Shown one piece after another: positions 1 through 64,000 of a stretch of DNA of 64,000 nucleotides; position 1 is the stretch's first letter, and each line of letters starts with the position of its first letter. This DNA is from Spirochaeta thermophila DSM 6578 (GTDB lineage: Bacteria > Spirochaetota > Spirochaetia > Winmispirales > Winmispiraceae): positions 434,001-498,000 of the forward strand of contig NC_017583.1 in NCBI RefSeq assembly GCF_000184345.1, given 5' to 3'. A program made the position numbers and the translations under genes. The notes below the pieces were generated by a model. That model worked only from the letters and a program-made list of their open reading frames with translations, had not been told where the DNA came from and ran no database searches.

Positions 1-536
1 TCGGGCGCCGCCCCGGCATTCCTGAGCTGGGTAATCGCATCCTTGGTCCAGTTGTACACATAGGTGCAGAGGGTGTTGATGTTGCTCGTCTGCCAGGCAG
101 AGGGTGTCCACTGGTTACCCGGGTCGGCCCACCAGTGGGAGTAGTGGAAGTCGACGAGGAGTTTGAACCCCTTGCTCTTGGCGATGGCACCGAGCTGTTT
201 CGCATAGGTGAGGTCGGTGAACATGGCGTAGTTGGGATTGTCGGGCGGATCGACGTTGACGCGGACACGCACCCAGGTGTAGCCGTGATCCTTGAAGATC
301 TGGAAGACGTCCTTCACCTGACCGTTCGTGTCCCTGTACTGGACCCCGTGGTTCTGGGCATAGAGTGCCTCTGAGAGGTCCACCCCGATCTGGAGGGAGC
401 TGGTCGCTCTCGCCCCCACATCATCGGCCACATCGGTGTGTGAGCCGAAGATCTCGTTTCCGCACCCTCCGAGGAGGAGTGTGAGAAGGAGCGCTCCGAG
501 GAGGAGCCACAGGGGAGTGAAGATCTTGTGTCGCAT
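1..536 (-). CDS. GH53 endo-beta-1,4-galactanase lipoprotein (3' end cut by window edge)
   Basis: The first 178 residues are present; the C-terminus lies outside the window. The start ATG at 536 has a GGAGGT ribosome site 5 bases upstream. The N-terminus is a lipoprotein signal with a long Leu run and the lipobox LLGGC, so the enzyme is probably anchored on the cell surface. The mature part begins with GVDLSEALYAQNHG and carries the GH53 signatures GYTWVRVRVNVDPPDNP and DFHYSHWWADPGNQW. GH53 enzymes cut beta-1,4-galactan side chains of pectin. The divergent neighbour is an alpha-galactosidase with galT and galK, which fits a galactose-scavenging role. The catalytic glutamates lie beyond the window edge and cannot be checked. 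Confidence 0.87.
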   Translation of the reverse strand, partial: MRHKIFTPLWLLLGALLLTLLLGGCGNEIFGSHTDVADDVGARATSSLQIGVDLSEALYAQNHGVQYRDTNGQVKDVFQIFKDHGYTWVRVRVNVDPPDNPNYAMFTDLTYAKQLGAIAKSKGFKLLVDFHYSHWWADPGNQWTPSAWQTSNINTLCTYVYNWTKDAITQLRNAGAAP

Positions 537-589
537 AGCGACCTCCGTAGTGGTGTAGTGGACTCCGCGCATCGCGCGGGCTGTATCCC

Positions 590-618
590 AGGATAGGGTG
601 TGGGGAGAATGCAGTAAA
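590..618 (-). promoter_or_regulatory. Sigma-70-type promoter of the GH53 gene
   Basis: On the minus strand a -35 box TTTACT (613-618) and a -10 box TATCCT (590-595) are separated by exactly 17 bases. They lie about 55 bases upstream of the GH53 start codon. No half-sites of the AraC-like type seen elsewhere in the window were found here. Confidence 0.5.
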
Positions 619-761
619 TTTTCAAAAATTGGAAAAAGTAACGAAACCGAGAAAATGAAGAAATTCTTACCGAAACATAGTGTAGTTCTGATATTCCGAC
701 GTGTACCGGGTCATAATTTTTTCAATAAGTCGGTGGAACCAAGGGCATGGTGAGGGAAAAC

Positions 762-790
762 TTGACAGATGGGGCCGTGGGTGCGATAAA
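762..790 (+). promoter_or_regulatory. Sigma-70-type promoter of galA-galT-galK
   Basis: TTGACA (762-767), a 17-base spacer and GATAAA (785-790) make a near-consensus promoter. It lies inside the 5' extension of the longest possible alpha-galactosidase reading frame, so translation should begin downstream of it, at the GTG at 819. The 282 bases between the GH53 and GH36 starts otherwise hold only the GH53 promoter and AT-rich sequence. Confidence 0.65.
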
Positions 791-818
791 GGAGGAGATC
801 GGTGGTAAGGAGGAACAG

Positions 819-2504
819 GTGAGGCTGTGTGGTGTGCATGTACAGGAAGGGTGTTTCGTCCATTCCTTCGAAGGAGGCTCTCTCTCGTTCCAGGTCGAAC
901 GTGTACCCCTCGGCTGGGTGGTACGTGGGACCGTGGAGGGGAGGCCGGGACGGCTCGAGGTGGTGCGTCTGCCGCTCCGGTTCCCCCTTCTGCTCCACTC
1001 GTGGGAGTCATGGGGGGCATGTCCACTTGTGGATGAGGGGTGGCGGTTCCCCTGGGGCGAGCGTCAGTACGAGGATTGGCGGTATACCGTCTCCCCGGTG
1101 CCTGAGCTCATGCGCGAGGGGGTGGTGAGCGACTACCTGGTGGCATGGGAGCACGGGATGGCGGGATTCCTCACCTCGCGGTATGCGCACGGGTTCTTCA
1201 CCGTGGAGGGGGAGGAACTGGTGGGCTACCTCGAGTTCTTCGACAGGGAGTTCGAGGAGCCGGTCCCCCTCGAGCCGCTTGTGGTGCTGGAGGGGGCGAG
1301 AATGTGGGAGCTTCTGGAGGGGTATGCGACCATGGCGGGGAGGGAGAACCGGGCGCGGGTACCTGCGTACTCGCCTCTGGGGTGGTGCAGCTGGTACCAC
1401 TACTTCCTCGACCTCACCTGGGATGAGGTGCGAAAGAACCTCGCCCGTGCGAGGGAATGGCCGTTCGAGGTCTTCCAGGTGGACGATGCCTACGAGGCCG
1501 ATATCGGTGACTGGCTCGAGCCGAGGGAGGGGTTTCCGTCGGTGGAGGAGATGGCGAGGGTGATCAAGGAGGCGGGCTTCAGGCCGGGGATATGGACCGC
1601 TCCGTTCTGTGCCTCCTCCACCTCCCGGGTCTTCAGGGAGCATCCGGAGTGGTTCGTGAAGGAGGACGGTCGTCCGCGTGTGGCCTTCAGGAACTGGGAC
1701 AAGGACATCCATGCACTCGATCTCTCGAATCCCGAGGTGCAGGATCACCTCACGGGGCTCTTCTCCTCGCTTAGGGCTGTAGGGTACGAGTACTTCAAGA
1801 TAGACTTTCTCTTCGCAGGGGCTGTTCCGGGGGAGCGATACCTGAAGGTGAGCCCGGTGGAGGCCTACCGGATGGGACTCGAGACGATCCGGGAGGCGGT
1901 CGGTGATGCCTTCATCCTGGGGTGCGGGGCGCCGCTCCTCCCCTCGGTGGGTCTGGTGGACGGGATGCGGATCGGGCCCGACACCACTCCCTTCTGGGAT
2001 CGTAGTATCCCCGACAACGGTGCGCCGGCGATTCGGTACGCCCTCCGCAACGCCCTCCACCGTGCCTTCATGCACCGACGGTTCTGGCTCAACGATCCCG
2101 ACTGCCTCCTCCTGAGGAAGGAGCGGATCTCGCTCTCTGAGGAGGAGAGGCGCACGTTCGCGTTGACGGCCGGGGCGCTCGACGGGATGCTGGTGGACAG
2201 CGATGACCTGGCCCTGGTTGATGAGGAGGGAAAGGCGCTCCTGCACGAGGCCCTGTCCCTCACAGGGGGGCGGCCCCATGTGCGCAGGTGTGGTGAGGCC
2301 TGCTATGAGGTCATCTCCGAGGGGACGAGGAGCGGGATGGTGCGGCTTCTGGTGAACCTCTCTGAAGAGGCGAAGGTGGTGGAGGGCACCACGGTGCCTC
2401 CTCATGGGACGGTGCTGGAGAGGGAGGAGCAGGCCCTTGGTCTTTCGCGGCGGGTGGAGGAGCGGGATGGTCGGCGATTTACGTACTACCACAGGGAGGA
2501 GTAG
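819..2504 (+). CDS. galA: GH36 alpha-galactosidase
   Basis: Cytoplasmic retaining alpha-galactosidase of 561 residues that releases galactose from alpha-1,6-galactosides. From memory it aligns over its whole length with Thermotoga maritima GalA. Shared motifs include GWCSWYHYFLDLTW, YFKIDFLFAGAVPGER with the nucleophile Asp at about residue 329, and DGMRIGPDT with the acid/base Asp at about 388. The frame is open back to an ATG at 747, but I chose GTG 819: AAGGAGG lies five bases upstream, the promoter sits between 762 and 790, and the Thermotoga protein starts at this point. No signal peptide is present. galT follows after 2 bases, so the three genes form a Leloir operon. Confidence 0.93.
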   Translation: MRLCGVHVQEGCFVHSFEGGSLSFQVERVPLGWVVRGTVEGRPGRLEVVRLPLRFPLLLHSWESWGACPLVDEGWRFPWGERQYEDWRYTVSPVPELMREGVVSDYLVAWEHGMAGFLTSRYAHGFFTVEGEELVGYLEFFDREFEEPVPLEPLVVLEGARMWELLEGYATMAGRENRARVPAYSPLGWCSWYHYFLDLTWDEVRKNLARAREWPFEVFQVDDAYEADIGDWLEPREGFPSVEEMARVIKEAGFRPGIWTAPFCASSTSRVFREHPEWFVKEDGRPRVAFRNWDKDIHALDLSNPEVQDHLTGLFSSLRAVGYEYFKIDFLFAGAVPGERYLKVSPVEAYRMGLETIREAVGDAFILGCGAPLLPSVGLVDGMRIGPDTTPFWDRSIPDNGAPAIRYALRNALHRAFMHRRFWLNDPDCLLLRKERISLSEEERRTFALTAGALDGMLVDSDDLALVDEEGKALLHEALSLTGGRPHVRRCGEACYEVISEGTRSGMVRLLVNLSEEAKVVEGTTVPPHGTVLEREEQALGLSRRVEERDGRRFTYYHREE

Positions 2505-2506
2505 CT

Positions 2507-3481
2507 ATGGAACTCCGCTACAACGTGCTCACCGGTGAGTGGGTGATCGTCTCGGGGGCCACGCAGCGGCGGCCGGTGCAGCCGGGTCAGTCCGAGTGCC
2601 CCATCTGCCCGGGTGGGCTCGAGCTTCCGGGGGACTACGACCTGGTGAGTTTCGAGAATCGCTTTCCTTCGCTCTCCCGTGAGGCCGAGGAGGTGGAGGA
2701 TCTCTCGCCGGTGTTGAGGCGGGCGGCGGCGAGAGGGGTATGCGAGGTGGTGGTGTACACCTCGAAACACGAGGGGGCCCTCCCCGAGATGGAGACCGCT
2801 CAGGTGGAGAAGCTGGTCCACATGTGGTGCGATCGGATGAGGGAGCTCTCATCGTTGTCGTTCGTGGAATATGTGTTCATCTTCGAGAACAGGGGGAAGG
2901 AGGTGGGGGCCTCACTCCCTCATCCGCATGGTCAGATCTATGCCTTTCCTTTCCTCCCGCCCCGGGTGAAGGCCAAGGTGGAGGCGGCGGCGGCCTTCGG
3001 CGAGGAGCACGGACGATGTCCGGTGTGTGCGGTGCTCGAGGAGGAGCGGGCCCGGGGTGAGCGGATCATCCTGGAGGGGAAGCACTTCGTGGCCCTCGTG
3101 CCGTTCTACGCGAGGTTCCCTTACGAGGTACATATCTACCCGGTGAGGCATGTGGACAACCTCATGTACTTCTCGTTCGAGGAACGGGCCGAGTTTGCAC
3201 GGATGCTCAAGACCGTGACCGCGGCCTACGATCGGCTCTTCGATGAACCGTTTCCCTACATGATGATGTTCTTCCCGGCTCCGCTTAGGGTGGCCTCGCC
3301 GTTCTTCCACTTTCACGTGGAGTTCGATCCTCCCAAGAGGGATAAGGACAAGCTCAAGTGGATGGCGAGTGTGGAGACGGGGACGGGTGCGTTCATCAAT
3401 CCGGTGCCGCCGGAGGAGGCGGCCGCACGTCTCGCAGCCTGTGTGAAGGAGGTTCAGGATGAGGTTCAGGGCGCCCGGTAG
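2507..3481 (+). CDS. galT: Galactose-1-phosphate uridylyltransferase
   Basis: Second enzyme of the Leloir pathway; it exchanges UMP between UDP-glucose and galactose-1-phosphate. The protein has 324 residues, normal for the family. The zinc-binding CPIC lies near residue 30 and a second CPVC pair near 171. The active-site segment ASLPHPHGQIYAF contains the family histidine triad region. A later FFHFHVEF motif fits the second domain. GGAGGA precedes the ATG. The gene starts 2 bases after galA and its last 23 bases overlap galK, so the two are probably translationally coupled. Confidence 0.94.
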   Translation: MELRYNVLTGEWVIVSGATQRRPVQPGQSECPICPGGLELPGDYDLVSFENRFPSLSREAEEVEDLSPVLRRAAARGVCEVVVYTSKHEGALPEMETAQVEKLVHMWCDRMRELSSLSFVEYVFIFENRGKEVGASLPHPHGQIYAFPFLPPRVKAKVEAAAAFGEEHGRCPVCAVLEEERARGERIILEGKHFVALVPFYARFPYEVHIYPVRHVDNLMYFSFEERAEFARMLKTVTAAYDRLFDEPFPYMMMFFPAPLRVASPFFHFHVEFDPPKRDKDKLKWMASVETGTGAFINPVPPEEAAARLAACVKEVQDEVQGAR

Positions 3482-4511
3482 GGTGAATATCATCGGCGAG
3501 CACACCGACTACAACGATGGGTTCGTCCTCCCGTTTGCGATCGATCGGTGGATCGAGGTGGAGGTGGAGCCGTCGGATCGGTGGGTGGTGTGGTCTGAGA
3601 GGACGGGGGAGGAGGTGCCGTTCTCCCCTGATGAGCGGAGAGGTGACTGGTCGGACTATGTGGCCGGGGTGGTGTGGGCGTTGAGGAAGCGTGGTCTTTC
3701 GCTCAGGCGGGCCCGGCTCCTGGTGAGGGCCACGCTGCCGGATGGTGCGGGGCTCTCGAGTTCGGCGGCCCTGGAGGTGGCGACCGGGGCGGCGGTGTGT
3801 GCGGCGAGCGGGTACGAGCTGGACAGGGATCTCCTGGTGGAGGCGGCGTGGGAGGCGGAGAACGAGTTCGTGGGGATGCGGTGCGGGATCATGGATCAGT
3901 TCGTGGTGGCGCATGGGCGGGAGGGGCACGCGTTGCTCCTCGATACGCACACGCGCGAGTTCAGGCTGGTGCCGATTTCTCTTCCGGGGGCGGAGTTCTT
4001 CCTGGTGAACTCGGGGGTGAAGCACGAGCTGGCCTCCTCGGGGTACAACACGAGGCGGGCGGAGTGTGCGGCGGTGCTGGAGCGGCTGGGGAAGGGGAGT
4101 TTCAGGGAGGTGCGGCCGGAGGAGGTGGATGGGCTTCCCGATCCGCTCCGCCGGAGGGCGCGGCATGTGCTCACGGAGAACGAGCGTGTGATGCGGACGG
4201 TGGATGCCCTCGAAAGGGGGGATGTGGCGGAGGTGGGGAGGCTGCTCTCTGCCTCGCACCGGAGTCTCCGGGACGACTACGAGGTCTCCTGCGAGGAGAT
4301 CGACTGGTTGGTGGAGCGGGTGGAGGGTGTGGAGGGGGTGTACGGGGCTCGGATGGTGGGAGGGGGGTTCGGTGGCTCGGTGCTGGTGCTCGCGAGGGAG
4401 GGAGTGGCGGATGGGCTCGAGGGGGTGCTGGGGGAGTACGGGGCGCGGTGGGGGGTGGAGGCCGGGGTGCTGCGGGTGAGGAGCGCGGATGGGGTGGGGA
4501 GGGTGGACTGA
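3459..4511 (+). CDS. galK: Galactokinase
   Basis: GHMP-family kinase of 350 residues that phosphorylates galactose at C1. The galactokinase signature GRVNIIGEHTDYNDGFVLP is at the N-terminus, the ATP-binding GAGLSSSAALEVA follows near residue 95, and the C-terminal GHMP motif is GGGFGGSVL. The start ATG lies inside the end of galT and has AAGGAGG five bases upstream. Codon choice is unusually rich in G at third positions (many GTG, GGG and GAG codons), like the GH95 gene further on. No clear terminator was seen behind the gene. Confidence 0.94.
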   Translation: MRFRAPGRVNIIGEHTDYNDGFVLPFAIDRWIEVEVEPSDRWVVWSERTGEEVPFSPDERRGDWSDYVAGVVWALRKRGLSLRRARLLVRATLPDGAGLSSSAALEVATGAAVCAASGYELDRDLLVEAAWEAENEFVGMRCGIMDQFVVAHGREGHALLLDTHTREFRLVPISLPGAEFFLVNSGVKHELASSGYNTRRAECAAVLERLGKGSFREVRPEEVDGLPDPLRRRARHVLTENERVMRTVDALERGDVAEVGRLLSASHRSLRDDYEVSCEEIDWLVERVEGVEGVYGARMVGGGFGGSVLVLAREGVADGLEGVLGEYGARWGVEAGVLRVRSADGVGRVD

Positions 4512-4552
4512 TCATGAGGATGAGTGTCTTCCTCCCCCATAGTGGTTGAAGA

Positions 4553-4615
4553 AGCAACATCCCCCAATAAACGAGCAATATTTCCCACGACTCCACGGGA
4601 AAGAAGTCCTATCAT
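4553..4615 (+). promoter_or_regulatory. AraC-type promoter P1 (outer-membrane protein gene)
   Basis: Two direct half-sites, AGCAACATCCCCCA (4553-4566) and AGCAATATTTCCCA (4574-4587), begin 21 bases apart. A -10 box TATCAT (4610-4615) begins 36 bases after the start of the second half-site. No -35 box is visible at the normal distance (the window reads ACGACT), as expected for an activator-dependent promoter. The predicted transcript starts near 4622, about 47 bases before the gene. The same layout recurs at four other places in the window. Confidence 0.75.
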
Positions 4616-4668
4616 GTGTCCCTAGGTCCTCTGTCGGAGGTTCCATTCTTTATCATGAGGAGGGGCAC

Positions 4669-5781
4669 ATGAAAAAGGTGATTCTTTGTTGTGGAATGCT
4701 TCTTTCATTCCTCCTTCCTCTTTTTGGGGAGGTAGGCGCGAGTGCCTATATGACAGGTGAAGTGTGGGGTACGAATGGTTTCCTTCTCAATAACCAGGAG
4801 CAGAAGGACGATGACTCCCTCACTGTGTGGGTGAACGGGAAACGAGCCGGGATGTACTTTAGAGTGTGGGCGTATCCATTGGAGAACAATAAGGATAACC
4901 TGTTGAGGCTGAGATCAATAAAGGTGTGGTTCAAACCTATAGATGTAGTCACTGTCTCGGTGGGAAACGTAGGGTCTTATCTCTATACAGAGCAGCTAGA
5001 CTGGTGGCAAACACCTGCGGGTGCGAGTTATGCTCAGTATCAGGCATGGGATACTCGATGGTCCAACTACGCAGGATACGAAGGCGGAGGAGTGGGAGTG
5101 GAACTCTCTCCGATGGAGAATCTCTATCTTGCCTTTGGAATCACTCCGGGGTTTGGTACTCGATTCATGCAGGAAGGAGAGCTCATCTCCAATGATCTGA
5201 GATACGGAGCGGTGGTAAAATACTCCTTTCCAGGAATAGGATCGGTGGGAGCTTCTTTCCGAGATGATGGTTTCGGAGAAGGAACATCCGAGATACCCCA
5301 TGAGCAGAAAATCGCAAAGTTCGGATTCGACGTCTCCGCCATTGAGGGAATGTATGGATTCCTTCAATTTGTCTTCAGATTCGATACCAGTGCGTCCGCA
5401 TGGGGGACATCGGATGATCCCCTTGCGCTTCAAGGAATCTCACTCGATCCCTATTTCTCCTATTCGTTCGAAGATTTTTCCCTTCAGGCTCATATACCAC
5501 TCACCTTCCGACTTACTGGTGGATCTGATGACCCCTCGTACATGACATTTGATGTGAAAGTCTCATATGCACTCAGCACGTATATTCCTTATGTGAGGAT
5601 TCAGCAGCAGGGAGATGTTCCTCTTCTTTTCAATGAAGATTTCGCCTTTGAACCTCAATATAACATAGGAGTGGAGTGGGGGTTTGACGCCAACAGCTGG
5701 TTCGATGTGAGCCTCCAGATAGAGAATGTCGAGGGAAAGATTTCCTGGTGCATTCCTTTTTCTGCACGAGCGGGGTTCTGA
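4669..5781 (+). CDS. Predicted outer-membrane beta-barrel protein
   Basis: I do not recognise the family by name. The 370-residue protein has a clear signal peptide (MKKVILCCGMLLSFLLPLFG, cut near GASA) and then alternating strands rich in Tyr, Trp, Phe and Gly. It ends in Phe (FSARAGF), the usual end of outer-membrane barrels. The start is the ATG at 4669 with GAGGAGG upstream; the frame is open to 4546, but that stretch is the promoter. It lies between the galactose operon and the alpha-xylosidase under an AraC-type promoter, so I infer a porin that lets xyloglucan oligosaccharides cross the outer membrane. It is more AT-rich than its neighbours. Confidence 0.7.
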   Translation: MKKVILCCGMLLSFLLPLFGEVGASAYMTGEVWGTNGFLLNNQEQKDDDSLTVWVNGKRAGMYFRVWAYPLENNKDNLLRLRSIKVWFKPIDVVTVSVGNVGSYLYTEQLDWWQTPAGASYAQYQAWDTRWSNYAGYEGGGVGVELSPMENLYLAFGITPGFGTRFMQEGELISNDLRYGAVVKYSFPGIGSVGASFRDDGFGEGTSEIPHEQKIAKFGFDVSAIEGMYGFLQFVFRFDTSASAWGTSDDPLALQGISLDPYFSYSFEDFSLQAHIPLTFRLTGGSDDPSYMTFDVKVSYALSTYIPYVRIQQQGDVPLLFNEDFAFEPQYNIGVEWGFDANSWFDVSLQIENVEGKISWCIPFSARAGF

Positions 5782-5834
5782 TAGAGGAAGGGCAGGGTGT
5801 TATGCTGTCTCCCTACTCTCCTATAGGTGGTGAG

Positions 5835-5898
5835 AGCAATTTTGTCCATGTTCAGCACAAGATTGGCCAAGATGACGTGGGGAAAATTCGCATAGAAT
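5835..5898 (+). promoter_or_regulatory. AraC-type promoter P2 (GH31 alpha-xylosidase gene)
   Basis: The half-sites AGCAATTTTGTCCA (5835-5848) and CACAAGATTGGCCA (5856-5869) begin 21 bases apart. The -10 box TAGAAT (5893-5898) begins 37 bases after the start of the second half-site. No -35 box is seen at the expected place (AGATGA). The first copy fits the AGC-N7-TCCA core of the E. coli AraC half-site exactly; the second is weaker. Confidence 0.72.
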
Positions 5899-5955
5899 AG
5901 ACGGGGAGATCGCTTTTATAGTGTCTCTTATAAAGAGGTTTCTCCAGGAGGCGTG

Positions 5956-8241
5956 ATGAAGTTCACCGACGGGTACTGGCGGATGCGCAAGGGAGTGACT
6001 CCTTTTTTCCCTCGTACGGTGTGGGAGGTGATCAGGGAGGAGACAGAGGTAAAGGCTTATGTGCTCTGCACAGAGGTTCGACACAGGGGTGATACCCTCA
6101 ACGTCCCCCTCCTCACGGTGCGGATATGGTCGCCGAGGGAAGATGTCCTCGGTGTGGAAGTGGTACATCACCTCGGAGGAGTGCCCAAGGCCCCCGATCT
6201 CCTCCTCCCGGAGAGGAGGAGCCCCCTTCCCCTTCGGGTAGAGGAGGCCGAGGAGGCCCTGATGGTCTCTTCCGGGAGGCTTTCGGCGCGGCTCTCCACC
6301 ACCAGGTGGGGACTCGAGTTCCTGGGAGAGGGGCGGTTCCTCACCGACTCGAAGGAGAAGAACCTGGGTTATGTGGTCACTTCGGAGGGCGAGGCCTTCC
6401 TCCATGAGCAGTTACGGCTCAGTGTGGACGAGTTGATCTATGGTCTTGGTGAGCGTTTTACCCCGTTTGTCAAGAACGGCCAGGTGGTGGAGATATGGAA
6501 CGGTGATGGCGGGACGAGCAGCGAGCTCGCCTACAAGAACGTACCCTTCTACCTGAGCTCGAGGGGCTATGGGGTATTCGTGAACGATGCGGGCCCGGTC
6601 TCGTTCGAGGTGGGCTCGGAGAAGGTCTCCAGGGTTCAGTTCAGTGTGCCGGGCGAACGGCTCGAGTACTTCATCATATACGGGCCGGACCCTATGGAGG
6701 TGCTCGAGAAGTACACCGATCTTACCGGCAAGCCGGCCCTTCCTCCCGCCTGGTCGTTTGGTCTGTGGCTCACCACCTCCTTTATCACGGACTACGATGA
6801 TGCCACGGTACGGAGCTTTGTCACCGAGATGAAGGACCGGGGAATCCCCCTGAGTGTGTTTCACTTCGACTGTTTCTGGATGAAGGGACTCCACTGGACG
6901 AGCTTCCTCTGGGACAGGGAGCGGTTCCCCGATCCGGAGGGCCTCCTCGCCTGGCTCAAGGAACAGGGAGTACGCTCGTGCGTGTGGATCAATCCTTACA
7001 TCGCCCAGCAGTCGGAAGTCTTTATGGAAGGCCTTGAGGGTGGGTTCTTCCTCAAGAGGCCCGATGGCACGGTGTGGCAGACCGATGACTGGCAGGCGGG
7101 GATGGCGATCGTGGATTTCACCAATCCGCGCGCGCGTGAGTGGTTTGCCTCGAAGCTTGAGGACCTCCTGGAGATGGGGGTGGATTCCTTCAAGACCGAC
7201 TTCGGTGAGCGCATCCCGGTGGATGTGGTCTATTACGACGGGTCGGACCCTATTCGGATGCACAACTACTATTCGTTTCTCTATAATCGGACGGTATTTG
7301 AGGTGCTGGAGAGAAAGAGAGGACGGGGAGAGGCGGTCTGCTTTGCCCGTGCGACCACAGCAGGGGGACAGCAATTCCCGGTCCACTGGGGAGGCGACTG
7401 CGTCTCCACCTATGAGTCCATGGCAGAGAGTCTCCGCGGAGGGCTTTCCCTCATGTTCTCTGGATTTGCGTTCTGGAGTCACGACATAGGAGGATTCGAG
7501 AAGACCGCGACGCCCGACCTCTACAAGCGCTGGGTGGCCTTTGGGCTCCTCTCCTCCCACAGCAGGCTTCACGGGAACGAGTCCTACAGGGTGCCCTGGC
7601 TCTTCGACGAGGAGGCAGTGGAGGTGGTGCGCTTCTTCACCTCCCTCAAGCACCGCCTCATGCCCTATCTCTACACCGTAGCGGTTGAGGCCCATAGGCG
7701 GGGCGTGCCGGTGATGCGGCCTCTCCTCCTGGAGTTTCCAGCCGATCCTGGATGCCGCTACGTGGATAGGGAGTACCTGCTCGGTCCTGCGCTTCTCGTG
7801 GCCCCGGTCTTCAGCGAGAGCGGCGAGGTGGAGTTCTACCTTCCTCCAGGGCTCTGGCGCCACCTCCTCGATGGTGAGGTGCTCAGAGGGCCAGGGTGGT
7901 TCAGGAGGACATACGACTACTTTTCCCTTCCCCTCTTCCAGCGGGAAGGGTCGCTGGTGATCCTGGGGAGAGAAGAAGGGGCGGTGTACGACTACACGCG
8001 AGGGATTGTGTGTGAGGCTTTTCTGCCCTCGCCGGGTGTTGTCTCGTGGGAACAGGTGGATGCCCGGGGGAGGGGGGTAGCCTCGCTCCGACTCGAGAGA
8101 ATGGGAGAAAGGGTGAGGTTCGAGAGTAACGGGTTCTCAGAAGCGAGGCTGGTGGTACATGGGGATGCGGGAGAGGGATCTGTGGAATGTTCCCTCTCGA
8201 GAGAGGGGGAGGTGAGACTTCTCTCTGAAGAGGGACGGTAG
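5956..8241 (+). CDS. yicI: GH31 alpha-xylosidase (YicI type)
   Basis: Cytoplasmic retaining alpha-xylosidase of 761 residues that removes alpha-1,6-xylose from the non-reducing end of xyloglucan oligosaccharides. From memory it matches E. coli YicI over its full length, from the start MKFTDGYWRMRKGV on. The nucleophile Asp of FKTDFGERIP is at about residue 415 and the acid/base Asp of HWGGDC at about 481. VFHFDCFWMK and WSHDIGGFE are also conserved. I start at ATG 5956 because AGGAGG ends four bases before it; a GTG at 5953 would leave one base. There is no signal peptide, so its substrate must be imported. Confidence 0.95.
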   Translation: MKFTDGYWRMRKGVTPFFPRTVWEVIREETEVKAYVLCTEVRHRGDTLNVPLLTVRIWSPREDVLGVEVVHHLGGVPKAPDLLLPERRSPLPLRVEEAEEALMVSSGRLSARLSTTRWGLEFLGEGRFLTDSKEKNLGYVVTSEGEAFLHEQLRLSVDELIYGLGERFTPFVKNGQVVEIWNGDGGTSSELAYKNVPFYLSSRGYGVFVNDAGPVSFEVGSEKVSRVQFSVPGERLEYFIIYGPDPMEVLEKYTDLTGKPALPPAWSFGLWLTTSFITDYDDATVRSFVTEMKDRGIPLSVFHFDCFWMKGLHWTSFLWDRERFPDPEGLLAWLKEQGVRSCVWINPYIAQQSEVFMEGLEGGFFLKRPDGTVWQTDDWQAGMAIVDFTNPRAREWFASKLEDLLEMGVDSFKTDFGERIPVDVVYYDGSDPIRMHNYYSFLYNRTVFEVLERKRGRGEAVCFARATTAGGQQFPVHWGGDCVSTYESMAESLRGGLSLMFSGFAFWSHDIGGFEKTATPDLYKRWVAFGLLSSHSRLHGNESYRVPWLFDEEAVEVVRFFTSLKHRLMPYLYTVAVEAHRRGVPVMRPLLLEFPADPGCRYVDREYLLGPALLVAPVFSESGEVEFYLPPGLWRHLLDGEVLRGPGWFRRTYDYFSLPLFQREGSLVILGREEGAVYDYTRGIVCEAFLPSPGVVSWEQVDARGRGVASLRLERMGERVRFESNGFSEARLVVHGDAGEGSVECSLSREGEVRLLSEEGR

Positions 8242-8260
8242 AGCCCGTCCCTCTTTTTTT
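8229..8260 (+). terminator. Intrinsic terminator of the GH31 gene
   Basis: A perfect 10-bp stem, AGAGGGACGG (8229-8238) and CCGTCCCTCT (8245-8254), is closed by a 6-base loop and followed by seven T. The left arm runs up to the stop codon of the GH31 gene. Confidence 0.92.
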
Positions 8261-8280
8261 GTGAGGGCGGTGGCTAAAAG

Positions 8281-8343
8281 AGCAATATTGTCCAACTTTT
8301 GGCCAATATCTTCCTAGCCAGGGCATCGGGGGGGTGATACAAT
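8281..8343 (+). promoter_or_regulatory. AraC-type promoter P3 (GH3-araC-ABC operon)
   Basis: The half-sites AGCAATATTGTCCA (8281-8294) and GCCAATATCTTCCT (8302-8315) begin 21 bases apart. The -10 box TACAAT (8338-8343) begins 36 bases after the second one. No -35 box is present (TAGCCA). The first half-site is the consensus of the whole set. This promoter drives the operon that contains the AraC-family gene itself, which suggests positive feedback. Confidence 0.78.
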
Positions 8344-8357
8344 CGTGATACTGCCAT

Positions 8358-11201
8358 GTGTGTGAGGTGTATGTGAGGAGGGATGTTTCTCCAGGTCAAG
8401 AACTTTATAGAAACCCGGATCTTCCCCTCGAGGAGAGGGTGAACGATCTTGTCTCTCGCCTCACGCTGGAGGAGAAAATCTCCCTCATTCCTGTGCGTCA
8501 GGCGGCTGTTCCCAGGTTAGGGATCGATCCCTATCCCATTGGAGGAGAGGCAGCCCACGGTGTGGCATGGGTAGGTAAGGCCACGGTCTTCCCTCAGCCT
8601 GTAGGGCTTTCATGCACATGGGATAGGGATCTCCTTGGACGCATCGGCGAGGTGATAGGGGTGGAGGCACGGGCTTACCGGGATATCCTGGGGACCGAGT
8701 TCGGCCTTACCCTCTGGGCACCCACGGTGGACCTGGTGAGGGATCCCCGTTGGGGGAGGACCGAAGAGGCCTACGGTGAGGACCCGTGCCTTGCCTCGGA
8801 GCTCGCAGGAAGCCTGGTGAGGGGGATGCAGGGCGATCACCCCTTCTACCTCAGGATGGGAGCGACCCTCAAGCACTTCTTCGCAAACAACAACGAGACA
8901 GATCGGGGTATTTCCTCCTCCGAGATGCACCCCTGGCTCATGCACAACTACTACCTCGAGGTCTTCAGGCGGATCATAGAGAGGGCACGCGTCACGTGCA
9001 TCATGACCGCCTACAACGCGGTCAACGGCATACCATGCCTCATCCACCCTGCGGTGAAGAGGCTGGTGAAAGAGGAGTGGGGCCTTCCGGGCTTCGTGGT
9101 GACCGATGCAGCGGACTTCGGTATGACGGTGGGGATGCATGCCTATTTCGAGGATCACGTCGAATCCATCGCCGCCACCATCCGCTCCGGAGTGGATGCC
9201 ATCACCGAGGATGACCGCACCATCGTGATCGACTCCCTTCGCCATGCCCTGGAGCGAGGGCTCCTCAAAGAGGAAGACCTGGATACCGCGCTCAGGAACA
9301 TCTTCCGCATACGGTTCAGGCTTGGCGAATTCGATCCCCCAGATCGGAATCCCTACGCCGGTATCACGAAGGACGCCCTGTGTGCTCCTTCCCATGCCCG
9401 GATTGCCCGGGAAGCCGCTCAGAAAAGCGTGGTGCTCCTCAAGAACCGGGGCCTCCTCCCCCTGCACGCACATACTCTGAAGAGAGTGGCGGTGGTAGGT
9501 CCCCTTGCACATGAGGTGCACACCGACTGGTACAGCGGGACCCTCCCCTATGTAGTCACGCCCCTCGATGCCCTCAAGGAGCGGCTCACTGGTGCGGAGG
9601 TCTGGTATGAGGAAGGTTCCTCACGGGTGAGATTCCGATCTGCTGCCTACCACCGGTGGCTCGCATCAGACGAAAAGGGGAATATCTCCCTCTCCCCCCC
9701 GGGGGAAATACCGGCAGCAGAGGGCCTCTGGGACTGGCTCGATTGGGGGTGGGGAAGCCATACCTTCAGGTCCGTGGCCTCCCGGAGGTATCTCACCTGC
9801 GCGCCTGAAGGTACTCACCTCTCAGCCACAGCGGAACAGGTGCGCGGTTGGTTCGTCCAGGAGGTCTTTTCCCTTGAAGAACGTGTGGGAGGGCTCTATG
9901 CGATCCGCACCTGGCACGGGAAGTATCTTTCCTGTGATGTCTCGGGTAGGGTGCATCTCTCAGATCGGGCCGATACCATGCGCGAGCTGTTCGAACTCGA
10001 AGTGGTGGATGAGGGACTCGAGCGGGTCCGGGAACTGGCGGGGAAGGCTGATGTGGTCCTGGCCTTCTGCGGAAACAACCCCTACATCAACGGCAAGGAG
10101 ACCGTAGACCGTCCTGACCTCATCCTTCCTCCCCTCCAGCAGGCTCTGGTGCGTACTGCTTTTGAGGCGAATCCCCGCACCGCGCTTATCCTCATAGGGA
10201 GCTATCCGTTTTCGATTGCGTGGGAGGACGAACACCTCCCTGCCATCCTCTATTCCTCCCACGGCGGGCAGGAGATGGGTCGGGCGCTCACTGACGTGCT
10301 TTTGGGCGATGTTTCGCCCGCAGGACGCCTCAGCCTCACCTGGTATCGATCCTCCTCTGTGCTCTCGAGCATTTTCGACTACCAGATCCACAAGGGGCGA
10401 AGGACCTACTGGTATGCCCGTGAAGAGGACGTCCTCTACCCCTTTGGCTACGGCCTCTCCTATACGGAGTGTGTCTACACAGGTATGGAGTGCTCACCGT
10501 CACGACTCACGCCCGAGACAGAACTCACGGTCAAGGTGAGGGTGAGGAACGTGGGAGCTGTGGCCTCCGATGAGGTAGTACAGTGCTACCTCGTGCCGCC
10601 TGCAATGGGAGCATTCTCTCCCAGGAAGGTGCTGGTGCGGTTCGACCGGGTGCACCTGGTGCCGGGGGAAGAGAGAGAACTTACCTGGCTTCTTGCGGCC
10701 GGGGACTTCTCGTTCTGGCATCCTGCGGCCGGACGTCGCATCCCCATCCCAGGACGCTGGAAGGTCCAGGTGGGGTCGTCCTCTCGTGATATCCACCTTG
10801 AAGAGGAGGTCACCCTGGAGGCTTCCGGTCCTCCTTGCTGGACTGCAGGTACTCGCATCCCTGTCTCCCTGTGTGACGACTTCGAGGGCTGTAGGTTCGT
10901 GGAGGGGCGAGATCTCTACCCCGCACTCCGTCCCTCATCCGGAGCTACCGCCCGTGTGCGGTTCAAGAAGGTGGAGTGCGCGGCGGAGAGGCGAGAGATG
11001 CGTCTTCTCGTGAGGAATAGGGGGGAAGGAGCCGGGCTGCGTGTCGAATCCGGTATGAAGAGTGTGAATATTGCGAGTGCGCTTCCTTTCACAGGGGATG
11101 AGTGGAAGGAGGTGGTGATCCCCTTCCATTTCCCCTCGGGGAGCCATGACCTCTCGATCTCCTGGAGAGGGGAGGCCGAGATACTATGGATCGTTTTGTA
11201 A
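8358..11201 (+). CDS. GH3 beta-glycosidase with inserted beta-trefoil domain
   Basis: About 947 residues, without signal peptide, so cytoplasmic. The GH3 barrel domain covers about residues 1-330, with the nucleophile Asp in FVVTDAADFG near residue 250. The alpha/beta sandwich begins near 370 but is split: about residues 424-550 form a fascin-like beta-trefoil (YHRWLASDEKG, RYLTCAPEG, GKYLSCDVSGRV). A fibronectin-III-like domain and a further beta-rich C-terminal domain follow. The product is a beta-glucosidase or beta-xylosidase; in this place it most likely trims the glucan backbone of xyloglucan oligosaccharides. The start is uncertain: GTG 8358 lies only about 8 bases after the predicted transcript start, and GTG codons at 8367 and 8373 are alternatives. 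Confidence 0.88.
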   Translation: MCEVYVRRDVSPGQELYRNPDLPLEERVNDLVSRLTLEEKISLIPVRQAAVPRLGIDPYPIGGEAAHGVAWVGKATVFPQPVGLSCTWDRDLLGRIGEVIGVEARAYRDILGTEFGLTLWAPTVDLVRDPRWGRTEEAYGEDPCLASELAGSLVRGMQGDHPFYLRMGATLKHFFANNNETDRGISSSEMHPWLMHNYYLEVFRRIIERARVTCIMTAYNAVNGIPCLIHPAVKRLVKEEWGLPGFVVTDAADFGMTVGMHAYFEDHVESIAATIRSGVDAITEDDRTIVIDSLRHALERGLLKEEDLDTALRNIFRIRFRLGEFDPPDRNPYAGITKDALCAPSHARIAREAAQKSVVLLKNRGLLPLHAHTLKRVAVVGPLAHEVHTDWYSGTLPYVVTPLDALKERLTGAEVWYEEGSSRVRFRSAAYHRWLASDEKGNISLSPPGEIPAAEGLWDWLDWGWGSHTFRSVASRRYLTCAPEGTHLSATAEQVRGWFVQEVFSLEERVGGLYAIRTWHGKYLSCDVSGRVHLSDRADTMRELFELEVVDEGLERVRELAGKADVVLAFCGNNPYINGKETVDRPDLILPPLQQALVRTAFEANPRTALILIGSYPFSIAWEDEHLPAILYSSHGGQEMGRALTDVLLGDVSPAGRLSLTWYRSSSVLSSIFDYQIHKGRRTYWYAREEDVLYPFGYGLSYTECVYTGMECSPSRLTPETELTVKVRVRNVGAVASDEVVQCYLVPPAMGAFSPRKVLVRFDRVHLVPGEERELTWLLAAGDFSFWHPAAGRRIPIPGRWKVQVGSSSRDIHLEEEVTLEASGPPCWTAGTRIPVSLCDDFEGCRFVEGRDLYPALRPSSGATARVRFKKVECAAERREMRLLVRNRGEGAGLRVESGMKSVNIASALPFTGDEWKEVVIPFHFPSGSHDLSISWRGEAEILWIVL

Positions 11202-11224
11202 GCACAGAGAAGAGGAGTGAGCTC

Positions 11225-12142
11225 ATGGAACCCATCCTTCATCCTGAGGACAAGGAAGATCGGAGACATGGGACCGAGGATTTCCCGTTTGCCCTTTACG
11301 ATAACTATTTGCGTTATCCATACTTCAGTCGCTACACCATAGATCCTCACTGGCACGAGGAGATGGAGTTTCTCCTGGTGGTGCGGGGGAACGCCCGGGT
11401 GCTCAGGGATGGAGAGTTCGTGGAGGTAGGAGAGGGAGAGGCCCTCTTCATCCCTCCCAGGACCTTTCACGCCGCCGAATCACTCGACCACCAGCCCTTC
11501 CACTTCATCGCCCTGGTCTTCCATCTCGACCTCCTGGAGGGGGAGGTCCAAGACGTATGCCACAAGCGTTACTTCACAGGGATCAAAAAGCGGCTCCTCT
11601 CGTTCCCCGGGGTGATCTCACGCAAGACCCTGTGGGGAAAGGCCGTTCTTCATGAGCTCATGGAGGTGGTGGATCTCGCAGATCACAAGGGGCCGGGATA
11701 CGAGTTGGGTATCAAGGGGGCCCTGTTCAAGGTCTTCTCCCTCATCTTCTCGAACGGGGTGGTCCAGAAATCCGAGGTTGCAGGCGATGTCTATGCCGTG
11801 GAGAAGATCCTCCCTGCGCTCGAGTACATCAAGGAACACTATCAGGAGGAGATCTCGGTGGATGACCTGGCGAAGTTGGTCTACCTCAGCAAGTACCATT
11901 TCATCAGGGAGTTCAAGCGACTCACGGGAAGGACGCCGGTGGCGTTCATCAACCGTTACAGGGTTCATAAGGCCATGGCCATGCTCATTGAGAGCGACGA
12001 GAAGGTGCTCAACGTGGCGTACGAGTGCGGATTCAACGATATGAGCTACTTCATCCGGCTCTTCCACAGGTTCACGGGACTCACCCCGGCCCAGTACCGG
12101 CGGGCCTATGCCCCCCGGGCGGTGAAGACCGGTGGAAGGTGA
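11225..12142 (+). CDS. AraC-family transcriptional regulator
   Basis: A regulator of 305 residues. The N-terminal half is a cupin-type sensor domain (DPHWHEEMEFLLVVRGNARV, GEALFIPPRTFH). The C-terminal 100 residues form the double helix-turn-helix domain: ISVDDLAKLVYLSKYHFIREFKRLTG, then VAYECGFNDMSYFIRLFHRFTGLTP and the end motif PAQYRR. I start at ATG 11225, with GAGGAG seven bases upstream; an ATG at 11186 would overlap the GH3 gene. It sits between GH3 and the ABC importer in one operon. I infer that it is the activator binding the five 21-bp direct-repeat promoters and that an imported xyloglucan sugar is the signal. Both points are inference. Confidence 0.9.
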   Translation: MEPILHPEDKEDRRHGTEDFPFALYDNYLRYPYFSRYTIDPHWHEEMEFLLVVRGNARVLRDGEFVEVGEGEALFIPPRTFHAAESLDHQPFHFIALVFHLDLLEGEVQDVCHKRYFTGIKKRLLSFPGVISRKTLWGKAVLHELMEVVDLADHKGPGYELGIKGALFKVFSLIFSNGVVQKSEVAGDVYAVEKILPALEYIKEHYQEEISVDDLAKLVYLSKYHFIREFKRLTGRTPVAFINRYRVHKAMAMLIESDEKVLNVAYECGFNDMSYFIRLFHRFTGLTPAQYRRAYAPRAVKTGGR

Positions 12143-12179
12143 TGACACGGAGGAACAGTTTTATGAAAGGAGATGAGTG

Positions 12180-13139
12180 ATGCCTGCGAGTGTAGTGCAC
12201 CACGCGAAGACCTCTTCTTCGCTTAGAGGGGGGACCTCCTGGTGGTCCACGCTGGTCAATCAGCGATACCTCATACTCATGTCGTTCCCCTTTGTGATAT
12301 GGGTGATCATCTTCAGGTATCTGCCCCTCTGGGGTTGGACCATGGCCTTTCAGGATTACAAGCCAGGCCTTTCTTTCTTCCAGCAGAAGTGGGTGGGGCT
12401 CAAATATTTCATCATCCTCTTCCAAGATCTCAAGTTCTGGGAGGTGATGAGGAACACCCTCGCCATGAGCCTCCTGGGTCTCGCCTTTGGCTTCACCCTC
12501 CCTATCGTGCTCGCCCTCTTCCTCAACGAGATACGGCACATGTTCTTCAAGCGTGTGATCCAGACCATCACCTACCTGCCGCACTTCCTCTCCTGGGTGA
12601 TCGTGGCGAGCCTGGTCTTCCAGATGCTCGGTCCTTCGGGGCCCCTCAACGAGTTTCTCCTCTCTCTGGGGGTGGTGAAGGAGCCGGTCCCCTTCCTCAC
12701 GAAGCCTCATTATTTCTGGTGGGTCGTGACCTTCTCTGATGTCTGGAAGGAAATAGGATGGAACTCCATCATCTTCCTCGCGGCGATCGCCGGCATAGAC
12801 CCGGAGCTCTACGAGGCTGCCACCATGGACGGGGCAGGGAGGTTCAGGAAGATGTGGCACATCACCCTTCCGGGGATCATGCCCACGGTGATCGTGATAC
12901 TCATCATGAGTATCGGGAACCTCATCAATATCGGCTTCGAGAAACAGTTCCTCCTGAGGACTCCCCTCACCAAGGAGTATGCGGACGTGCTCGACCTGTA
13001 TGTGCTCGACTACGGGATAGGAAGCGGGCGGTATGCCCTGGGGACGGCCGCGGGGATCTTCAAGTCGGTGGTGAGCCTCATCCTCCTCTTCACGGTGAAT
13101 CGGCTCAGCAAGAAGACCACAGGCATGCGGGTGCTGTAG
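12180..13139 (+). CDS. CUT1 sugar ABC transporter permease (LplB type)
   Basis: Inner-membrane permease of 319 residues with about six hydrophobic segments. The EAA loop that contacts the ATPase reads ELYEAATMDGAGRFRKMWHI followed by TLPG, at about residues 225-245. The ATG at 12180 has AAGGAG seven bases upstream; a GTG directly before it is less likely. It is the first of two permease genes followed by a binding protein. No ATPase gene is nearby, which is common in this family where a shared ATPase serves several importers. Position in the GH3-araC operon suggests import of xyloglucan oligosaccharides. Confidence 0.92.
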   Translation: MPASVVHHAKTSSSLRGGTSWWSTLVNQRYLILMSFPFVIWVIIFRYLPLWGWTMAFQDYKPGLSFFQQKWVGLKYFIILFQDLKFWEVMRNTLAMSLLGLAFGFTLPIVLALFLNEIRHMFFKRVIQTITYLPHFLSWVIVASLVFQMLGPSGPLNEFLLSLGVVKEPVPFLTKPHYFWWVVTFSDVWKEIGWNSIIFLAAIAGIDPELYEAATMDGAGRFRKMWHITLPGIMPTVIVILIMSIGNLINIGFEKQFLLRTPLTKEYADVLDLYVLDYGIGSGRYALGTAAGIFKSVVSLILLFTVNRLSKKTTGMRVL

Positions 13140-13149
13140 GAGGTAGGTG

Positions 13150-14076
13150 ATGCAGTCGGTGATGGTAAGGGAACGCTACAGAAGGGCGAAGCGAGGGGAT
13201 GCCCTCTTCAATGCCTTCAACTATACGGCCATGATCCTCCTGGGGATCGCGACCCTCTATCCCTTTCTCAATGTCCTCGCCATATCCCTCAACGATTCTG
13301 TGGACACGGTGCGGGGAGGTATCACCATCTTTCCGAGAAAATTCACCCTGGAGAACTACGCCTACCTGTTCAGCTATCCGAGTGTGGTGAGGGGTGCGGT
13401 GATGTCCGTGTTGAGGACCGCAGTGGGGACGGTGACGGGACTGGTCTCCACCGCGATGGTGGCCTATGCGATAAGCCGGAGGGACTTCTTCGCGCGCAGG
13501 TTCGTCACCGGGATCTTCGTGATGACCATGTACATAAGCGCGGGACTCATCCCGGACTACATGCTCATACGATCGCTGGGGCTCATCAACAACTTCTTGG
13601 TGTACATCCTCCCCGGACTCATCAGTGCCTTCAACGTGATCGTCCTGCGGTCGTACATCGAGGGACTGCCGTACGAGCTCCAGGAGTCGGCCAAGATCGA
13701 TGGGGCGAACGACTTCGTGATCTTCTCACGGGTGGTGATGCCCTTGTGTCTCCCTGTGCTTGCCACCATCGCACTCTTCATCGCCGTAGGACACTGGAAC
13801 TCGTGGTTCGACACCTATCTCTACGCGAGTTCCAACAAGTACCTCACGACCCTCCAGTTCGAACTTCAGAAGATCCTCACCAACGTCCAGTCCCAGGCCG
13901 CGGCCTCGGCCCAGGATATCTACAGCTATGCCCTCACCGAGCAGACCCGGAGGGTCTCTCCTGAGTCCATCCGTATGGCGATGACCATCGTGGCCACGGT
14001 GCCCATCCTCTGTGTGTATCCCTTCCTCCAGAAGTACTTCACCAGGGGGCTGGTGCTCGGGGCCTTGAAACAGTAG
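13150..14076 (+). CDS. CUT1 sugar ABC transporter permease (YtcP type)
   Basis: Second inner-membrane permease of the importer, 308 residues, with six predicted membrane segments. The EAA motif ELQESAKIDGANDFVIFSRV with VMPLCLP follows the standard pattern. The C-terminus YFTRGLVLGALKQ is typical of this subfamily. AGGAGGT lies six bases before the ATG at 13150. It starts 10 bases after the first permease gene and is followed by the binding protein after 48 bases. Confidence 0.92.
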   Translation: MQSVMVRERYRRAKRGDALFNAFNYTAMILLGIATLYPFLNVLAISLNDSVDTVRGGITIFPRKFTLENYAYLFSYPSVVRGAVMSVLRTAVGTVTGLVSTAMVAYAISRRDFFARRFVTGIFVMTMYISAGLIPDYMLIRSLGLINNFLVYILPGLISAFNVIVLRSYIEGLPYELQESAKIDGANDFVIFSRVVMPLCLPVLATIALFIAVGHWNSWFDTYLYASSNKYLTTLQFELQKILTNVQSQAAASAQDIYSYALTEQTRRVSPESIRMAMTIVATVPILCVYPFLQKYFTRGLVLGALKQ

Positions 14077-14124
14077 GCGAGCCGCCCGTCGGGCGGAATG
14101 TATACCTTAACCAGGAGGTGTCTG

Positions 14125-15795
14125 ATGAAGAGACTGCTGCCTCTCATCCTCCTTATCCCCATGGTGGTGTTCGCCACGGGTCAGGGGGAGAAAGCCGCCG
14201 AGACTACGGTCGGCACCAAGACGCCGATCACGTTCACCATGTTCAACGCAGAGGTGAACCCCAACTGGGACGAGTTCCAGAGTCCGGTAGCCCAGGAGAT
14301 CAAGAAGCGCACTGGGGTGACGCTGGAGATCGAGTTCGCCGTGGGTGATCCCAAGCAGAAGCTCGCGGTGATGGCCGCGAGCGGCGACTACCCGGATCTG
14401 GTCTACGCCAAGGGGGATCTCAACCTGCTCAAGGATGCAGGCGGAATCCTCCAGCTCGACGAACTCATCGACCAGTACGGTCCCAATTTGAAGAAGATGT
14501 ACGGCCAGTTCTACGATCGGCTCAGATGGAGCAAGGAAGATCCCCACATCTACTACGTGGGAAGCTATCCTGTCCACGACCCGATCATCGTGCCCAACGG
14601 ACTCTTCTGGCTCCAGCACGCCGTGGTCCTCGAGCTGGGTTTCCCCCGTCTCGAGACTCTCAAGGATTTCGAGAATGCGATCAAGACCTACCATGCGAAA
14701 CATCCCACGATCAATGGGCAGCCCACCATCCCCATGACACTGCTCGCCGACGGGTGGCGCTTCCTCATCTCGGTGACCAACCCGGCGTGGGCTGCCACGG
14801 GTGGATCGGACGACGGTGAGTGGTATGTGGATCAGACCACCTTCCGTGCGGTGCGCCACCACACCCGGGAGATCGAACGGGAGTACTTCAGGTGGCTCAA
14901 CCACATGTGGAACGAGGGGCTCCTTGATAAGGAGAGCTTCATCCAGAAGTACGATCAGTACAAGGCCAAGATCGCCTCAGGTCGTGTGCTCGCATTGGCT
15001 GATGCGGGGTGGGAGATCTCAGAGCCTGTCACTGCACTGAGGCAGGCAGGGATGGAAGAACGGATGTACGGCCAGTACCCCATCGTTATCAGCGAGGACG
15101 TGGTATGCCGGGTGAACCAGTCTCCGGGATATACGGGCGGATGGGGCGTCGCCCTCACCGTGGACTGCAAGGACCCCGCGAGGGCCATCGAGTTCCTCGA
15201 CTGGTTGGCGACCGAGGAGGCGCAGATACTCACCCACTGGGGTATCGAGGGTGTCCACTGGAAGTACGACGAGAACGGCAAACGGGTCTTCCTTCCCGAG
15301 ATCGACGAGATGCGGCGGACCGACCCCGCTTTTTCCAAGAAGACGGGCATAGGGAACTACAGCTATCCCTTCCCGCAGTGGGGCCGCATCAAGGATTCCA
15401 CCGGAAACTACATCATGCCTGACAGTGAGCCAGAGGACCAGATCAAGAACTATACCGAGGTGGAAAAGAAGGTCCTCGCCGGCTACGGAGCCAGGATGTG
15501 GATGGATCTCTTCCCCGGACCGGATGAGTTCCCGCCCAAACCCTACGGCGCTGCGTGGATGGTTCGCATAGACGATTCCGATCTCGTGGCCATCGACAAC
15601 AGGGTGCGTGACGATATAGGGATGAGGAGAATCCCCGAGGCGATCATGGCGCCGCCCGAGAAGTTCGACGAAATCTGGGACGCCTACCTCAAGGAGATGG
15701 AAGAGGCCGGTCTCCCCAGGCTTACCGAAGAGTTCAACCGTCTCCTGAGAGAGCGGATAGAGCTCTGGAATCCAGGCTTCCAGTTCCCGGAGTGA
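14125..15795 (+). CDS. Extracellular sugar-binding protein of the ABC importer
   Basis: Solute-binding protein of 556 residues, long as usual for partners of LplB/YtcP permeases. The signal peptide MKRLLPLILLIPMVVFA is probably cut before TGQGEKAAE; there is no lipobox cysteine. Typical family features are LAVMAASGDYPDLVYAKGD near the N-terminus and VALTVDCKDPARAIEFLDWL in the second lobe. AGGAGGTG lies upstream of ATG 14125. By position it binds xyloglucan oligosaccharides in the periplasm, which is inference. A strong terminator ends the operon behind it. Confidence 0.9.
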   Translation: MKRLLPLILLIPMVVFATGQGEKAAETTVGTKTPITFTMFNAEVNPNWDEFQSPVAQEIKKRTGVTLEIEFAVGDPKQKLAVMAASGDYPDLVYAKGDLNLLKDAGGILQLDELIDQYGPNLKKMYGQFYDRLRWSKEDPHIYYVGSYPVHDPIIVPNGLFWLQHAVVLELGFPRLETLKDFENAIKTYHAKHPTINGQPTIPMTLLADGWRFLISVTNPAWAATGGSDDGEWYVDQTTFRAVRHHTREIEREYFRWLNHMWNEGLLDKESFIQKYDQYKAKIASGRVLALADAGWEISEPVTALRQAGMEERMYGQYPIVISEDVVCRVNQSPGYTGGWGVALTVDCKDPARAIEFLDWLATEEAQILTHWGIEGVHWKYDENGKRVFLPEIDEMRRTDPAFSKKTGIGNYSYPFPQWGRIKDSTGNYIMPDSEPEDQIKNYTEVEKKVLAGYGARMWMDLFPGPDEFPPKPYGAAWMVRIDDSDLVAIDNRVRDDIGMRRIPEAIMAPPEKFDEIWDAYLKEMEEAGLPRLTEEFNRLLRERIELWNPGFQFPE

Positions 15796-15816
15796 TCCGG
15801 GATACGGTACCTCCTG

Positions 15817-15846
15817 CCCTGCCGGCGCAGAGCCGGCAGGGTTTTT
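15817..15846 (+). terminator. Intrinsic terminator of the GH3-araC-ABC operon
   Basis: A perfect 10-bp stem, CCCTGCCGGC (15817-15826) and GCCGGCAGGG (15832-15841), with a 5-base loop, is followed by five T. It starts 21 bases after the binding-protein stop codon. Confidence 0.93.
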
Positions 15847-15870
15847 GTATGCAGGTGTAGTACAGGTTTC

Positions 15871-15933
15871 CGCAATTTCGTTCGCACAATGCGCAACATT
15901 CGCAAAGACCGATCCTCTCAACAGCTCCATAAT
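15871..15933 (+). promoter_or_regulatory. AraC-type promoter P4 (lipoprotein-GH74 operon)
   Basis: The half-sites CGCAATTTCGTTCG (15871-15884) and CGCAACATTCGCAA (15892-15905) begin 21 bases apart, and the -10 box CATAAT (15928-15933) begins 36 bases after the second. No -35 box is seen (AAGACC). The half-sites diverge most from the consensus, but they keep the invariant CA and T and the exact geometry. The gene starts 28 bases after the -10 box. Confidence 0.65.
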
Positions 15934-15961
15934 AGACGTATGAGAAAAGAGGAGGATGTCT

Positions 15962-16510
15962 ATGAAGAGGCATGTGAAGCTTCTTTGGTGGGTCCTCTTT
16001 TGGGGAGTACTCTTCCTTCTTCCCTCATGTGTCACTGTTTCCACTCCAGCTGGCCACGCAGAGGAAAATGAGACGGTGAGGGAAGGTGTTGCTGTCGAGG
16101 AGGGGATCCTCCTTCCCATCGTACGGGTACGGGCGGATGGTGCGCGCAGGGATGAGGGATCCCTCGTGTATGTGGAGTTCTCTGGGGAGAGCGGAGGCAT
16201 CTACTTTGACATCGAGCCTCCGGTGGATCTCTCGGGGTATGCAAACCTGCTCATACCGGTGAAGCTCACTGGAGGTGCCACTTTTGTCATCACGACTGCG
16301 GATGCCAACTGGAACAGTGCCTGGACTGCAGGCTGGGGAGCCCTCTACGGCACAGGGGAGTGGGAGACCATTATCATCGATATCACCAACCTCTCCCAGG
16401 CCTGGGGAAACATGGAGTGGGATCCAAGCCGGGTCTCCTCCATGGGAATTGTGTTGAATAGAGGATCTTCCATCGTGTTCGACACCTCACGAGGCATACG
16501 GGCTGAATGA
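15962..16510 (+). CDS. Lipoprotein with beta-sandwich, carbohydrate-binding-like domain
   Basis: A protein of 182 residues and unknown family. The signal WWVLFWGVLFLLPSC ends in a lipobox (LLPSC), so it is a lipoprotein. The rest is a single domain of about 120 residues with strands rich in aromatic residues and the pattern VDLSGYANLLIPVKL, GTGEWETIIIDITNL, WDPSRVSSMGIVL, similar in style to galactose-binding-like folds of carbohydrate-binding modules. I start at ATG 15962, six bases after GAGGAGG; the ATG at 15956 directly abuts it. It lies just before the GH74 gene and shares its promoter P4. I infer a surface glycan-binding protein; no catalytic site was recognised. Confidence 0.6.
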   Translation: MKRHVKLLWWVLFWGVLFLLPSCVTVSTPAGHAEENETVREGVAVEEGILLPIVRVRADGARRDEGSLVYVEFSGESGGIYFDIEPPVDLSGYANLLIPVKLTGGATFVITTADANWNSAWTAGWGALYGTGEWETIIIDITNLSQAWGNMEWDPSRVSSMGIVLNRGSSIVFDTSRGIRAE

Positions 16511-16520
16511 GGGGGCTCCA

Positions 16521-18902
16521 GTGAAAATGAAGATCGTATCTTTAGTGCTGCTTGTCATCCTCCTTTTCAGTGTGGGATTCCTCGCTACTGCGTGCGTCTC
16601 CCCTTCTGTAACAGAGGAGGGAGGAGTAACAGATACGCGAGGGATTAGGACGATGAAGCAGGTGAAGGTCGTAGGTGGAGGGTATATCCCCGGGATCATT
16701 TTCAATCCCTCGGAGAAGGATCTCTGGTACCTCCGTACCGATATAGGAGGGGCTTATCGATGGGATCCCTCCTCTAAAAAGTGGATCCCTCTCATCGACT
16801 TTCTGGGACCTGAGGACTATGACCAGTATGGTATTGCGAGTATCGCAACCGATCCAGTGGAGCCGAACAGACTCATCATCGCCGCGGGGATGTATACCAC
16901 TGATTGGACCGAGGGGCCTGCCGAGATGCTCGTCTCGGAGGACTATGGAGAGACTTTTACCCGAGTAGAGATGCCGTTCCGGATGGGCGGTAACATGCCG
17001 GGGAGGGGGATGGGAGAGCGGCTCGCCATCGATCCAAACGATAACAGGATCGTGTATTTCGGTTCCTTCGGTCAAGGACTCTGGAGATCGAGAGATCACG
17101 GTTATACCTGGGAACGTGTGGAGTCGTTCCCGGTGACAGGCAATGTCTATGATGCAGATTTCTACACCTATGTGGGGCACAAGTTCTTCTACGGGATTCC
17201 ATGGGTGGTCTTTGATCCGACTTCTGGAGAGCTGGGTGAGGGATCGAAGCATATATACGTAGGGGTGATCGATACCGGTCCCACAATCTATGAATCCCTG
17301 GACGGGGGGGACTCCTGGCACCCTCTGGAAGGTCAGCCAGGCAAGATTTTCGAGGGAGTGAAGGAACACGGTCTCCTCTCCTCGAACGATCCATTGGGGA
17401 AATACTATCCGGTGAAGGGGATCTACTCTCCTGAAGGGGCCCTGATCGTGGCCTACCATGCGGGGTGTGGTCCGTTCAATTCAAGCTATGAGGGTGGGGC
17501 GATATGGAAATTTTCCTTCAACACGAGGACATGGGAGGATATCTCCCTTCCTCCCCATGATCCGGATCCTTCGCATCGTACGAACGATAGGGGTGTGGGT
17601 GCAGTGGCCGTGGACTGGCAGCATCCTCAGGTCTTGGTGGCGTCCACCCTTAATGAGTGGTGGCCTGATGAGATCCTCTATCGCAGCACCGATGGTGGAA
17701 AGACGTGGAAACCGATATGGGAGATCACTGAATGGCCTACCAGGGTGGATCACTACACCCTCGATTACTCCCTGGCTCCCTGGCTCGACTGGGGGACCCG
17801 AAAGGCCCCTCCCGAGGAAAGTCCAAAGCTTGGATGGATGATCACTGCGCTCGCCATAGATCCCTTCAACTCCGATGTCATGATGTATGGGACAGGAGCA
17901 ACCCTCTACCGAACCGAGAATCTCACTGCCTGGGATAGAGGTGAGAAGGTTCACATCTTTGTGGGGGCTGAAGGTATTGAAGAGACTGCGGTGCTCGATC
18001 TCGAGAGTCTCCCGGAGGGGGCACCACTCGTGAGCGGTATGGGAGATATAGGTGGGTTCGTTCACTTTGAACTTGATAAGGCACAGCCTATGATCACGAA
18101 TCCTTACATAGGCTCGGTGAGTGATGTGGACTTTGCTGAGCATGTCCCCTCGATCATCATCCGGATGGGGGATGGAACCCTCGGGGTGAGTAGAGACGGG
18201 GGAAAGACGTGGAAGCCGGTGCCCCGGAAACTCAAAGGGACGAGCAAGAATTGGGGGGGCTCGGCGGCCATCTCTGCCGATGGTACGACGATTGTGTGGG
18301 CTCCTCCAGGAGAGGAGGGGGTGGAGATCATCCCCCACTGGTCCTCTGACTATGGTCGAACCTGGACTCCCTGTGAAGGGCTCCCTCCTTTTGCAAAGGT
18401 CATCTCTGATCGGGTGAACCCCTCCCGATTCTATGCCTACAAGGATGGGGTATGGTACGAGAGTACTGATGGGGCGAGATCATTCGTGTTGGTGAACGAG
18501 ATCGATTTCAAGGTGGATCCATCTCTTATTACGGAGCTCAACATGCGGGCGGTGTTTGGGAAGGAAGGCCATCTCTGGGTGGCTGCGGGAAAAAGAGGAC
18601 TCCTCCGTTCAAAGGATGGGGGTAAAACGTGGGAACGTATTCCTGGGGTGGAGTGGGCCCGGGCTGTAGGGTTCGGAAAGGCCGCCTCTGACAGTCACTA
18701 CCCTGCAGTGTACACCCAGATGAAGTATCGGGGTGGGTGGGGGGTGTGGCAGTCGGATGACGAAGGGAAGACCTGGCTTCGAGTGAACGACTCTTCTCAA
18801 CAGTGCGGCGTCGCGATGTGTATCACGGGGGATCGTCGGGTTTATGGCCGAGTGTATATGGGAACAAACGGGAGGGGGATCGTGTACTGGGAGTTCGAAT
18901 AG
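16521..18902 (+). CDS. GH74 xyloglucanase lipoprotein
   Basis: Surface-anchored enzyme of 793 residues that cuts the beta-1,4-glucan backbone of xyloglucan. The signal sequence ends in a spirochaete-type lipobox (FLATAC). The fold is two seven-bladed propellers, visible as repeated blade motifs such as SEDYGETF, SRDHGYTW, STDGGKTW, SRDGGKTW and SKDGGKTW. The catalytic pair is the Asp of YLRTDIGGAYRWD near residue 74 and of SGMGDIGGF near 509. A GTG start at 16521 is chosen because GAGGGGG lies five bases upstream. Endo-acting and reducing-end-specific members cannot be told apart by eye. The gene follows the lipoprotein gene after 10 bases. Confidence 0.93.
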   Translation: MKMKIVSLVLLVILLFSVGFLATACVSPSVTEEGGVTDTRGIRTMKQVKVVGGGYIPGIIFNPSEKDLWYLRTDIGGAYRWDPSSKKWIPLIDFLGPEDYDQYGIASIATDPVEPNRLIIAAGMYTTDWTEGPAEMLVSEDYGETFTRVEMPFRMGGNMPGRGMGERLAIDPNDNRIVYFGSFGQGLWRSRDHGYTWERVESFPVTGNVYDADFYTYVGHKFFYGIPWVVFDPTSGELGEGSKHIYVGVIDTGPTIYESLDGGDSWHPLEGQPGKIFEGVKEHGLLSSNDPLGKYYPVKGIYSPEGALIVAYHAGCGPFNSSYEGGAIWKFSFNTRTWEDISLPPHDPDPSHRTNDRGVGAVAVDWQHPQVLVASTLNEWWPDEILYRSTDGGKTWKPIWEITEWPTRVDHYTLDYSLAPWLDWGTRKAPPEESPKLGWMITALAIDPFNSDVMMYGTGATLYRTENLTAWDRGEKVHIFVGAEGIEETAVLDLESLPEGAPLVSGMGDIGGFVHFELDKAQPMITNPYIGSVSDVDFAEHVPSIIIRMGDGTLGVSRDGGKTWKPVPRKLKGTSKNWGGSAAISADGTTIVWAPPGEEGVEIIPHWSSDYGRTWTPCEGLPPFAKVISDRVNPSRFYAYKDGVWYESTDGARSFVLVNEIDFKVDPSLITELNMRAVFGKEGHLWVAAGKRGLLRSKDGGKTWERIPGVEWARAVGFGKAASDSHYPAVYTQMKYRGGWGVWQSDDEGKTWLRVNDSSQQCGVAMCITGDRRVYGRVYMGTNGRGIVYWEFE

Positions 18903-18971
18903 CTCCCAGCGGTGAGGATGGGTACCTTCCGCTGTGAGCGGAATGAAGAATCCGTCTTATGGGAGGTGTTC

Positions 18972-20072
18972 ATGGAACACACAAGAGCCCTATGGGGTGC
19001 AGTCCTTGCAGCCCTCTTGCTGCTGGGAGGATGTACTGAGGTCGTGTCTCCCGGTGCAACCGGTGAGATCTCATCGCGAGCAGTATGGGAGTCCTGGGAT
19101 CAGTGGGCCACGTGGACCGATGGAGAGTACACGCTCTATAACAACGTGTGGGGTAGTGGAGCGGGATCGCAGAGGATATGGGCGAACGCCTATTATGATT
19201 GGGGAGTATGGGCGGACCATCCTGACACAGGAGGGGTCAAATCATATCCCAATGTGAGCAGGATGCTCAATTTACGGATAAGCGAGCTGGAGGCGCTCAC
19301 GAGTTCCTTCACCATCTCCACCCGCCCCTCCGACGGTGCTTACAACTCGACATACGATGTGTGGCTTGCTGACTACGCCTATGAAGTGATGCTCTGGATG
19401 AATTATGTGGGTGCCGTAAAGCCCATCTCCTATGAGTGGGACAGTTCAGGCAATCCAGTTCCGGTCTACACCGATATCACGGTGGGAGGCCATACCTGGA
19501 ATGTGTACAGGGGAACGAACGGTTCCCAGGAGGTCTTCTCCTTTGTGAGGCGCTCGGCTCTGGATTCGGGCACAGTGGATATAAAGGCGATCCTCGAGTG
19601 GCTACAGGGTGCAGGCTGGATAGGCGATGTGGAGGTAGACCAGCTCCAGTTCGGATGGGAGATCACTTCCTCTCCAGGAGGGCGTGACTTCGCCATAAGT
19701 GCGTACGAGGTGAACCTCTCCTCCTCCGGGGCAACACCCACCCCGACCCCTACGCCTACACCCACCCCGACCGTGACCCCAACGCCCAGTTCCACTCCGA
19801 CCCCCGCGCCTACCAGCGGTGAGTATCTCGAGATGGATCTCCCCTTTTCCTATGATGGGGCGGGAGAATACTTATGGAAGACCGATGATTTTTCCACCAC
19901 GGTGGATTGGGGAAGATATGTGAACTCCTGGAATCTCGATCTTCTTGAGATCAACGGGAACGATTACACCAATAGGTGGGTGGCACAGCATCAGGTGCCC
20001 CCTGCATCTGATGGGTACTGGTACATCCACTACAAGGGGTCGCTCGCTTGGTCTCATGTTGAGATGAAGTAG
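18972..20072 (+). CDS. GH12 endoglucanase/xyloglucanase with C-terminal CBM64-like module
   Basis: Lipoprotein (lipobox LLGGC) of 366 residues. A GH12 domain covers about residues 40-250, with the nucleophile Glu in YEVMLWMNY near 138 and the acid/base Glu in QFGWEITS near 230. A Thr-Pro linker of about 30 residues follows. The last 80 residues, with EYLWKTDDFSTTVDW, SWNLDLLEING and DGYWYIHYKG, read as CBM64, a cellulose-binding family rich in surface Trp first described in Spirochaeta thermophila. The start ATG 18972 has GGGAGGTG upstream. It acts outside the cell on cellulose or xyloglucan, alongside GH74. Confidence 0.9.
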   Translation: MEHTRALWGAVLAALLLLGGCTEVVSPGATGEISSRAVWESWDQWATWTDGEYTLYNNVWGSGAGSQRIWANAYYDWGVWADHPDTGGVKSYPNVSRMLNLRISELEALTSSFTISTRPSDGAYNSTYDVWLADYAYEVMLWMNYVGAVKPISYEWDSSGNPVPVYTDITVGGHTWNVYRGTNGSQEVFSFVRRSALDSGTVDIKAILEWLQGAGWIGDVEVDQLQFGWEITSSPGGRDFAISAYEVNLSSSGATPTPTPTPTPTPTVTPTPSSTPTPAPTSGEYLEMDLPFSYDGAGEYLWKTDDFSTTVDWGRYVNSWNLDLLEINGNDYTNRWVAQHQVPPASDGYWYIHYKGSLAWSHVEMK

Positions 20073-20080
20073 AGGGAAAC

Positions 20081-20132
20081 GGGGGTGCCTTGAGCACCCC
20101 CTCCCTCCTCCGTCATAGACGGAGGCATTTTG
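20081..20132 (+). terminator. Tandem hairpins behind the GH12 gene
   Basis: GGGGGTGC (20081-20088) pairs with GCACCCCC (20094-20101), and CCTCCGTC (20107-20114) pairs with GACGGAGG (20118-20125), which is followed by CATTTTGCTT. The second hairpin with its short T-rich tail may terminate transcription or limit read-through into the next lipoprotein gene. Confidence 0.5.
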
Positions 20133-20150
20133 CTTAAGGGAGGCGTACGT

Positions 20151-20597
20151 ATGAGTCGCAGAGTTATCCATAGGTCCGTGTTATTCCTCTTGCTGAGTGG
20201 GGTGTTGCTGCTTGGGGGAGGGTGCCCGACCGGGACGACAGATGAAGAACACCCCTCGCCTTCCCCTTCTCCGAAGTCGGGGGTTGTGCTCGGACCCCAA
20301 GAGCTGTATGAGCTTTTCTCCCCTGCTTCCTCTAGAGTGCAGGACTACTCAGTGGATGATACCGAAGGGGCGTTCAGAATGACTTCATCTTCTACTGATA
20401 TGTGGGCAGAATTCGTCTGGTCCACACCTGCCGACTGGTCTTCCTATTCTCAGATCGATATCACGTACAAGTCTACTGTGAATCTCACCCTTTTCCTTCA
20501 GGACCAAGCCGATATCTTTCTTTCAGAGCAGGGGTGGGGAGGCATCCTCTCTTCTAATGATTACACCACCGTCACGGCTTCACTTACCAATTGGTGA
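20151..20597 (+). pseudogene. Lipoprotein gene truncated by an IS1595-type element
   Basis: The remaining 148 codons encode a lipoprotein signal (LLLGGGC), a short Pro-Ser linker (PSPSPSPKS) and most of a beta-sandwich domain. The domain (PADWSSYSQIDITYKS, DYTTVTASLTNW) resembles the lipoprotein encoded at 15962, where a similar segment is followed by about 40 further residues. Here the last codon and the stop come from the IS end at 20593. I start at ATG 20151, with AGGGAGG seven bases upstream. The missing part is not found on the other side of the IS, so the gene was truncated rather than simply split. It was probably a glycan-binding surface protein of the xyloglucan set. Confidence 0.65.
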
Positions 20598-21517
20598 TTA
20601 TCCATTATTTGCCACCCGGGAGTACTCTCTAAGTACCTCCAGCAGAAGCTCGAATAGATCCTCCTCCCTATGATTATACCGCCACTCCAATTCTTTCAAG
20701 TAGAGCGGAAAACGTTCTACACTCACCCCGTGATGCTGGAGCAGCCGCCCTTTCGCATAACTCCAAAACCCCTCTATCCCATTGATGTACACTTTCCCAT
20801 TCGCAAATCGCTTCCCGTGATCAATCCGCTTGTGCCTGAATCCATAGCTCACAAGCCCATCATAGCTCTTGAACCGGTCGGTATACACAAGCGACCCCCG
20901 CTTCACTTTGGCCACTGCCAGTCGTACAAGCTCCTCCGCACTTACCTGCTCCACCACTTCCACCTGCACTTTTCCCCCTCGCTCAAGAATCCCAAACACA
21001 GGAATCTTCCCTGCCGCCCCTCTCCCCCTCTTCCCCTTTCTCTTTCCTCCAAAATAACTTTCGTCCATCTCTACTTCACCTTCGAGCAGGCTCTTCCCCT
21101 CCTTCTGGGTGTGGACCCATATCGCCTTCCGAAACAATGTGTAGAGCCTCAGCGTCACCTCATAGGAGAGCCGTAACTGCAAAGCCGCCTTGTGGGCGGT
21201 AACTTCCATCTCAAAGAGCTTCATTGCCCACAGGATCTTCTCCCAGGAGAGCTTCATCCCCTCGAAGATGCTCCCTCGTCGTATGCTCCACTCTTTCCTG
21301 CACTGGTAGCACTTGTACTTCTCTCGTCTCACCTCGCCTATATGCTCACTTCCACAGAAGGGACACCGGGTGTACGTGACGAGGAGACCTTTCTCTCTCA
21401 GATAGGAGACCGTTTTCTCTCTATCGCTTGCAAGTGTTGAAAGACTTACGACGTCCATATCCGTGCCACCTCTCTCTTCGGTATTATACCACAGGTGGCT
21501 CAAAAATGGTAATCACC
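20593..21517 (-). mobile_element. IS1595-type insertion sequence
   Basis: A 925-bp element with imperfect terminal inverted repeats of about 24 bp. The left end reads GGTGATTATCCATTATTTG then CCACC; the right end, read inward, is GGTGATTACCATTTTTGAG then CCACC. It carries one transposase gene on the minus strand. The eight bases outside the two ends (TACCAATT and TTGTTTTT) do not match, so no target duplication remains. A deletion next to the element probably removed the 3' part of the interrupted gene. Confidence 0.85.
20598..21458 (-). CDS. IS1595-family transposase
   Basis: 286 residues. An N-terminal zinc ribbon (CPFCGSEHIGEVRREKYKC with a second CxxC pair) is followed by the DDE-type catalytic domain: EMDESYFGGKRKG for the first Asp, VYTDRFKSYDGL for the second, and NGIEGFWSYAKGRL for the third position. 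I start at ATG 21458, with GAGAGGTGG upstream; an in-frame ATG at 21503 lies within the right inverted repeat and is less likely. The gene looks intact, so the element may still be able to move. Confidence 0.88.
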   Translation of the reverse strand: MDVVSLSTLASDREKTVSYLREKGLLVTYTRCPFCGSEHIGEVRREKYKCYQCRKEWSIRRGSIFEGMKLSWEKILWAMKLFEMEVTAHKAALQLRLSYEVTLRLYTLFRKAIWVHTQKEGKSLLEGEVEMDESYFGGKRKGKRGRGAAGKIPVFGILERGGKVQVEVVEQVSAEELVRLAVAKVKRGSLVYTDRFKSYDGLVSYGFRHKRIDHGKRFANGKVYINGIEGFWSYAKGRLLQHHGVSVERFPLYLKELEWRYNHREEDLFELLLEVLREYSRVANNG

Positions 21518-21655
21518 TTGTTTTTTAATTAAGTTTATTTTTGAAAAAGAATTGATAGTATATACGGAGTTTTGTGTAAAAACGGGTGTGCCGGATGGAA
21601 AAACCGCAGTGCACCTGTTATACTTGATTCTGATATCACACTAGAGGAATGAGGG

Positions 21656-23752
21656 ATGAATACGAATCTCACACATGGAGCGCCCAGGGGGTACCTGAGT
21701 CGCAGACTGGTCTTGCTCCTCTCGCTTATCATGGGGGCCTTCTTCATCGGTCTCTTCGTGTTCTGGGGACACCAGGCCTCCGAATATGTGCTCTCGCTTC
21801 AACTTCAGGATATGCTCAATACCACGGATCAGGCGTCCGAGACCATAGAATTGTTCATGGGAGGGCTGAGGGTCCGTCTCGCCGAGGAGGCGGAGGATGA
21901 CGAGGTCCAAGAGGCCTTTTCCGAAGGGGATGTGGAGGAGCTCCGGAAGATCGCCTCCGAGGTGATGGCGGAGGAGGGACGGTTCTTCGCGGACGTGGTG
22001 ATCTACGGAGCCGATGCGACGCCCGTGGTCGGTGAGGCGAGAGGAGTGCGTTTCGATCCCCTTGAGATACGGAACCAGGCCTTGATAAAGAAGGAACCCA
22101 TCCTCATCCCCGGGGCGGTGCTCCTCCAGGAAGGACGGCCGGGCATGATGCTCGTGACCCCCGTGTTACGCGACGGCGAGCTCCTGGGTTTCCTCGGGGC
22201 CTTCGTGGATATCTCCAACTTCTACACGCTCTTTTTTTCGGAGAACGTGTTCGGAAGGACGGGCTACCTCTACATCGTCGACGGGGAGGGGAGGATCATC
22301 GCCCATCCGAACAGCGCCCTGCTCCTCTCGGACATCTCCCAGACCGAGCTCTTCCAGCAGCTCTATAAGCGGAACATAAAATCGGGTACCCTGCGGAGAG
22401 GGGGGGAGGCCATCGCCTACTCGTGGGTGCTCTACCACGACATCCCCTGGCTCGTAGTGGGGGTGGCCCGAAGCGCCGAACTCCTCGAAGGGATGTTCCG
22501 GATCCTCGCCCTGGGCGGGGTGGGGGCCCTGATCGCCCTGGCGGTGCAGGGGCTCCTCGTGGTGATGGTGCTCAGGCTCCTCGTGGTGAGGCGGGTGCGC
22601 CTCCTTCAGCAGAGCATCGAGAAGGTCTCGCGGGGACATCTCGAGGTGCCGCCCAGGATCAGGGGGCGGGATGAGATGGCCTTCATGCTCAACCTCTTCT
22701 CCGGATTCGTGGAGCGGATACGCCGGACGGTGGGGAGGGTGCAGGAGGAGATGAGCCTCGTGGCCCGGAGCGGAGGGGCCCTCGCCCAGGCGGTGGACCA
22801 CACCTCCCACGCCGTGGAGGACATACTCTCCCAGCTCGACCGTACCTCGTCGGATATCGAAGCACAGAATACGAGCATCGTGGAGACCTCTTCCGCGGTG
22901 GAGCAGATGGCCCGCAACATCGAGATGCTCTCCGAGGCCATCTCGCGGCAGTCGTCCTCGATCGAGGAGTCGGCCACCGCAGTGGAACAGATGGTGAAGA
23001 ACGTGGAGGCCATCGGACGGATGGGTGAAGCCCTCTCGGACAACTTCACCACCCTCCAGAGTGCCTCCGAGGAGGGGAAGTCGGGGCTCCAGAACCTGGT
23101 GCAGCTCGCCGAAGTCATTCGCGACACGTCGAAACAGCTGGAAGAGGCGAACAGGATCATCTCCGGTGTGGCCTCCGAGACCAATATCCTGGCTCTCAAC
23201 GCCGCCATAGAGGCCGCTCACGCGGGAGAGAAGGGCAAAGGGTTCGCCGTGGTGGCTGACGAGATCAGGAAGCTCGCCGAGCAGACCACCAACCACTCGA
23301 AGCGTATCCGGGAGAGCATACGGGACATCCGGAGGGCCATCGAGGAGATGGTGGGGCTTTCGCAGGCGAGTTTCAGCACCTTCGAGCTCATTCTCGAACG
23401 GCTCGAGGGAGTCGCTTCCTACATCCAGCAGGTGGGGAACGCGCTCCACGAACAGCGGGCGGGGGGTACCCAGATCCTCCAGGCCCTCGAGGAGATGCGC
23501 TCCATCACCGCCCAGGTGAAGGACGGCTCACACCAGATGGCCGAGGGGAATGCCCACATCCTCGATGCGGCAGGCAGACTCAACGAGCTCACACAGCGGA
23601 TCGAGCAGGCGATGAAAGCGATTGGGGGCCAGTCCGAGGAGATCGAAAAGGTGCTCGACGTCCTCCGGAAGGAGAACGCCGAGACCCAGCAGAGTATCGC
23701 CCGCGTGCAGGAGAGCCTCAGTTTCTTCGTGCTCGAGAACGACGAGGGCTAG
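21656..23752 (+). CDS. Methyl-accepting chemotaxis protein
   Basis: Membrane chemoreceptor of 698 residues. One membrane segment lies at about residues 17-38. A periplasmic sensor domain with dCache-like features ([19 protein letters not shown]) runs to about 275 and is followed by a second membrane segment and a HAMP region. The cytoplasmic coiled coil has the conserved hairpin tip [21 protein letters not shown] near residue 510 and continues with [15 protein letters not shown]. It signals through CheA and CheW to the flagella. Its ligand is unknown; nearby pectin genes make a uronate or sugar signal possible. The 3' end overlaps the convergent GH105 gene by 4 bases. Confidence 0.95.
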
Positions 23753-24852
23753 ATACTCTCCCTCGTCCGGTGGAACTCCACGCATCCCAGTATGAAGGCC
23801 CCCACACCGTGCAGGTCGTCGATGGAGCGGGGTCGCTCGAGGTAGTGCCGATAGTCTCCCACTCCGGTGCCTATGCAGATGTCGTGGATGTGGAGATAGC
23901 CCTCCGGGTCACGGGATGTCTTGCCCACGATTCCCTGGAAGGCCTTCCGGGCATGGGTGATATAGGGATCCACCGGCAGGCGGTGCGTGCGGATCCCCTT
24001 GGAGAGGGAGTAGAGGAAGAGGGCCGAGCAGGATGTCTCGAGCCAGTTGGAAGGGTCGTGCCCTTTGTCGAGGACCTGGAACCAGAGCCCCGTGGCCCTG
24101 TCCTGGACCCGCACGATGGGCCCCATGAGGTCACGGAACATCTCTTCGAGGACTCGGTAGCCGGTATGTGACGGGGGAAGGTGATCGAGGATGTCGAGGA
24201 GGGCTGCGGGGAACCAGCCGAGGGCCCGCCCCCATGCCTCCGGGGCTATACCGGTGACCGGATCCGCCCAGGGGGCCTGCTTGCTGTAGTCGAAGGCATG
24301 TCTGAGGAGGCCCGTCTGCGGGTCGCGGGTGTGTCGCTCTATGAGGAGGGCCTGTTTCACGAACAAATCGTAGAGTTCAGGTCGTCCGAAGAGGGATGCG
24401 TAGTGTACGGAGAAGGGACCTGCCATGTAGAGCCCGTCGAGCCATTGCTGGTTGGGGTACTTCTCCTTGTGCCAGAATCCTCCCTCGGGGGTGGTGTGGA
24501 ATCCCTCGAGGAGACCGAGGATGTAGTCCATGGCTTTCTTGTAGCGGGCCTCTCCGTATCGTTCATGGAGGGGAAAGAGGAGGTTGCCGGCTTGCATGGC
24601 GTCGAGTTCCGTGGTAGCCAGCTCCAGGTTGCCTTGTTCGTCGACCAGCGCGTCCACGTAGGCCTTCACGTATTCGAGGTAGCGGTCTTCCCCCGTCTCT
24701 TCCCAGAGTTTGAGCATCCCGAGGAGGAAGACTCCCTGGTGGTAGTGCCACCTGTGAGCGGGCGGGAGCTCGGCTGGATCGGGATACCGGTGCATGAGAG
24801 ATTCGGCCGCCTCCCGGGCGACAGAGAGCGGATCGATGGATGTATGGCTCAT
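23749..24852 (-). CDS. GH105 unsaturated rhamnogalacturonyl/galacturonyl hydrolase
   Basis: Cytoplasmic enzyme of 367 residues with an (alpha/alpha)6-barrel, without signal peptide. GH105 enzymes remove the unsaturated uronic acid left by pectate or rhamnogalacturonan lyases. Family motifs are [19 protein letters not shown], the catalytic Asp in [13 protein letters not shown], and [21 protein letters not shown] start at ATG 24852 with AGGAG six bases upstream, rather than at an ATG five codons earlier. It is divergent from kduI and kduD, which process the released unsaturated uronate, and shares an operator region with them. Confidence 0.92.
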
Positions 24853-24917
24853 GGTCGTCTCCTGCATGGAGATGAGATTCGGAATCCAGTATACGACAGG
24901 AAGATGGGGAGGTCAAC

Positions 24918-24976
24918 ATTTTAGTTCTCATAAACATTGTTGTCAGATTGACATGATCTAATGATGGGGGTAAGAT
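24918..24976. promoter_or_regulatory. Divergent GH105/kduI promoters sharing a palindromic operator
   Basis: Plus strand: TTGACA (24948-24953), 17 bases, TAAGAT (24971-24976) for kduI. Minus strand: CTGACA (24941-24946), 17 bases, TAAAAT (24918-24923) for the GH105 gene. Both -35 boxes lie inside the palindrome TGTCA-gat-TGACA (24941-24953). A repressor bound there would block both directions at once. The palindrome is of the size bound by GntR-family proteins, but no regulator gene is adjacent. Confidence 0.72.
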
Positions 24977-25013
24977 TTTTCATGAGACCAAAATAACAGG
25001 AAGGAGATAAGTT

Positions 25014-25847
25014 ATGATGGAAGTGAGGTATAGTATACATCCCGAACACGCGAAGGGGTTCGACACCGAGAGACTCCGGAACGAGTTCCTCGTCACCGAC
25101 CTCTTTCAGGCCGACGTGATCAGGCTCGTCTACAGCCACAACGACAGGATCATCGTGGGAGGCCTCCATCCCGTGAAGGGCCGGCTCACCCTGGGTGCCT
25201 CCAAGGAGCTCGGCACCGAGTACTTCTTCGAGCGGAGGGAGGGGGGAGTGGTCAACATAGGCGGCCCCGGCGTGGTGACCATCGACGGCACGGCGTACGA
25301 GATTGCGAAGAACGAGGCCGTGTACATAGGCAAGGGGGCTCGTGAGGTCTCCTTCATGAGCAAGGAGGGGACGAGCCCTGCGAAGTTCTACTTCCTCTCT
25401 GCTCCGGCTCACAAGGAGTATCCCTCCAGGAGGATCACCCTCACGGATGCGAGGAAGCTCGAGCTCGGGAGCGACGAGAACTCCAATGCCCGTACCATCT
25501 ACCAGCTCATCCATCCCGACGTGCTTGAGACGTGCCAGCTCTGCATGGGGGTCACCCTCCTCAAGCCCCACAACGTGTGGAACACCATGCCCACCCACAC
25601 CCATGAGCGCCGGATGGAAGTCTACTTCTACTACGAACTCCCCGCCGATCAGGTGGTGTTCCATCTCATGGGGCAGCCCCACGAGACGCGCCACATCGTG
25701 ATGCGGAACGAGGAGGCCGTGCTCTCTCCCAGCTGGTCGATACACTCGGGTGTGGGGACCTCGAACTACGCCTTCATCTGGGGCATGATCGGCGAGAACC
25801 AGACCTATACCGATATGGATACCGTACCCATGGAGGTGCTCAGATGA
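25014..25847 (+). CDS. kduI: 5-dehydro-4-deoxy-D-glucuronate isomerase
   Basis: Cupin isomerase of 277 residues that turns 5-keto-4-deoxyuronate, formed from unsaturated uronic acid, into 3-deoxy-D-glycero-2,5-hexodiulosonate. The zinc site shows as THTHERRMEVYFYYELP near residue 195 and a further His in SPSWSIHSG near 240. The N-terminal MEVRYSIHPEHAKGFDTERL is typical. AAGGAG lies seven bases before ATG 25014. It overlaps kduD by four bases (ATGA) and shares the divergent control region with the GH105 gene that supplies its substrate. Confidence 0.96.
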   Translation: MMEVRYSIHPEHAKGFDTERLRNEFLVTDLFQADVIRLVYSHNDRIIVGGLHPVKGRLTLGASKELGTEYFFERREGGVVNIGGPGVVTIDGTAYEIAKNEAVYIGKGAREVSFMSKEGTSPAKFYFLSAPAHKEYPSRRITLTDARKLELGSDENSNARTIYQLIHPDVLETCQLCMGVTLLKPHNVWNTMPTHTHERRMEVYFYYELPADQVVFHLMGQPHETRHIVMRNEEAVLSPSWSIHSGVGTSNYAFIWGMIGENQTYTDMDTVPMEVLR

Positions 25848-26605
25848 TTCTCGACATGTTCAAGCTCGACGGTAAGGTGGCCATCGTGACCGGATGCAGG
25901 AGGGGGATAGGTCGGGCGCTCGCCCTGGGCCTCGCGGAGGCGGGGGCCGATATCGTGGCAGTCATGCGCAGCGAGGAACCCGGGCTGGAGAGGGAGATCA
26001 CCTCTCTCGGTCGGCGGTATCTCTGGGTGGAGGCCGATCTCTCTTCCATCGAGCCGGTGGAGAGGATCGTGGAGGAGGCGGTGAAGGCCTTCGGCAAGGT
26101 GGACATCCTGGTGAACAACGCAGGTATCATCCGGAGGGACGACATACTGGAGTTCTCGGAGGAGGACTGGGACGAGGTGATGAACGTGAACCTCAAATCG
26201 GTGTTCTTCCTCTCGCAGGCGGTGGCGCGGAGGATGAAGGAACAGGGAACCGGGGGGAAGATCATCAACATCGCCTCGATGCTCTCCTTCCAGGGGGGTA
26301 TCAGGGTCCCCTCGTATACCGCGAGCAAGAGCGGTGTACTGGGGCTCACCCGGATACTGGGGAACGAGCTTGCGAAGTACGACATCCAGGTGAACGCGAT
26401 CGCTCCCGGTTACATCGAGACCGACAATACCCGTGCCCTGCGCGAGGATCCTGTGCGGAACAAGGAGATCCTGGGACGGATTCCCGCGGGACGGTGGGGC
26501 TCGCCCGACGACCTGAAGGGTGCGGTGGTCTTCCTCGCCTCTCCCGCGAGCGACTACATGACCGGATCGGTGGTGGCGGTGGACGGAGGGTGGCTCGCGC
26601 GGTAG
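25844..26605 (+). CDS. kduD: 2-dehydro-3-deoxy-D-gluconate 5-dehydrogenase
   Basis: Short-chain dehydrogenase of 253 residues that reduces the KduI product to 2-keto-3-deoxygluconate (KDG). The NAD-binding motif GCRRGIGRALALGLAEAGAD lies near residue 18, NNAG near 90, and the catalytic pattern Ser-(x)n-Tyr-x-x-x-Lys appears as YTASKSG near 160. Its start overlaps the kduI stop codon (ATGA), so the two are translationally coupled. The KDG product can be used by kdgK and eda encoded at 50.9-52.7 kb in this window. Confidence 0.94.
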   Translation: MILDMFKLDGKVAIVTGCRRGIGRALALGLAEAGADIVAVMRSEEPGLEREITSLGRRYLWVEADLSSIEPVERIVEEAVKAFGKVDILVNNAGIIRRDDILEFSEEDWDEVMNVNLKSVFFLSQAVARRMKEQGTGGKIINIASMLSFQGGIRVPSYTASKSGVLGLTRILGNELAKYDIQVNAIAPGYIETDNTRALREDPVRNKEILGRIPAGRWGSPDDLKGAVVFLASPASDYMTGSVVAVDGGWLAR

Positions 26606-26645
26606 CCACCTCCTCGATCCGTTTCGTACACACGGTGGGACACAA

Positions 26646-26674
26646 AGAGGGGAGCAGGACATCTGCTCCCCTCT
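26646..26674. terminator. Bidirectional terminator between kduD and gnd
   Basis: A perfect 12-bp stem, AGAGGGGAGCAG (26646-26657) and CTGCTCCCCTCT (26663-26674), with a 5-base loop lies between two convergent genes. The flanks are only weakly T-rich, so its strength is uncertain. Confidence 0.75.
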
Positions 26675-26694
26675 CTTCTATGGCCGCCTCGATG

Positions 26695-28158
26695 TCACAC
26701 CGTGTAGGTCCCCGAGGTGGTGGCCCCCCCTCTGCCGGTCCAGTTGGTGTGGAAGAACTGGCCCCGTGGCCTGTCTACCCGCTCGTAGGTGTGGGCACCG
26801 AAGTAGTCCCGCTGGGCCTGGATGAGGTTCGCGGGGAGCCTGGAGGTGCGGTAGCCGTCGAGGAAGGAGAGTGCCGAGGAGAGGGCGGGGGTGGGGATCC
26901 CGTGGGTCACTGCGGTGCTCACCACCCTGCGCCACGAGGCCTCGGCCTCGAGGATGGTCTCCTTGAAGTAGGGGGCCAGCAGGAGGTTGGAGAGTCCGGG
27001 TTCGTTCCTGTAGGCCTCCCGTATCGTGTCCAGGAACACGCTGCGTATGATGCATCCCGCGCGCCAGAGCGTGGCGATCTTCCCGAAGTCGAGGTCCCAT
27101 CCATAGGTGCGCGAGGCCTCCCTCATGAGCATGAACCCCTGTGCATAGGAGACCATCTTCGCCGCGAGGAGGGCTTTCTCGAGGTCGTCGACGAGGCGGC
27201 TTCTCTCCTCTTCCGTACCCTTCCAGGGCACGAGCGGTTCACCCAGGAGCTCGGCGGCGTGGACCCTCTCGTCCTTGAATGCGGAGAGGGAGCGGGCGAA
27301 GACCGCTTCCACGATGAGCGTGACGGGTACGCCGTGATCGAGGGCCTCTATGCCGGTCCACTTGCCGGTCCCCTTCTGGCCTGCTGCATCGAGGATCTTC
27401 TCCACAAGAGGGCTGCCGTCCTCATCCTTGTAGGCGAGGATGTCCCTGGTGATCTCGATGAGATAGGAGCCGAGCTTTCCCCGGTTCCAGCGATCGAAGA
27501 TCTCGCTCATCCTGTCGTGGGAGAGGCCGAGGAGGGACTTCATGATGTGGTAGACCTCGGCGATGAGCTGCATGTCGCCGTACTCGATCCCGTTGTGCAC
27601 CATCTTCACGAAGTGGCCGGCCCCCTCGGGCCCCACCCAATCGCAACAGGGCTGGCCGTCCGGGGTCTTCGCCGAGATGGCCTGGAAGATCTCCTTCACC
27701 AGCGGCCAGGCCTCCGGATTGCCTCCGGGCATCATCGAGGGGCCGTGACGGGCTCCCTCTTCCCCGCCCGAGATCCCCGTGCCGATGAAGAGGATGCCCT
27801 TCTCGGCGAGTTCTCTCGTGCGGCGGGTGGAATCGGAGAAGTGGGAGTTGCCGCCGTCGATGATGAGGTCTCCCGGCTCCAGAAGGGGCAGGAGCTTCCG
27901 GATGAACTCGTCCACCACCGCGCCTGCCTTCACCATGAGGATGATCTTGCGCGGTCTTAAGAGGAGGGAGACGAACTCTTCGAGCGTGTGTGCCCCGTAC
28001 ACGGTCTCTCGTCCCCCGGCTGGTCCTGCGAGGAAGTCGTCCACCTTCTCCACGGTGCGGTTGAAGACCGCAATGGAGTAGCCCCTGTCGTTGATGTTGA
28101 GGGCCAGGTTCTGACCCATGACCGCAAGGCCTATGAGTCCGATGTCTGCCTTTGCCAT
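26695..28158 (-). CDS. gnd: 6-phosphogluconate dehydrogenase, decarboxylating
   Basis: 487 residues, the length of the long bacterial form. It oxidises 6-phosphogluconate to ribulose-5-phosphate and CO2. The NADP site GLIGLAVMGQNLALNINDRG is at the N-terminus; other signatures are IDGGNSHFSDSTRR, TGISGGEEGARHGPSMMPGG and, in the substrate site, GHFVKMVHNGIEYGDMQL. AAAGGAG lies before ATG 28158. It follows the LarA-like gene after 39 bases; that gap contains a perfect -10 box TATAAT (28173-28178, minus strand), so the gene may also have its own promoter. Context ties it to sugar-acid use. Confidence 0.96.
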   Translation of the reverse strand: MAKADIGLIGLAVMGQNLALNINDRGYSIAVFNRTVEKVDDFLAGPAGGRETVYGAHTLEEFVSLLLRPRKIILMVKAGAVVDEFIRKLLPLLEPGDLIIDGGNSHFSDSTRRTRELAEKGILFIGTGISGGEEGARHGPSMMPGGNPEAWPLVKEIFQAISAKTPDGQPCCDWVGPEGAGHFVKMVHNGIEYGDMQLIAEVYHIMKSLLGLSHDRMSEIFDRWNRGKLGSYLIEITRDILAYKDEDGSPLVEKILDAAGQKGTGKWTGIEALDHGVPVTLIVEAVFARSLSAFKDERVHAAELLGEPLVPWKGTEEERSRLVDDLEKALLAAKMVSYAQGFMLMREASRTYGWDLDFGKIATLWRAGCIIRSVFLDTIREAYRNEPGLSNLLLAPYFKETILEAEASWRRVVSTAVTHGIPTPALSSALSFLDGYRTSRLPANLIQAQRDYFGAHTYERVDRPRGQFFHTNWTGRGGATTSGTYTV

Positions 28159-28197
28159 GACATGCTCCTTTCATTATATAAAAAGTATACTATGATC

Positions 28198-29469
28198 TTA
28201 CTCCGCTTCAAAACGCTTCCGCCAGGTCCAGAGTCCCACGGCGGGGTTGGGGATGAAGTAGTAGCGTTCGCCGTGACGTTCCTTCCACCCCGTCCTCAGG
28301 TCCTCGGGAAGGTAGCGGCGGAGGGCCTCCTCCACTTCCATGTAGGAGAAGCCCGCCCCCTCCACCTCTTCCCTCGAAAGACCGCCTGCGGCATAGGTGA
28401 TCCCGAACCTCCCCTCGGAGGAGCCGTGGATGAGGTGGGCGGCGGCCCCGAGGTTCCCCTGCAGCTCGGGATCCCGCTGCACGGCTTCGAGCACGTAGTC
28501 GGTACCCCGGTAGCCGTGGCGCCGCACGAGTCGATCGATGGTGGGGTCCTCTCCGAACTCCTTCACCCCCGGAGCGATGATCACGAGTTCCCCGCCGTCC
28601 GCGATGGCCATGCGGGTACGGTAGATGGCCTTGTTCCCGAGCCAGGTGCTCCGGTACTCCTGAGGGTCGAGGTAGACCACCACCTTCTCGAGCGATTCGT
28701 CGAGATAGGTGAGGTTGACCTGCTGGGAGAGTCGCGCGGCTTTCTCGAAGCAGGCGTCGTCGTCGCCGATGAAGAGGCCCCTCACCACTAGGGAGCCTTC
28801 CTCGTCGGGTGAGAGTACGGTGAGGACGTAGAGGATGGGGAGGTCGCGGCAGAAGCGGGAGGCCGCATACCCGAGGACCTTCCGCACCGGGGTATGGATG
28901 CGGCCCATGATGCGCTCCATGCCGTAGACCGCGCCCAGGTAGTGGCTCTTGTTGATCCCTTCGGCCCCGCCGGTGCCCACGAAGATGTTCTTGGTGTAGT
29001 TGGCGAGGCCGATCACCTCGTGGGGCACCACCTGGCCGATCGAGAGGATGAGGTCGTGACCTTCGAGGAGGTGATGGTTCACCTGTGCGGGCCAGGGGAA
29101 GCGGACCTTCCCCTCGGAGACCTCCTCCACATAGTCCGCCGGGACTTCTCCGAGCGTGCGGATGTCGGTGCGCCAGTTGTGATCGATGAAGAGCTCCGGC
29201 GGGATGTCGGGGTACATGAGGGCCTTTTCTTCGGAGGTCATGGGTGCGTGGGTCCCCAGCGCCGGGAGCACGCCCTTGCAGGCCTTTCCCAGGTAGCGGT
29301 AGGCCATGCAGGTGAGTTCCCCGGCTTTTGAGTGGAGCCGGGTGATGTCGGGCGGGACGATGAGGGCGCGCCTCACCCTGCCCCATCGCTCCAGGGCCGT
29401 GTAGAGGCCCTCCTTGAGGTCCTCGAGCGAGAGTCGTGCGGTGGGCCCTCCTGCCTCGAAGTGGATCAT
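28198..29469 (-). CDS. LarA-like nickel-pincer racemase/epimerase family protein
   Basis: 423 residues of the LarA family, whose lactate racemase uses a nickel-pincer cofactor. Visible family features are PPDITRLHSKAGE in the N-terminal domain, ALGTHAPMTSEE near residue 90, GHDLILSIGQVVPHEVIG and NYTKNIFVGTGGAEGINKSH in the middle. Related homologues act on other 2-hydroxy acids, including sugar acids such as gluconate. The genes for making the cofactor (larB, larC, larE) are not in this window. It lies between a HAD hydrolase and gnd, with a 4-base ATGA overlap to the HAD gene. I infer a sugar-acid racemase or epimerase; the substrate is unknown. Confidence 0.8.
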   Translation of the reverse strand: MIHFEAGGPTARLSLEDLKEGLYTALERWGRVRRALIVPPDITRLHSKAGELTCMAYRYLGKACKGVLPALGTHAPMTSEEKALMYPDIPPELFIDHNWRTDIRTLGEVPADYVEEVSEGKVRFPWPAQVNHHLLEGHDLILSIGQVVPHEVIGLANYTKNIFVGTGGAEGINKSHYLGAVYGMERIMGRIHTPVRKVLGYAASRFCRDLPILYVLTVLSPDEEGSLVVRGLFIGDDDACFEKAARLSQQVNLTYLDESLEKVVVYLDPQEYRSTWLGNKAIYRTRMAIADGGELVIIAPGVKEFGEDPTIDRLVRRHGYRGTDYVLEAVQRDPELQGNLGAAAHLIHGSSEGRFGITYAAGGLSREEVEGAGFSYMEVEEALRRYLPEDLRTGWKERHGERYYFIPNPAVGLWTWRKRFEAE

Positions 29470-30353
29470 GTCGCCTCCCAGGGGGGCGTGGAAGGAAGCG
29501 AGCGCTCGAAGCGTTCGAGCAGCCGGTCCTGATAGGCGCCTTCGAACCTTCCTTCGAAGAAGCGGTGAAGGCCCTCACGGTGGAGTTCTTCCCAGGATGC
29601 CTCCTCCTGGCCGGGGATGATGGGAAAGAAGAGGGCGTCGTTGGCCCGGGCGGCCTCGAGGTCACCCGGGGCATCGCCGATCATGAGACGGTGGGAGGGT
29701 GGGTAGTGGTCGGCCACGGCCGCGGCGATCTGCCGGGCCTTGTTTCCCACCTCCTGACCTGCGATGGCCTTCACGTACTGGCTTATGCCCTGCTCGGTCC
29801 ATTCGCGTTCGAGGGCCTCGAACGGGGTCTGGCTCACCACCAGGGTGTCGGCCTTCTCCTGCATGAGGGCGAGGGATTCCTTCACGTAGGGGAAGGGGGG
29901 GATGCCGCCCTGGACCATTCGTGCGATGGCCTCGTTCACGCCCTGCGACCAGCGGTAGACGAGCTCGAGTTCGGGATCGTGTGTGCGTTCGAGTTCCTGG
30001 GTAAGTGTGTTCATGCCCAGTTTGGTCTCCCTCTCCACCCAGGCGCGAAGGGCGGTGAGGGAGGGAAGCCGGGGGGAGCGTTTCTTTGCTTCGGGGTGCG
30101 AGGAGAGCAGGTCGATGGCCTTGATGACTGCGAGGAAACGGTTGATGCCGCGGGTGGTGGAGTAGAGGTTCACGAACTCCCACACCTGACGGGCATAGCG
30201 TGAGACGCTCTGGAGCGAGAAGTGGTAGACGAATTCGGGACAGAAACATTCCTTGTGTTTGAGTTCCATGGTGTCGAAGATGCATCCATCGGAGTCGATG
30301 CCGATGAAGAACTCCTTCTCACGGGTGAAGTGGTCGATGGTTCGTGCGCTCAT
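29466..30353 (-). CDS. HAD-superfamily hydrolase
   Basis: 295 residues. The HAD nucleophile motif is GIDSDGCIFDTME near residue 20 (Asp-x-Asp), the Ser of motif II appears in LVVSQTPFEALE, and the acidic motif is RLMIGDAPGDLEAARAN. The large helical cap between about residues 40 and 170 is of a type I cannot name. It is probably a phosphatase acting on a small phosphorylated metabolite. The start ATG 30353 has AGAGGTAAGG upstream; the reading frame extends further but that part is AT-rich promoter sequence. It is the first gene of the HAD - LarA-like - gnd operon. Confidence 0.78.
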   Translation of the reverse strand: MSARTIDHFTREKEFFIGIDSDGCIFDTMELKHKECFCPEFVYHFSLQSVSRYARQVWEFVNLYSTTRGINRFLAVIKAIDLLSSHPEAKKRSPRLPSLTALRAWVERETKLGMNTLTQELERTHDPELELVYRWSQGVNEAIARMVQGGIPPFPYVKESLALMQEKADTLVVSQTPFEALEREWTEQGISQYVKAIAGQEVGNKARQIAAAVADHYPPSHRLMIGDAPGDLEAARANDALFFPIIPGQEEASWEELHREGLHRFFEGRFEGAYQDRLLERFERSLPSTPPWEAT

Positions 30354-30470
30354 AGTCCTTACCTCTTTATATTGTACGTAGGTTTGGTGTGGCTGTATAT
30401 GCCTTTCTACTACAATTTGGCAGCACAATTCAATATGATCTAAAATCAAATATCTCAATATCGTGTGCGG

Positions 30471-30533
30471 AGCAATTTCCGTCATTCGGACCGCAGGATG
30501 GACCAAGACGGCAGCGGGGAGGTCGGGTAGAAT
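30471..30533 (+). promoter_or_regulatory. AraC-type promoter P5 (GH95 fucosidase gene)
   Basis: The half-sites AGCAATTTCCGTCA (30471-30484) and CGCAGGATGGACCA (30492-30505) begin 21 bases apart. The -10 box TAGAAT (30528-30533) begins 36 bases after the second. No -35 box is present (AAGACG). This copy lies about 15 kb from the nearest other site and precedes another enzyme of xyloglucan breakdown, which supports a shared regulon. The 245-base gap upstream of the GH95 gene also holds the divergent HAD promoter: a possible TACAAT -10 box lies just before its ribosome site. Confidence 0.72.
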
Positions 30534-30598
30534 AGGAGGAGAGCGTTTTACAGGAGTGGAGTCCCTTCTTGCATGGGAATCGAGATGAGGAGGTGTAG

Positions 30599-32953
30599 AT
30601 GCGAAGTGGGAGACGATGCCTGTGGTCGGAGAGGCCGGCCGGGGTGTGGCGCGATGGCTACCCGGTGGGGAACGGGAGACTGGCGGCGTTGGTGCTCGGT
30701 GGGGTGGGGGAGGAGCGGATCCATCTCAACCACGAGTGGCTCTGGAGGGGGTGGTATAGGGATCGGGTGGCGGAGGAGCGGGCGCACCTCGTGGGGTGGG
30801 TGCGTGAGGCCTTCTTCACGGGGGACTGGGAGGAGGGGACGCGCCGGGCGAACGAGGCGTTCGGGGGTGGGGGAGGGGTGAGTGGACGGACGTGCCGGGT
30901 GGGGGCCTACCAGCCTGCAGGGACGCTCGTGCTGCGATGGGAGGGGATGGAGGAAGCGGAGTACAGGCGGGAGCTGGACCTGGAGGAGGGGGTGGTTCGG
31001 GTGCGGAGGGGGGAGAGCCTGGAGGAGGTGATGGCGGTGTTGGGGGGTGGGCCGGTGGGGGTGAGGGTGTCGGGGTGGGGGAAGGGGTGGGTGGGGCTCG
31101 GGCGGGAGGTGCAGGAGGGGGTGGAGGTGCGGGTGGAGTGCGGGGATGGGAGGGTGCGGCTCGAGGGGCGGTTCGAGGAGGGGATCGTGTGGGAGGTGCT
31201 GGCCGTGGTGGAGGGTGGGGTGTGCAGGGAGGAGGGAAAGGGGGTGTGGGTGGAAGGGGAGGAGGTGGTGGTGTGGGTGGTGGTGGATGTGTGGGAGGAG
31301 GTGGGGGGGAGTCGGCGGCGGCTTCCCTCGTACGGGCCGCCGGAGGTGCCGGGGGAGGGGTGGGAGGCGGTGCGGAGGCGACACGTGGAGGCCTACGGGC
31401 AGCTCTTCGGCCGGGTGAGGCTCGTGGTGGAGGGGGAGGAGCCCCTCCTGCCCACGGGTCGGCGGAGGGGGGATCCCGATCCGCTCCTCCCTGTGCTCCT
31501 CTTCGACTACGGGCGCTACCTCCTCATCTCCTCTTCGGCGCCGGGGTGCGATCTTCCGGCAAACCTTCAGGGGAAGTGGAATCCTCTCCTCGAGCCGCCC
31601 TGGGATGCGGACTACCACATGGACATCAACCTCCAGATGAACTACTGGCTCGCCGAGGGGGCCGGGCTGGGTGAGTGCGTGACGCCTCTGGTGCGCTATG
31701 TGGTAAGGATGATGCCTTCGGCACGGGAGGCGGCCCGCCGGCTCTTCGGGTGCAGGGGGATCTGGTTCCCCCTCACCTCGGATGCGTGGGCGCGGGCCAC
31801 GCCCGAGGCGTACGGATGGGACGTGTGGGTGGGGGCGGCGGCGTGGATGGCCCAGCACCTCGTGTGGCGGTACCTCTACAGCGGGGACGAGGGGTTCCTC
31901 CGGGAGACGGTGTATCCCTTCCTCGAGGAGGTGGCGCTCTTCTTCGAGGATTTCCTCGTGGAGGACGGGGAGGGGGTGTTGCAGGTGGTACCGTCCCAGT
32001 CTCCGGAGCACAGGTGGGAGGGGCTCGAGGGGTTTCCGGTGGGGCTGTGCGTCTCCTCCGCCGTGGATGTGCAGCTCGTGCGTTGGGTGTTGAGGATGGC
32101 GGTGGAGCTGGGTGGGCGGTTGGGGGACGAGGTGAGCAGGTGGCGCGAGATGGAGGGGCGGCTCGCGCGGCTGCGGGTGGGAAGGGATGGGGTGCTCCTG
32201 GAGTGGGGGAGGGAGCTCCCGGAGGCGGAGCCGGGGCACCGGCACCTCTCGCCGCTGTGGGGTTTTTTCCCGGGCGATGTCCTGTGGGATGAGGCCCCGG
32301 AGGTCCGGGAGGGGGCGGTGCGGCTCCTGGAGCGCCGGGTGAGGCACGGGTGCGGCCGGACGGGGTGGAGCAGGGCGCACCTCGCGTGTCTGTGTGCGGC
32401 GCTGGGGAGGGGGGAGGATGCGTGGGAGCACGTGTGCGTCCTCCTCAGGGAGTTCACGACCGAGAGCCTCCTTGGGCTCCACCCGGTGGACCTGTTCCAG
32501 GTGGATGCGGGGCTGGGGGGTGCGGCTGCGGTGCTCCTCATGCTGCTCCAGGTGCGGCCGGATGGGGTGCTGCGCCTGCTTCCCGCCCTCCCGCGGGCAT
32601 GGGGCCGGGGGAGGGTGGAGGGGATGCGGGCGCCGGGAGGGTGGTGTGTGGGGGTGTGGTGGGAGGGGGGGGAGGTGAGGGAGGCGTGGTTCGAGGGGGG
32701 GAGGGGGGCCTGCAGGGTGGAGGCGTGGGCAGAGGAGGGAGTGGTGCGGCACGGAGGGGAGGAGTGGGTGGTGAGGGCGAGGGAGGGGGTGTGGAAGGTG
32801 GGGGGACGGGGGGAGGGGAGGTACGTGGTGCGGGGATGTGTGGGGAAAGATGTCTCGAGCCTTTTGCGCTGTTTTCACGCAACGATAGGTAAAGACATTA
32901 CAAGCGGGTGGGGATTTATTTTACCCCAAAAAAGCGGTCCACAGGTGCGATAG
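30599..32953 (+). CDS. GH95 alpha-L-fucosidase with IS-derived C-terminal tail
   Basis: 784 residues, cytoplasmic, without signal peptide. GH95 enzymes release alpha-1,2-linked fucose (some members act on L-galactose), as found on xyloglucan side chains. Family motifs: PVGNGRLAALVLGG near the start, LPANLQGKWNPLLEPPWDADYH, and MDINLQMNYWLAEGAGL around residues 320-355, then HLSPLWGFFPG. AGGAGGTG precedes ATG 30599. An IS sits in codon 753: without it the protein would end GKDVSSFV at 756 residues, but now about 30 residues encoded by the IS are added. Only two native residues are lost, so the enzyme may still work. Third codon positions are extremely G-rich. Confidence 0.85.
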   Translation: MRSGRRCLWSERPAGVWRDGYPVGNGRLAALVLGGVGEERIHLNHEWLWRGWYRDRVAEERAHLVGWVREAFFTGDWEEGTRRANEAFGGGGGVSGRTCRVGAYQPAGTLVLRWEGMEEAEYRRELDLEEGVVRVRRGESLEEVMAVLGGGPVGVRVSGWGKGWVGLGREVQEGVEVRVECGDGRVRLEGRFEEGIVWEVLAVVEGGVCREEGKGVWVEGEEVVVWVVVDVWEEVGGSRRRLPSYGPPEVPGEGWEAVRRRHVEAYGQLFGRVRLVVEGEEPLLPTGRRRGDPDPLLPVLLFDYGRYLLISSSAPGCDLPANLQGKWNPLLEPPWDADYHMDINLQMNYWLAEGAGLGECVTPLVRYVVRMMPSAREAARRLFGCRGIWFPLTSDAWARATPEAYGWDVWVGAAAWMAQHLVWRYLYSGDEGFLRETVYPFLEEVALFFEDFLVEDGEGVLQVVPSQSPEHRWEGLEGFPVGLCVSSAVDVQLVRWVLRMAVELGGRLGDEVSRWREMEGRLARLRVGRDGVLLEWGRELPEAEPGHRHLSPLWGFFPGDVLWDEAPEVREGAVRLLERRVRHGCGRTGWSRAHLACLCAALGRGEDAWEHVCVLLREFTTESLLGLHPVDLFQVDAGLGGAAAVLLMLLQVRPDGVLRLLPALPRAWGRGRVEGMRAPGGWCVGVWWEGGEVREAWFEGGRGACRVEAWAEEGVVRHGGEEWVVRAREGVWKVGGRGEGRYVVRGCVGKDVSSLLRCFHATIGKDITSGWGFILPQKSGPQVR

Positions 32954-34633
32954 AAGGGGAAAACGAGGTCGGAGTTGAAAAATTGACCCCAAAAAAGAGG
33001 GCCCCCGGGTTTTTCCATGATAGAATCATGGTAGCAGAAAACCGACGGAGGGGCCCATGGCAAGTATAGCACAGAAATCACTTTTTTGCTGGCACGATGT
33101 AGAAGCATTGGGGGATTTACATCGGCTTCGGCTGGTGTTGGAGAACCTGCCGGATGAGGAACTGATGCAGCAGCTGGAACAGAGGCGGGGGAGAGGCCGG
33201 AATGAATATCCGGTACGGGCGATGTGGAACTCGCTCGTTGCGGGGATAGTGTTTCAGCACCCGAGCATCGAGCAGCTACGCCGGGAGCTCTTGCGGAACG
33301 GGCAGTTGAGGGACCTGTGTGGATTTGATCCTACCCGGGGAAGCGATGCGGTACCCAGTGCCAGCGCGTACAGCCGGTTTCTTTCCACCTTGAGGAAGCG
33401 GAGTATCCGGGAAGCACTGGTAAGGGTGTTTACCAGCCTGGTGGATCAGTGCTACCGGGAGCTGCCTGGATTTGGGCGGCGGCTGGGAGCCGATGGGAAG
33501 GGGATAGCAAGCGTTGCCCGTCGAAGGGGGAAGGGTGCCGGAGACCGGCGCGGGGAGCACGATGCGGACTGGGGGTGTCATGAGTATGTGTATCAGAATG
33601 AACGGGGGGAGGTGCAGAAGTCGGTAAAGAAATGGTTCGGGTTTACGGTGCACCTCCTTGCGGATACAGAGTATGAACTGCCGGTGGCCTTTACGGTGAG
33701 TCGGGCCTCAAAGCACGAGGTGCCGGTGATGCGAAAGCTGATTCGGTCCCTGGATCGCCATAGGCCGCATATACTCAAGGCGGCGGAAGTGTTCACGGCC
33801 GACCGGGGCTATGATGATGGCACGTTGATAGATCTGTTGTGGCACGAGCACCGGATCAAACCGGTCATCGATATTCGCAACCTGTGGAAAGATGGAGAGG
33901 AGACGAAGCTGGTGGCAGGGACACCGAACGTGGTGTATGACTACCAGGGGACGGTGAGTTGTGTCTGTATGGCCACGGGGACGCAGCGGGAGATGGCCTA
34001 CCGGGGATTTGAAGAGAAGCGGGGCACGTTGAAGTACGGCTGTCCTGCGGTGCACTATGGGTATGAGTGTGCAGGCAAAGCCTCCTGTCCCTTGGCCTCC
34101 TGTATTCGGATCCCCCTCTCCACGGACCGCAGAGTCTTCACGCCTCTCGCCCGATCTTCGTATCGGTGGAAGCGGGAGTATGCCAAGCGAACGGCCTTGG
34201 AGCGGATCCACAGCCGGCTGGATCGAAGCTTTAGCCTGGAACTCCACACGATCCGGGGGCAGGAGAAACTGTCGGTTCACCTTACGCTGGTGTTTTCTGT
34301 CATGAGTGCCCTTGCCCTGGGACGAGTGCGAGAGAACCAGCCGAACCAGATGCGCTCCCTGGTCAGGCCTGCGGCCTAACGAGCGGTCTTACCGAAACCG
34401 ATCCCCCGTATCCACGTTCCCTTGAGGAATCCTGAGGGAAGGTGTGTCCGGTTCGGATACAGAACCGCCGTGGTGGAGTGAACGCGAGCAAACCATCGTG
34501 CATATTGTACCGTTGTGAGCACTATTCCGGATGAGAATACGGTAACGTTGACACCCTAAGCAGGCATTACAGCGCGTTGTTGCCCAGGATTCCCGTTGGC
34601 TTACTAAAAAAAGCAGTACAGCGCAAAAGGCTC
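32857..34633 (+). mobile_element. DDE-type insertion sequence (IS4/IS1182-like) in the GH95 3' end
   Basis: A 1,777-bp element with perfect 16-bp terminal inverted repeats, GAGCCTTTTGCGCTGT at the left and its complement at 34618-34633. It is flanked by the direct repeat TGTCTC (32851-32856 and 34634-34639), a 6-bp target duplication. One transposase gene is present. About 185 bases before it hold the transposase promoter region and about 240 bases after it (34380-34617) have no gene. The right end lies 15 bases from the -35 box of the TRAP operon. Confidence 0.88.
33057..34379 (+). CDS. DDE transposase (IS4/IS1182-like)
   Basis: 440 residues. An N-terminal domain of the DUF772 type (RNEYPVRAMWNSLVAGIVFQ, PSASAYSRFL) is followed by a DDE catalytic domain: GRRLGADGKGI for the first Asp, VFTADRGYDDGTL for the second, and KRTALERIHSRLDRSF with the Glu near the end. 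A Cys-rich insertion (YGYECAGKASCPLASC) lies before the last motif, as in the longer IS1182-type proteins. The gene looks intact. The exact IS family needs comparison with a database. Confidence 0.87.
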   Translation: MASIAQKSLFCWHDVEALGDLHRLRLVLENLPDEELMQQLEQRRGRGRNEYPVRAMWNSLVAGIVFQHPSIEQLRRELLRNGQLRDLCGFDPTRGSDAVPSASAYSRFLSTLRKRSIREALVRVFTSLVDQCYRELPGFGRRLGADGKGIASVARRRGKGAGDRRGEHDADWGCHEYVYQNERGEVQKSVKKWFGFTVHLLADTEYELPVAFTVSRASKHEVPVMRKLIRSLDRHRPHILKAAEVFTADRGYDDGTLIDLLWHEHRIKPVIDIRNLWKDGEETKLVAGTPNVVYDYQGTVSCVCMATGTQREMAYRGFEEKRGTLKYGCPAVHYGYECAGKASCPLASCIRIPLSTDRRVFTPLARSSYRWKREYAKRTALERIHSRLDRSFSLELHTIRGQEKLSVHLTLVFSVMSALALGRVRENQPNQMRSLVRPAA

Positions 34634-34648
34634 TGTCTCATCTTTTGT

Positions 34649-34700
34649 TTGACAAATCGGCGTCAATGTTTTAGAATATCAGGTATCAAATATATCAGAT
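34649..34700 (+). promoter_or_regulatory. Promoter and candidate operator of the TRAP operon
   Basis: TTGACA (34649-34654), a 17-base spacer and TAGAAT (34672-34677) form a near-consensus promoter. Its -35 box overlaps the original stop codon of the GH95 gene. Downstream, around the expected transcript start, the sequence TATCA occurs three times between 34678 and 34698, ending in AATATATCAGA. The same 11-mer precedes the minus-strand dehydrogenase-gntR operon at 40181-40191, so it may be the site of that GntR/FCD regulator. Confidence 0.6.
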
Positions 34701-34713
34701 TGAGGAGGGTTCT

Positions 34714-35730
34714 ATGCGAATGCACAGGATGATCATGCTTGTGCTGAGCGTTCTCCTCCTGTCGGCCCTTCCTCTCCTCGCCTCCGGAACCGGAGAAGGA
34801 GAGCAGGCCCAGGAGCAGTACGTACTCAAGTTCAACCACGTGCTCAGCCAGAACGATCCGTTCCACAAGGCGTTCCTGAACTGGGCCGAGAATGCGTACA
34901 GCCGGTCCAACGGACGCCTCAAGATCGAGGTCTTCCACAGCGCCCAGCTGGGGGTGGAGGAGGACATCATCGAGCAGATCCGCATGGGAGCGAATGTGGG
35001 TCAGAACACCGATTCCGCTCGTATGGGTAACTACGTACCCGACATCGCGGTGGTGAACGGGCCCTACTTCTTCGACAGCCTCGACGACGTCTGGAAGCTC
35101 AACGAGTCTCCCACCATGCAGGCCTGGCTCAAGGAACTCGAGACCAAGTACGGGATCAAGGTGCTCTCGTTCAACTGGGTACAGGGGTGGAGGAACCTGC
35201 TCACCAACAAGCCCATAAAGAGCCCGGACGATCTCAGAGGCCTCAGGATCCGCGCTCCCGGTGCCCCCATCTGGATGGAGTCCATCCGTTCCCTCGGGGC
35301 CACTCCCGTGGCGATGGCCTTCAGCGAGATCTATTCCGGCATCCAGACCAAGGTGGTGGATGGCGCCGGCAACGTGAACGTGAACACCCTCAACACCCGA
35401 CTCTATGAGGTGGTGAAGTATCTCAACGAGACCAAGCACATCCTCCTCGTGAACTTCGAGGTGGTGAGCGCCAAGTGGTTCAACTCGCTTCCCGCGGATC
35501 TCCAGACCATCCTCCAGGAGGAGTGTGACAAGGCCGGACGCCAGGTGTCCATCGAGGTGGACAAGATCGGTGAGGAGGCCAAGGCGAAGCTTGCCGAGCA
35601 GGGTATGACGATCATCCCCTATGAGGAGATCGACATCGCCGCCTTCAAGCAGAACAGTATCAAGGCGTATGAGACGCTGGGTATCCTGGAAGCCCGTAAC
35701 AAGATCTTCAAGGAACTGGGTAAGATGTAA
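34714..35730 (+). CDS. dctP: TRAP transporter substrate-binding protein
   Basis: Periplasmic binding protein of 338 residues with the signal peptide MRMHRMIMLVLSVLLLSALP and cleavage near LASG. DctP features are FNHVLSQNDPFHKAF at the N-terminus and DDLRGLRIRAPGAPIWMESI, whose Arg normally binds the carboxylate of the substrate. GAGGAGG precedes the ATG. TRAP systems use ion gradients to import organic or sugar acids. With the pectin and uronate genes around it, a hexuronate or aldonate is likely, which is inference. A hairpin behind the gene may give it more mRNA than dctQ and dctM. Confidence 0.93.
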   Translation: MRMHRMIMLVLSVLLLSALPLLASGTGEGEQAQEQYVLKFNHVLSQNDPFHKAFLNWAENAYSRSNGRLKIEVFHSAQLGVEEDIIEQIRMGANVGQNTDSARMGNYVPDIAVVNGPYFFDSLDDVWKLNESPTMQAWLKELETKYGIKVLSFNWVQGWRNLLTNKPIKSPDDLRGLRIRAPGAPIWMESIRSLGATPVAMAFSEIYSGIQTKVVDGAGNVNVNTLNTRLYEVVKYLNETKHILLVNFEVVSAKWFNSLPADLQTILQEECDKAGRQVSIEVDKIGEEAKAKLAEQGMTIIPYEEIDIAAFKQNSIKAYETLGILEARNKIFKELGKM

Positions 35731-35738
35731 TGTTCCAA

Positions 35739-35770
35739 AGGGGGAAGGGGGATCCTCCCCTCCCCCCTCT
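35739..35770 (+). terminator. Hairpin between dctP and dctQ
   Basis: A G-run (AGGGGGAAGGGGG, 35739-35751) is followed after a short loop by a C-run (TCCCCTCCCCCCT, 35756-35768). They can form an imperfect stem without a strong T tail. Such hairpins often protect the 3' end of binding-protein mRNA or cause partial termination. Confidence 0.45.
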
Positions 35771-35813
35771 TCGTGTGCGCATCTATCACCTCTGTCTCAT
35801 CGAGAGGAACCAT

Positions 35814-36311
35814 ATGAACAACTTTTTGCAGAAGCTCTATAAAATCGAGGAATATGCAGCGGCCTCGCTCCTCAGCGCGGCCACGTTGCTCATCTTTGTC
35901 TCCGCGGTCACCAGGACCTTCGACCTGCCCTTGAACTGGGCCCTCGATCTCACGCTCTTCCTCTTCGCGTGGAGCGTCTTCCTGGGTGCCGATGTAGCCA
36001 TGAGACGGAACAACCTGGTGAACGTCGACCTCCTCGTGGCGAGGCTTCCCGTTCCCGTCCAGAGGGTCTGTGCGGTGGTTTCCTATATCCTCATCCTGGT
36101 GTTCCTGGGGGCACTCACGGGCTATGGATTCTGGCTGAGCTATGCGAGCAGAGCCAGGGCCTTCCAGGGGATACCGTGGTTCAGCTACACCTGGGTGGCC
36201 CTGAGCGTTCCGGTGGGTTCCATCCTCATGATCATCACCACCATACGCCAGTTCAGGGCCTATCTCAAGGAGGCGAGGCCTCCTGCTGCAGAGGACGGGG
36301 AGGTCCTGTAG
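35814..36311 (+). CDS. dctQ: TRAP transporter small permease
   Basis: Inner-membrane protein of 165 residues with four hydrophobic segments, the normal size of DctQ subunits. Family features are WALDLTLFLFAWSVFLGADVAMRRNNLVNVD near residues 42-72 and the C-terminal segment TWVALSVPVGSILMI. I start at ATG 35814 with GAGAGG upstream; the frame is open back to the dctP stop codon, but without a ribosome site. It bridges the binding protein and the large permease. Confidence 0.9.
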   Translation: MNNFLQKLYKIEEYAAASLLSAATLLIFVSAVTRTFDLPLNWALDLTLFLFAWSVFLGADVAMRRNNLVNVDLLVARLPVPVQRVCAVVSYILILVFLGALTGYGFWLSYASRARAFQGIPWFSYTWVALSVPVGSILMIITTIRQFRAYLKEARPPAAEDGEVL

Positions 36312-36346
36312 ATCTCCCAGCATGTAGTTTGTGAGAGGAGTATCGT

Positions 36347-37627
36347 ATGTTACTGGTGGCTATACTGTTTCTGCTCTTCCTCCTCATGGGGATGCCGGTG
36401 GCCTTCGCCATTGGAATCTCGGGGGTGGCCTTTTTCCTCCAGCATTCGGAGCTGCCCTTCTCCATGATAGTCCAGCTTCCCATATCGCAGACGCAGAACT
36501 TCCCCCTCCTCGCCGTGCCCTTGTTCATCTTCGCGGGGAACATCATGAACAGCGCGGGAGTGACCCAGCGGCTCATCAAGCTCTCCACCCTCCTCACGGG
36601 GCACATGAGAGGAGGGCTCGCCCAGGTGAGCGTGGTCCTGAGCACCCTCATGGGTGGGGTTTCGGGGTCGGCCACGGCCGATGCGGCGATGGAGGCGAGG
36701 CTCCTGGGGCCGGGAATGCTGGAACGCGGCTATTCGAAAGGGTACATCGCCGCCGTGATAGGGTATACGTCCCTCATCACCGCGACCGTACCTCCCGGAG
36801 TGGGGATCATCATCTACGGTACCACGGGTGAGGTCTCCATCGGCCAGCTCTTCGCAGCGGGCCTGATGGTGGGGCTCATCATGATGGTGGCCCTCATGAT
36901 CACGGTCGCCATTACCGCCCGGGTGAGGGGCTACAAGCCCGAGAGGGAGCGTCGGGCATCTCTCAAGGAGATCTTTTCCTCCCTCGGGGAGACCATCTGG
37001 GCACTCATCTTCCCCATCCTCCTCCTCGTGGGTCTCAGGATGGGTATCTACACCCCCTCGGAGGTGGGTGCGTTCGCCTGCGTGTACGGGATCTTCGTGG
37101 GGGTCTTCGTCTACAAGGAGCTCACCTGGAAGAAGTTCCTCGAGACGCTCCGGACCACCGCCAACGACGTGGGCGCGGTGATGTACATCATCGCCCTCTC
37201 GGGGATCTTCCGGTACGGGATCCCCTTCGAGCACATACCCCAGGCCCTCACCTCCCTCATCACGGGATTCACCTCGAATGTGCACCTCCTGCTGATACTG
37301 GTGGTGGTCTTCCTCATCTTCGTGGGGATGTTCATGGAGGGCTCGGTGGCGATCCTCCTGTTCACCCCGATTCTCCTTCCCATGGTGCAGGCGTTCGGTG
37401 TCGATCCGGTACACTTCGGGCTCGTGATGTGCACCACCATCACGATGGGGCTCCTCACCCCACCGGTGGGGATCTCCATGTACGCCCTCTCCAGCATCCT
37501 GGAGATGCCGATCTCCGAGTATATCAAGGAGATGTGGCCGTTCCTCGGGGCCGTGGTCGCGGTGATCCTATTCATGATCTTCTTCCCCGATGTGGTGCTC
37601 TTTCTCCCGAGGCTCCTGTTTGGATGA
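36347..37627 (+). CDS. dctM: TRAP transporter large permease
   Basis: Inner-membrane protein of 426 residues with about twelve hydrophobic segments. Typical DctM motifs are FLLLMGMPVAFAIGISG at the start, MGGVSGSATADAAM near residue 105, ATVPPGVGIIIYG near 150, and the LTPPVGISMYALSSI loop near 375. It forms the transport channel with DctQ. GAGAGGAG precedes the ATG. The SDR gene follows after 43 bases and is probably in the same operon. Confidence 0.95.
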   Translation: MLLVAILFLLFLLMGMPVAFAIGISGVAFFLQHSELPFSMIVQLPISQTQNFPLLAVPLFIFAGNIMNSAGVTQRLIKLSTLLTGHMRGGLAQVSVVLSTLMGGVSGSATADAAMEARLLGPGMLERGYSKGYIAAVIGYTSLITATVPPGVGIIIYGTTGEVSIGQLFAAGLMVGLIMMVALMITVAITARVRGYKPERERRASLKEIFSSLGETIWALIFPILLLVGLRMGIYTPSEVGAFACVYGIFVGVFVYKELTWKKFLETLRTTANDVGAVMYIIALSGIFRYGIPFEHIPQALTSLITGFTSNVHLLLILVVVFLIFVGMFMEGSVAILLFTPILLPMVQAFGVDPVHFGLVMCTTITMGLLTPPVGISMYALSSILEMPISEYIKEMWPFLGAVVAVILFMIFFPDVVLFLPRLLFG

Positions 37628-37670
37628 TATGAGCGTTCGATGTTCAAGATAGAGATGAGGAGGAATTTCG

Positions 37671-38411
37671 ATGAAACTCAAGGATAGAGTGGCGTTGGTG
37701 ACGGGATCGGCCCGGGGGATCGGCCGGGCCGTCGCCCTGCGGCTCGCCCAGGAAGGGGCGGGTGTGGGGATCATGGATCTCAAAGGCACCGAGGAGACCG
37801 CGCAGGAGTTCTCCTCCATGGGCTACAAGGCCGTGCCCCTCCCCGCAGACGTGACCAGGTACGAGGAGGTCGCCTCTGCGGTGGAGAAACTGGTGGAGGC
37901 CTTCGGAAAGGTGGATATCCTCGTGAATAACGCGGGTATCATCGTACGGGGACACGTGCTCGATCTTTCCCTCGAGGAGTGGCGCAAGGTGATCGACGTG
38001 AACCTCCACGGCACGTTCCACTGCTGCAAGGCCGTCCTGCCGTACATGGTGAAGCAGAACTATGGGCGTATCGTGAACATCACCTCCATCGCCGGGAAGG
38101 TGGGGGACATCACCGCGGCCCCTGCCTACGGAACCTCGAAGGGAGCGGTGAACACCCTCACCAAGTCCCTCGCACGCCAGCTCGCGGACTACGGGATCAC
38201 CGTAAATGCGGTGGCACCCCATGCCATCGAGACCGACATGAGTGCCCAGTGGACCCCTGAACAGCGGAAGGCCGTGATAGATGCGATCCCCCTCAAGCGC
38301 CTGGGTAAGCCGGAGGAAGTGGCCGAGGCCGTGGTCTTCCTGGTGAGCGAAGGGGCTTCGTTCATCACAGGGGAGATACTCGACGTGAACGGCGGCTATC
38401 TCATGGACTAG
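37671..38411 (+). CDS. Short-chain dehydrogenase/reductase
   Basis: NAD(P)-dependent oxidoreductase of 246 residues. The Rossmann motif TGSARGIGRAVALRLAQEGA is at the N-terminus, NNAGII near residue 88, and the catalytic Ser and Tyr-x-x-x-Lys occur in ITSIAGKVG and AYGTSKGAVN. GAGGAGG precedes the ATG. It is the last gene of the TRAP operon, so it should act on the imported acid or an early product, for example a sugar-acid dehydrogenase. The substrate cannot be read from the sequence. Confidence 0.88.
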   Translation: MKLKDRVALVTGSARGIGRAVALRLAQEGAGVGIMDLKGTEETAQEFSSMGYKAVPLPADVTRYEEVASAVEKLVEAFGKVDILVNNAGIIVRGHVLDLSLEEWRKVIDVNLHGTFHCCKAVLPYMVKQNYGRIVNITSIAGKVGDITAAPAYGTSKGAVNTLTKSLARQLADYGITVNAVAPHAIETDMSAQWTPEQRKAVIDAIPLKRLGKPEEVAEAVVFLVSEGASFITGEILDVNGGYLMD

Positions 38412-38447
38412 GGCAGAAGGGGATCTCGAGCGATCGGTGCGGCAGGG

Positions 38448-39167
38448 TCATTCGTCCGGAAGCTGGGCGAAGCCCCTGCCTTTTATTATGTTCTTCCGGC
38501 TCTGCCGAAGGTGCTCGCGGATGATTCGCACGGCTTCCTTGGAGTGACTGCTGAGGGCATCCAGGAGGGTCCTGTGGTCCCGGTATGTCCGAGCCACGTC
38601 CGGAGGGGCCGCGATGTCGTAGATGAAGTGCATGTTGAGTTTGAGATTGATCTCCCTGTAGAACTTGTCCACGAGGGAGTTGTTGGCGAGTCTGCACAGC
38701 TGGGTGTGGTAGAGGTGCTCGAGCTGGATGTACTCCGAGAGGAGGAGGGGAAACCGAGGGCTGTCGTGGGCGCCGTCTTGGAGGAGGAGAGGCGCCACGT
38801 GTTCCATCCGTTCCACGATCTCGTGGAGTGGATGGAGGTCGTCTTGGTCCACGGAAGCGTAGACCTTTTCCACACAGAAGACCTCGAGAAGCTCCCTCAT
38901 CTCCACGGTCTCGAGGATGTCTTTCTTGGTGGGGATGGTGATGATACAGGTGCTCCGTGGCTTGATGGTGACGAGCCCTTCCATCTCGAGGCGTTTGATG
39001 GCCTCCCGCACGGGCATGGTGCTCACTTTTAGTTGCTGAGCGAGCTGCTTGATGTTGAGCACGTCGCCGTATTTGATCCGTCCTTCGATGATCTGGTCAC
39101 AGAGGTACTGGTAGACCTGTTCGCTCAGACTCCTCACTTCGATCGGTTGTTTCTCCCTGGTCGGCAT
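38448..39167 (-). CDS. GntR-family regulator with FCD domain
   Basis: 239 residues. The N-terminal winged helix-turn-helix is SEQVYQYLCDQIIEGRIKYGD followed by LKVSTMPVREAIKRLEMEGLVT. The C-terminal all-helical FCD domain spans about residues 85-225 and has the metal-ligand-like residues of that family (EYIQLEHLYHTQL, HRTLLDALSSHSKEAVRII with HL at the end). AGGGAG lies before ATG 39167. It starts 2 bases after the dehydrogenase gene and is encoded facing the TRAP-SDR operon, so it probably controls both, with a sugar acid as effector. That role is inferred from position. Confidence 0.88.
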   Translation of the reverse strand: MPTREKQPIEVRSLSEQVYQYLCDQIIEGRIKYGDVLNIKQLAQQLKVSTMPVREAIKRLEMEGLVTIKPRSTCIITIPTKKDILETVEMRELLEVFCVEKVYASVDQDDLHPLHEIVERMEHVAPLLLQDGAHDSPRFPLLLSEYIQLEHLYHTQLCRLANNSLVDKFYREINLKLNMHFIYDIAAPPDVARTYRDHRTLLDALSSHSKEAVRIIREHLRQSRKNIIKGRGFAQLPDE

Positions 39168-39169
39168 GT

Positions 39170-40147
39170 CTAACTCCCTGGATTGTTTACTGGGTAGAGG
39201 GGTCTCCCCTTGAGGAGGGTCTCCTTCACGTTGAGTGCAGCCTTGCGCTTGAGATCCACGAGGGACTCCTCGCTGTAGTAGGCACTGTGATCCGAGAGCA
39301 CCACGTTTTCGAGATCCCGGAGGGGGCTCTCCTTCGGGAGGGGTTCCTCCTCGAAGACGTCGAGCCCGGCGCCGAGGATGCGGTGCTCCTCGAGTGCCCG
39401 TTCGAGGGCCTGCTGGTCTATGATGGCCCCTCTCGAGGTGTTCACGATCACGGTGGTGGGTTTCATCATGCCTATCTCCCTCTCTCCGATGAGGTGCCGG
39501 GTCTCCTTCGTGAGGGGCGCGTGTATGGAGAGGTAGTCGGCCTCCCGAAGGAGGGTGAAGAGATCCGCCGCCTCTCCTCCCGCCCGGCTGATTTCCTCGG
39601 AGGGGATGTAGGGGTCGTAGACGAGGGTCCGGGCAAACCCGAATCCCTTCATCTTCCGGTGGAAGGCACGGGCGATCCGTCCATACCCCACGATCCCCAG
39701 CACCTTGCCGTGGAGCCTGAACGCCTTGAGACCCGCAGTGTGGTTCCATTTCCCTACGCGGATCCCCCTATCTTTTACCATGATGAGCCGGGCGCAGGCA
39801 AGGAGGAGAGCGGCTGCATGGTCCGAGACCTCCTCTATGCCGTAATCCGGCACGTTGCTCACCCAGATGCCGGCCGCCGTGGCGGCCTCCACGTCCACGT
39901 TGTCCACGCCGATCCCGTATCGGGAGATGATCCTGCACCGTCTGAGATGAGAGATCGTCTCTTCCGGTATGGGCCTGAGGTTGACGAGGAGTGCGTCCGC
40001 CTCCTGCGCGATGGAGAGGAACTCCTGGGGCGGCATATCTTCCCTGCAGACGACGAATTCGTACTCAAGCCCGGAGAGGGCCTCTCGCTCCTGTTCGTAG
40101 TTGCCGTTGAACCTGTCGTCGGCCACCACTATCCTGTAGGGGTTCAT
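39170..40147 (-). CDS. D-2-hydroxyacid dehydrogenase (phosphoglycerate dehydrogenase-like)
   Basis: 325 residues. The NAD-binding motif is GIVGYGRIARAFHRKMKGFG near residue 150; catalytic Arg, Glu and His occur in VNTSRGAIIDQQ, LDVFEEEPLP and SDHSAYYSEES. YGIGVDNVDVEAA is the usual N-terminal signature. It reduces 2-oxo acids or oxidises D-2-hydroxy acids. It lacks the regulatory ACT domain of serine biosynthesis enzymes. It precedes the GntR/FCD gene and faces away from the TRAP operon, suggesting a part in use of an imported hydroxy acid. The ATG has GGAGGATAC upstream. Confidence 0.88.
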   Translation of the reverse strand: MNPYRIVVADDRFNGNYEQEREALSGLEYEFVVCREDMPPQEFLSIAQEADALLVNLRPIPEETISHLRRCRIISRYGIGVDNVDVEAATAAGIWVSNVPDYGIEEVSDHAAALLLACARLIMVKDRGIRVGKWNHTAGLKAFRLHGKVLGIVGYGRIARAFHRKMKGFGFARTLVYDPYIPSEEISRAGGEAADLFTLLREADYLSIHAPLTKETRHLIGEREIGMMKPTTVIVNTSRGAIIDQQALERALEEHRILGAGLDVFEEEPLPKESPLRDLENVVLSDHSAYYSEESLVDLKRKAALNVKETLLKGRPLYPVNNPGS

Positions 40148-40180
40148 GTATCCTCCGGATTCTTCGTAATATAATAATAT

Positions 40181-40191
40181 AATATATCAGA
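40181..40191 (-). promoter_or_regulatory. Candidate operator upstream of the dehydrogenase-gntR operon
   Basis: AATATATCAGA (plus-strand reading) repeats the 11-mer found just downstream of the TRAP promoter at 34689-34699. It lies in a very AT-rich stretch upstream of the minus-strand start, near possible boxes TTGCGC and TATTAT. I propose it as a site for the GntR/FCD protein encoded here; the evidence is only the shared word and the position. Confidence 0.35.
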
Positions 40192-40262
40192 GTTTATCGA
40201 ATGCGCAAGCGAAAACTTCCGCCGTGGCCCGCCAAGTTTCATGAAATAGGGGAGACGTCATA

Positions 40263-40292
40263 TTTACATATCCGACAAATCGTTGTTATAGT
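40263..40292 (+). promoter_or_regulatory. Promoter of the aldo/keto reductase operon
   Basis: TTTACA (40263-40268), an 18-base spacer and TATAGT (40287-40292) lie about 34 bases before the start codon. No operator was recognised in the 178-base gap. Confidence 0.5.
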
Positions 40293-40325
40293 ATCGAAAG
40301 ATATGGCAAACCTCAGGGGTGGTGC

Positions 40326-41318
40326 ATGGAGTACGCGGAGCTCATGGGTACGGACATCCGGATCTCCAGGATAGGGATGGGATGTTGGGGGATCGCAGGC
40401 GGCCGGACCTGGGGAGAGAGGGATGATCGGCGGTCGATCGACACACTGCGTGCCGCCTACGATCGCGGTATCTCTTTCTTCGACACGGCCTATTCCTACG
40501 GGAATGGCTATTCGGAAGAGCTCGTGGGGAAGGCGCTCGGATCCCTGGGAGACCGGGTGGTGATTGCCACGAAGGTCGGGACCGGACTCTCCTCTCCTTC
40601 CGAGGTGGAACGGCACTGCGAGGAGAGCCTCAGAAGGCTCAGGCGCGACTGGATCGATCTCTACCAGTTGCATTGGCTCCTTCCGGGCATGCCCCCGCTC
40701 CCCGAGATCATCGAGGCCATGTGGCGGTTGGTGAAAAGCGGCAAGGTGAGGGCCATAGGTGTGTGCAATCTGGGGAAGGGGCAGCTCGCCCTACTCCCCC
40801 CCGAGATCCCGGTGGTGACCAATCAGCTTCCCTACAGCCTCCTCTGGCGCGCCATCGAATACGAGGTGATGCCCGCCTCCCTCGAGAGGGGGATGGGCAT
40901 ACTCGCCTACAGTCCGCTCATGCAGGGCCTTCTCACCGGGAAGTTCTCTTCACCCGAGGAAGTCCCCGAGGGGAGGGCCCGTTCCAGGCTCTTCTCTTCC
41001 TCACGGCCTCAGGCCATCCATGGCGAAGAAGGGGCGGAGGACCTCACTTTCGAGACCATACACAGGCTCTCCGCCCTCGCTCGGGATCTCGATATCCCTC
41101 TCGCCCACCTCGCGATCGCGTGGGTTCTCCAACGGGAGGGGGTTGCATCGGTTCTCGTGGGGGCGCGGACTCCCGATCAGGTCGACGCGAATGTGGGAGC
41201 CCTGGCGGTGCGGCTCTCCGAGGAGGTGCTCGCCGAACTCGATACGATCACCGCTCCCCTCAAGGAGAGGCTCGGGCCGAACCCCGACATGTGGCAAACC
41301 TCGGGGAGGATATGGTGA
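40326..41318 (+). CDS. Aldo/keto reductase
   Basis: NAD(P)H-dependent reductase of 330 residues with a TIM-barrel fold. The catalytic tetrad is visible: Asp and Tyr in FFDTAYSYGNGYSEE near residue 55, Lys in VIATKVG near 82, His in YQLHWLLPG near 120. Cofactor-binding elements are YSPLMQGLLTGKF and SVLVGARTPDQVDANVGAL. Its substrate is unknown; related enzymes act on sugars or short aldehydes. The ribosome site is weak (GGGGTGG). The hydrolase gene overlaps its end by 7 bases. Confidence 0.9.
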   Translation: MEYAELMGTDIRISRIGMGCWGIAGGRTWGERDDRRSIDTLRAAYDRGISFFDTAYSYGNGYSEELVGKALGSLGDRVVIATKVGTGLSSPSEVERHCEESLRRLRRDWIDLYQLHWLLPGMPPLPEIIEAMWRLVKSGKVRAIGVCNLGKGQLALLPPEIPVVTNQLPYSLLWRAIEYEVMPASLERGMGILAYSPLMQGLLTGKFSSPEEVPEGRARSRLFSSSRPQAIHGEEGAEDLTFETIHRLSALARDLDIPLAHLAIAWVLQREGVASVLVGARTPDQVDANVGALAVRLSEEVLAELDTITAPLKERLGPNPDMWQTSGRIW

Positions 41319-42385
41319 GAGGTGGGTCGAGTTCGGATGGCTCCGTGCATCTCTACCCCCATGAGCGCGCGCTCATGGAGGAGGCGCATCGACTCAGGCG
41401 AGCGGACGTCTCTTCCCCCACGGCGTTCCATTCGTGGCGGGAAGCCCTCATCCCATCCCTGCGGGAGGCTCTGGGTGTGAGCGCAGCCTTCCCGTCTCCG
41501 GCTCCCCGCTGGACGGTGCTCGACGAGCGCGAGGACGACGGTCTGGTACGGCGTCTCCTCCACGTGGAGATCGCCCCTTCCCTGGTGATGCCCGTGTACG
41601 TGCTCCATCGGGCGGGCCTCTCCTCCCCTCGCAGGGCGGTCGTGGCCCTCCATGGTCACGGCGGCGGGGGAAAGGATGGCGTCGCCGGTGTCATGGATCT
41701 GCCCGAGGTGGAGGGGGCGGTGGGCCGGTACCGATACGACTACGGGAAGGCGCTCGCACGGAGGGGATACGTGGTCTTCTGTCCCGACCTCCGGGGGTTC
41801 GGACGGAGGCGCCTCTTCCCGGGAGACGACCTCCTGGGGAGCGACTGCCTCGCGCTCCAGGGTGGGGCGATCTCGCAAGGGCGAAGCCTCCTCGGTGAAT
41901 GGATCCACGACCTCGTCCTCCTCGCACGCGTGATCAAGGAGGTGCCTCCGGCCGGCCCGGGGGGGATCGGCGTGTGTGGGTTCTCCGGGGGAGGGCTCGC
42001 GGCCTTGTTCTTCGGAATCTTCGAGGAGAAGGTGGAAGCGGTGGTGGTGAGCGGGTATTTCCACAGCTTCAGGGATGCGGCTTACAGGACCAACCTCTGT
42101 GCCTGTAACATGCTTCCCCGGGTGTGGCGATGGGTGGAGATGGGGGATCTCGGGGCCCTTCTCGCCCCCAGGCTCTTCATCGTGGAATCGGGTACCGAGG
42201 ATCCCCTCAACGGTCCGCGAGGGATCGCGGACGTGTGCGAGCAGGTGGAGTACACGAAGGCTGCCTACAGGGTCATTGGGATGGAGGAGAAGTTCCATCA
42301 TGTGATATTCGAGGGGGGACATCGGTGGGATGGTGACGGTGTCTATCCCCTCCTCATGGAATGGTTTCCGCCCGAGGTGTCATGA
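41312..42385 (+). CDS. Alpha/beta hydrolase, dienelactone hydrolase/acetyl esterase-like
   Basis: 357 residues, cytoplasmic. The fold is shown by VVALHGHGGGGKDGVAG (oxyanion region) near residue 110, the nucleophile elbow GVCGFSGGGLAALF near 220, an acidic residue in ESGTEDPLN near 290, and the catalytic His in EGGHRWDGDGVY near the end. This resembles abhydrolase family members that remove acetyl or other ester groups, possibly from plant sugars, which is inference. The start is ATG 41312 or GTG 41315, both after GGGGAGG; the second has the better spacing. It overlaps the reductase gene before it and the MFS gene after it (ATGA). Confidence 0.78.
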   Translation: MVRGGSSSDGSVHLYPHERALMEEAHRLRRADVSSPTAFHSWREALIPSLREALGVSAAFPSPAPRWTVLDEREDDGLVRRLLHVEIAPSLVMPVYVLHRAGLSSPRRAVVALHGHGGGGKDGVAGVMDLPEVEGAVGRYRYDYGKALARRGYVVFCPDLRGFGRRRLFPGDDLLGSDCLALQGGAISQGRSLLGEWIHDLVLLARVIKEVPPAGPGGIGVCGFSGGGLAALFFGIFEEKVEAVVVSGYFHSFRDAAYRTNLCACNMLPRVWRWVEMGDLGALLAPRLFIVESGTEDPLNGPRGIADVCEQVEYTKAAYRVIGMEEKFHHVIFEGGHRWDGDGVYPLLMEWFPPEVS

Positions 42386-44580
42386 GGACATCGTATCTCT
42401 CTCCGGAAGAACGTCATGAGGGCTTGAGAGCCTTTCTCGCCTTCAACGCCTTCAACGGCGTGGGGTTCGGCCTCCTCGCCGAGACGATCGTGTATCTCCT
42501 CGCCTTGCAGTACGGTGCCACCAACCTCCAGTTGGGCTATATCTCCTCCCTCATCCACCTCACGGGTTTCCTCCTCATCCTGTTCCCTCATGTCCTGAAG
42601 GGCGCTCCACTCGTTCCGGTCTATTTCGGGGCGTGGCTGGGGAGGGGACTCGTGGCCCTCCTCTACTGGCTCACCCTTCTCGTATCCCCTTCCGCAGCGA
42701 TCTGGGTGATCCTCGCCACCTACACCCTGTTCTGCATGCTCAGGACCGTGGGAGTCGCCCTCTACCGGCCCGTACAGAAGATGCTCTCCACCCCCTCCAC
42801 GCTGGGCTCGGTCATGGTGCAGGCGAACCTGGCCTACAGCCTCACCATGATCATCGGCCAGCTTCTGAGTTTCCTCTTCCTCTCTTCGCCTCTCGCGTCT
42901 GGACCGAGAGGGTTGCTGTCGCTCATACTGGGGGGTGTGCTCTTCAACTCCGTGGCCTCCCTTTTCCTCCTCAGGATACCCTCTCGTGAACGCATCGCCT
43001 CCTCAGGGGATGAGCACATCGTCGGCGTGCTCCTCGAAGCCCTGAGGAATCCCCGGATACGCTATCCGGTACTCCTCCACTGGATCCACCTGGGGACCAC
43101 GATCCTTCTGGGTTTCAGCACCGCACTCCTCAAGCGGGGACTCGGACTCCCCGAGAATCTGGTGGTCCTCTATACCATGACCACCTACGTGGGGCTCGTG
43201 GCGGCCGGCTTCGTCAACCGGCCCTTCGTGGACAGACTCCCCGCCCGTCCGCTCCTCCTCCTCTCCTTCGGCCTCGAGATTCCCCTCTTCCTCGTGTTCG
43301 CCTTCCTGCGGCCCGGTGCAGCCTTCGGCATGCTCCTCATCCTTGGGTTCGCGCTTGGATTCGTGAAGGGGACCATCGCCGCACATGTCGGGAGGACCCT
43401 GGTACACGCCTATCCCGACGACAGGAAGTTCAGCTACAACGCGATGGTGAACTTCGTCACGTCCTTTCTCGCCCTCGGGTTCGGCATGGCAGGAGGGGCT
43501 CTCGCCGATCTGGGTGTGGGCGTCGCCGCATCCCTCCCCTTCCTGAACGAGTATTCCCTAGTCTTCGCCGCTGGAACCGTGCTCGTGTCCGTGAGCATGG
43601 TGATCTCCCTGGGCGTCAGAGACGCCCGCCGGATGGAGGTGCGGGAGCTCCTGGGAGTGTTCCTGAGTCCCGAGCACCTCACGGCCATGCTCGGTTCTTA
43701 CCGCCTCGAGTCCACCAGGGACGAGAGGAAGCGGCGCCTCATCCTCAACTCGCTCATGGAGTGCTCTTCCCCCCTCGCCGAACGGGAGATCGAACGCATC
43801 CTGCGTCATCCGTTCTCCGTGGAATCCAAGTTCGTCCTCAACCGTCTGTTCGTGAATCCGAAACTGGCCCTTCTCCCCCGTGTCCTCACCCTCGCGGGAG
43901 AACCGGGCTACGTGCACCGAGAGCGGGCGATCTTCGCCCTGGGAGCCTATCGGGGGCCGGAAGTGGAACGGGTCCTCCGTACGGCTCTCGACGACCCCGA
44001 TCCGGCGGTGAGGGGGGCGGCCGCGAAATCGCTGGTACGGGCAGGTTATCCCGTGGATCCCGCCGACCTCTTCCGCCGATTCCTCCACGCGCCCGTGGTG
44101 CGGGAGGAGGTGGACTACCTCATCGCCCTCGGCCTTGCCGAAGAGGAGGAATTCCTCTTCCGCCGTATCTTCACCTTCGCCGAGAAGAGGGAAGGACCGT
44201 ACTACAGGATGACCGTCTACAGTGCGATCTCCTCTGCCTTGGGTACCGCCCCCCTTCTGGGTGATCTCTTCATGGAGGAGGAATCCGGGAGAGGGAAGGG
44301 TGTCTCCCGGTTCCTCGAGGAGGCGGTGCGGTTCGTACCCTTCTGGCGGGAGAGGGACAGGATAGGGCGGTCCATGCGTGAGGAGAAGTGGGAAGACATC
44401 CTCCTGTGGGTGGAGCAATGCATCAGAGGGATCTCCGCGAACGAGGGTGTACGAGGGGTCCTCCGTGCCTTCGGCTCGGCGCTCAGGGAGAAGCTCTCTG
44501 GTGCACCTGTGCGGGAAGACGCGATAGCCGCCCTCTATTTCTTCTATGCCCTCCTCGACAGGAATCCGGAGCAAAGATAG
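42382..44580 (+). CDS. MFS-like membrane protein fused to a HEAT-repeat domain
   Basis: 732 residues. The first 420 contain about twelve hydrophobic segments in the style of the major facilitator superfamily (FNAFNGVGFGLLAETIVYLL at the start, AAHVGRTLVHAYPDD in a later loop). The remaining 310 residues are soluble and helical, with a clear HEAT-like unit ERAIFALGAYRGPEVERVL, then ALDDPDPAVRGAAAKSLVRAG. Ordinary MFS carriers have about 400 residues, so the cytoplasmic tail is unusual. The ATG overlaps the stop codon of the hydrolase gene. It may export or import a sugar or peptide, or act as a sensor; the substrate is unknown. Confidence 0.78.
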   Translation: MRTSYLSPEERHEGLRAFLAFNAFNGVGFGLLAETIVYLLALQYGATNLQLGYISSLIHLTGFLLILFPHVLKGAPLVPVYFGAWLGRGLVALLYWLTLLVSPSAAIWVILATYTLFCMLRTVGVALYRPVQKMLSTPSTLGSVMVQANLAYSLTMIIGQLLSFLFLSSPLASGPRGLLSLILGGVLFNSVASLFLLRIPSRERIASSGDEHIVGVLLEALRNPRIRYPVLLHWIHLGTTILLGFSTALLKRGLGLPENLVVLYTMTTYVGLVAAGFVNRPFVDRLPARPLLLLSFGLEIPLFLVFAFLRPGAAFGMLLILGFALGFVKGTIAAHVGRTLVHAYPDDRKFSYNAMVNFVTSFLALGFGMAGGALADLGVGVAASLPFLNEYSLVFAAGTVLVSVSMVISLGVRDARRMEVRELLGVFLSPEHLTAMLGSYRLESTRDERKRRLILNSLMECSSPLAEREIERILRHPFSVESKFVLNRLFVNPKLALLPRVLTLAGEPGYVHRERAIFALGAYRGPEVERVLRTALDDPDPAVRGAAAKSLVRAGYPVDPADLFRRFLHAPVVREEVDYLIALGLAEEEEFLFRRIFTFAEKREGPYYRMTVYSAISSALGTAPLLGDLFMEEESGRGKGVSRFLEEAVRFVPFWRERDRIGRSMREEKWEDILLWVEQCIRGISANEGVRGVLRAFGSALREKLSGAPVREDAIAALYFFYALLDRNPEQR

Positions 44581-44592
44581 CAAAATTTTACC

Positions 44593-44656
44593 TTTACAAA
44601 CTCCACAAACAGGTTATGATATTAGATATTAGGAATTCCCATCGCCGGATGGGGAA
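44593..44656 (+). promoter_or_regulatory. Promoter and inverted repeat before the second ABC importer
   Basis: TTTACA (44593-44598), 16 bases, TATGAT (44615-44620) form a promoter. Downstream, TTCCCATC and GATGGGGAA (44636-44656) form a near-perfect inverted repeat around GCCG, a plausible operator in the early leader. The 183-base gap also holds a short reading frame at 44708. Confidence 0.5.
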
Positions 44657-44707
44657 CTGGTGTATGAAGAGAGTGGAGTGTCAACATCCTGTTTGGGAGG
44701 TTCCCGC

Positions 44708-44767
44708 ATGGCTGAACGTGTCGCAGGAGGATCGGAAAAAGGATCCTCCCTCTTCCCTCCGAGGTGA
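44708..44767 (+). CDS. Possible 19-residue leader peptide
   Basis: An ATG at 44708 with GGGAGG seven bases upstream opens MAERVAGGSEKGSSLFPPR and ends at TGA 44765-44767. This stop overlaps the GTG start of the permease gene (GTGA). It has a better ribosome site than the permease start. It could couple translation, or it may be the original N-terminus of the permease separated by a one-base frameshift, since many homologous permeases carry such a polar N-terminal tail. Confidence 0.35.
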   Translation: MAERVAGGSEKGSSLFPPR

Positions 44768-45645
44768 AGAGGAACATCCGAAAGTACAAGGTGTTCTATC
44801 TCTTCCTCCTTCCCGGTTTCCTCTACTTCGTGGTCTTTCATTACCTGCCCATGTTGGGCTTGCGTTGGTCGTTCTATGAATTCGACCTGAGGGGAGTGGG
44901 GGAGTTCATCGGACTCGAACACTTCAAGACGGCCCTTGCGAGCGAGGGGTTCAGGAGGGCCTTCTGGAACACCCTCATCCTGAGCAGTGCGAACATCGCC
45001 ATCCAGATGACCGCTTCCATTATCATCTCTCTCCTCCTCAACGAGGTCACCAATCAGCTCTTCAAACGAGGGGTGCAGACCATCATCTACCTCCCTCATT
45101 TCCTCTCCTGGCCGGTGGTGGCCTCGGTCTTCGTGCTCATCTTTTCGCAGGGCGGCATGGTGAACGCATTCGTCCAGAAGCTGGGAGGGGAGCCCATCTA
45201 TTTCTTCGGTGATCCGGTGTGGTGGCGGCGAGTATATCTTTTCGCCCTCGCCTGGAGAGAGGTGGGGTGGGCCAGCGTAGTGTACCTCGCGGCCCTCTCC
45301 GGGGTCGATCCCCAGCTCTATGAAGCGGCGTGGATCGACGGCGCGGGTCGCATCCGTCAGGCCATCCACATCACACTTCCGAGCCTCGTGCCTGTGATCG
45401 TCATCGTCCTGGTGATGAACCTCTCGAAGATCTTCAATCTCTTCGAGTCAGTTCTGGTCATGTACAACCCCCTGGTGTACAGCGTGGCCGACGTGCTCCA
45501 GACCTATGTGTACAGGACCGGTATCGTTGAGTTCAGATACGGGTACGCCACCGCTGTGGGGCTCTTCAGATCGCTGATCGCGTTTGCCCTGGTGATGGCG
45601 TCGAACTGGATCGTGAAGCGGATCCGTGGCGAAGCCGTGGTGTGA
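44764..45645 (+). CDS. CUT1 sugar ABC transporter permease (LplB type), second importer
   Basis: Inner-membrane permease of 293 residues with six hydrophobic segments. The EAA loop is LYEAAWIDGAGRIRQAIHIT followed by LPSLVP near residue 200; the N-terminus YLFLLPGFLYFVVFHYLPML is typical. The GTG start at 44764 has no good ribosome site and overlaps the stop of a small upstream reading frame, so translation is probably coupled or the true start is affected by a frameshift. The partner permease is interrupted by an IS. With the GH28 gene behind it, oligogalacturonides are a likely substrate. Confidence 0.87.
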   Translation: MKRNIRKYKVFYLFLLPGFLYFVVFHYLPMLGLRWSFYEFDLRGVGEFIGLEHFKTALASEGFRRAFWNTLILSSANIAIQMTASIIISLLLNEVTNQLFKRGVQTIIYLPHFLSWPVVASVFVLIFSQGGMVNAFVQKLGGEPIYFFGDPVWWRRVYLFALAWREVGWASVVYLAALSGVDPQLYEAAWIDGAGRIRQAIHITLPSLVPVIVIVLVMNLSKIFNLFESVLVMYNPLVYSVADVLQTYVYRTGIVEFRYGYATAVGLFRSLIAFALVMASNWIVKRIRGEAVV

Positions 45646-46238
45646 CTACATATGGAGGATGAAGCATGACACTCGTACAACGGTTCAACAGAGCCAATCT
45701 TCCCAGGACGGTGTTCGTGATATTCAACACCCTGTTCCTCCTCTTCATCGTGATGCTCATCGTCATCCCCCTGCTCAAGGTTTTCGTGGACTCCGTGGAC
45801 GCACGAGCGGCGGAGACGATCTTTCGATTCCTTCCGGAGAAATTCACCCTTGACGCCTACAGGAACCTGCTCTCTAGGCCTGCGCTCTACCGCCCGTTCC
45901 TGGTGAGTCTCTATACCACCACTATGGGCACCATCATCGCCCTCATGACCACCGCCCTCTTCGCCTACGCCCTGGCCCAGGACAACCTGCCGGGCAAGGG
46001 GTTTTTCCTCATGGTGGCCCTGATCACCATGGTCTTCAGGGCCGGGATGATCCCGCTCTTCCTGGTGGTGAGGGACATAGGGCTCCTCAACAACGTGTGG
46101 GCGGTGATCCTCTCCCGGTGCGTGGATGCGTACTACCTGTTGTTGCTCCGTAACTTCTTCAAGACCATTCCCATGAGCATCATGGAGGCCGCGGAGATCG
46201 ACGGCTGTAAGCCCTTCACGGTGTTCTGGCGGATCGTG

Positions 46239-47582
46239 GGACTGTAACATCGAGTGTTGAAAAAGGCGGGGAAAAAAGATAAGGGGTATCTCCCACCACA
46301 CTAATCCTTTTTTCAAGGAGGAGATACCCCATGAAGCGTGGTAACACACGCACACTGATTGAGACACAGTATACCCTCTCTGATCTGATGAAACAAGTGG
46401 AAGACCAGCTACGGGAGGAGGTGCGCCACACCTACAAGACGTACCTGGAACACCTCCTTGAGACGCTGAGAGAGGAGGCAGTAGGACGACCACGATATGC
46501 ACGAGGGGAGCCTGAGAAAGGGCAGTACTACCGGTATGGCTACAGGAAATGGAAGACCGTGCAGACCCCCTGGGGGCCGATCGAGGATGTACGCGTGCCC
46601 CGCATCCGCACCGGCGGGGGGAAGGAGGTGAAGCTGGTCGCCTACGAGCAGAGGCTCGTGGCCCTCGCCGAGCAGCTCATTCTTGGGTATGTGGGAGGGA
46701 TGAGCGCGCGGACGTGGGCCATCCTGTTACGGGAGCTGGGGATAGGAGAGGCTCATCCGCAGACACTCCTGCGGCTCATCAGAGGTCTTCGTGAGGAGAA
46801 GGAGCAGTGGCGGAGGAGGTCCCTTAGAGGAGTGAAGGCCCTTGTGCTGGATGGAGTGTGGGCAAAGAGGCGTGGGAGGGGTCAGAAGAAGCTGGTTGTC
46901 CTGAGTGCCGTGGGGGTGAAGGAGGACGGATCTCATGAGCTCCTCGACTGGGTCGTTGCGGAGCAGGAGGACCAGGCGAGCTACGAGCGACTCCTTACCA
47001 GGCTCTATGAGCGAGGGCTTCATGAGGTGGAGCTGGTGGTGGCCGATGAGGCTGAGGGGATCCGGCAGGCCGTGGAGACGGTGTATCCTGAGGCGAAGAA
47101 GCAGGTATGCCTCTGGCACCTGCAGGGTACGCTTGAGCAGAAGCTCCTGCAGGACATGGGGGAACGGAAGGGGAAGAACGCAGACCTCCAGAAGGAGAGG
47201 CGAGCTTTTCGAGCGGAGTACTGGAAGCTCTTTGAGGCAGGAGGGAAGGAGGACGCAGCACGTGCGTTGGAGGCATTCGTGAAGAAGTGGGCGGCGAAGG
47301 CTCCCCGGATGACGGCCTCCCTCCTGTGGCGGAAGGACCGGCTTTTCTCCTATCTGGAGTTACCCTATGAGTGGAAGGAGAAGGTGAGGACGAGCAACCT
47401 TGCGGAGAACATGTTTCGGCACATGAGAAGCTTTCTACGGAGGTATCCTGGGTATATGAGCCATGCCCATGCGGATGAGGTGGTAGGCCTCTACGTGGTG
47501 GGCATGCAGGTGATACAAGAGGTGGGGAGACGCACCCCTTATCAACTCCAACTCAATTTCAACACTCCTCCTTGACAGTGCC
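46239..47582 (+). mobile_element. IS256-type insertion sequence, copy 1
   Basis: A 1,344-bp element flanked by a perfect 9-bp direct repeat CGGATCGTG (46230-46238 and 47583-47591; 8 bp is usual for the family). Its imperfect inverted ends are GGACTGTAACATCGAGTGTT on the left and GGCACTGTCAAGGAGGAGTG then TTGAAA on the right, read inward. It carries one transposase gene in the same direction as the interrupted permease gene. Confidence 0.9.
46331..47575 (+). CDS. IS256-family transposase, copy 1
   Basis: 414 residues of the mutator type. Visible parts are the N-terminal RYGYRKWKTVQTPWGPIEDVRVPRIR, the first catalytic Asp in VKALVLDGVWAKRRGRG, the second in LVVADEAEGIRQAVETVYPEAKKQ followed by VCLWHL, and the Glu in SNLAENMFRHMRSFLRRYPGY. 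GGAGGAG precedes the ATG. Apart from a few positions, mostly in the first 30 residues, it is identical to copy 2. It looks intact. Confidence 0.93.
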   Translation: MKRGNTRTLIETQYTLSDLMKQVEDQLREEVRHTYKTYLEHLLETLREEAVGRPRYARGEPEKGQYYRYGYRKWKTVQTPWGPIEDVRVPRIRTGGGKEVKLVAYEQRLVALAEQLILGYVGGMSARTWAILLRELGIGEAHPQTLLRLIRGLREEKEQWRRRSLRGVKALVLDGVWAKRRGRGQKKLVVLSAVGVKEDGSHELLDWVVAEQEDQASYERLLTRLYERGLHEVELVVADEAEGIRQAVETVYPEAKKQVCLWHLQGTLEQKLLQDMGERKGKNADLQKERRAFRAEYWKLFEAGGKEDAARALEAFVKKWAAKAPRMTASLLWRKDRLFSYLELPYEWKEKVRTSNLAENMFRHMRSFLRRYPGYMSHAHADEVVGLYVVGMQVIQEVGRRTPYQLQLNFNTPP

Positions 47583-47943
47583 CGGATCGTGCTCCCCTTG
47601 TCGAAGCCGGGCCTCGCGGCGATCGGGCTCTTCTACCTCGTGATGTACTGGAGTCAGTTCTTCGAGTACATCCTCTTCCTCCCCACGAAGCCGCAGTGGC
47701 ACAATTTCCAGGTGTTCCTCCGAAACGTGGTGATCGAGTCGGAGACCCAGGGCTTCGAGGGGTTCGCCTTCGCCACGCAGAGCCTCAAGAATGCGGTGGT
47801 GGTGGCCTCGATGATCCCCGTGCTCATCGCCTATCCCTTCGTACAGAAGTACTTCGTGAAGGGGATCAACATCGGGGCGGTGAAGGGATGATATCCGGGG
47901 CGTTGCCCTGGTGAACATATACCATACCTATGAGGAGGGAAGT

Positions 47944-49377
47944 ATGAGAAAACTCGTGTGTGCAGCGCTGTCCCTGCTCGTGGCCGCCACGGTATGGGCG
48001 GGACCACAGGCGGAACAGCAGGCAGGAGCCGCGCAGATCAAGGAGATCGACATCGTCCTCGACCGGATACTCATGCCCGAGGACGGGCTCGATCAGTGGA
48101 TTGCCGAGTATGAGAAGCTCTTCGGCATAAAGCTCAATGTCACCAAACCCCCGCACAACCAGTACTCTCAGATCCTGGGCACCATGTTCGCGGCGAACGA
48201 TCTGCCCGACATCTGCGAGATCCAGACGGCCGACTATGTGCCTTATGCGAAATCGGGAAAGCTGGTTCCCCTCGAGGACTTCATCAAAGCCTCTCCGGTG
48301 GTGAAATCGATCGATAGTCAGTACTACGAGGCCTACAGACTCAAGGACGGCCACATCTACGGCTTCCCCACCTACAAGGGCGGCGGGTGCGTGGGCTACA
48401 TCCGCAAGGACTGGCTCGACACGCTGGGTCTCAAGGTACCCACCACATGGGACGAGTTCGTGACCGTATTGAAGGCCTTCACCTTCAATGATCCCGACGG
48501 CGATGGTCAGAACGACACAGTGGGTATGACGCTGCCGTTCCAGGTGCCCGTGAACGAGTTCGACTACTACAACCGGTTCATCATGCAGGGCGCCTACTTC
48601 GATTTCCAGAAGAAGAACGGCAAGTGGGTGGATGGTTTCACCCAGCCCGAGATGAAGGCCGCCCTCCAGCGCTTCCAGCAGCTCTACTCCGAGGGTCTCC
48701 TGGACAGGGAATTCTTCACCAACAAGACCTCCACGGCCCGCACCAAGATCTATGAGGGGCAGGCCGGTTTCATGGAGTACTGGGCCGGCACCTGGGGCAC
48801 GAGGATGGATGCGAGCGCCAAAGCCTCGAATCCCAACGCCGAGGTGGTCTCTATTCCTCCCATCGAAGGGGCGCACTACGTGAGCAGGGTGGGCCCGGTG
48901 TTCGGTATCACCACTGCCGCGAAGAACCCCAAGGCGGTCTTCGATGCGATCATCGGCACCATGTGGGACAAGGGGAAGGGCCAGATGCTCTGGACCTTCG
49001 GAGTGGAAGGCCTGCACTACAAGACCGTGGGCGAGAACAAGATCGAGATGCTCCCGCAGCCGTCCAATCCTTCTACTCCCATGCAAAAGTCCTTCATCGA
49101 TCCTCACCTGACCCTCAACGACTGGGCCTTGCCCATCGAGTTCGAGGAGAAGATGAAGCTCTCGGTGGATATCCACAACACGTACGCGGTGCAGCTCGGG
49201 ATTCCCGAGGGCGGAGACCTCTTCTCGAAATATGTGGGTGAGATCAGGACGCTCAAGCAGGAGATCTTCTCCAAGATCGTGACCGGTGAGTACTCGGTGG
49301 ACGAGGGGCTCAAGATGTACCAGCAGAAGGCAAAGGAACTCCACATCGACGAGGTCCTCGCGGAACTCAACGGCTGA
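47944..49377 (+). CDS. Extracellular sugar-binding protein of the second ABC importer
   Basis: 477 residues with the signal peptide MRKLVCAALSLLVAATVWAG and no lipobox. Family 1 binding-protein features are ILGTMFAANDLPDICEIQTAD and FVTVLKAFTFNDPDGDGQND, a calcium-loop-like segment common in this class. GAGGAGG precedes ATG 47944. It follows the split permease gene after 52 bases. Because the upstream gene is interrupted by an IS, transcription may now depend on read-through or on the IS. A strong terminator lies behind it. Confidence 0.9.
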   Translation: MRKLVCAALSLLVAATVWAGPQAEQQAGAAQIKEIDIVLDRILMPEDGLDQWIAEYEKLFGIKLNVTKPPHNQYSQILGTMFAANDLPDICEIQTADYVPYAKSGKLVPLEDFIKASPVVKSIDSQYYEAYRLKDGHIYGFPTYKGGGCVGYIRKDWLDTLGLKVPTTWDEFVTVLKAFTFNDPDGDGQNDTVGMTLPFQVPVNEFDYYNRFIMQGAYFDFQKKNGKWVDGFTQPEMKAALQRFQQLYSEGLLDREFFTNKTSTARTKIYEGQAGFMEYWAGTWGTRMDASAKASNPNAEVVSIPPIEGAHYVSRVGPVFGITTAAKNPKAVFDAIIGTMWDKGKGQMLWTFGVEGLHYKTVGENKIEMLPQPSNPSTPMQKSFIDPHLTLNDWALPIEFEEKMKLSVDIHNTYAVQLGIPEGGDLFSKYVGEIRTLKQEIFSKIVTGEYSVDEGLKMYQQKAKELHIDEVLAELNG

Positions 49378-49396
49378 TGGCGGAAGCGATCCATGT

Positions 49397-49426
49397 CGAG
49401 GTGCCCTCCGGGGCACCTCGTTTTTT
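49397..49426 (+). terminator. Intrinsic terminator of the second ABC operon
   Basis: A perfect 10-bp stem, CGAGGTGCCC (49397-49406) and GGGCACCTCG (49411-49420), with a 4-base loop and six T. Confidence 0.94.
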
Positions 49427-49456
49427 GCGCCACAGGACGAATGAAGGGAGGTTCAG

Positions 49457-50845
49457 ATGCACGTGGATGTCACTACCCTCGGCGCCGATCCCACCGGTCT
49501 GAGGGAGAGCACGGACGCCTTCCGGGAGGCTCTCTCCAGGATAGAAGGGGCGGGAGGGGGGCGCCTCCACGTCCCGCCGGGGGACTACCTGGTCGGTCCC
49601 CTCCGGCTCTGTTCACACCTCGAGTTCGAAGTGGCACGGGGGGCGAGGATCCGTTTCGTCCAGGACCCCGACCGCTATCCTGTGGTCTTCACGAGGTGGG
49701 AAGGGGTCGAGTGCCACGCCTATGCTCCCATGATCTTCGTGGAGGGTGCCGAGGACATACGGATCAGCGGGGGAGGGGTGATCGATGGCCAGGGAGATGC
49801 CTGGTGGAGGATGTATCGAGACTACCGGGAGGGGAGAGTCACCCGTTTTCCCTTCTCGTCGGTGGAGGAGATCGCGAGGAGGAACGCCCACCTGTCCACG
49901 AAGGCCTCCGGAGGAGGGGGGAGGGAATCCCACTTCCTCAGACCGCCCCTCCTCCAGGTGAAGGATTCCCGGCGGGTGGTGATAGAGGGGATCATCCTGC
50001 GGAACTCTGCCTTCTGGAATACCCACATCCTCTATTCCGACGAGGTGTGGATACGGGGCGTCTCTTTCGAGAACCCTCCCGACGCTCCCAACACGGACGG
50101 GCTCAATGTGGATTCCAGCAGGAACGTGCGCATCGAGGACTGTACGTTCGACGTGGGGGACGACTGTCTGGGCCTCAAGTCGGGCATCGACGAGGACGGG
50201 AGGCGGGTGGGCAGACCCACCGAGCACGTGGTGATCCGGGGATGCATCATGCGCCGCGGCCACGGTGGGATCGTGTGCGGCTCGGAGATCGCGGGGGGAG
50301 TGAGGAACGTGGTGGTCACGGGGTGTATCTTCCAGGACACCGATCGTGGGATCCGGATCAAGTCACGAAGGGGAAGGGGCGGGTTCGTGGAGAACGTGAT
50401 GGTTCATCAGATCGTCATGGAACGCGTGCTGGTTCCCCTGGTCGTCAACCTCTACTACCGGTGCGGGATAGATCCCGGGGAGGAAGAGACCATCTCCCGG
50501 CTCGCGTCCCTCCTACCCCTCCCCGTGGACGAGACCACGCCCGCGGTACGGAACATCTCCATAAGTCAGGTGTTCGCCACCGGGGTGAAGTCCTCGGCCG
50601 GATTCCTCCTCGGGCTCCCGGAGCGGCCCATAGAGGGGCTGATGCTGAGCGATTATCGGGTGGTGATGGACGAGGAAGGCCAGGAGGGGGAACCGGCCAT
50701 GGCGTTCTTCCCCACCGCCACGCGTCGGGGAGGCTTCCGAGGGAGGTATCTCAAGAATGCAGAGTTCAGGGGTGTACGGATCGAAGGGGCGGAGGAGCCG
50801 GTTTTCCTGGTGGAAGATTCTTCTTCGATACGCTGCGTCGACTGA
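49457..50845 (+). CDS. GH28 polygalacturonase, cytoplasmic exo-type
   Basis: 462 residues with a right-handed beta-helix. The GH28 signatures are present: NTDGLNVDSS (first catalytic Asp), GDDCLGLKSG (two Asp), RGHGGIVCGSE (His) and RGIRIKS (Arg-x-Lys). There is no signal peptide, so it should act in the cytoplasm on imported short oligogalacturonides and release galacturonate. GGGAGG lies before the ATG. Its neighbours are an importer on the same strand and the uxaE-eda-kdgK operon on the other. A terminator separates it from the importer genes, but no clear promoter was seen. Confidence 0.92.
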   Translation: MHVDVTTLGADPTGLRESTDAFREALSRIEGAGGGRLHVPPGDYLVGPLRLCSHLEFEVARGARIRFVQDPDRYPVVFTRWEGVECHAYAPMIFVEGAEDIRISGGGVIDGQGDAWWRMYRDYREGRVTRFPFSSVEEIARRNAHLSTKASGGGGRESHFLRPPLLQVKDSRRVVIEGIILRNSAFWNTHILYSDEVWIRGVSFENPPDAPNTDGLNVDSSRNVRIEDCTFDVGDDCLGLKSGIDEDGRRVGRPTEHVVIRGCIMRRGHGGIVCGSEIAGGVRNVVVTGCIFQDTDRGIRIKSRRGRGGFVENVMVHQIVMERVLVPLVVNLYYRCGIDPGEEETISRLASLLPLPVDETTPAVRNISISQVFATGVKSSAGFLLGLPERPIEGLMLSDYRVVMDEEGQEGEPAMAFFPTATRRGGFRGRYLKNAEFRGVRIEGAEEPVFLVEDSSSIRCVD

Positions 50846-50905
50846 GGTGATGGAGACGGGTCGATCCCTCTTGTCCCGGCCCGTCGTGCTACGAAACTCG
50901 ACGAT

Positions 50906-50931
50906 GAAGGGGGAGCGTGCGCTCCCCCTTC
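50906..50931. terminator. Bidirectional terminator between GH28 and kdgK
   Basis: An 11-bp perfect stem, GAAGGGGGAGC (50906-50916) and GCTCCCCCTTC (50921-50931), with loop GTGC stands between convergent genes. The flanks are only weakly T-rich. Confidence 0.72.
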
Positions 50932-50953
50932 CCTTGATTTCCCGGAACAGGCT

Positions 50954-52054
50954 TCAACGTTCCACTCGGGCGGAGCCACCTTTGACGATCTTCTCCACCT
51001 CGGCCTTGGACGCCATGGAGGTGTCGCCCGGCGTGGTCATGGCGAGCGCCCCGTGTGCCGCCCCGTAGTTCACACATGTCTGGGGATCGAGCCCCTCCAG
51101 GAAGCCGTAGATGAGTCCAGAGGCAAAGCTGTCCCCTCCTCCTACCCTGTCGAGGATTTCAAGGTCGTCCCAGCCTATGGAGTGGTAGAACTGTCCCTGA
51201 TAGTAGAGGAGGGCGCTCCAGCCGTTGATGGTGGCGGTCTTCACCTCCCGCAGGGTGGTGGCGATGGCCTTCAGGTTGGGGTACGTCTTCGCCACTTCCT
51301 GCACCATCTCTTTGTAGCTCTCGACATTGAGCCCCACCACTTCCTTACCGACCCCCTTCACTTCGAACCCGAGGGCCGCGATGAAGTCCTCCTCGTTTCC
51401 GATGAGCACGTCGAGGTGGGGCACGATCATCTTGTTGATCCTCTGGGCCTCCTTCTCTCCGCCACGGGACTTCCAGAGGGAGGGGCGGTAGTTGAGGTCG
51501 TAGCTCACCACCGTGCCCGCTTCCTTCGCTGCCTTCACCGCCTCCACGGTGAGTTCCGCAGTGGTCTCTGAGAGGGCGGCGAAGATGCCGCCTGTGTGGA
51601 ACCACCTCACTCCCTCCTCCTGGAAGAGTTTCTTCCAGTCCACATCTCCGGGCTTGAGGGCTGAAGCGGCACTGTGGGCCCTATCCGAGACTCCCTTCGC
51701 CCCTCTGATGCCGAACCCCCTCTCGGTAAAGTTGAGGGCCTGGCGGTGCTGTCTCCCGATCCCGTCATAGGGAAGCCAGATGCAGTGGGAGGAGTCCACC
51801 CCCCCCGCACCGATGAGGCTCTCGAGGAGATACCCCAGGTCGTTGTCGGGGATGGCGGTGACGACCGTGGTCTTGAGCCCGAAGCACCGGCGAAGGCCCC
51901 GCACCACGTTGTATTCCCCGCCACCTTCCCACACGGTGAAGGTGCGCGCGGTGCGGATACGACCCTCGCCCGGATCCAGCCTGAGCATGATCTCTCCCAG
52001 CGCCGCCGCATCCCACATGCACGATCCCTTCGGTTTCACGACGATCGGTTCCAT
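50954..52054 (-). CDS. kdgK: 2-keto-3-deoxygluconate kinase (PfkB family)
   Basis: Kinase of 366 residues that phosphorylates KDG to KDPG. PfkB features are EGGGEYNVVRGLRRCFGL near residue 40, VVSYDLNYRPSLWKS near 185 and the catalytic anion hole DRVGGGDSFASGLIYG near 310. I start at ATG 52054 with GGAGG six bases upstream. It overlaps the end of eda by one base, so the two genes are tightly linked. It takes KDG from both the KduI-KduD route and the isomerase route in this window. Confidence 0.9.
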   Translation of the reverse strand: MEPIVVKPKGSCMWDAAALGEIMLRLDPGEGRIRTARTFTVWEGGGEYNVVRGLRRCFGLKTTVVTAIPDNDLGYLLESLIGAGGVDSSHCIWLPYDGIGRQHRQALNFTERGFGIRGAKGVSDRAHSAASALKPGDVDWKKLFQEEGVRWFHTGGIFAALSETTAELTVEAVKAAKEAGTVVSYDLNYRPSLWKSRGGEKEAQRINKMIVPHLDVLIGNEEDFIAALGFEVKGVGKEVVGLNVESYKEMVQEVAKTYPNLKAIATTLREVKTATINGWSALLYYQGQFYHSIGWDDLEILDRVGGGDSFASGLIYGFLEGLDPQTCVNYGAAHGALAMTTPGDTSMASKAEVEKIVKGGSARVER

Positions 52055-52734
52055 CACTTTCCTCCTCGTTCACTCCGAATCTTTGCGATGAGGGCCTTCA
52101 CCCTCTTCACGTCCTCGGCGATGGCATCGAAGTCCCCGTTCTTCACCCGCTCCTTGGTGATGAGCTTGGAGCCTATACCCACCGCCACGACCCCTGCCTC
52201 GAACCACGCCCTGAGGGACTCCTCGGTGGTGTCCACCCCGCCGGTGGGCATGATCTCGGTCCAGGGGCAGGGACCGAGTACGGACTTCACGAAGCCCGGT
52301 CCTCCCACTTCCTTCCCCGGGAACACCTTGCAGATCTCGGCTCCGTACTTCTCGGCCTCGTGGATCTCCGTGGCACTCCCGCACCCGGGGATGTAGGGGA
52401 CCTTCCTGCTGTTGCACAGGAGGGCGATCTCCCTGTCGAAGACGGGGCCCACCACGAACTTGGCGCCTTCGGCGATGTATATCCCTGCAGTGTAGGGGTC
52501 GACCACCGAGCCCACCCCGAGGATGAGGTCGGGGTAGTGTTCCCGGCAGAAGGTCACCAGTTCTCTGAAGACGGCCACCGCGTTCTCACCGCGGTTGGTC
52601 ATCTCGATACACCGGGCCCCGCCCTTCGCACAGGCCTCCACGATCTTCTTCGCCACTTCAGGGTCGGGGTTGAAGAAGACGGGAATGAGCCCCTCTTCCA
52701 CCATGATACGATAGATCTCTCTTCTGGGAATCAT
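52054..52734 (-). CDS. eda: KDPG/KHG aldolase
   Basis: Class I aldolase of 226 residues that splits KDPG into pyruvate and glyceraldehyde-3-phosphate. The Schiff-base Lys is in EICKVFPGKEVGGPGF near residue 133. CIEMTNRGENAV carries the substrate-binding Arg, and EIMPTGGVDTTEE the phosphate loop. LILGVGSVVDPYTAG fits the catalytic Glu region only in part. Its ATG overlaps the stop codon of the isomerase gene (ATGA). It ends one base into kdgK, so substrate and product steps are encoded next to each other. Confidence 0.9.
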   Translation of the reverse strand: MIPRREIYRIMVEEGLIPVFFNPDPEVAKKIVEACAKGGARCIEMTNRGENAVAVFRELVTFCREHYPDLILGVGSVVDPYTAGIYIAEGAKFVVGPVFDREIALLCNSRKVPYIPGCGSATEIHEAEKYGAEICKVFPGKEVGGPGFVKSVLGPCPWTEIMPTGGVDTTEESLRAWFEAGVVAVGIGSKLITKERVKNGDFDAIAEDVKRVKALIAKIRSERGGK

Positions 52735-53606
52735 AGGGGTGTATCCTCCGTTCTGATGGTTTCGAACGTTTCCGTCAGAAACCTGTATGTGAGATCTATT
52801 ATATCAGATGGGATGTTTTCTGCCAATATGTGGATGTAGGGTTTTTGTGGAAGGATCATCCTGAAGAGGCGTCCGAAGTCCATCACCCCGTGGCCGGGAG
52901 GCGTGGCCCGCTTCTTGCCCCGTTCCACCACGAAGTCTTTCACATGTACGGCCACCACATCGTCCTTGAGGAGCTCGAATGCGGAGGAGACGATCGCTTC
53001 GTGGCGTTCCCAGTCCGCGGCGGGAACGATGTTCACCGGGTCGAAGAGCACCTTGAGGTGGTCGGACGAGATCATGTGGAGGAGGCGCTTCATTTTTTCC
53101 GCCGTGTCGATCGTGTGGACATCGGCCACGGGTTCGATCGCCACCAGTACACCGTATCTCTCGGCCGCCTCGACCAGCCTGCCCACGGTGGAGAGGAGAA
53201 GGGAGAAACTCTCCTCTCTTCGTGTCTCGGGGTGGAAAGAGCAATCGGCTGCTCTGGATCCTGTCTCGGTGGCCACGATGGAGCAGCCGAAGTCCCTCGC
53301 ATAACGGATGTGCTCGAGAAAATGCTGGATGTGTGTCTCCCTCACCCGGGGATCGGGGTGGATGGGATTGATGTAACAGCCCAACACTGCGATCTCGAGA
53401 TCGTACTCTTCGAAGGTGCGGCGGACGAAGCGGGCGAACCCGGGACTCAGGAGACCAGGCTCGGGGGGAAACCCCTCGAAGGCCTTGTGCAGGGCGAGGT
53501 GTACGCTGCGGTATCCCGCCCGTGAGGCGCGTGCCGCCAGTTCCCTGGGCGAGCCCCTCCCCACGTCGTGGAGCCGGATCCCCAGATTGAGTCGTTCCTG
53601 CCTCAT
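52731..53606 (-). CDS. Sugar phosphate isomerase/epimerase-like TIM-barrel protein
   Basis: 291 residues of the xylose-isomerase-like (AP endonuclease 2) fold. Probable metal ligands appear in VAIEPVADVHTID, VLFDPVNIVPAADW, AVHVKDFVV and HILAENIP. The exact reaction is not known to me. The gene overlaps uxaE before it and eda after it by four bases each, so its product almost certainly works in the same galacturonate pathway. It could provide an isomerase, epimerase or dehydratase step between uxaE and kdgK that is otherwise missing here. Confidence 0.75.
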   Translation of the reverse strand: MRQERLNLGIRLHDVGRGSPRELAARASRAGYRSVHLALHKAFEGFPPEPGLLSPGFARFVRRTFEEYDLEIAVLGCYINPIHPDPRVRETHIQHFLEHIRYARDFGCSIVATETGSRAADCSFHPETRREESFSLLLSTVGRLVEAAERYGVLVAIEPVADVHTIDTAEKMKRLLHMISSDHLKVLFDPVNIVPAADWERHEAIVSSAFELLKDDVVAVHVKDFVVERGKKRATPPGHGVMDFGRLFRMILPQKPYIHILAENIPSDIIDLTYRFLTETFETIRTEDTPL

Positions 53607-54883
53607 GCGGCCCCTCCCGGGAAGAGCGGGATGATGTGCCGTTCGAGGAGGTTCCGGGTGACCCTCGCGGCTATCACCTCCCGGTGTGCCTCGAGGGCCT
53701 CGTGGAATCGCTCGCCCATCTGGGCGGCCACCTTGTACCCCACATGGATGAGCTGCCTGAAATCGCGGTTGTAGGAGGGGTTCGAGGGATCGTGTTCGAG
53801 CGCCTCCACGAACCTGCCGGACGACCAGTCCTCGATCTCACCGGGGGAGGGGAGCCTGTCCGGATTGATGTCGATCACCGCGGCGTACGGGGCGCACAGT
53901 TCCTCGATCATGGAATAGCAGGTGAGGGCGATCTCCTTTGCGAGCGCGAGGGCCTCTCCTCCCGACTCTGCGAGTCCCGTCACCTCTTCGAGCCAGGTGG
54001 TGCCTGCGGTCTTGAGGTGGACTCCCTCCTGTGGATGACGTGAGAGGATGTCCTTGATGAGAGGGTAGAGGGAGAATTTGTCGCTTCCGGAGTGCACACT
54101 GAGCTTGAGCCCCTCGGGGAGCCGGAACGCTTCCCGGGCGTATCTCACCACGCAGAGGTCGTCTTCGAACTCGCGCGCGAAGACCTCCGGATCGCCCACG
54201 TAGTCCACCCCCTTGTAGAATGAGCCCGAAAACTTGGGGGCTATGGTACGGGCCGGGATCCCGGCCTTCCGTATCATGGCCAGGATGAGCAGGAGTTCGG
54301 GTGGGCGCTGGGGATCGGCCGTCTCGTCCATGGAGACTTCCACCACGAAGGGGCGGGAGGTCCCCTTCTCGATCCTCTGGTGGATCCGGGCCGCCTCGCG
54401 AACCGCGGGCCAGTAGGCGCGGATGGTTTCACGTGCCGTCTCTTCCGAGATCGTAAGCGGGTTGGAGAGCCCCGGGATGGCGAGCTCGCGGTTGAGCAGG
54501 TCGTCGAGTGATGAGAGCAGGTCTTCCTCCTCCTGAGGGCTGATCTCCTCCTGACCTATGGCCTCGGCCACGTCTATGGTGAAGAAGTCCGATGAATCCA
54601 GGAAGAGCTCCACGGTCTTCGTGGTGATGTGGTCCGCATCCACGAAGTATGGTCCCTCCCATTCCAGGGCGGAGACGGCTTTGTCCGCCATTCTCCTGAC
54701 GTCCTCGGGACGGGAGCCTATGATGGTGTGCTCACGATACGACTTGTTCCACACGATACCCAATGCCATGCCGAGACGCTCAGCCTCGATGACCGCACGA
54801 AGCTGGGCTTCGGCCTCGTGGCCGAAGCGGTCTCCCGTACCGATCGAATATCGGGGAAGAGAAAGGGAACCGGGGGTAGTCAT
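53603..54883 (-). CDS. uxaE: Tagaturonate/fructuronate epimerase
   Basis: 426 residues matching the UxaE family first found in Thermotoga maritima, which converts D-tagaturonate to D-fructuronate. Recognisable parts are YSIGTGDRFGHEAEAQLRA at the start, GIVWNKSYREHTIIGSRPED, PYFVDADHITTKTVELF, APKFSGSFYKGVDYVG and LSVHSGSDKFSLYP. GAGGAGG lies before the ATG. It is the first gene of the uxaE - isomerase - eda - kdgK operon. Together with GH28 it shows that galacturonate is used by the isomerase route; uronate isomerase, reductase and mannonate dehydratase genes are not in the window. Confidence 0.88.
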   Translation of the reverse strand: MTTPGSLSLPRYSIGTGDRFGHEAEAQLRAVIEAERLGMALGIVWNKSYREHTIIGSRPEDVRRMADKAVSALEWEGPYFVDADHITTKTVELFLDSSDFFTIDVAEAIGQEEISPQEEEDLLSSLDDLLNRELAIPGLSNPLTISEETARETIRAYWPAVREAARIHQRIEKGTSRPFVVEVSMDETADPQRPPELLLILAMIRKAGIPARTIAPKFSGSFYKGVDYVGDPEVFAREFEDDLCVVRYAREAFRLPEGLKLSVHSGSDKFSLYPLIKDILSRHPQEGVHLKTAGTTWLEEVTGLAESGGEALALAKEIALTCYSMIEELCAPYAAVIDINPDRLPSPGEIEDWSSGRFVEALEHDPSNPSYNRDFRQLIHVGYKVAAQMGERFHEALEAHREVIAARVTRNLLERHIIPLFPGGAA

Positions 54884-54912
54884 AGTGCCTCCTCATAAGG
54901 TGTCTACCCCCT

Positions 54913-54961
54913 AGTTTATGTAAAAAACTCCTTGAGCGCAATACGAAGAAAATTCTTTTCT
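54913..54961 (-). promoter_or_regulatory. Promoter and palindrome upstream of uxaE
   Basis: On the minus strand TTGCGC (54936-54941), 17 bases and TAAACT (54913-54918) form a promoter about 30 bases before the start. Directly upstream lies the perfect palindrome AGAAAA-ttc-TTTTCT (54947-54961, plus-strand reading), a candidate operator or activator site. Confidence 0.55.
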
Positions 54962-55010
54962 ATATAAAGAGATCGTTGCTTGAAATAGAGGGTTCGTAGA
55001 GTTCGGGTGG

Positions 55011-56219
55011 TTACATCCCCTCCGATCCCATCCGCTCGAGGAGCGCCTGTACCTTTTCTCCGTACTTGTCGGGAGCGAGGGTCTGCGCTTTCACGAGGTA
55101 GGTCCGCGCTTCCTCCATCCGGTCGGCCGCGAACGCGTTGAGGCCGAGGGCATAGGTGGTGGCGGCCTCCTCCGCTCCCCGTTCGAGGGCCGTGGTGTAG
55201 TAGTATTCGGCGAGCGAGTGGGTACCACGGGTGTAGGCGATGAGGCCGAGGTAGTAGTAGGGCGCATAGTGGTCGGGATCCAGCTTCGAGGCCCGCGTGA
55301 AGGCCTCTTCGGCCTTCTGGAGGTCGCCCGACCGGTAGGCCTCGATCCCCTCCTCGAGGAGGACCCTGAACGACTTCTTCCCCTCGAGGTAGCCGAGGAG
55401 ACGGTCCTTCATCTGATCGATGTCGTACCAGGAGAAGACCCGTGCATCGAGGGTCTCGAGATTCTCCTCGTAGGTGGCCGAGGGGGAGAGAAGGCGGATC
55501 GTGTCCCAGAGGATGCGGTTGTACTCCTTGTCCCATTCGTAGACCAGGAACGACACGAAGCCCCAGGCCTGCGGGTAGTAGAGCTCGAGGTTCCGGGAGG
55601 CGGCCTCGAGGTCCATGTGGAGGAACTCTGAGAGGGGGATGAGCCCTCCCGTCTGGGAGGCGAGCGTCCTCAGGGGGTCGAGCCAGGTGAGGTTCTCCCG
55701 GTAGATCATGGAGGACGTCTCGGGATCGTACTCGCAGGCCTCGAAGAACACGGCCATTCCCTCCTGAAGCCAGAGGGGTGGGTTGTTCACAAAGGCCCTG
55801 AGGAACTGGATGGATCCCTGATGAAGGAGCTGACGGTTCAGTTCGGTCTCGTCCTCGAGGAGGTATCCCACCAGTTCCCGTTTTGCCGGGCTCTGGTAGT
55901 GGAGGTAGATGAAGCTCTCTCGGGTGATGCCGGTCTTCTTCTGGAGATAGGCGTCGTAGTCCGCCTTGGAGGAGAAGATCCTCACGCTGAGGGGGGCGGG
56001 AAGGGCCTCGGGATCGAACCGGTAGTAGCGGTTGAACAGGTGGAAGGCGGCTTCCATCCTCGAGGCGAGGGACTGCGCGAGCTCCTCGGAGGTGTCGCTC
56101 CGTACGAGGTAGTGATCGCTCGAGTACTCGGTGAGCGCCTCGGTGCGGACAGTTTCTTGGGCGTTGATCAGCGTCACCGTCCCTGTCGCGAGCATGAAGA
56201 GGACCGCATAGCGCTTCAT
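55011..56219 (-). CDS. Exported TPR protein with degenerate peptidase_MA-like domain
   Basis: 402 residues with a signal peptide (MKRYAVLFMLATGTVTLINA). Residues 60-270 resemble peptidase_MA-type metalloprotease domains found beside TPR repeats (WLQEGMAVFFEACEYDP). The expected zinc motif HExxH is changed to HQGSIQ in LLHQGSIQFLRAF, so catalysis is doubtful. The C-terminal 130 residues hold at least three TPR units (GDLQKAEEAFTRASKLDPDH, SLAEYYYTTALERG, DRMEEARTYLVKAQTLAPDK). I start at ATG 56219, after GGGGAGG. A structural or binding role in the periplasm is likely. Confidence 0.72.
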   Translation of the reverse strand: MKRYAVLFMLATGTVTLINAQETVRTEALTEYSSDHYLVRSDTSEELAQSLASRMEAAFHLFNRYYRFDPEALPAPLSVRIFSSKADYDAYLQKKTGITRESFIYLHYQSPAKRELVGYLLEDETELNRQLLHQGSIQFLRAFVNNPPLWLQEGMAVFFEACEYDPETSSMIYRENLTWLDPLRTLASQTGGLIPLSEFLHMDLEAASRNLELYYPQAWGFVSFLVYEWDKEYNRILWDTIRLLSPSATYEENLETLDARVFSWYDIDQMKDRLLGYLEGKKSFRVLLEEGIEAYRSGDLQKAEEAFTRASKLDPDHYAPYYYLGLIAYTRGTHSLAEYYYTTALERGAEEAATTYALGLNAFAADRMEEARTYLVKAQTLAPDKYGEKVQALLERMGSEGM

Positions 56220-56274
56220 CGTGACCTCCCCTTTCATAGTAAGCCCTCCTCGAGCGGGTGTCAAATCGTTTTTC

Positions 56275-57147
56275 CTATCCCTCGACGGGTTTCGTTATCT
56301 TATCGACAACCATGTGCAATTCTTCCACTATTATACCGGTATACCGCTCGAGATTGGTGATGATGTAGCGGTGGAGCTCGTGGAGCGGGGAGGCCAGTTC
56401 TTTGCCGAAGGGCACGGAGAGGAAGATGGTGATGTGGTAGGCCCCCCCCTCGGTGGTGATCTGAGCCCTGAGGAGCCGGAGGTCGGGATCGTACTCCGAG
56501 AGACAGTGGAGGATGAGCTCGGTGAGGGCACTCTCGGAGATGGTGACCGTGCCTTTCTGCGCAAAAGTGGGCCTCACCACCGCCTTTTCCACCACCTGCT
56601 CTTTCTTGAAGAATCCGAAACCACGCTTGATGAAGAGCCTCAGGGAATCCGCGAGGATCTGGGGATATGTCCGCTTCACCTCCAGGGATGGTACGGGGAT
56701 CACGTGCTTGCCCTGAGTCCTCCGGTAGTGCCGCGCGATCTCTATCTCCTCGGGGGTGGCCACCTCCTCGATGGTGATGTACTTGTGGACAGGGGGGAGG
56801 TCGAGGGTGCGTGCGATCTTGTCGGCCATCTTCTTCGAGGTGGCGAGGATGAGGATCTTGTTGAACTCCTCTTTCCTGAGGGCCTGGATGACGGCCCTCC
56901 TGTGCGATTCCTTCTGGAAAAGGGCCACCTTGACCGCACCCAGGTATGTCGCCTCCTTCTTGGCGGACTCACCTGCGAGGATCTTCTCCCCCTTGATGAG
57001 GAGCCCGTCGTCCACGATGAGGGGAATGCCGTACTTGTCAGCCACGAGACGGGCCCTGAAGCTCTTTCCCGTGCCGCTCTTGCCGATGAGGGCGTAGACT
57101 TTCACGCCCTTGAAGATCCATCCGAGATTGCGGAAGAGTGACCTCAT
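56275..57147 (-). CDS. P-loop ATPase with Asp23-like C-terminal domain
   Basis: 290 residues. A Walker A motif GKSGTGKSFRARLVADKYG lies near residue 23; KILILATSKKMADKIARTL follows in the ATPase part. Residues 190-285 (TVTISESALTELILHCL, GGAYHITIFLSVPFGKEL, YIITNLERYTGIIVEELHMVV) have the pattern of the Asp23/Gls24 family (DUF322). I do not know a characterised protein of this arrangement. No good ribosome site was seen before the ATG. Function unknown; it may be a nucleotide-dependent regulator of envelope or stress functions. Confidence 0.7.
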   Translation of the reverse strand: MRSLFRNLGWIFKGVKVYALIGKSGTGKSFRARLVADKYGIPLIVDDGLLIKGEKILAGESAKKEATYLGAVKVALFQKESHRRAVIQALRKEEFNKILILATSKKMADKIARTLDLPPVHKYITIEEVATPEEIEIARHYRRTQGKHVIPVPSLEVKRTYPQILADSLRLFIKRGFGFFKKEQVVEKAVVRPTFAQKGTVTISESALTELILHCLSEYDPDLRLLRAQITTEGGAYHITIFLSVPFGKELASPLHELHRYIITNLERYTGIIVEELHMVVDKITKPVEG

Positions 57148-57199
57148 GGTGGGATTCTACCCGAGGGATGGTGGGGGGGCAATACTGTCGTCACCCACC

Positions 57200-58102
57200 T
57201 CAGGGGAGGGCATCCTCCCATCCGGGGAGGATGCGGGAGAGGATGGTCTCGCTCTCGTCCGGGAGGGGGGCCTGTACCCCATCCGCAGGGAAGAGGGGGG
57301 AGGGAGAGAGGGGTCTGAGCCTCCAGGCATGGAGTACGGGACGGATGCGCCGGGTGCTTCCATAGGCGGTGTCGCCCAGAAGGGGGTGCCCGCGGAGGGC
57401 CGCCTGGACGCGTATTTGATGCATCCGGCCGGTGTGGATGGTGCAGAGGACGAGGGTGGCCGTGGGGGCAGCGAGGAGGGGGCGCACGTCGGTGAGTGCA
57501 GGCCTCCCGTGGGGTGAAGGTCTGCTCCGCCGTCCCTCCCGGGTGAGGAGATCCTCCCATCTGGCGGGTTCGGCAAGGGTTCCCTCCAGAAGGGCGAGGT
57601 AGGTCTTCTCGATCCGGCCTTCCCTGAGGGCCTGGGTGAACCATCGCGCGCCGTGGATGCTCCGGGAGAAGACGAGGATCCCCGAGGTGAGCCTGTCGAG
57701 CCTGTGGAGGGGGGAGGGGGTGAAGGCGAGCGAGGGGGGGATGCGGTCTTTCAGGTAGGACCGTACCTGATCGGTGAGGGACCCGGGACCGTGGACCACG
57801 GCGCCGGGTGGTTTGTTGAGGATGAGGAGGTGATCGGTTTCCAGGAGGATGGGGAGAGAGGAGGCTTTTCCCTTCTGTTGTGGCTTCCGCTCGGGGAGGA
57901 GGGAACGGTCGATGTGAATGCGAGCTCCTCTCGAGACCCGTGTGGAAGGGGGGACGCGTTTCCCCTCGAGGAGTATCTCCCCGGTTCGGAGGGCCCTGAA
58001 GACCCGCGAGAGGGGGAGGTGGGAGAGGAGGGTTCGGACGATGCGATCGAGGCGCTTCCCGTGGTCATCCGGTCCTGACTCGAAGACCTGGTAGTCTCCC
58101 AT
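57200..58102 (-). CDS. RluA-family pseudouridine synthase
   Basis: 300 residues. An N-terminal S4-like RNA-binding region (GKRLDRIVRTLLSHLPLSRVFR) precedes the catalytic domain with the invariant HRLDRLTSGILVFSRS, where the Asp is the nucleophile, and the later TGRMHQIRVQAALRGHPLLGD. It modifies uridines in rRNA or tRNA; the target position is not readable. I start at ATG 58102, without a Shine-Dalgarno site, because a promoter lies just upstream. A TTG at 58138 is possible but falls in the -35 box. An IS256 copy lies 50 bases upstream. Confidence 0.88.
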   Translation of the reverse strand: MGDYQVFESGPDDHGKRLDRIVRTLLSHLPLSRVFRALRTGEILLEGKRVPPSTRVSRGARIHIDRSLLPERKPQQKGKASSLPILLETDHLLILNKPPGAVVHGPGSLTDQVRSYLKDRIPPSLAFTPSPLHRLDRLTSGILVFSRSIHGARWFTQALREGRIEKTYLALLEGTLAEPARWEDLLTREGRRSRPSPHGRPALTDVRPLLAAPTATLVLCTIHTGRMHQIRVQAALRGHPLLGDTAYGSTRRIRPVLHAWRLRPLSPSPLFPADGVQAPLPDESETILSRILPGWEDALP

Positions 58103-58110
58103 GTCCCATG

Positions 58111-58138
58111 GGTATACGGTGGCCCACCTGCGTGTCAA
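58111..58138 (-). promoter_or_regulatory. Promoter of the pseudouridine synthase gene (near-leaderless)
   Basis: Minus strand: TTGACA (58133-58138), 16 bases, TATACC (58111-58116). The expected transcript start falls within about two bases of the ATG at 58102, so the mRNA would have almost no leader. This agrees with the missing ribosome site. Confidence 0.5.
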
Positions 58139-58152
58139 GGAGAGGGGACCTG

Positions 58153-59495
58153 GGGATTGTCAAGGAGGAGTGTTGAAATTGAGCTGGAGCTGATAAGGGG
58201 TGCGTCTCCCCACCTCTTGTATCACCTGCATGCCCACCACGTAGAGGCCTACCACCTCATCTGCATGGGCATGGCTCATATACCCAGGATACCTCCGTAG
58301 AAAGCTTCTCATGTGCCGAAACATGTTCTCCGCAAGGTTGCTCGTCCTCACCTTCTCCTTCCACTCATAGGGTAACTCCAGATAGGAGAAAAGCCGGTCC
58401 TTCCGCCACAGGAGGGAGGCCGTCATCCGGGGAGCCTTCGCCGCCCACTTCTTCACGAATGCCTCCAACGCACGTGCTGCGTCCTCCTTCCCTCCTGCCT
58501 CAAAGAGCTTCCAGTACTCCGCTCGAAAAGCTCGCCTCTCCTTCTGGAGGTCTGCGTTCTTCCCCTTCCGTTCCCCCATGTCCTGCAGGAGCTTCTGCTC
58601 AAGCGTACCCTGCAGGTGCCAGAGGCATACCTGCTTCTTCGCCTCAGGATACACCGTCTCCACGGCCTGCCGGATCCCCTCAGCCTCATCGGCCACCACC
58701 AGCTCCACCTCATGAAGCCCTCGCTCATAGAGCCTGGTAAGGAGTCGCTCGTAGCTCGCCTGGTCCTCCTGCTCCGCAACGACCCAGTCGAGGAGCTCAT
58801 GAGATCCGTCCTCCTTCACCCCCACGGCACTCAGGACAACCAGCTTCTTCTGACCCCTCCCACGCCTCTTTGCCCACACTCCATCCAGCACGAGCGCCTT
58901 CACCCCACCAAGCGGCCGCCTCCGCCACTGCTCCTTCTCCTCACGAAGACCTCTGATGAGCCGCAGGAGTGTCTGCGGATGAGCCTCTCCTATCCCCAGC
59001 TCCCGTAACAGGATGGCCCACGTCCGCGCGCTCATCCCTCCCACATACCCAAGAATGAGCTGCTCGGCGAGGGCCACGAGCCTCTGCTCGTAGGCGACCA
59101 GCTTCACCTCCTTCCCCCCGCCGGTGCGGATGCGGGGCACGCGTACATCCTCGATCGGCCCCCAGGGGGTCTGCACGGTCTTCCATTTCCTGTAGCCGTA
59201 CCGGTAGTACTGCCCTTTCTCAGGCTCCCCTCGTGCATATCGTGGTCGTCCTACTGCCTCCTCTCTCAGCGTCTCAAGGAGGTGTTCCAGGTACGTCTTG
59301 TAGGTGTGGCGCACCTCCTCCCGGAGTTGGGCCTCTACTTGCTTCATCAGAGCAGAGAGGGTATACTGTGTTTCAGTCAATGCGCGTGTCTTGCCGCGCT
59401 TCATGGGGTATCTCCTCCTTAGGTGTGATGTTGGTGGGTGGGAGATACCCCTTATCTTTTTTCCCCGCCTTTTTCAACACTCGATGTTACAGTCC
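58153..59495 (-). mobile_element. IS256-type insertion sequence, copy 2
   Basis: About 1,343 bp, nearly identical to copy 1 but in the opposite direction. The end next to the transposase start is the same as in copy 1 (GGACTGTAACATCGAG read inward from 59495). The other end differs in its last five bases (GGGAT instead of GGCAC before TGTCAAGG). The outer flanks AGGGGACCT and CGAGTTTGC do not match, so no target duplication is left. The flanking genes are unrelated, which points to a deletion or recombination between two IS copies. Confidence 0.85.
58160..59404 (-). CDS. IS256-family transposase, copy 2
   Basis: 414 residues, nearly the same as copy 1 and with the same catalytic motifs (LDGVWAKRRGRG, VVADEAEGIRQAVE, SNLAENMFRHM). 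The differences are clustered near the start (RGKTRALTETQYTLSALMKQ against RGNTRTLIETQYTLSDLMKQ) with a few later ones (RRPLGG against RRSLRG). The gene looks intact and could supply transposase to both copies. Confidence 0.92.
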   Translation of the reverse strand: MKRGKTRALTETQYTLSALMKQVEAQLREEVRHTYKTYLEHLLETLREEAVGRPRYARGEPEKGQYYRYGYRKWKTVQTPWGPIEDVRVPRIRTGGGKEVKLVAYEQRLVALAEQLILGYVGGMSARTWAILLRELGIGEAHPQTLLRLIRGLREEKEQWRRRPLGGVKALVLDGVWAKRRGRGQKKLVVLSAVGVKEDGSHELLDWVVAEQEDQASYERLLTRLYERGLHEVELVVADEAEGIRQAVETVYPEAKKQVCLWHLQGTLEQKLLQDMGERKGKNADLQKERRAFRAEYWKLFEAGGKEDAARALEAFVKKWAAKAPRMTASLLWRKDRLFSYLELPYEWKEKVRTSNLAENMFRHMRSFLRRYPGYMSHAHADEVVGLYVVGMQVIQEVGRRTPYQLQLNFNTPP

Positions 59496-59496
59496 C

Positions 59497-60636
59497 GAGT
59501 TTGCGAAGCTCGACGTCCCTATCCTTGTGCATGCCTTCAACGATGAGAACGATAAGGTGAGTGTGGACCTGAGGAGGGACGCTTTCTGTGGCAAGATCTC
59601 GGTCTGCAACAACCTCTACCAGTACGGCATACCTTTCACCCTCACGAGACTCCACACCTGCGATGTGGAGAGCAAGGAGTTCGAGACTGATCTCAAGGAC
59701 TTTGCCGCCGTATGTCGAGTGGTCAAAGGATTGCGTTCCGCGAGAATAGGTGCCATCGGGGCCCGTCCTGCCCCCTTCCAGACCATGCGGTTCAGTGAAA
59801 AAATCCTCCAGGCTACAGGAATCACAGTAGTCCCTGTGGATCTCTCTGAAATCATCGGAGCAGCCCAACGGATGAGCACTGATGACCCCAGGGTGAGACA
59901 GAAGGTCGATGAGATCTATGCCTATGGAAAGGTTGCTCCCTCTATACCTCGCGAGAAGGTGATCCTTCAGGCGAAACTTTCACTCGCGGTAGAGGACTTC
60001 ATGGAGGAAAATGAGCTTGATGCAAGTGCGATCCAGTGCTGGGAGAGCATTCAGCTCAACTATGGGTGTGCCACCTGTCTCACCATGAGCATGATGGGTG
60101 AGCGTCTCATGCCGAGTGCGTGTGAAGTCGACGTCACCGGTGCGATCTCCATGTATGCTCTGGCGCTGGCATCCGGCAACCCTCCTGCCCTCTTGGATTG
60201 GAACAATAACTTCGATTACTCACGCGATATGTGTGTGGGGACCCACTGTTCGAACTATCCGAGAGGTTTCATGGGCCAGGAGGTGGAGATAGGGAACCTC
60301 GATGTCCTTGGAAAGACCCTGGGGCCTGAGCGGTGTTTCGGTGCGGTGAAGGGACATGTGGGGCCTGGGGACATGACGTTCTTCAGGATTTCGACCGACG
60401 ACGGGCGCGGGAAGATCAAGGCGTACCTCGGAGAAGGGGAGTTTACCGCTGATCCGTATGGCATGGATGGCGGTATTGCGGTATGTAGGGTGCCTCGAAT
60501 GAATGATCTACTGCGGTATATCACGAAGTACGGATTCGAGCACCATGTGGCGATGGCGAGAGGAAGGTGGAGTGCGGTACTCCGTGAGGCTGTCGAGACG
60601 TACCTGGGATGGGATCTCTATGTCCATGAGGGATAA
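59497..60636 (+). pseudogene. L-fucose isomerase-like gene missing its 5' part
   Basis: 380 codons remain in frame from the IS end, beginning EFAKLDVPILVHAFNDEND; there is no native start codon. The remaining sequence (NLYQYGIPFTLTRLHTCDVE, QCWESIQLNYGCATCLTMSM, ACEVDVTGAISMYALALASG) belongs to the L-fucose/L-arabinose isomerase superfamily. Family members have an N-terminal substrate and NAD-like domain that is missing here. It is followed after 18 bases by rbsD and then a ribokinase-type gene, so the lost operon start probably served a pentose, deoxyhexose or similar ketose/aldose pathway. The product is probably not made or not active. Confidence 0.8.
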
Positions 60637-60654
60637 ACCAGGAGGGGAATGCTT

Positions 60655-61050
60655 GTGAAACGATATGGTATCCTCAATGCAGAGATCGCCTCAGTGCTGG
60701 CCCATCTAGGACACACAGATGCGATCGCAATTGCAGATTGCGGTCTTCCCATACCGGTGGGGCCTCAGCGGATCGATGTCTCGATAAGAAAGGGATTGCC
60801 TTCGTTCGTGGACGTACTTGATGAAGTACGCGAGGATATGGTCATTGAGAAGGTAGTGTTCGCTGAGGAGATCAAAACGCGGAACCAGAAGCTTCATGCG
60901 AAGATAGTGGAGCGATTTCCGGATACACCGATCGCATACGTGCCTCATGAACAGCTTAAGATATTGTCGTCTGGCTGTAAGGCCATCATCCGAACGGGAG
61001 AGGCCACCCCTTACGCCAATGTGATCCTGTATGCAGGGGTGATTTTCTGA
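60655..61050 (+). CDS. rbsD: D-ribose pyranase / FucU-like sugar mutarotase
   Basis: 131 residues, the normal RbsD size. The N-terminus MKRYGILNAEIASVLAHLGH and TDAIAIADCGLPIPVGPQRIDVS contain the conserved His and Asp of the family, and the C-terminal GEATPYANVILYAGVIF is characteristic. RbsD interconverts pyran and furan forms of ribose; FucU relatives act on fucose. I start at GTG 60655 because GGAGGGG lies seven bases upstream; an ATG at 60649 would be one base from it. Because the isomerase gene before it lacks its promoter, its own expression is uncertain. Confidence 0.88.
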   Translation: MKRYGILNAEIASVLAHLGHTDAIAIADCGLPIPVGPQRIDVSIRKGLPSFVDVLDEVREDMVIEKVVFAEEIKTRNQKLHAKIVERFPDTPIAYVPHEQLKILSSGCKAIIRTGEATPYANVILYAGVIF

Positions 61051-61187
61051 GGCGTAGCCCATATGAGGGTGAGTCTTCGATCGTGAAGCAGGTGTGGTGA
61101 TGAGAGGAGAGAAGCTGAGAGAGCTCGTGACCGATGATGTGGTAGGGCAACGTACTATACCGAATACCCCGTAGCTGGAGGAGGGAG

Positions 61188-62060
61188 ATGAGGGTTCTCT
61201 CTTTTGGGTCTCTTAATATCGATTATGTGTATCGCGTTGACGGGATTGTACGGCCCGGGGAGACAAAGCGTGTAAAATCGCGTGGCGTGTACGCAGGCGG
61301 AAAGGGATTGAACCAATCTATCGCCATGGCTCGAGCAGGGCTCCCTGTGTTTCATGCAGGTAAGGTGGGGAGTGATGGGGAATTCCTGATCAAGACCCTG
61401 AGGGAGAGCGGCGTGGATACCCATCTCATCGCATATTCCGGGAAGGCTTCCGGGCACACCATCATCCAGGTGGATGATGAAGGGCGGAACTGCATCCTTC
61501 TCTACGAGGGAGCGAATCAGGATATCGATGAAGCATACATCGATGAGGTTCTCGCCGCTTTCTCACGGGGCGATTACCTGGTGGTTCAGAACGAGATTTC
61601 TCATGTGCCGCTCATCATCCGGAAGGCGAAGGCGTGTGGATTCACTGTCATCATGAACCCTTCCCCTTACACGCCTGATATCGAGGGTTATCCCCTGCAA
61701 GATGTGGATATCTTTATCCTGAACGAAATAGAGGCAGAAGCACTCACTGGGATCTCCGTCCCACTTGAGGCACTCCGTGTCCTCTGTCATCGGTATCCTC
61801 ACGTCCAGGTGGTACTTACCCGTGGGGATGAGGGAGCCCTCTGGGGGAGGCAGGAGGATCTCATTCACCAGTCTGCATATCCCGTGAAAGCGGTGGATAC
61901 CACTGCTGCGGGCGATACCTTTCTTGGGTATTTCATTGCCGGGCTTGTAGAGGGCCTTCCTGTCAGTGAAGCCCTTGACCTTGCTTCTCGTGCGGCGGCC
62001 CTCTGCGTCACCCGACTGGGAGCGGCGGATTCCATCCCGTGGAGGCGGGAGGTGGGATAG
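61188..62060 (+). CDS. Ribokinase-family (PfkB) sugar kinase
   Basis: 290 residues. PfkB signatures are GSLNIDYVYRVDGIVRPGET at the start, GGKGLNQSIAMARAG near residue 43, NEIEAEALTG near 180 and the catalytic DTTAAGDTFLGYFIAG near 240. The GGKGxN motif is typical of true ribokinases. GGAGGAGGGAG precedes the ATG. Substrate is probably ribose or the ketose made by the damaged isomerase upstream. The 137-base gap before the gene contains sequence that is repeated upstream of the next lipoprotein gene. Confidence 0.88.
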   Translation: MRVLSFGSLNIDYVYRVDGIVRPGETKRVKSRGVYAGGKGLNQSIAMARAGLPVFHAGKVGSDGEFLIKTLRESGVDTHLIAYSGKASGHTIIQVDDEGRNCILLYEGANQDIDEAYIDEVLAAFSRGDYLVVQNEISHVPLIIRKAKACGFTVIMNPSPYTPDIEGYPLQDVDIFILNEIEAEALTGISVPLEALRVLCHRYPHVQVVLTRGDEGALWGRQEDLIHQSAYPVKAVDTTAAGDTFLGYFIAGLVEGLPVSEALDLASRAAALCVTRLGAADSIPWRREVG

Positions 62061-62220
62061 CTTCTTTCCCCCTTCGGCTGAAGCCCCGGTTCCTTTGTCT
62101 AAGGGAGTGCCTCTGGAGACTTCGAGGTGAAGCAGTGTGGTGCGCTCGTGACTTGTGATGAGACATGGTGTATACTGAATACACCGAATACCCTGCCATG
62201 ACAGAAAAAGGAGGAGCTGT

Positions 62221-62856
62221 ATGAGACCCCTGGTGCTCGTACTCCTTGTGTTTCTTGCGGGAGGGTGCGTGAGTAGCTCTAAAGGGGGATCTGTCCACAC
62301 CTCTCAACCGGCCGAGGGTTCTGCCTCCACGCTCCCCGCTTCCGGAGAGAGCCCGGCTGAGGAAGGCTCCTCTCCTGCCCTCAGTCTCAGGGAGAGCCGG
62401 CTTTCTCCAGAGGGAGTCGAGCCTCCTGCCCTCACCCCTGCGGAACAGGAGGAGATCTGGCAGGCTCATCTCGCCGCTCTGGATCAGGAGATCGACCGAC
62501 TCGAGACCCTCCTCGAAAGGGACCGGAAGGATGCCGAGTCCCTCGAAGCCTTCATCGCCCGCCTCTCAGAGGAGAAAGCCGAGCTCCAGCGCGAAGGCCC
62601 GGCCGCCTATCGGCCTTCCCTGTGGCTCGAGCTTGAGGGCTCGATGGTAGGCCCACCGGAGTTCGGGCAGCTCTTCTACTATAAGGGGATGACCCGCTCC
62701 GGGCCCTTCTACCACCTCGCCGGCCTGAAAGGCGGAGCACTCTCGGCCTTCCGGGAGGAGAGGCCCTACCGCATCCTTGCCGCAGTCCTGTGCAGGAGGT
62801 ACTACCCCTTCCCATCCTCGTACATATTCGTGTACCGCTGGGATCCACTCCGCTGA
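62221..62856 (+). CDS. Lipoprotein of unknown function with a coiled-coil segment
   Basis: 211 residues. The signal ends in a lipobox (FLAGGC). A Ser/Pro/Glu-rich linker runs to about residue 80. Residues 80-125 are highly charged and helical (EIDRLETLLERDRKDAESLE), suggesting a coiled coil. The last 80 residues form a compact domain with WLELEGSMVGPPEFGQLFYY and end in FVYRWDPLR. I do not recognise the family. AAGGAGGAG lies before the ATG. It is probably anchored in the inner or outer membrane. Confidence 0.72.
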   Translation: MRPLVLVLLVFLAGGCVSSSKGGSVHTSQPAEGSASTLPASGESPAEEGSSPALSLRESRLSPEGVEPPALTPAEQEEIWQAHLAALDQEIDRLETLLERDRKDAESLEAFIARLSEEKAELQREGPAAYRPSLWLELEGSMVGPPEFGQLFYYKGMTRSGPFYHLAGLKGGALSAFREERPYRILAAVLCRRYYPFPSSYIFVYRWDPLR

Positions 62857-62898
62857 TCTCCTCTTGCGTTTCCGTTGCCGCTGGTTCACACTGATGGT

Positions 62899-64000
62899 AT
62901 GCACCGCATACTCTTCCTCACCGTGGGCGTGGGAGGGGGCCACATCACCCCCGCACGGGCCATGGCGTCGGCCCTTGAGGCCCGCTTTCCCGACCGCCTC
63001 ACCGCCGAGGTGGTGGATCTTCCCCTCGTCGCCGGTGCCTCCCGGATAGACGAGCGGCTCAACCGGGCGTGGATCCAGGCCGCCCGACACCCTGCGCCCA
63101 TGCGCATCCTCTACTGGCTCCTCACACGCCTTCCCCGCACCGGCCTCAGGTTCGCCCGCTGGCACTACCGGGCGCTCTTCGAGGCGGGCATCCCCTACCT
63201 CGTCTCCAAGGATCCCGATCTGGTGGTCTCCACGCATCCCCTCTGCTCCATGGTGGCCCTTGAGGCCCGCGCGAATCACGACCTCCGTTTCCTCCTCCTC
63301 ACCTATGTGGTCGATCCCTTCGACGCCTATCCCTGGTGGGCCGCCCGAGGCGTTGACCTTTTCCTCGTGGCGAGCAAGGAAGCGAGGGACGGCCTCGTCC
63401 GCTATGACATCGATCCCTCCAGGATCCGCATCGCCCCCTTCCCCGTGCGCCCCGAGATCCTCACCCCCTCCGCGACGAGGGAGGAGGTCTGCCTCTCGTT
63501 GGGACTCAGCCCTGACCTCCCCGTCCTCCTGTGCACCGGGGGCGGGATGGGTCTGGGAAAGATCGGCCGCTATGTCGAGGCCCTTGTACGCGCCCGACTT
63601 CCCCTCAACATCATCCTCCTCACGGGGAGGAACAGAGCCCTCTACGAGCGGATGCGGGCCCTCTCGGGCCCCGACTCCCGCCTCGTGGCACTCGAGTTCA
63701 CCGACCGCATGGCCGATCTCTACCACACGGCCGACCTCGTGGTGGGCAAGGCGGGCGCCTCCACCGCCATGGAGGCCCTCGTGGTCGGTCGACCCATGCT
63801 CTTCACCGAGTGGATCGCCCAGAACGACTATGCGATCATCCGCTATTTCCTCGACCACGGATACGGGTGGTATCTCCCCGGGGTGAGGAGGGCCCTTCGT
63901 TTTCTCTCGAGGGCCGATCTCCTCTCGCTTCTGGTGCACGCCAAGGCCCGCATCAAAGAGGCCGGTTTCACCACAGGGGTGTACCAGATCAGCGACTTGA
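62899..64000 (+). CDS. GT28/MGDG-synthase-like glycosyltransferase (3' end cut by window edge)
   Basis: 367 codons are present and the frame is still open at the edge. The N-terminus MHRILFLTVGVGGGHITPAR carries the Gly-rich motif of MurG and diacylglycerol glycosyltransferases. STHPLCSMVALEA and LLTYVVDPFDAYPWW lie in the acceptor domain; LLCTGGGMGLGKIG and VVGKAGASTAMEALVVGRPM with FTEW form the nucleotide-sugar binding domain. Such enzymes add a sugar to a membrane lipid or peptidoglycan precursor. There is no strong ribosome site. The next gene and the C-terminus are outside the window. Confidence 0.8.
   Translation, partial: MHRILFLTVGVGGGHITPARAMASALEARFPDRLTAEVVDLPLVAGASRIDERLNRAWIQAARHPAPMRILYWLLTRLPRTGLRFARWHYRALFEAGIPYLVSKDPDLVVSTHPLCSMVALEARANHDLRFLLLTYVVDPFDAYPWWAARGVDLFLVASKEARDGLVRYDIDPSRIRIAPFPVRPEILTPSATREEVCLSLGLSPDLPVLLCTGGGMGLGKIGRYVEALVRARLPLNIILLTGRNRALYERMRALSGPDSRLVALEFTDRMADLYHTADLVVGKAGASTAMEALVVGRPMLFTEWIAQNDYAIIRYFLDHGYGWYLPGVRRALRFLSRADLLSLLVHAKARIKEAGFTTGVYQISDL

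Follow-up and report, generated by a model that had tools for sequence, protein, structure and literature searches.

The window (i.e., the whole stretch of DNA analyzed; 64,000 nt of a 2.56-Mb genome; G000:C1:434001-498000) contains a gene cluster that encodes, from left to right, a GH36 alpha-galactosidase, GalT, GalK, a secreted protein, a GH31 enzyme, a GH3 enzyme, an AraC-family regulator, two ABC permeases, and a binding protein, followed by a strong terminator, a small lipoprotein-like gene, and a GH74 enzyme. Unless stated otherwise, the features described here are on the plus strand. The secreted protein (370 amino acids; positions 4669 to 5781), whose gene follows the promoter designated P1, is probably located in the outer membrane (signal peptide, mostly beta, terminal Phe). 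The next gene, behind P2, encodes a YicI-type GH31 alpha-xylosidase (5956 to 8241), and an intrinsic terminator (8227 to 8256) separates it from the third promoter, P3 (8282 to 8343). P3 lies upstream of five co-directional genes, which encode a GH3 beta-glucosidase/beta-xylosidase-type enzyme (8367 to 11201; ORF from GTG 8358), the AraC-family regulator (11225 to 12142; ORF from ATG 11186), ABC permease 1 (12177 to 13139), ABC permease 2 (13147 to 14076), and a homologue of xyloglucan-oligosaccharide binding proteins (14125 to 15795; ORF from 14098). The GH3 start at GTG 8367 is the one common to the sister species (G001), whose regulator is 97% identical, while ATG 11225 of the regulator gene has a better ribosome site than ATG 11186. 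An intrinsic terminator (15816 to 15842; 11 pairs, 9 of them GC) closes the operon, and the order and direction of the genes from P3 to this point agree with the initial annotation. The unit behind the fourth promoter, P4, begins with the small lipoprotein-like protein (15962 to 16510; no family) and continues with the GH74 endo-xyloglucanase (16521 to 18902). No ATPase gene was seen alongside the permeases; importers of this class usually have none at that place. The GH3 protein carries a fascin-like insert (PF06268; ORF residues 477 to 548) inside the match to the GH3 C-terminal domain model. To the right of the cluster, an IS1595-like transposase gene (family assigned by eye) occupies positions 20598 to 21503 of the minus strand.

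Database matches are informative about the substrate. The binding protein closely matches 9PMY (675 bits), its closest solved relative, which is Athe_2052 of Anaerocellum (Caldicellulosiruptor) bescii and was the subject of work on how an ABC transporter recognizes xyloglucan oligosaccharides (PMC12710961). This match provides a strong predicted link between the operon and xyloglucan oligosaccharide import, as had been proposed for the importer. The GH31 protein scored 1147 bits against the NCBIfam alpha-xylosidase equivalog (cut-off, 606) and 889 bits against YicI, and the GH74 protein scored 697 bits against 2cn2, which carries the annotation beta-1,4-xyloglucan hydrolase. No family was found for the P1 protein, and its structure model was unusable (pLDDT, 35.5). 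Its best homologue (39%) is in spirochete G147, which also has a GH31-GH3-importer locus, located on a different contig from that homologue.

The regulator consists of an N-terminal cupin/AraC-binding domain (PF02311, 45 bits; PF07883, 42 bits) and a C-terminal paired helix-turn-helix (HTH) region (PF12833, 87 bits; PF00165, 83 bits), and the domain search gave no receiver domain. Its PDB match to Escherichia coli XylR covers the HTH region only.

Each of P1 to P4 has two copies of GCAAYATTnnCC at a spacing of exactly 21 bp. The P1 operator (4554 to 4586; an exact match to the pair pattern) is a tandem of GCAACATCCCCC (4554 to 4565) and GCAATATTTCCC (4575 to 4586), and its -10 element, TATCAT (4610 to 4615), begins 35 bp downstream of the first base of the proximal copy. 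At P2, GCAATTTTGTCC (from 5836) and ACAAGATTGGCC (from 5857) form the operator (5836 to 5868), with TAGAAT (5893 to 5898) as the -10 element at 36 bp. The P3 operator (8282 to 8314) consists of GCAATATTGTCC (8282 to 8293) and CCAATATCTTCC (8303 to 8314), followed by TACAAT (8338 to 8343) at 35 bp, and that of P4 (15872 to 15904) consists of GCAATTTCGTTC (from 15872) and GCAACATTCGCA (from 15893), followed by CATAAT (15928 to 15933), also at 35 bp. The statement that P3 carries the best half-site holds, with one correction: the distal copy, GCAATATTGTCC, has the top score of all half-sites in the window by matrix scan (19.3), and the P3 pair is the best-scoring pair (35.4). However, this half-site is one of two tandem copies, and the single half-site reading is replaced by that of a tandem pair, with the same 21-bp spacing at all four promoters.

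Independently of the motif, we asked which pair of 8-mers the four promoters best share when the spacing may take any value from 12 to 32. The result was GCAATATT, with a spacing of 21 bp and 10 mismatches, compared with 18.7 ± 0.93 mismatches (minimum, 15) in 300 dinucleotide shuffles, none of which reached 10. At P1 to P4, the best -10 element (i.e., one mismatch to TATAAT) is located 35 to 36 bp beyond the first base of the proximal copy, which none of 5,000 shuffles matched, and the same placement was observed at the three promoters of the sister species. The copies thus lie at about -68 to -57 and -47 to -36. The hexamer at the -35 position of P3 is TAGCCA, which is nonconsensus, and the -35 hexamers are poor at all four promoters. 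At araI1-I2 of araBAD, AraC binds direct-repeat half-sites 21 bp apart, the proximal one of which adjoins a poor -35 element. The predicted geometry of P1 to P4 shares the 21-bp direct repeat, the proximal copy by the -35 position, and the poor hexamer with this layout, and corresponds to a class II AraC-type activator placed directly against the -35 element.

An inverted-repeat model also scored well (12 mismatches versus 10 for the direct repeat) because the half-site core, AATATT, is self-palindromic. This score and the almost palindromic P3 would suit LacI/ROK-like repressor operators, at which induction would be derepression. We consider that reading highly improbable, since the direct-repeat model scores slightly better and also fits P1 and P4, where no clear palindrome was apparent, and the palindromic operator was rejected on these grounds. 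In addition, the sites are located 5' of the -35 position and off the promoter core, the -35 hexamers deviate from the consensus, and we noted no LacI/ROK regulator among the genes of the cluster. P1 to P4 are therefore presumably activated rather than repressed.

Exact copies of the paired sites are confined to this locus. The exact pair pattern matched three times in the genome, each time at this locus, with P4 among the one-mismatch matches, and the only two exact matches in the sister genome were its P2 and P3. By matrix score, the four sites of the window reached 27.6 to 35.4, while the next independent site reached 11.7. Given that the pattern and the matrix were trained on these sites, it is their restriction to this locus and their conservation that are informative. 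Site identity with the sister species was 33/35 at P3, 30/35 at P2, and 24/35 at P4, compared with 18/35 upstream of P3, 17/45 and 23/72 in the P2 flanks, and 13/25 in the P4 flank. The sequence between the P2 site and its -10 element is almost wholly changed in the sister species, and a -10 element (TATACT) is still found at +35. The sister species has lost GH74 and lacks the P1 gene. Its P4 operator and -10 element are kept, followed by only the last 35 GH74 codons (G001 region L095, 15843 to 15991, compared with window positions 15846 to 18802), and no other GH74 copy was found in its genome. The matrix scan revealed no site pair at positions 1 to 4511 of the window (i.e., the GH53-like/GH36/galT/galK side); thus, galactose handling seems to be outside the xyloglucan regulon. 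As a candidate for a regulon extending beyond the locus, we inspected the setting of one other low-mismatch pair, the one-mismatch pair at G000:C1:754369-754400, which is identical in the sister genome. This candidate was rejected, as the pair runs across the start codon of a gene for a ROK-type sugar kinase, where an activator would not be expected to bind.

Full-length homologues of the regulator (35 to 39% for the best) are encoded in clostridial, Paenibacillus, Thermobacillus, and Saccharibacillus genomes. Of the closer ones examined in Firmicutes, most are divergent from an orthologue of the GH31 gene here (54 to 60% identical), some of them with GH3 nearby. The motif-free test applied to these divergent regions yielded a different pair, TATTTTGA, at 21 bp with 6 mismatches (shuffles, 15.4 ± 0.96; 0 of 100 reached 6). 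The exact spirochete half-site was absent from Firmicutes and from another spirochete by matrix scan, and only the 21-bp spacing is common. In spirochete G070, a relative of the regulator is divergent from GH74 and lies beside GH3 and GH31. The regulator groups with its Firmicutes and G070 relatives in a single supported clade (97/92), to which most of the other AraC proteins tested do not belong. Among the divergent GH31/AraC regions (L071 to L075), those of Saccharibacillus also contain a cre-like box, TTTGGAAACGATTTCATA, which suggests CcpA-type catabolite control of the homologous regulator there.

These comparisons bear on the identity of the protein that binds the tandem sites. The genome has nine HTH_18 genes, one of them approximately 5.5 kb to the left of the window, and the importer of some relatives is preceded by genes for an apparent sensor kinase and an AraC-type response regulator. 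Another protein, e.g., one of the eight other AraC-type proteins, might therefore bind the sites, with the regulator of the operon merely carried along. However, the exact site pairs are confined to a cluster in which this gene is the only AraC-type regulator (and, in the window, the only HTH_18 gene), and in other genomes its homologues are found next to GH31 or GH74, with 21-bp repeats alongside in the case of Firmicutes. Binding by another regulator is thus very unlikely, and the AraC-family protein encoded behind P3 is presumably the one that binds the P1 to P4 sites.

Autoregulation further depends on how the regulator gene is transcribed. Its gene is downstream of a promoter with sites presumed to be its own, and neither a terminator nor a promoter was predicted in between. 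Specifically, there was no sigma-70-like site of at least 9/12 on the plus strand from 8360 to 15815 and no strong terminator between P3 and 15816, and the gene order from GH3 to the binding protein is intact in the sister species. A single transcript from P3 would therefore span the operon. A separate promoter for the regulator gene had been named as the finding that would speak against autoregulation, and the sigma-70-like site scan and the sister comparison gave no credible internal promoter for it. A weak one of an unusual type is conceivable. If read-through or a weak constitutive promoter within GH3 accounted for most of the araC expression, there would be no meaningful autoregulatory loop, and the feedback through import would stay. 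The regulator does need basal expression, E. coli xylR has both kinds of promoter, and a weak sigma-70-like site (7/12; 11044 to 11072) is the best one upstream of araC. However, the sister species lacks this site, and the 300 bp ahead of araC are only about half conserved between the two species, among the least conserved stretches of the operon. Moreover, the operon is tightly packed, and a leaky P3 would give basal levels. We accordingly regard mainly independent expression of the regulator as unlikely.

Since the regulator gene shares its operon with the importer genes, behind a promoter with paired activator-type sites, the regulator very probably boosts its own production. The earlier proposal that the AraC-family gene lies in an operon under its own control is well supported by the paired sites, their class II geometry, the status of the gene as the sole AraC-type regulator of the cluster, the lack of a conserved internal promoter, and an arrangement kept in the sister species. 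Positive autoregulation of the P3 operon is, as far as the DNA sequence can tell, the probable wiring. In the mechanism that we propose, leaky transcription from P3 would supply a few molecules of the regulator and importer. Xyloglucan would be cut outside the cell, with GH74 as the obvious candidate enzyme, and the imported oligosaccharide or its product would load the cupin domain in the cytoplasm. A xyloglucan-derived sugar (i.e., an oligosaccharide or a breakdown product) would presumably be the inducer. The loaded regulator would bind the two tandem P3 half-sites and recruit sigma-70 RNA polymerase at a promoter with a poor -35 element, as at araI1-I2. It would likewise activate P1, P2, and P4, which precede the genes for the outer-membrane-like protein, the alpha-xylosidase, and the lipoprotein with GH74, respectively, so that the regulator, importer, and enzymes would rise together. 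As both the regulator and the importer would be produced from the regulator-activated P3, two positive feedbacks are expected (i.e., more sensor and more inducer import), while the consumption of the sugar by GH31 and GH3 would constitute a counter-loop. Switch-like induction, as initially suggested, is possible; such feedback loops are switch-like or bistable only in some parameter regimes, depending on kinetics (PMC7205307).

This wiring is of a known kind, with E. coli xylFGHR and C. bescii xylSQ as close precedents. In E. coli, xylR lies in the xylFGH operon, and tandem XylR sites adjoin the -35 element. Similarly, the sequence here predicts an AraC-type activator that is encoded with the ABC importer of its inducer and turns it on (for XylR and xylFGH, see Song and Park 1997, as cited in PMC8647362 and PMC7205307). 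The two systems differ in the sugar, in the ligand domain (LacI/periplasmic-binding type in XylR and cupin here), and in the glycosidase gene present in the operon here. Unlike AraC, which represses its own divergent promoter, the regulator here is encoded downstream of the promoter that it would activate. In C. bescii, the AraC-family regulator XylQ is predicted to control xylSQ, an operon made up of its own gene and that of an alpha-xylosidase, AxuRS is predicted to control the importer axuABC, and the search model of that study included tandem-repeat sites with a 21-bp period (PMC8579813). By this description, both XylQ and the present regulator belong to the AraC family and are tied to a GH31 alpha-xylosidase (here in the same cluster), and the C. 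bescii alpha-xyloside importer includes Athe_2052, to which the binding protein here is closest among solved structures. In contrast to the two regulators that divide the C. bescii locus, a single one-component regulator is encoded within the importer operon here, and sites presumed to be its own are also found ahead of GH31, GH74, and the outer-membrane-like gene. In Ruminiclostridium cellulolyticum, the two-component system XygS/XygR is encoded in a xyloglucan cluster (PMC4780118). That system, like the regulator predicted here, acts positively on xyloglucan import and catabolism, with its genes in the induced cluster alongside GH31 and GH3, but it consists of a sensor kinase and a response regulator, whereas the one-component sensor here is presumably cytoplasmic. 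XygSR is reportedly the subject of Kampik 2020.

The position of the regulator gene distinguishes this locus from those of its relatives. A response regulator-like gene precedes the homologous importer in Thermobacillus and in spirochete G175, where a sensor kinase-like gene does so as well (all assigned by eye). Of the genomes seen, the sister species alone likewise has a one-component regulator within the importer operon, and this placement is thus a local rearrangement. More tentatively, a single one-component AraC regulator may have displaced the two-component system of the importer (i.e., the one that precedes the homologous importer in some other spirochetes and Firmicutes) and moved in, which would place the whole xyloglucan locus under one doubly self-amplifying loop with all-or-none induction of the population; we consider this full scenario possible but rather doubtful. 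Given that other regulators serve the homologous importer in C. bescii and R. cellulolyticum, the choice of regulator seems exchangeable around a conserved set of enzymes and transporters, as this comparison suggests.

For a thermophilic spirochete that degrades plant polysaccharides, the analysis thus provides a predicted regulon of xyloglucan use, complete with coordinates, in the form of a four-promoter, one-regulator circuit. No such regulon was found for spirochetes of this type in our literature search. Within the P3 operon, the intercistronic stretch 5' of the binding-protein gene (14077 to 14124) contains a GC hairpin and is identical in the sister species (48/48), while the neighboring coding DNA differs. 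The hairpin is possibly an mRNA-stabilizing element that sets the level of the binding protein.
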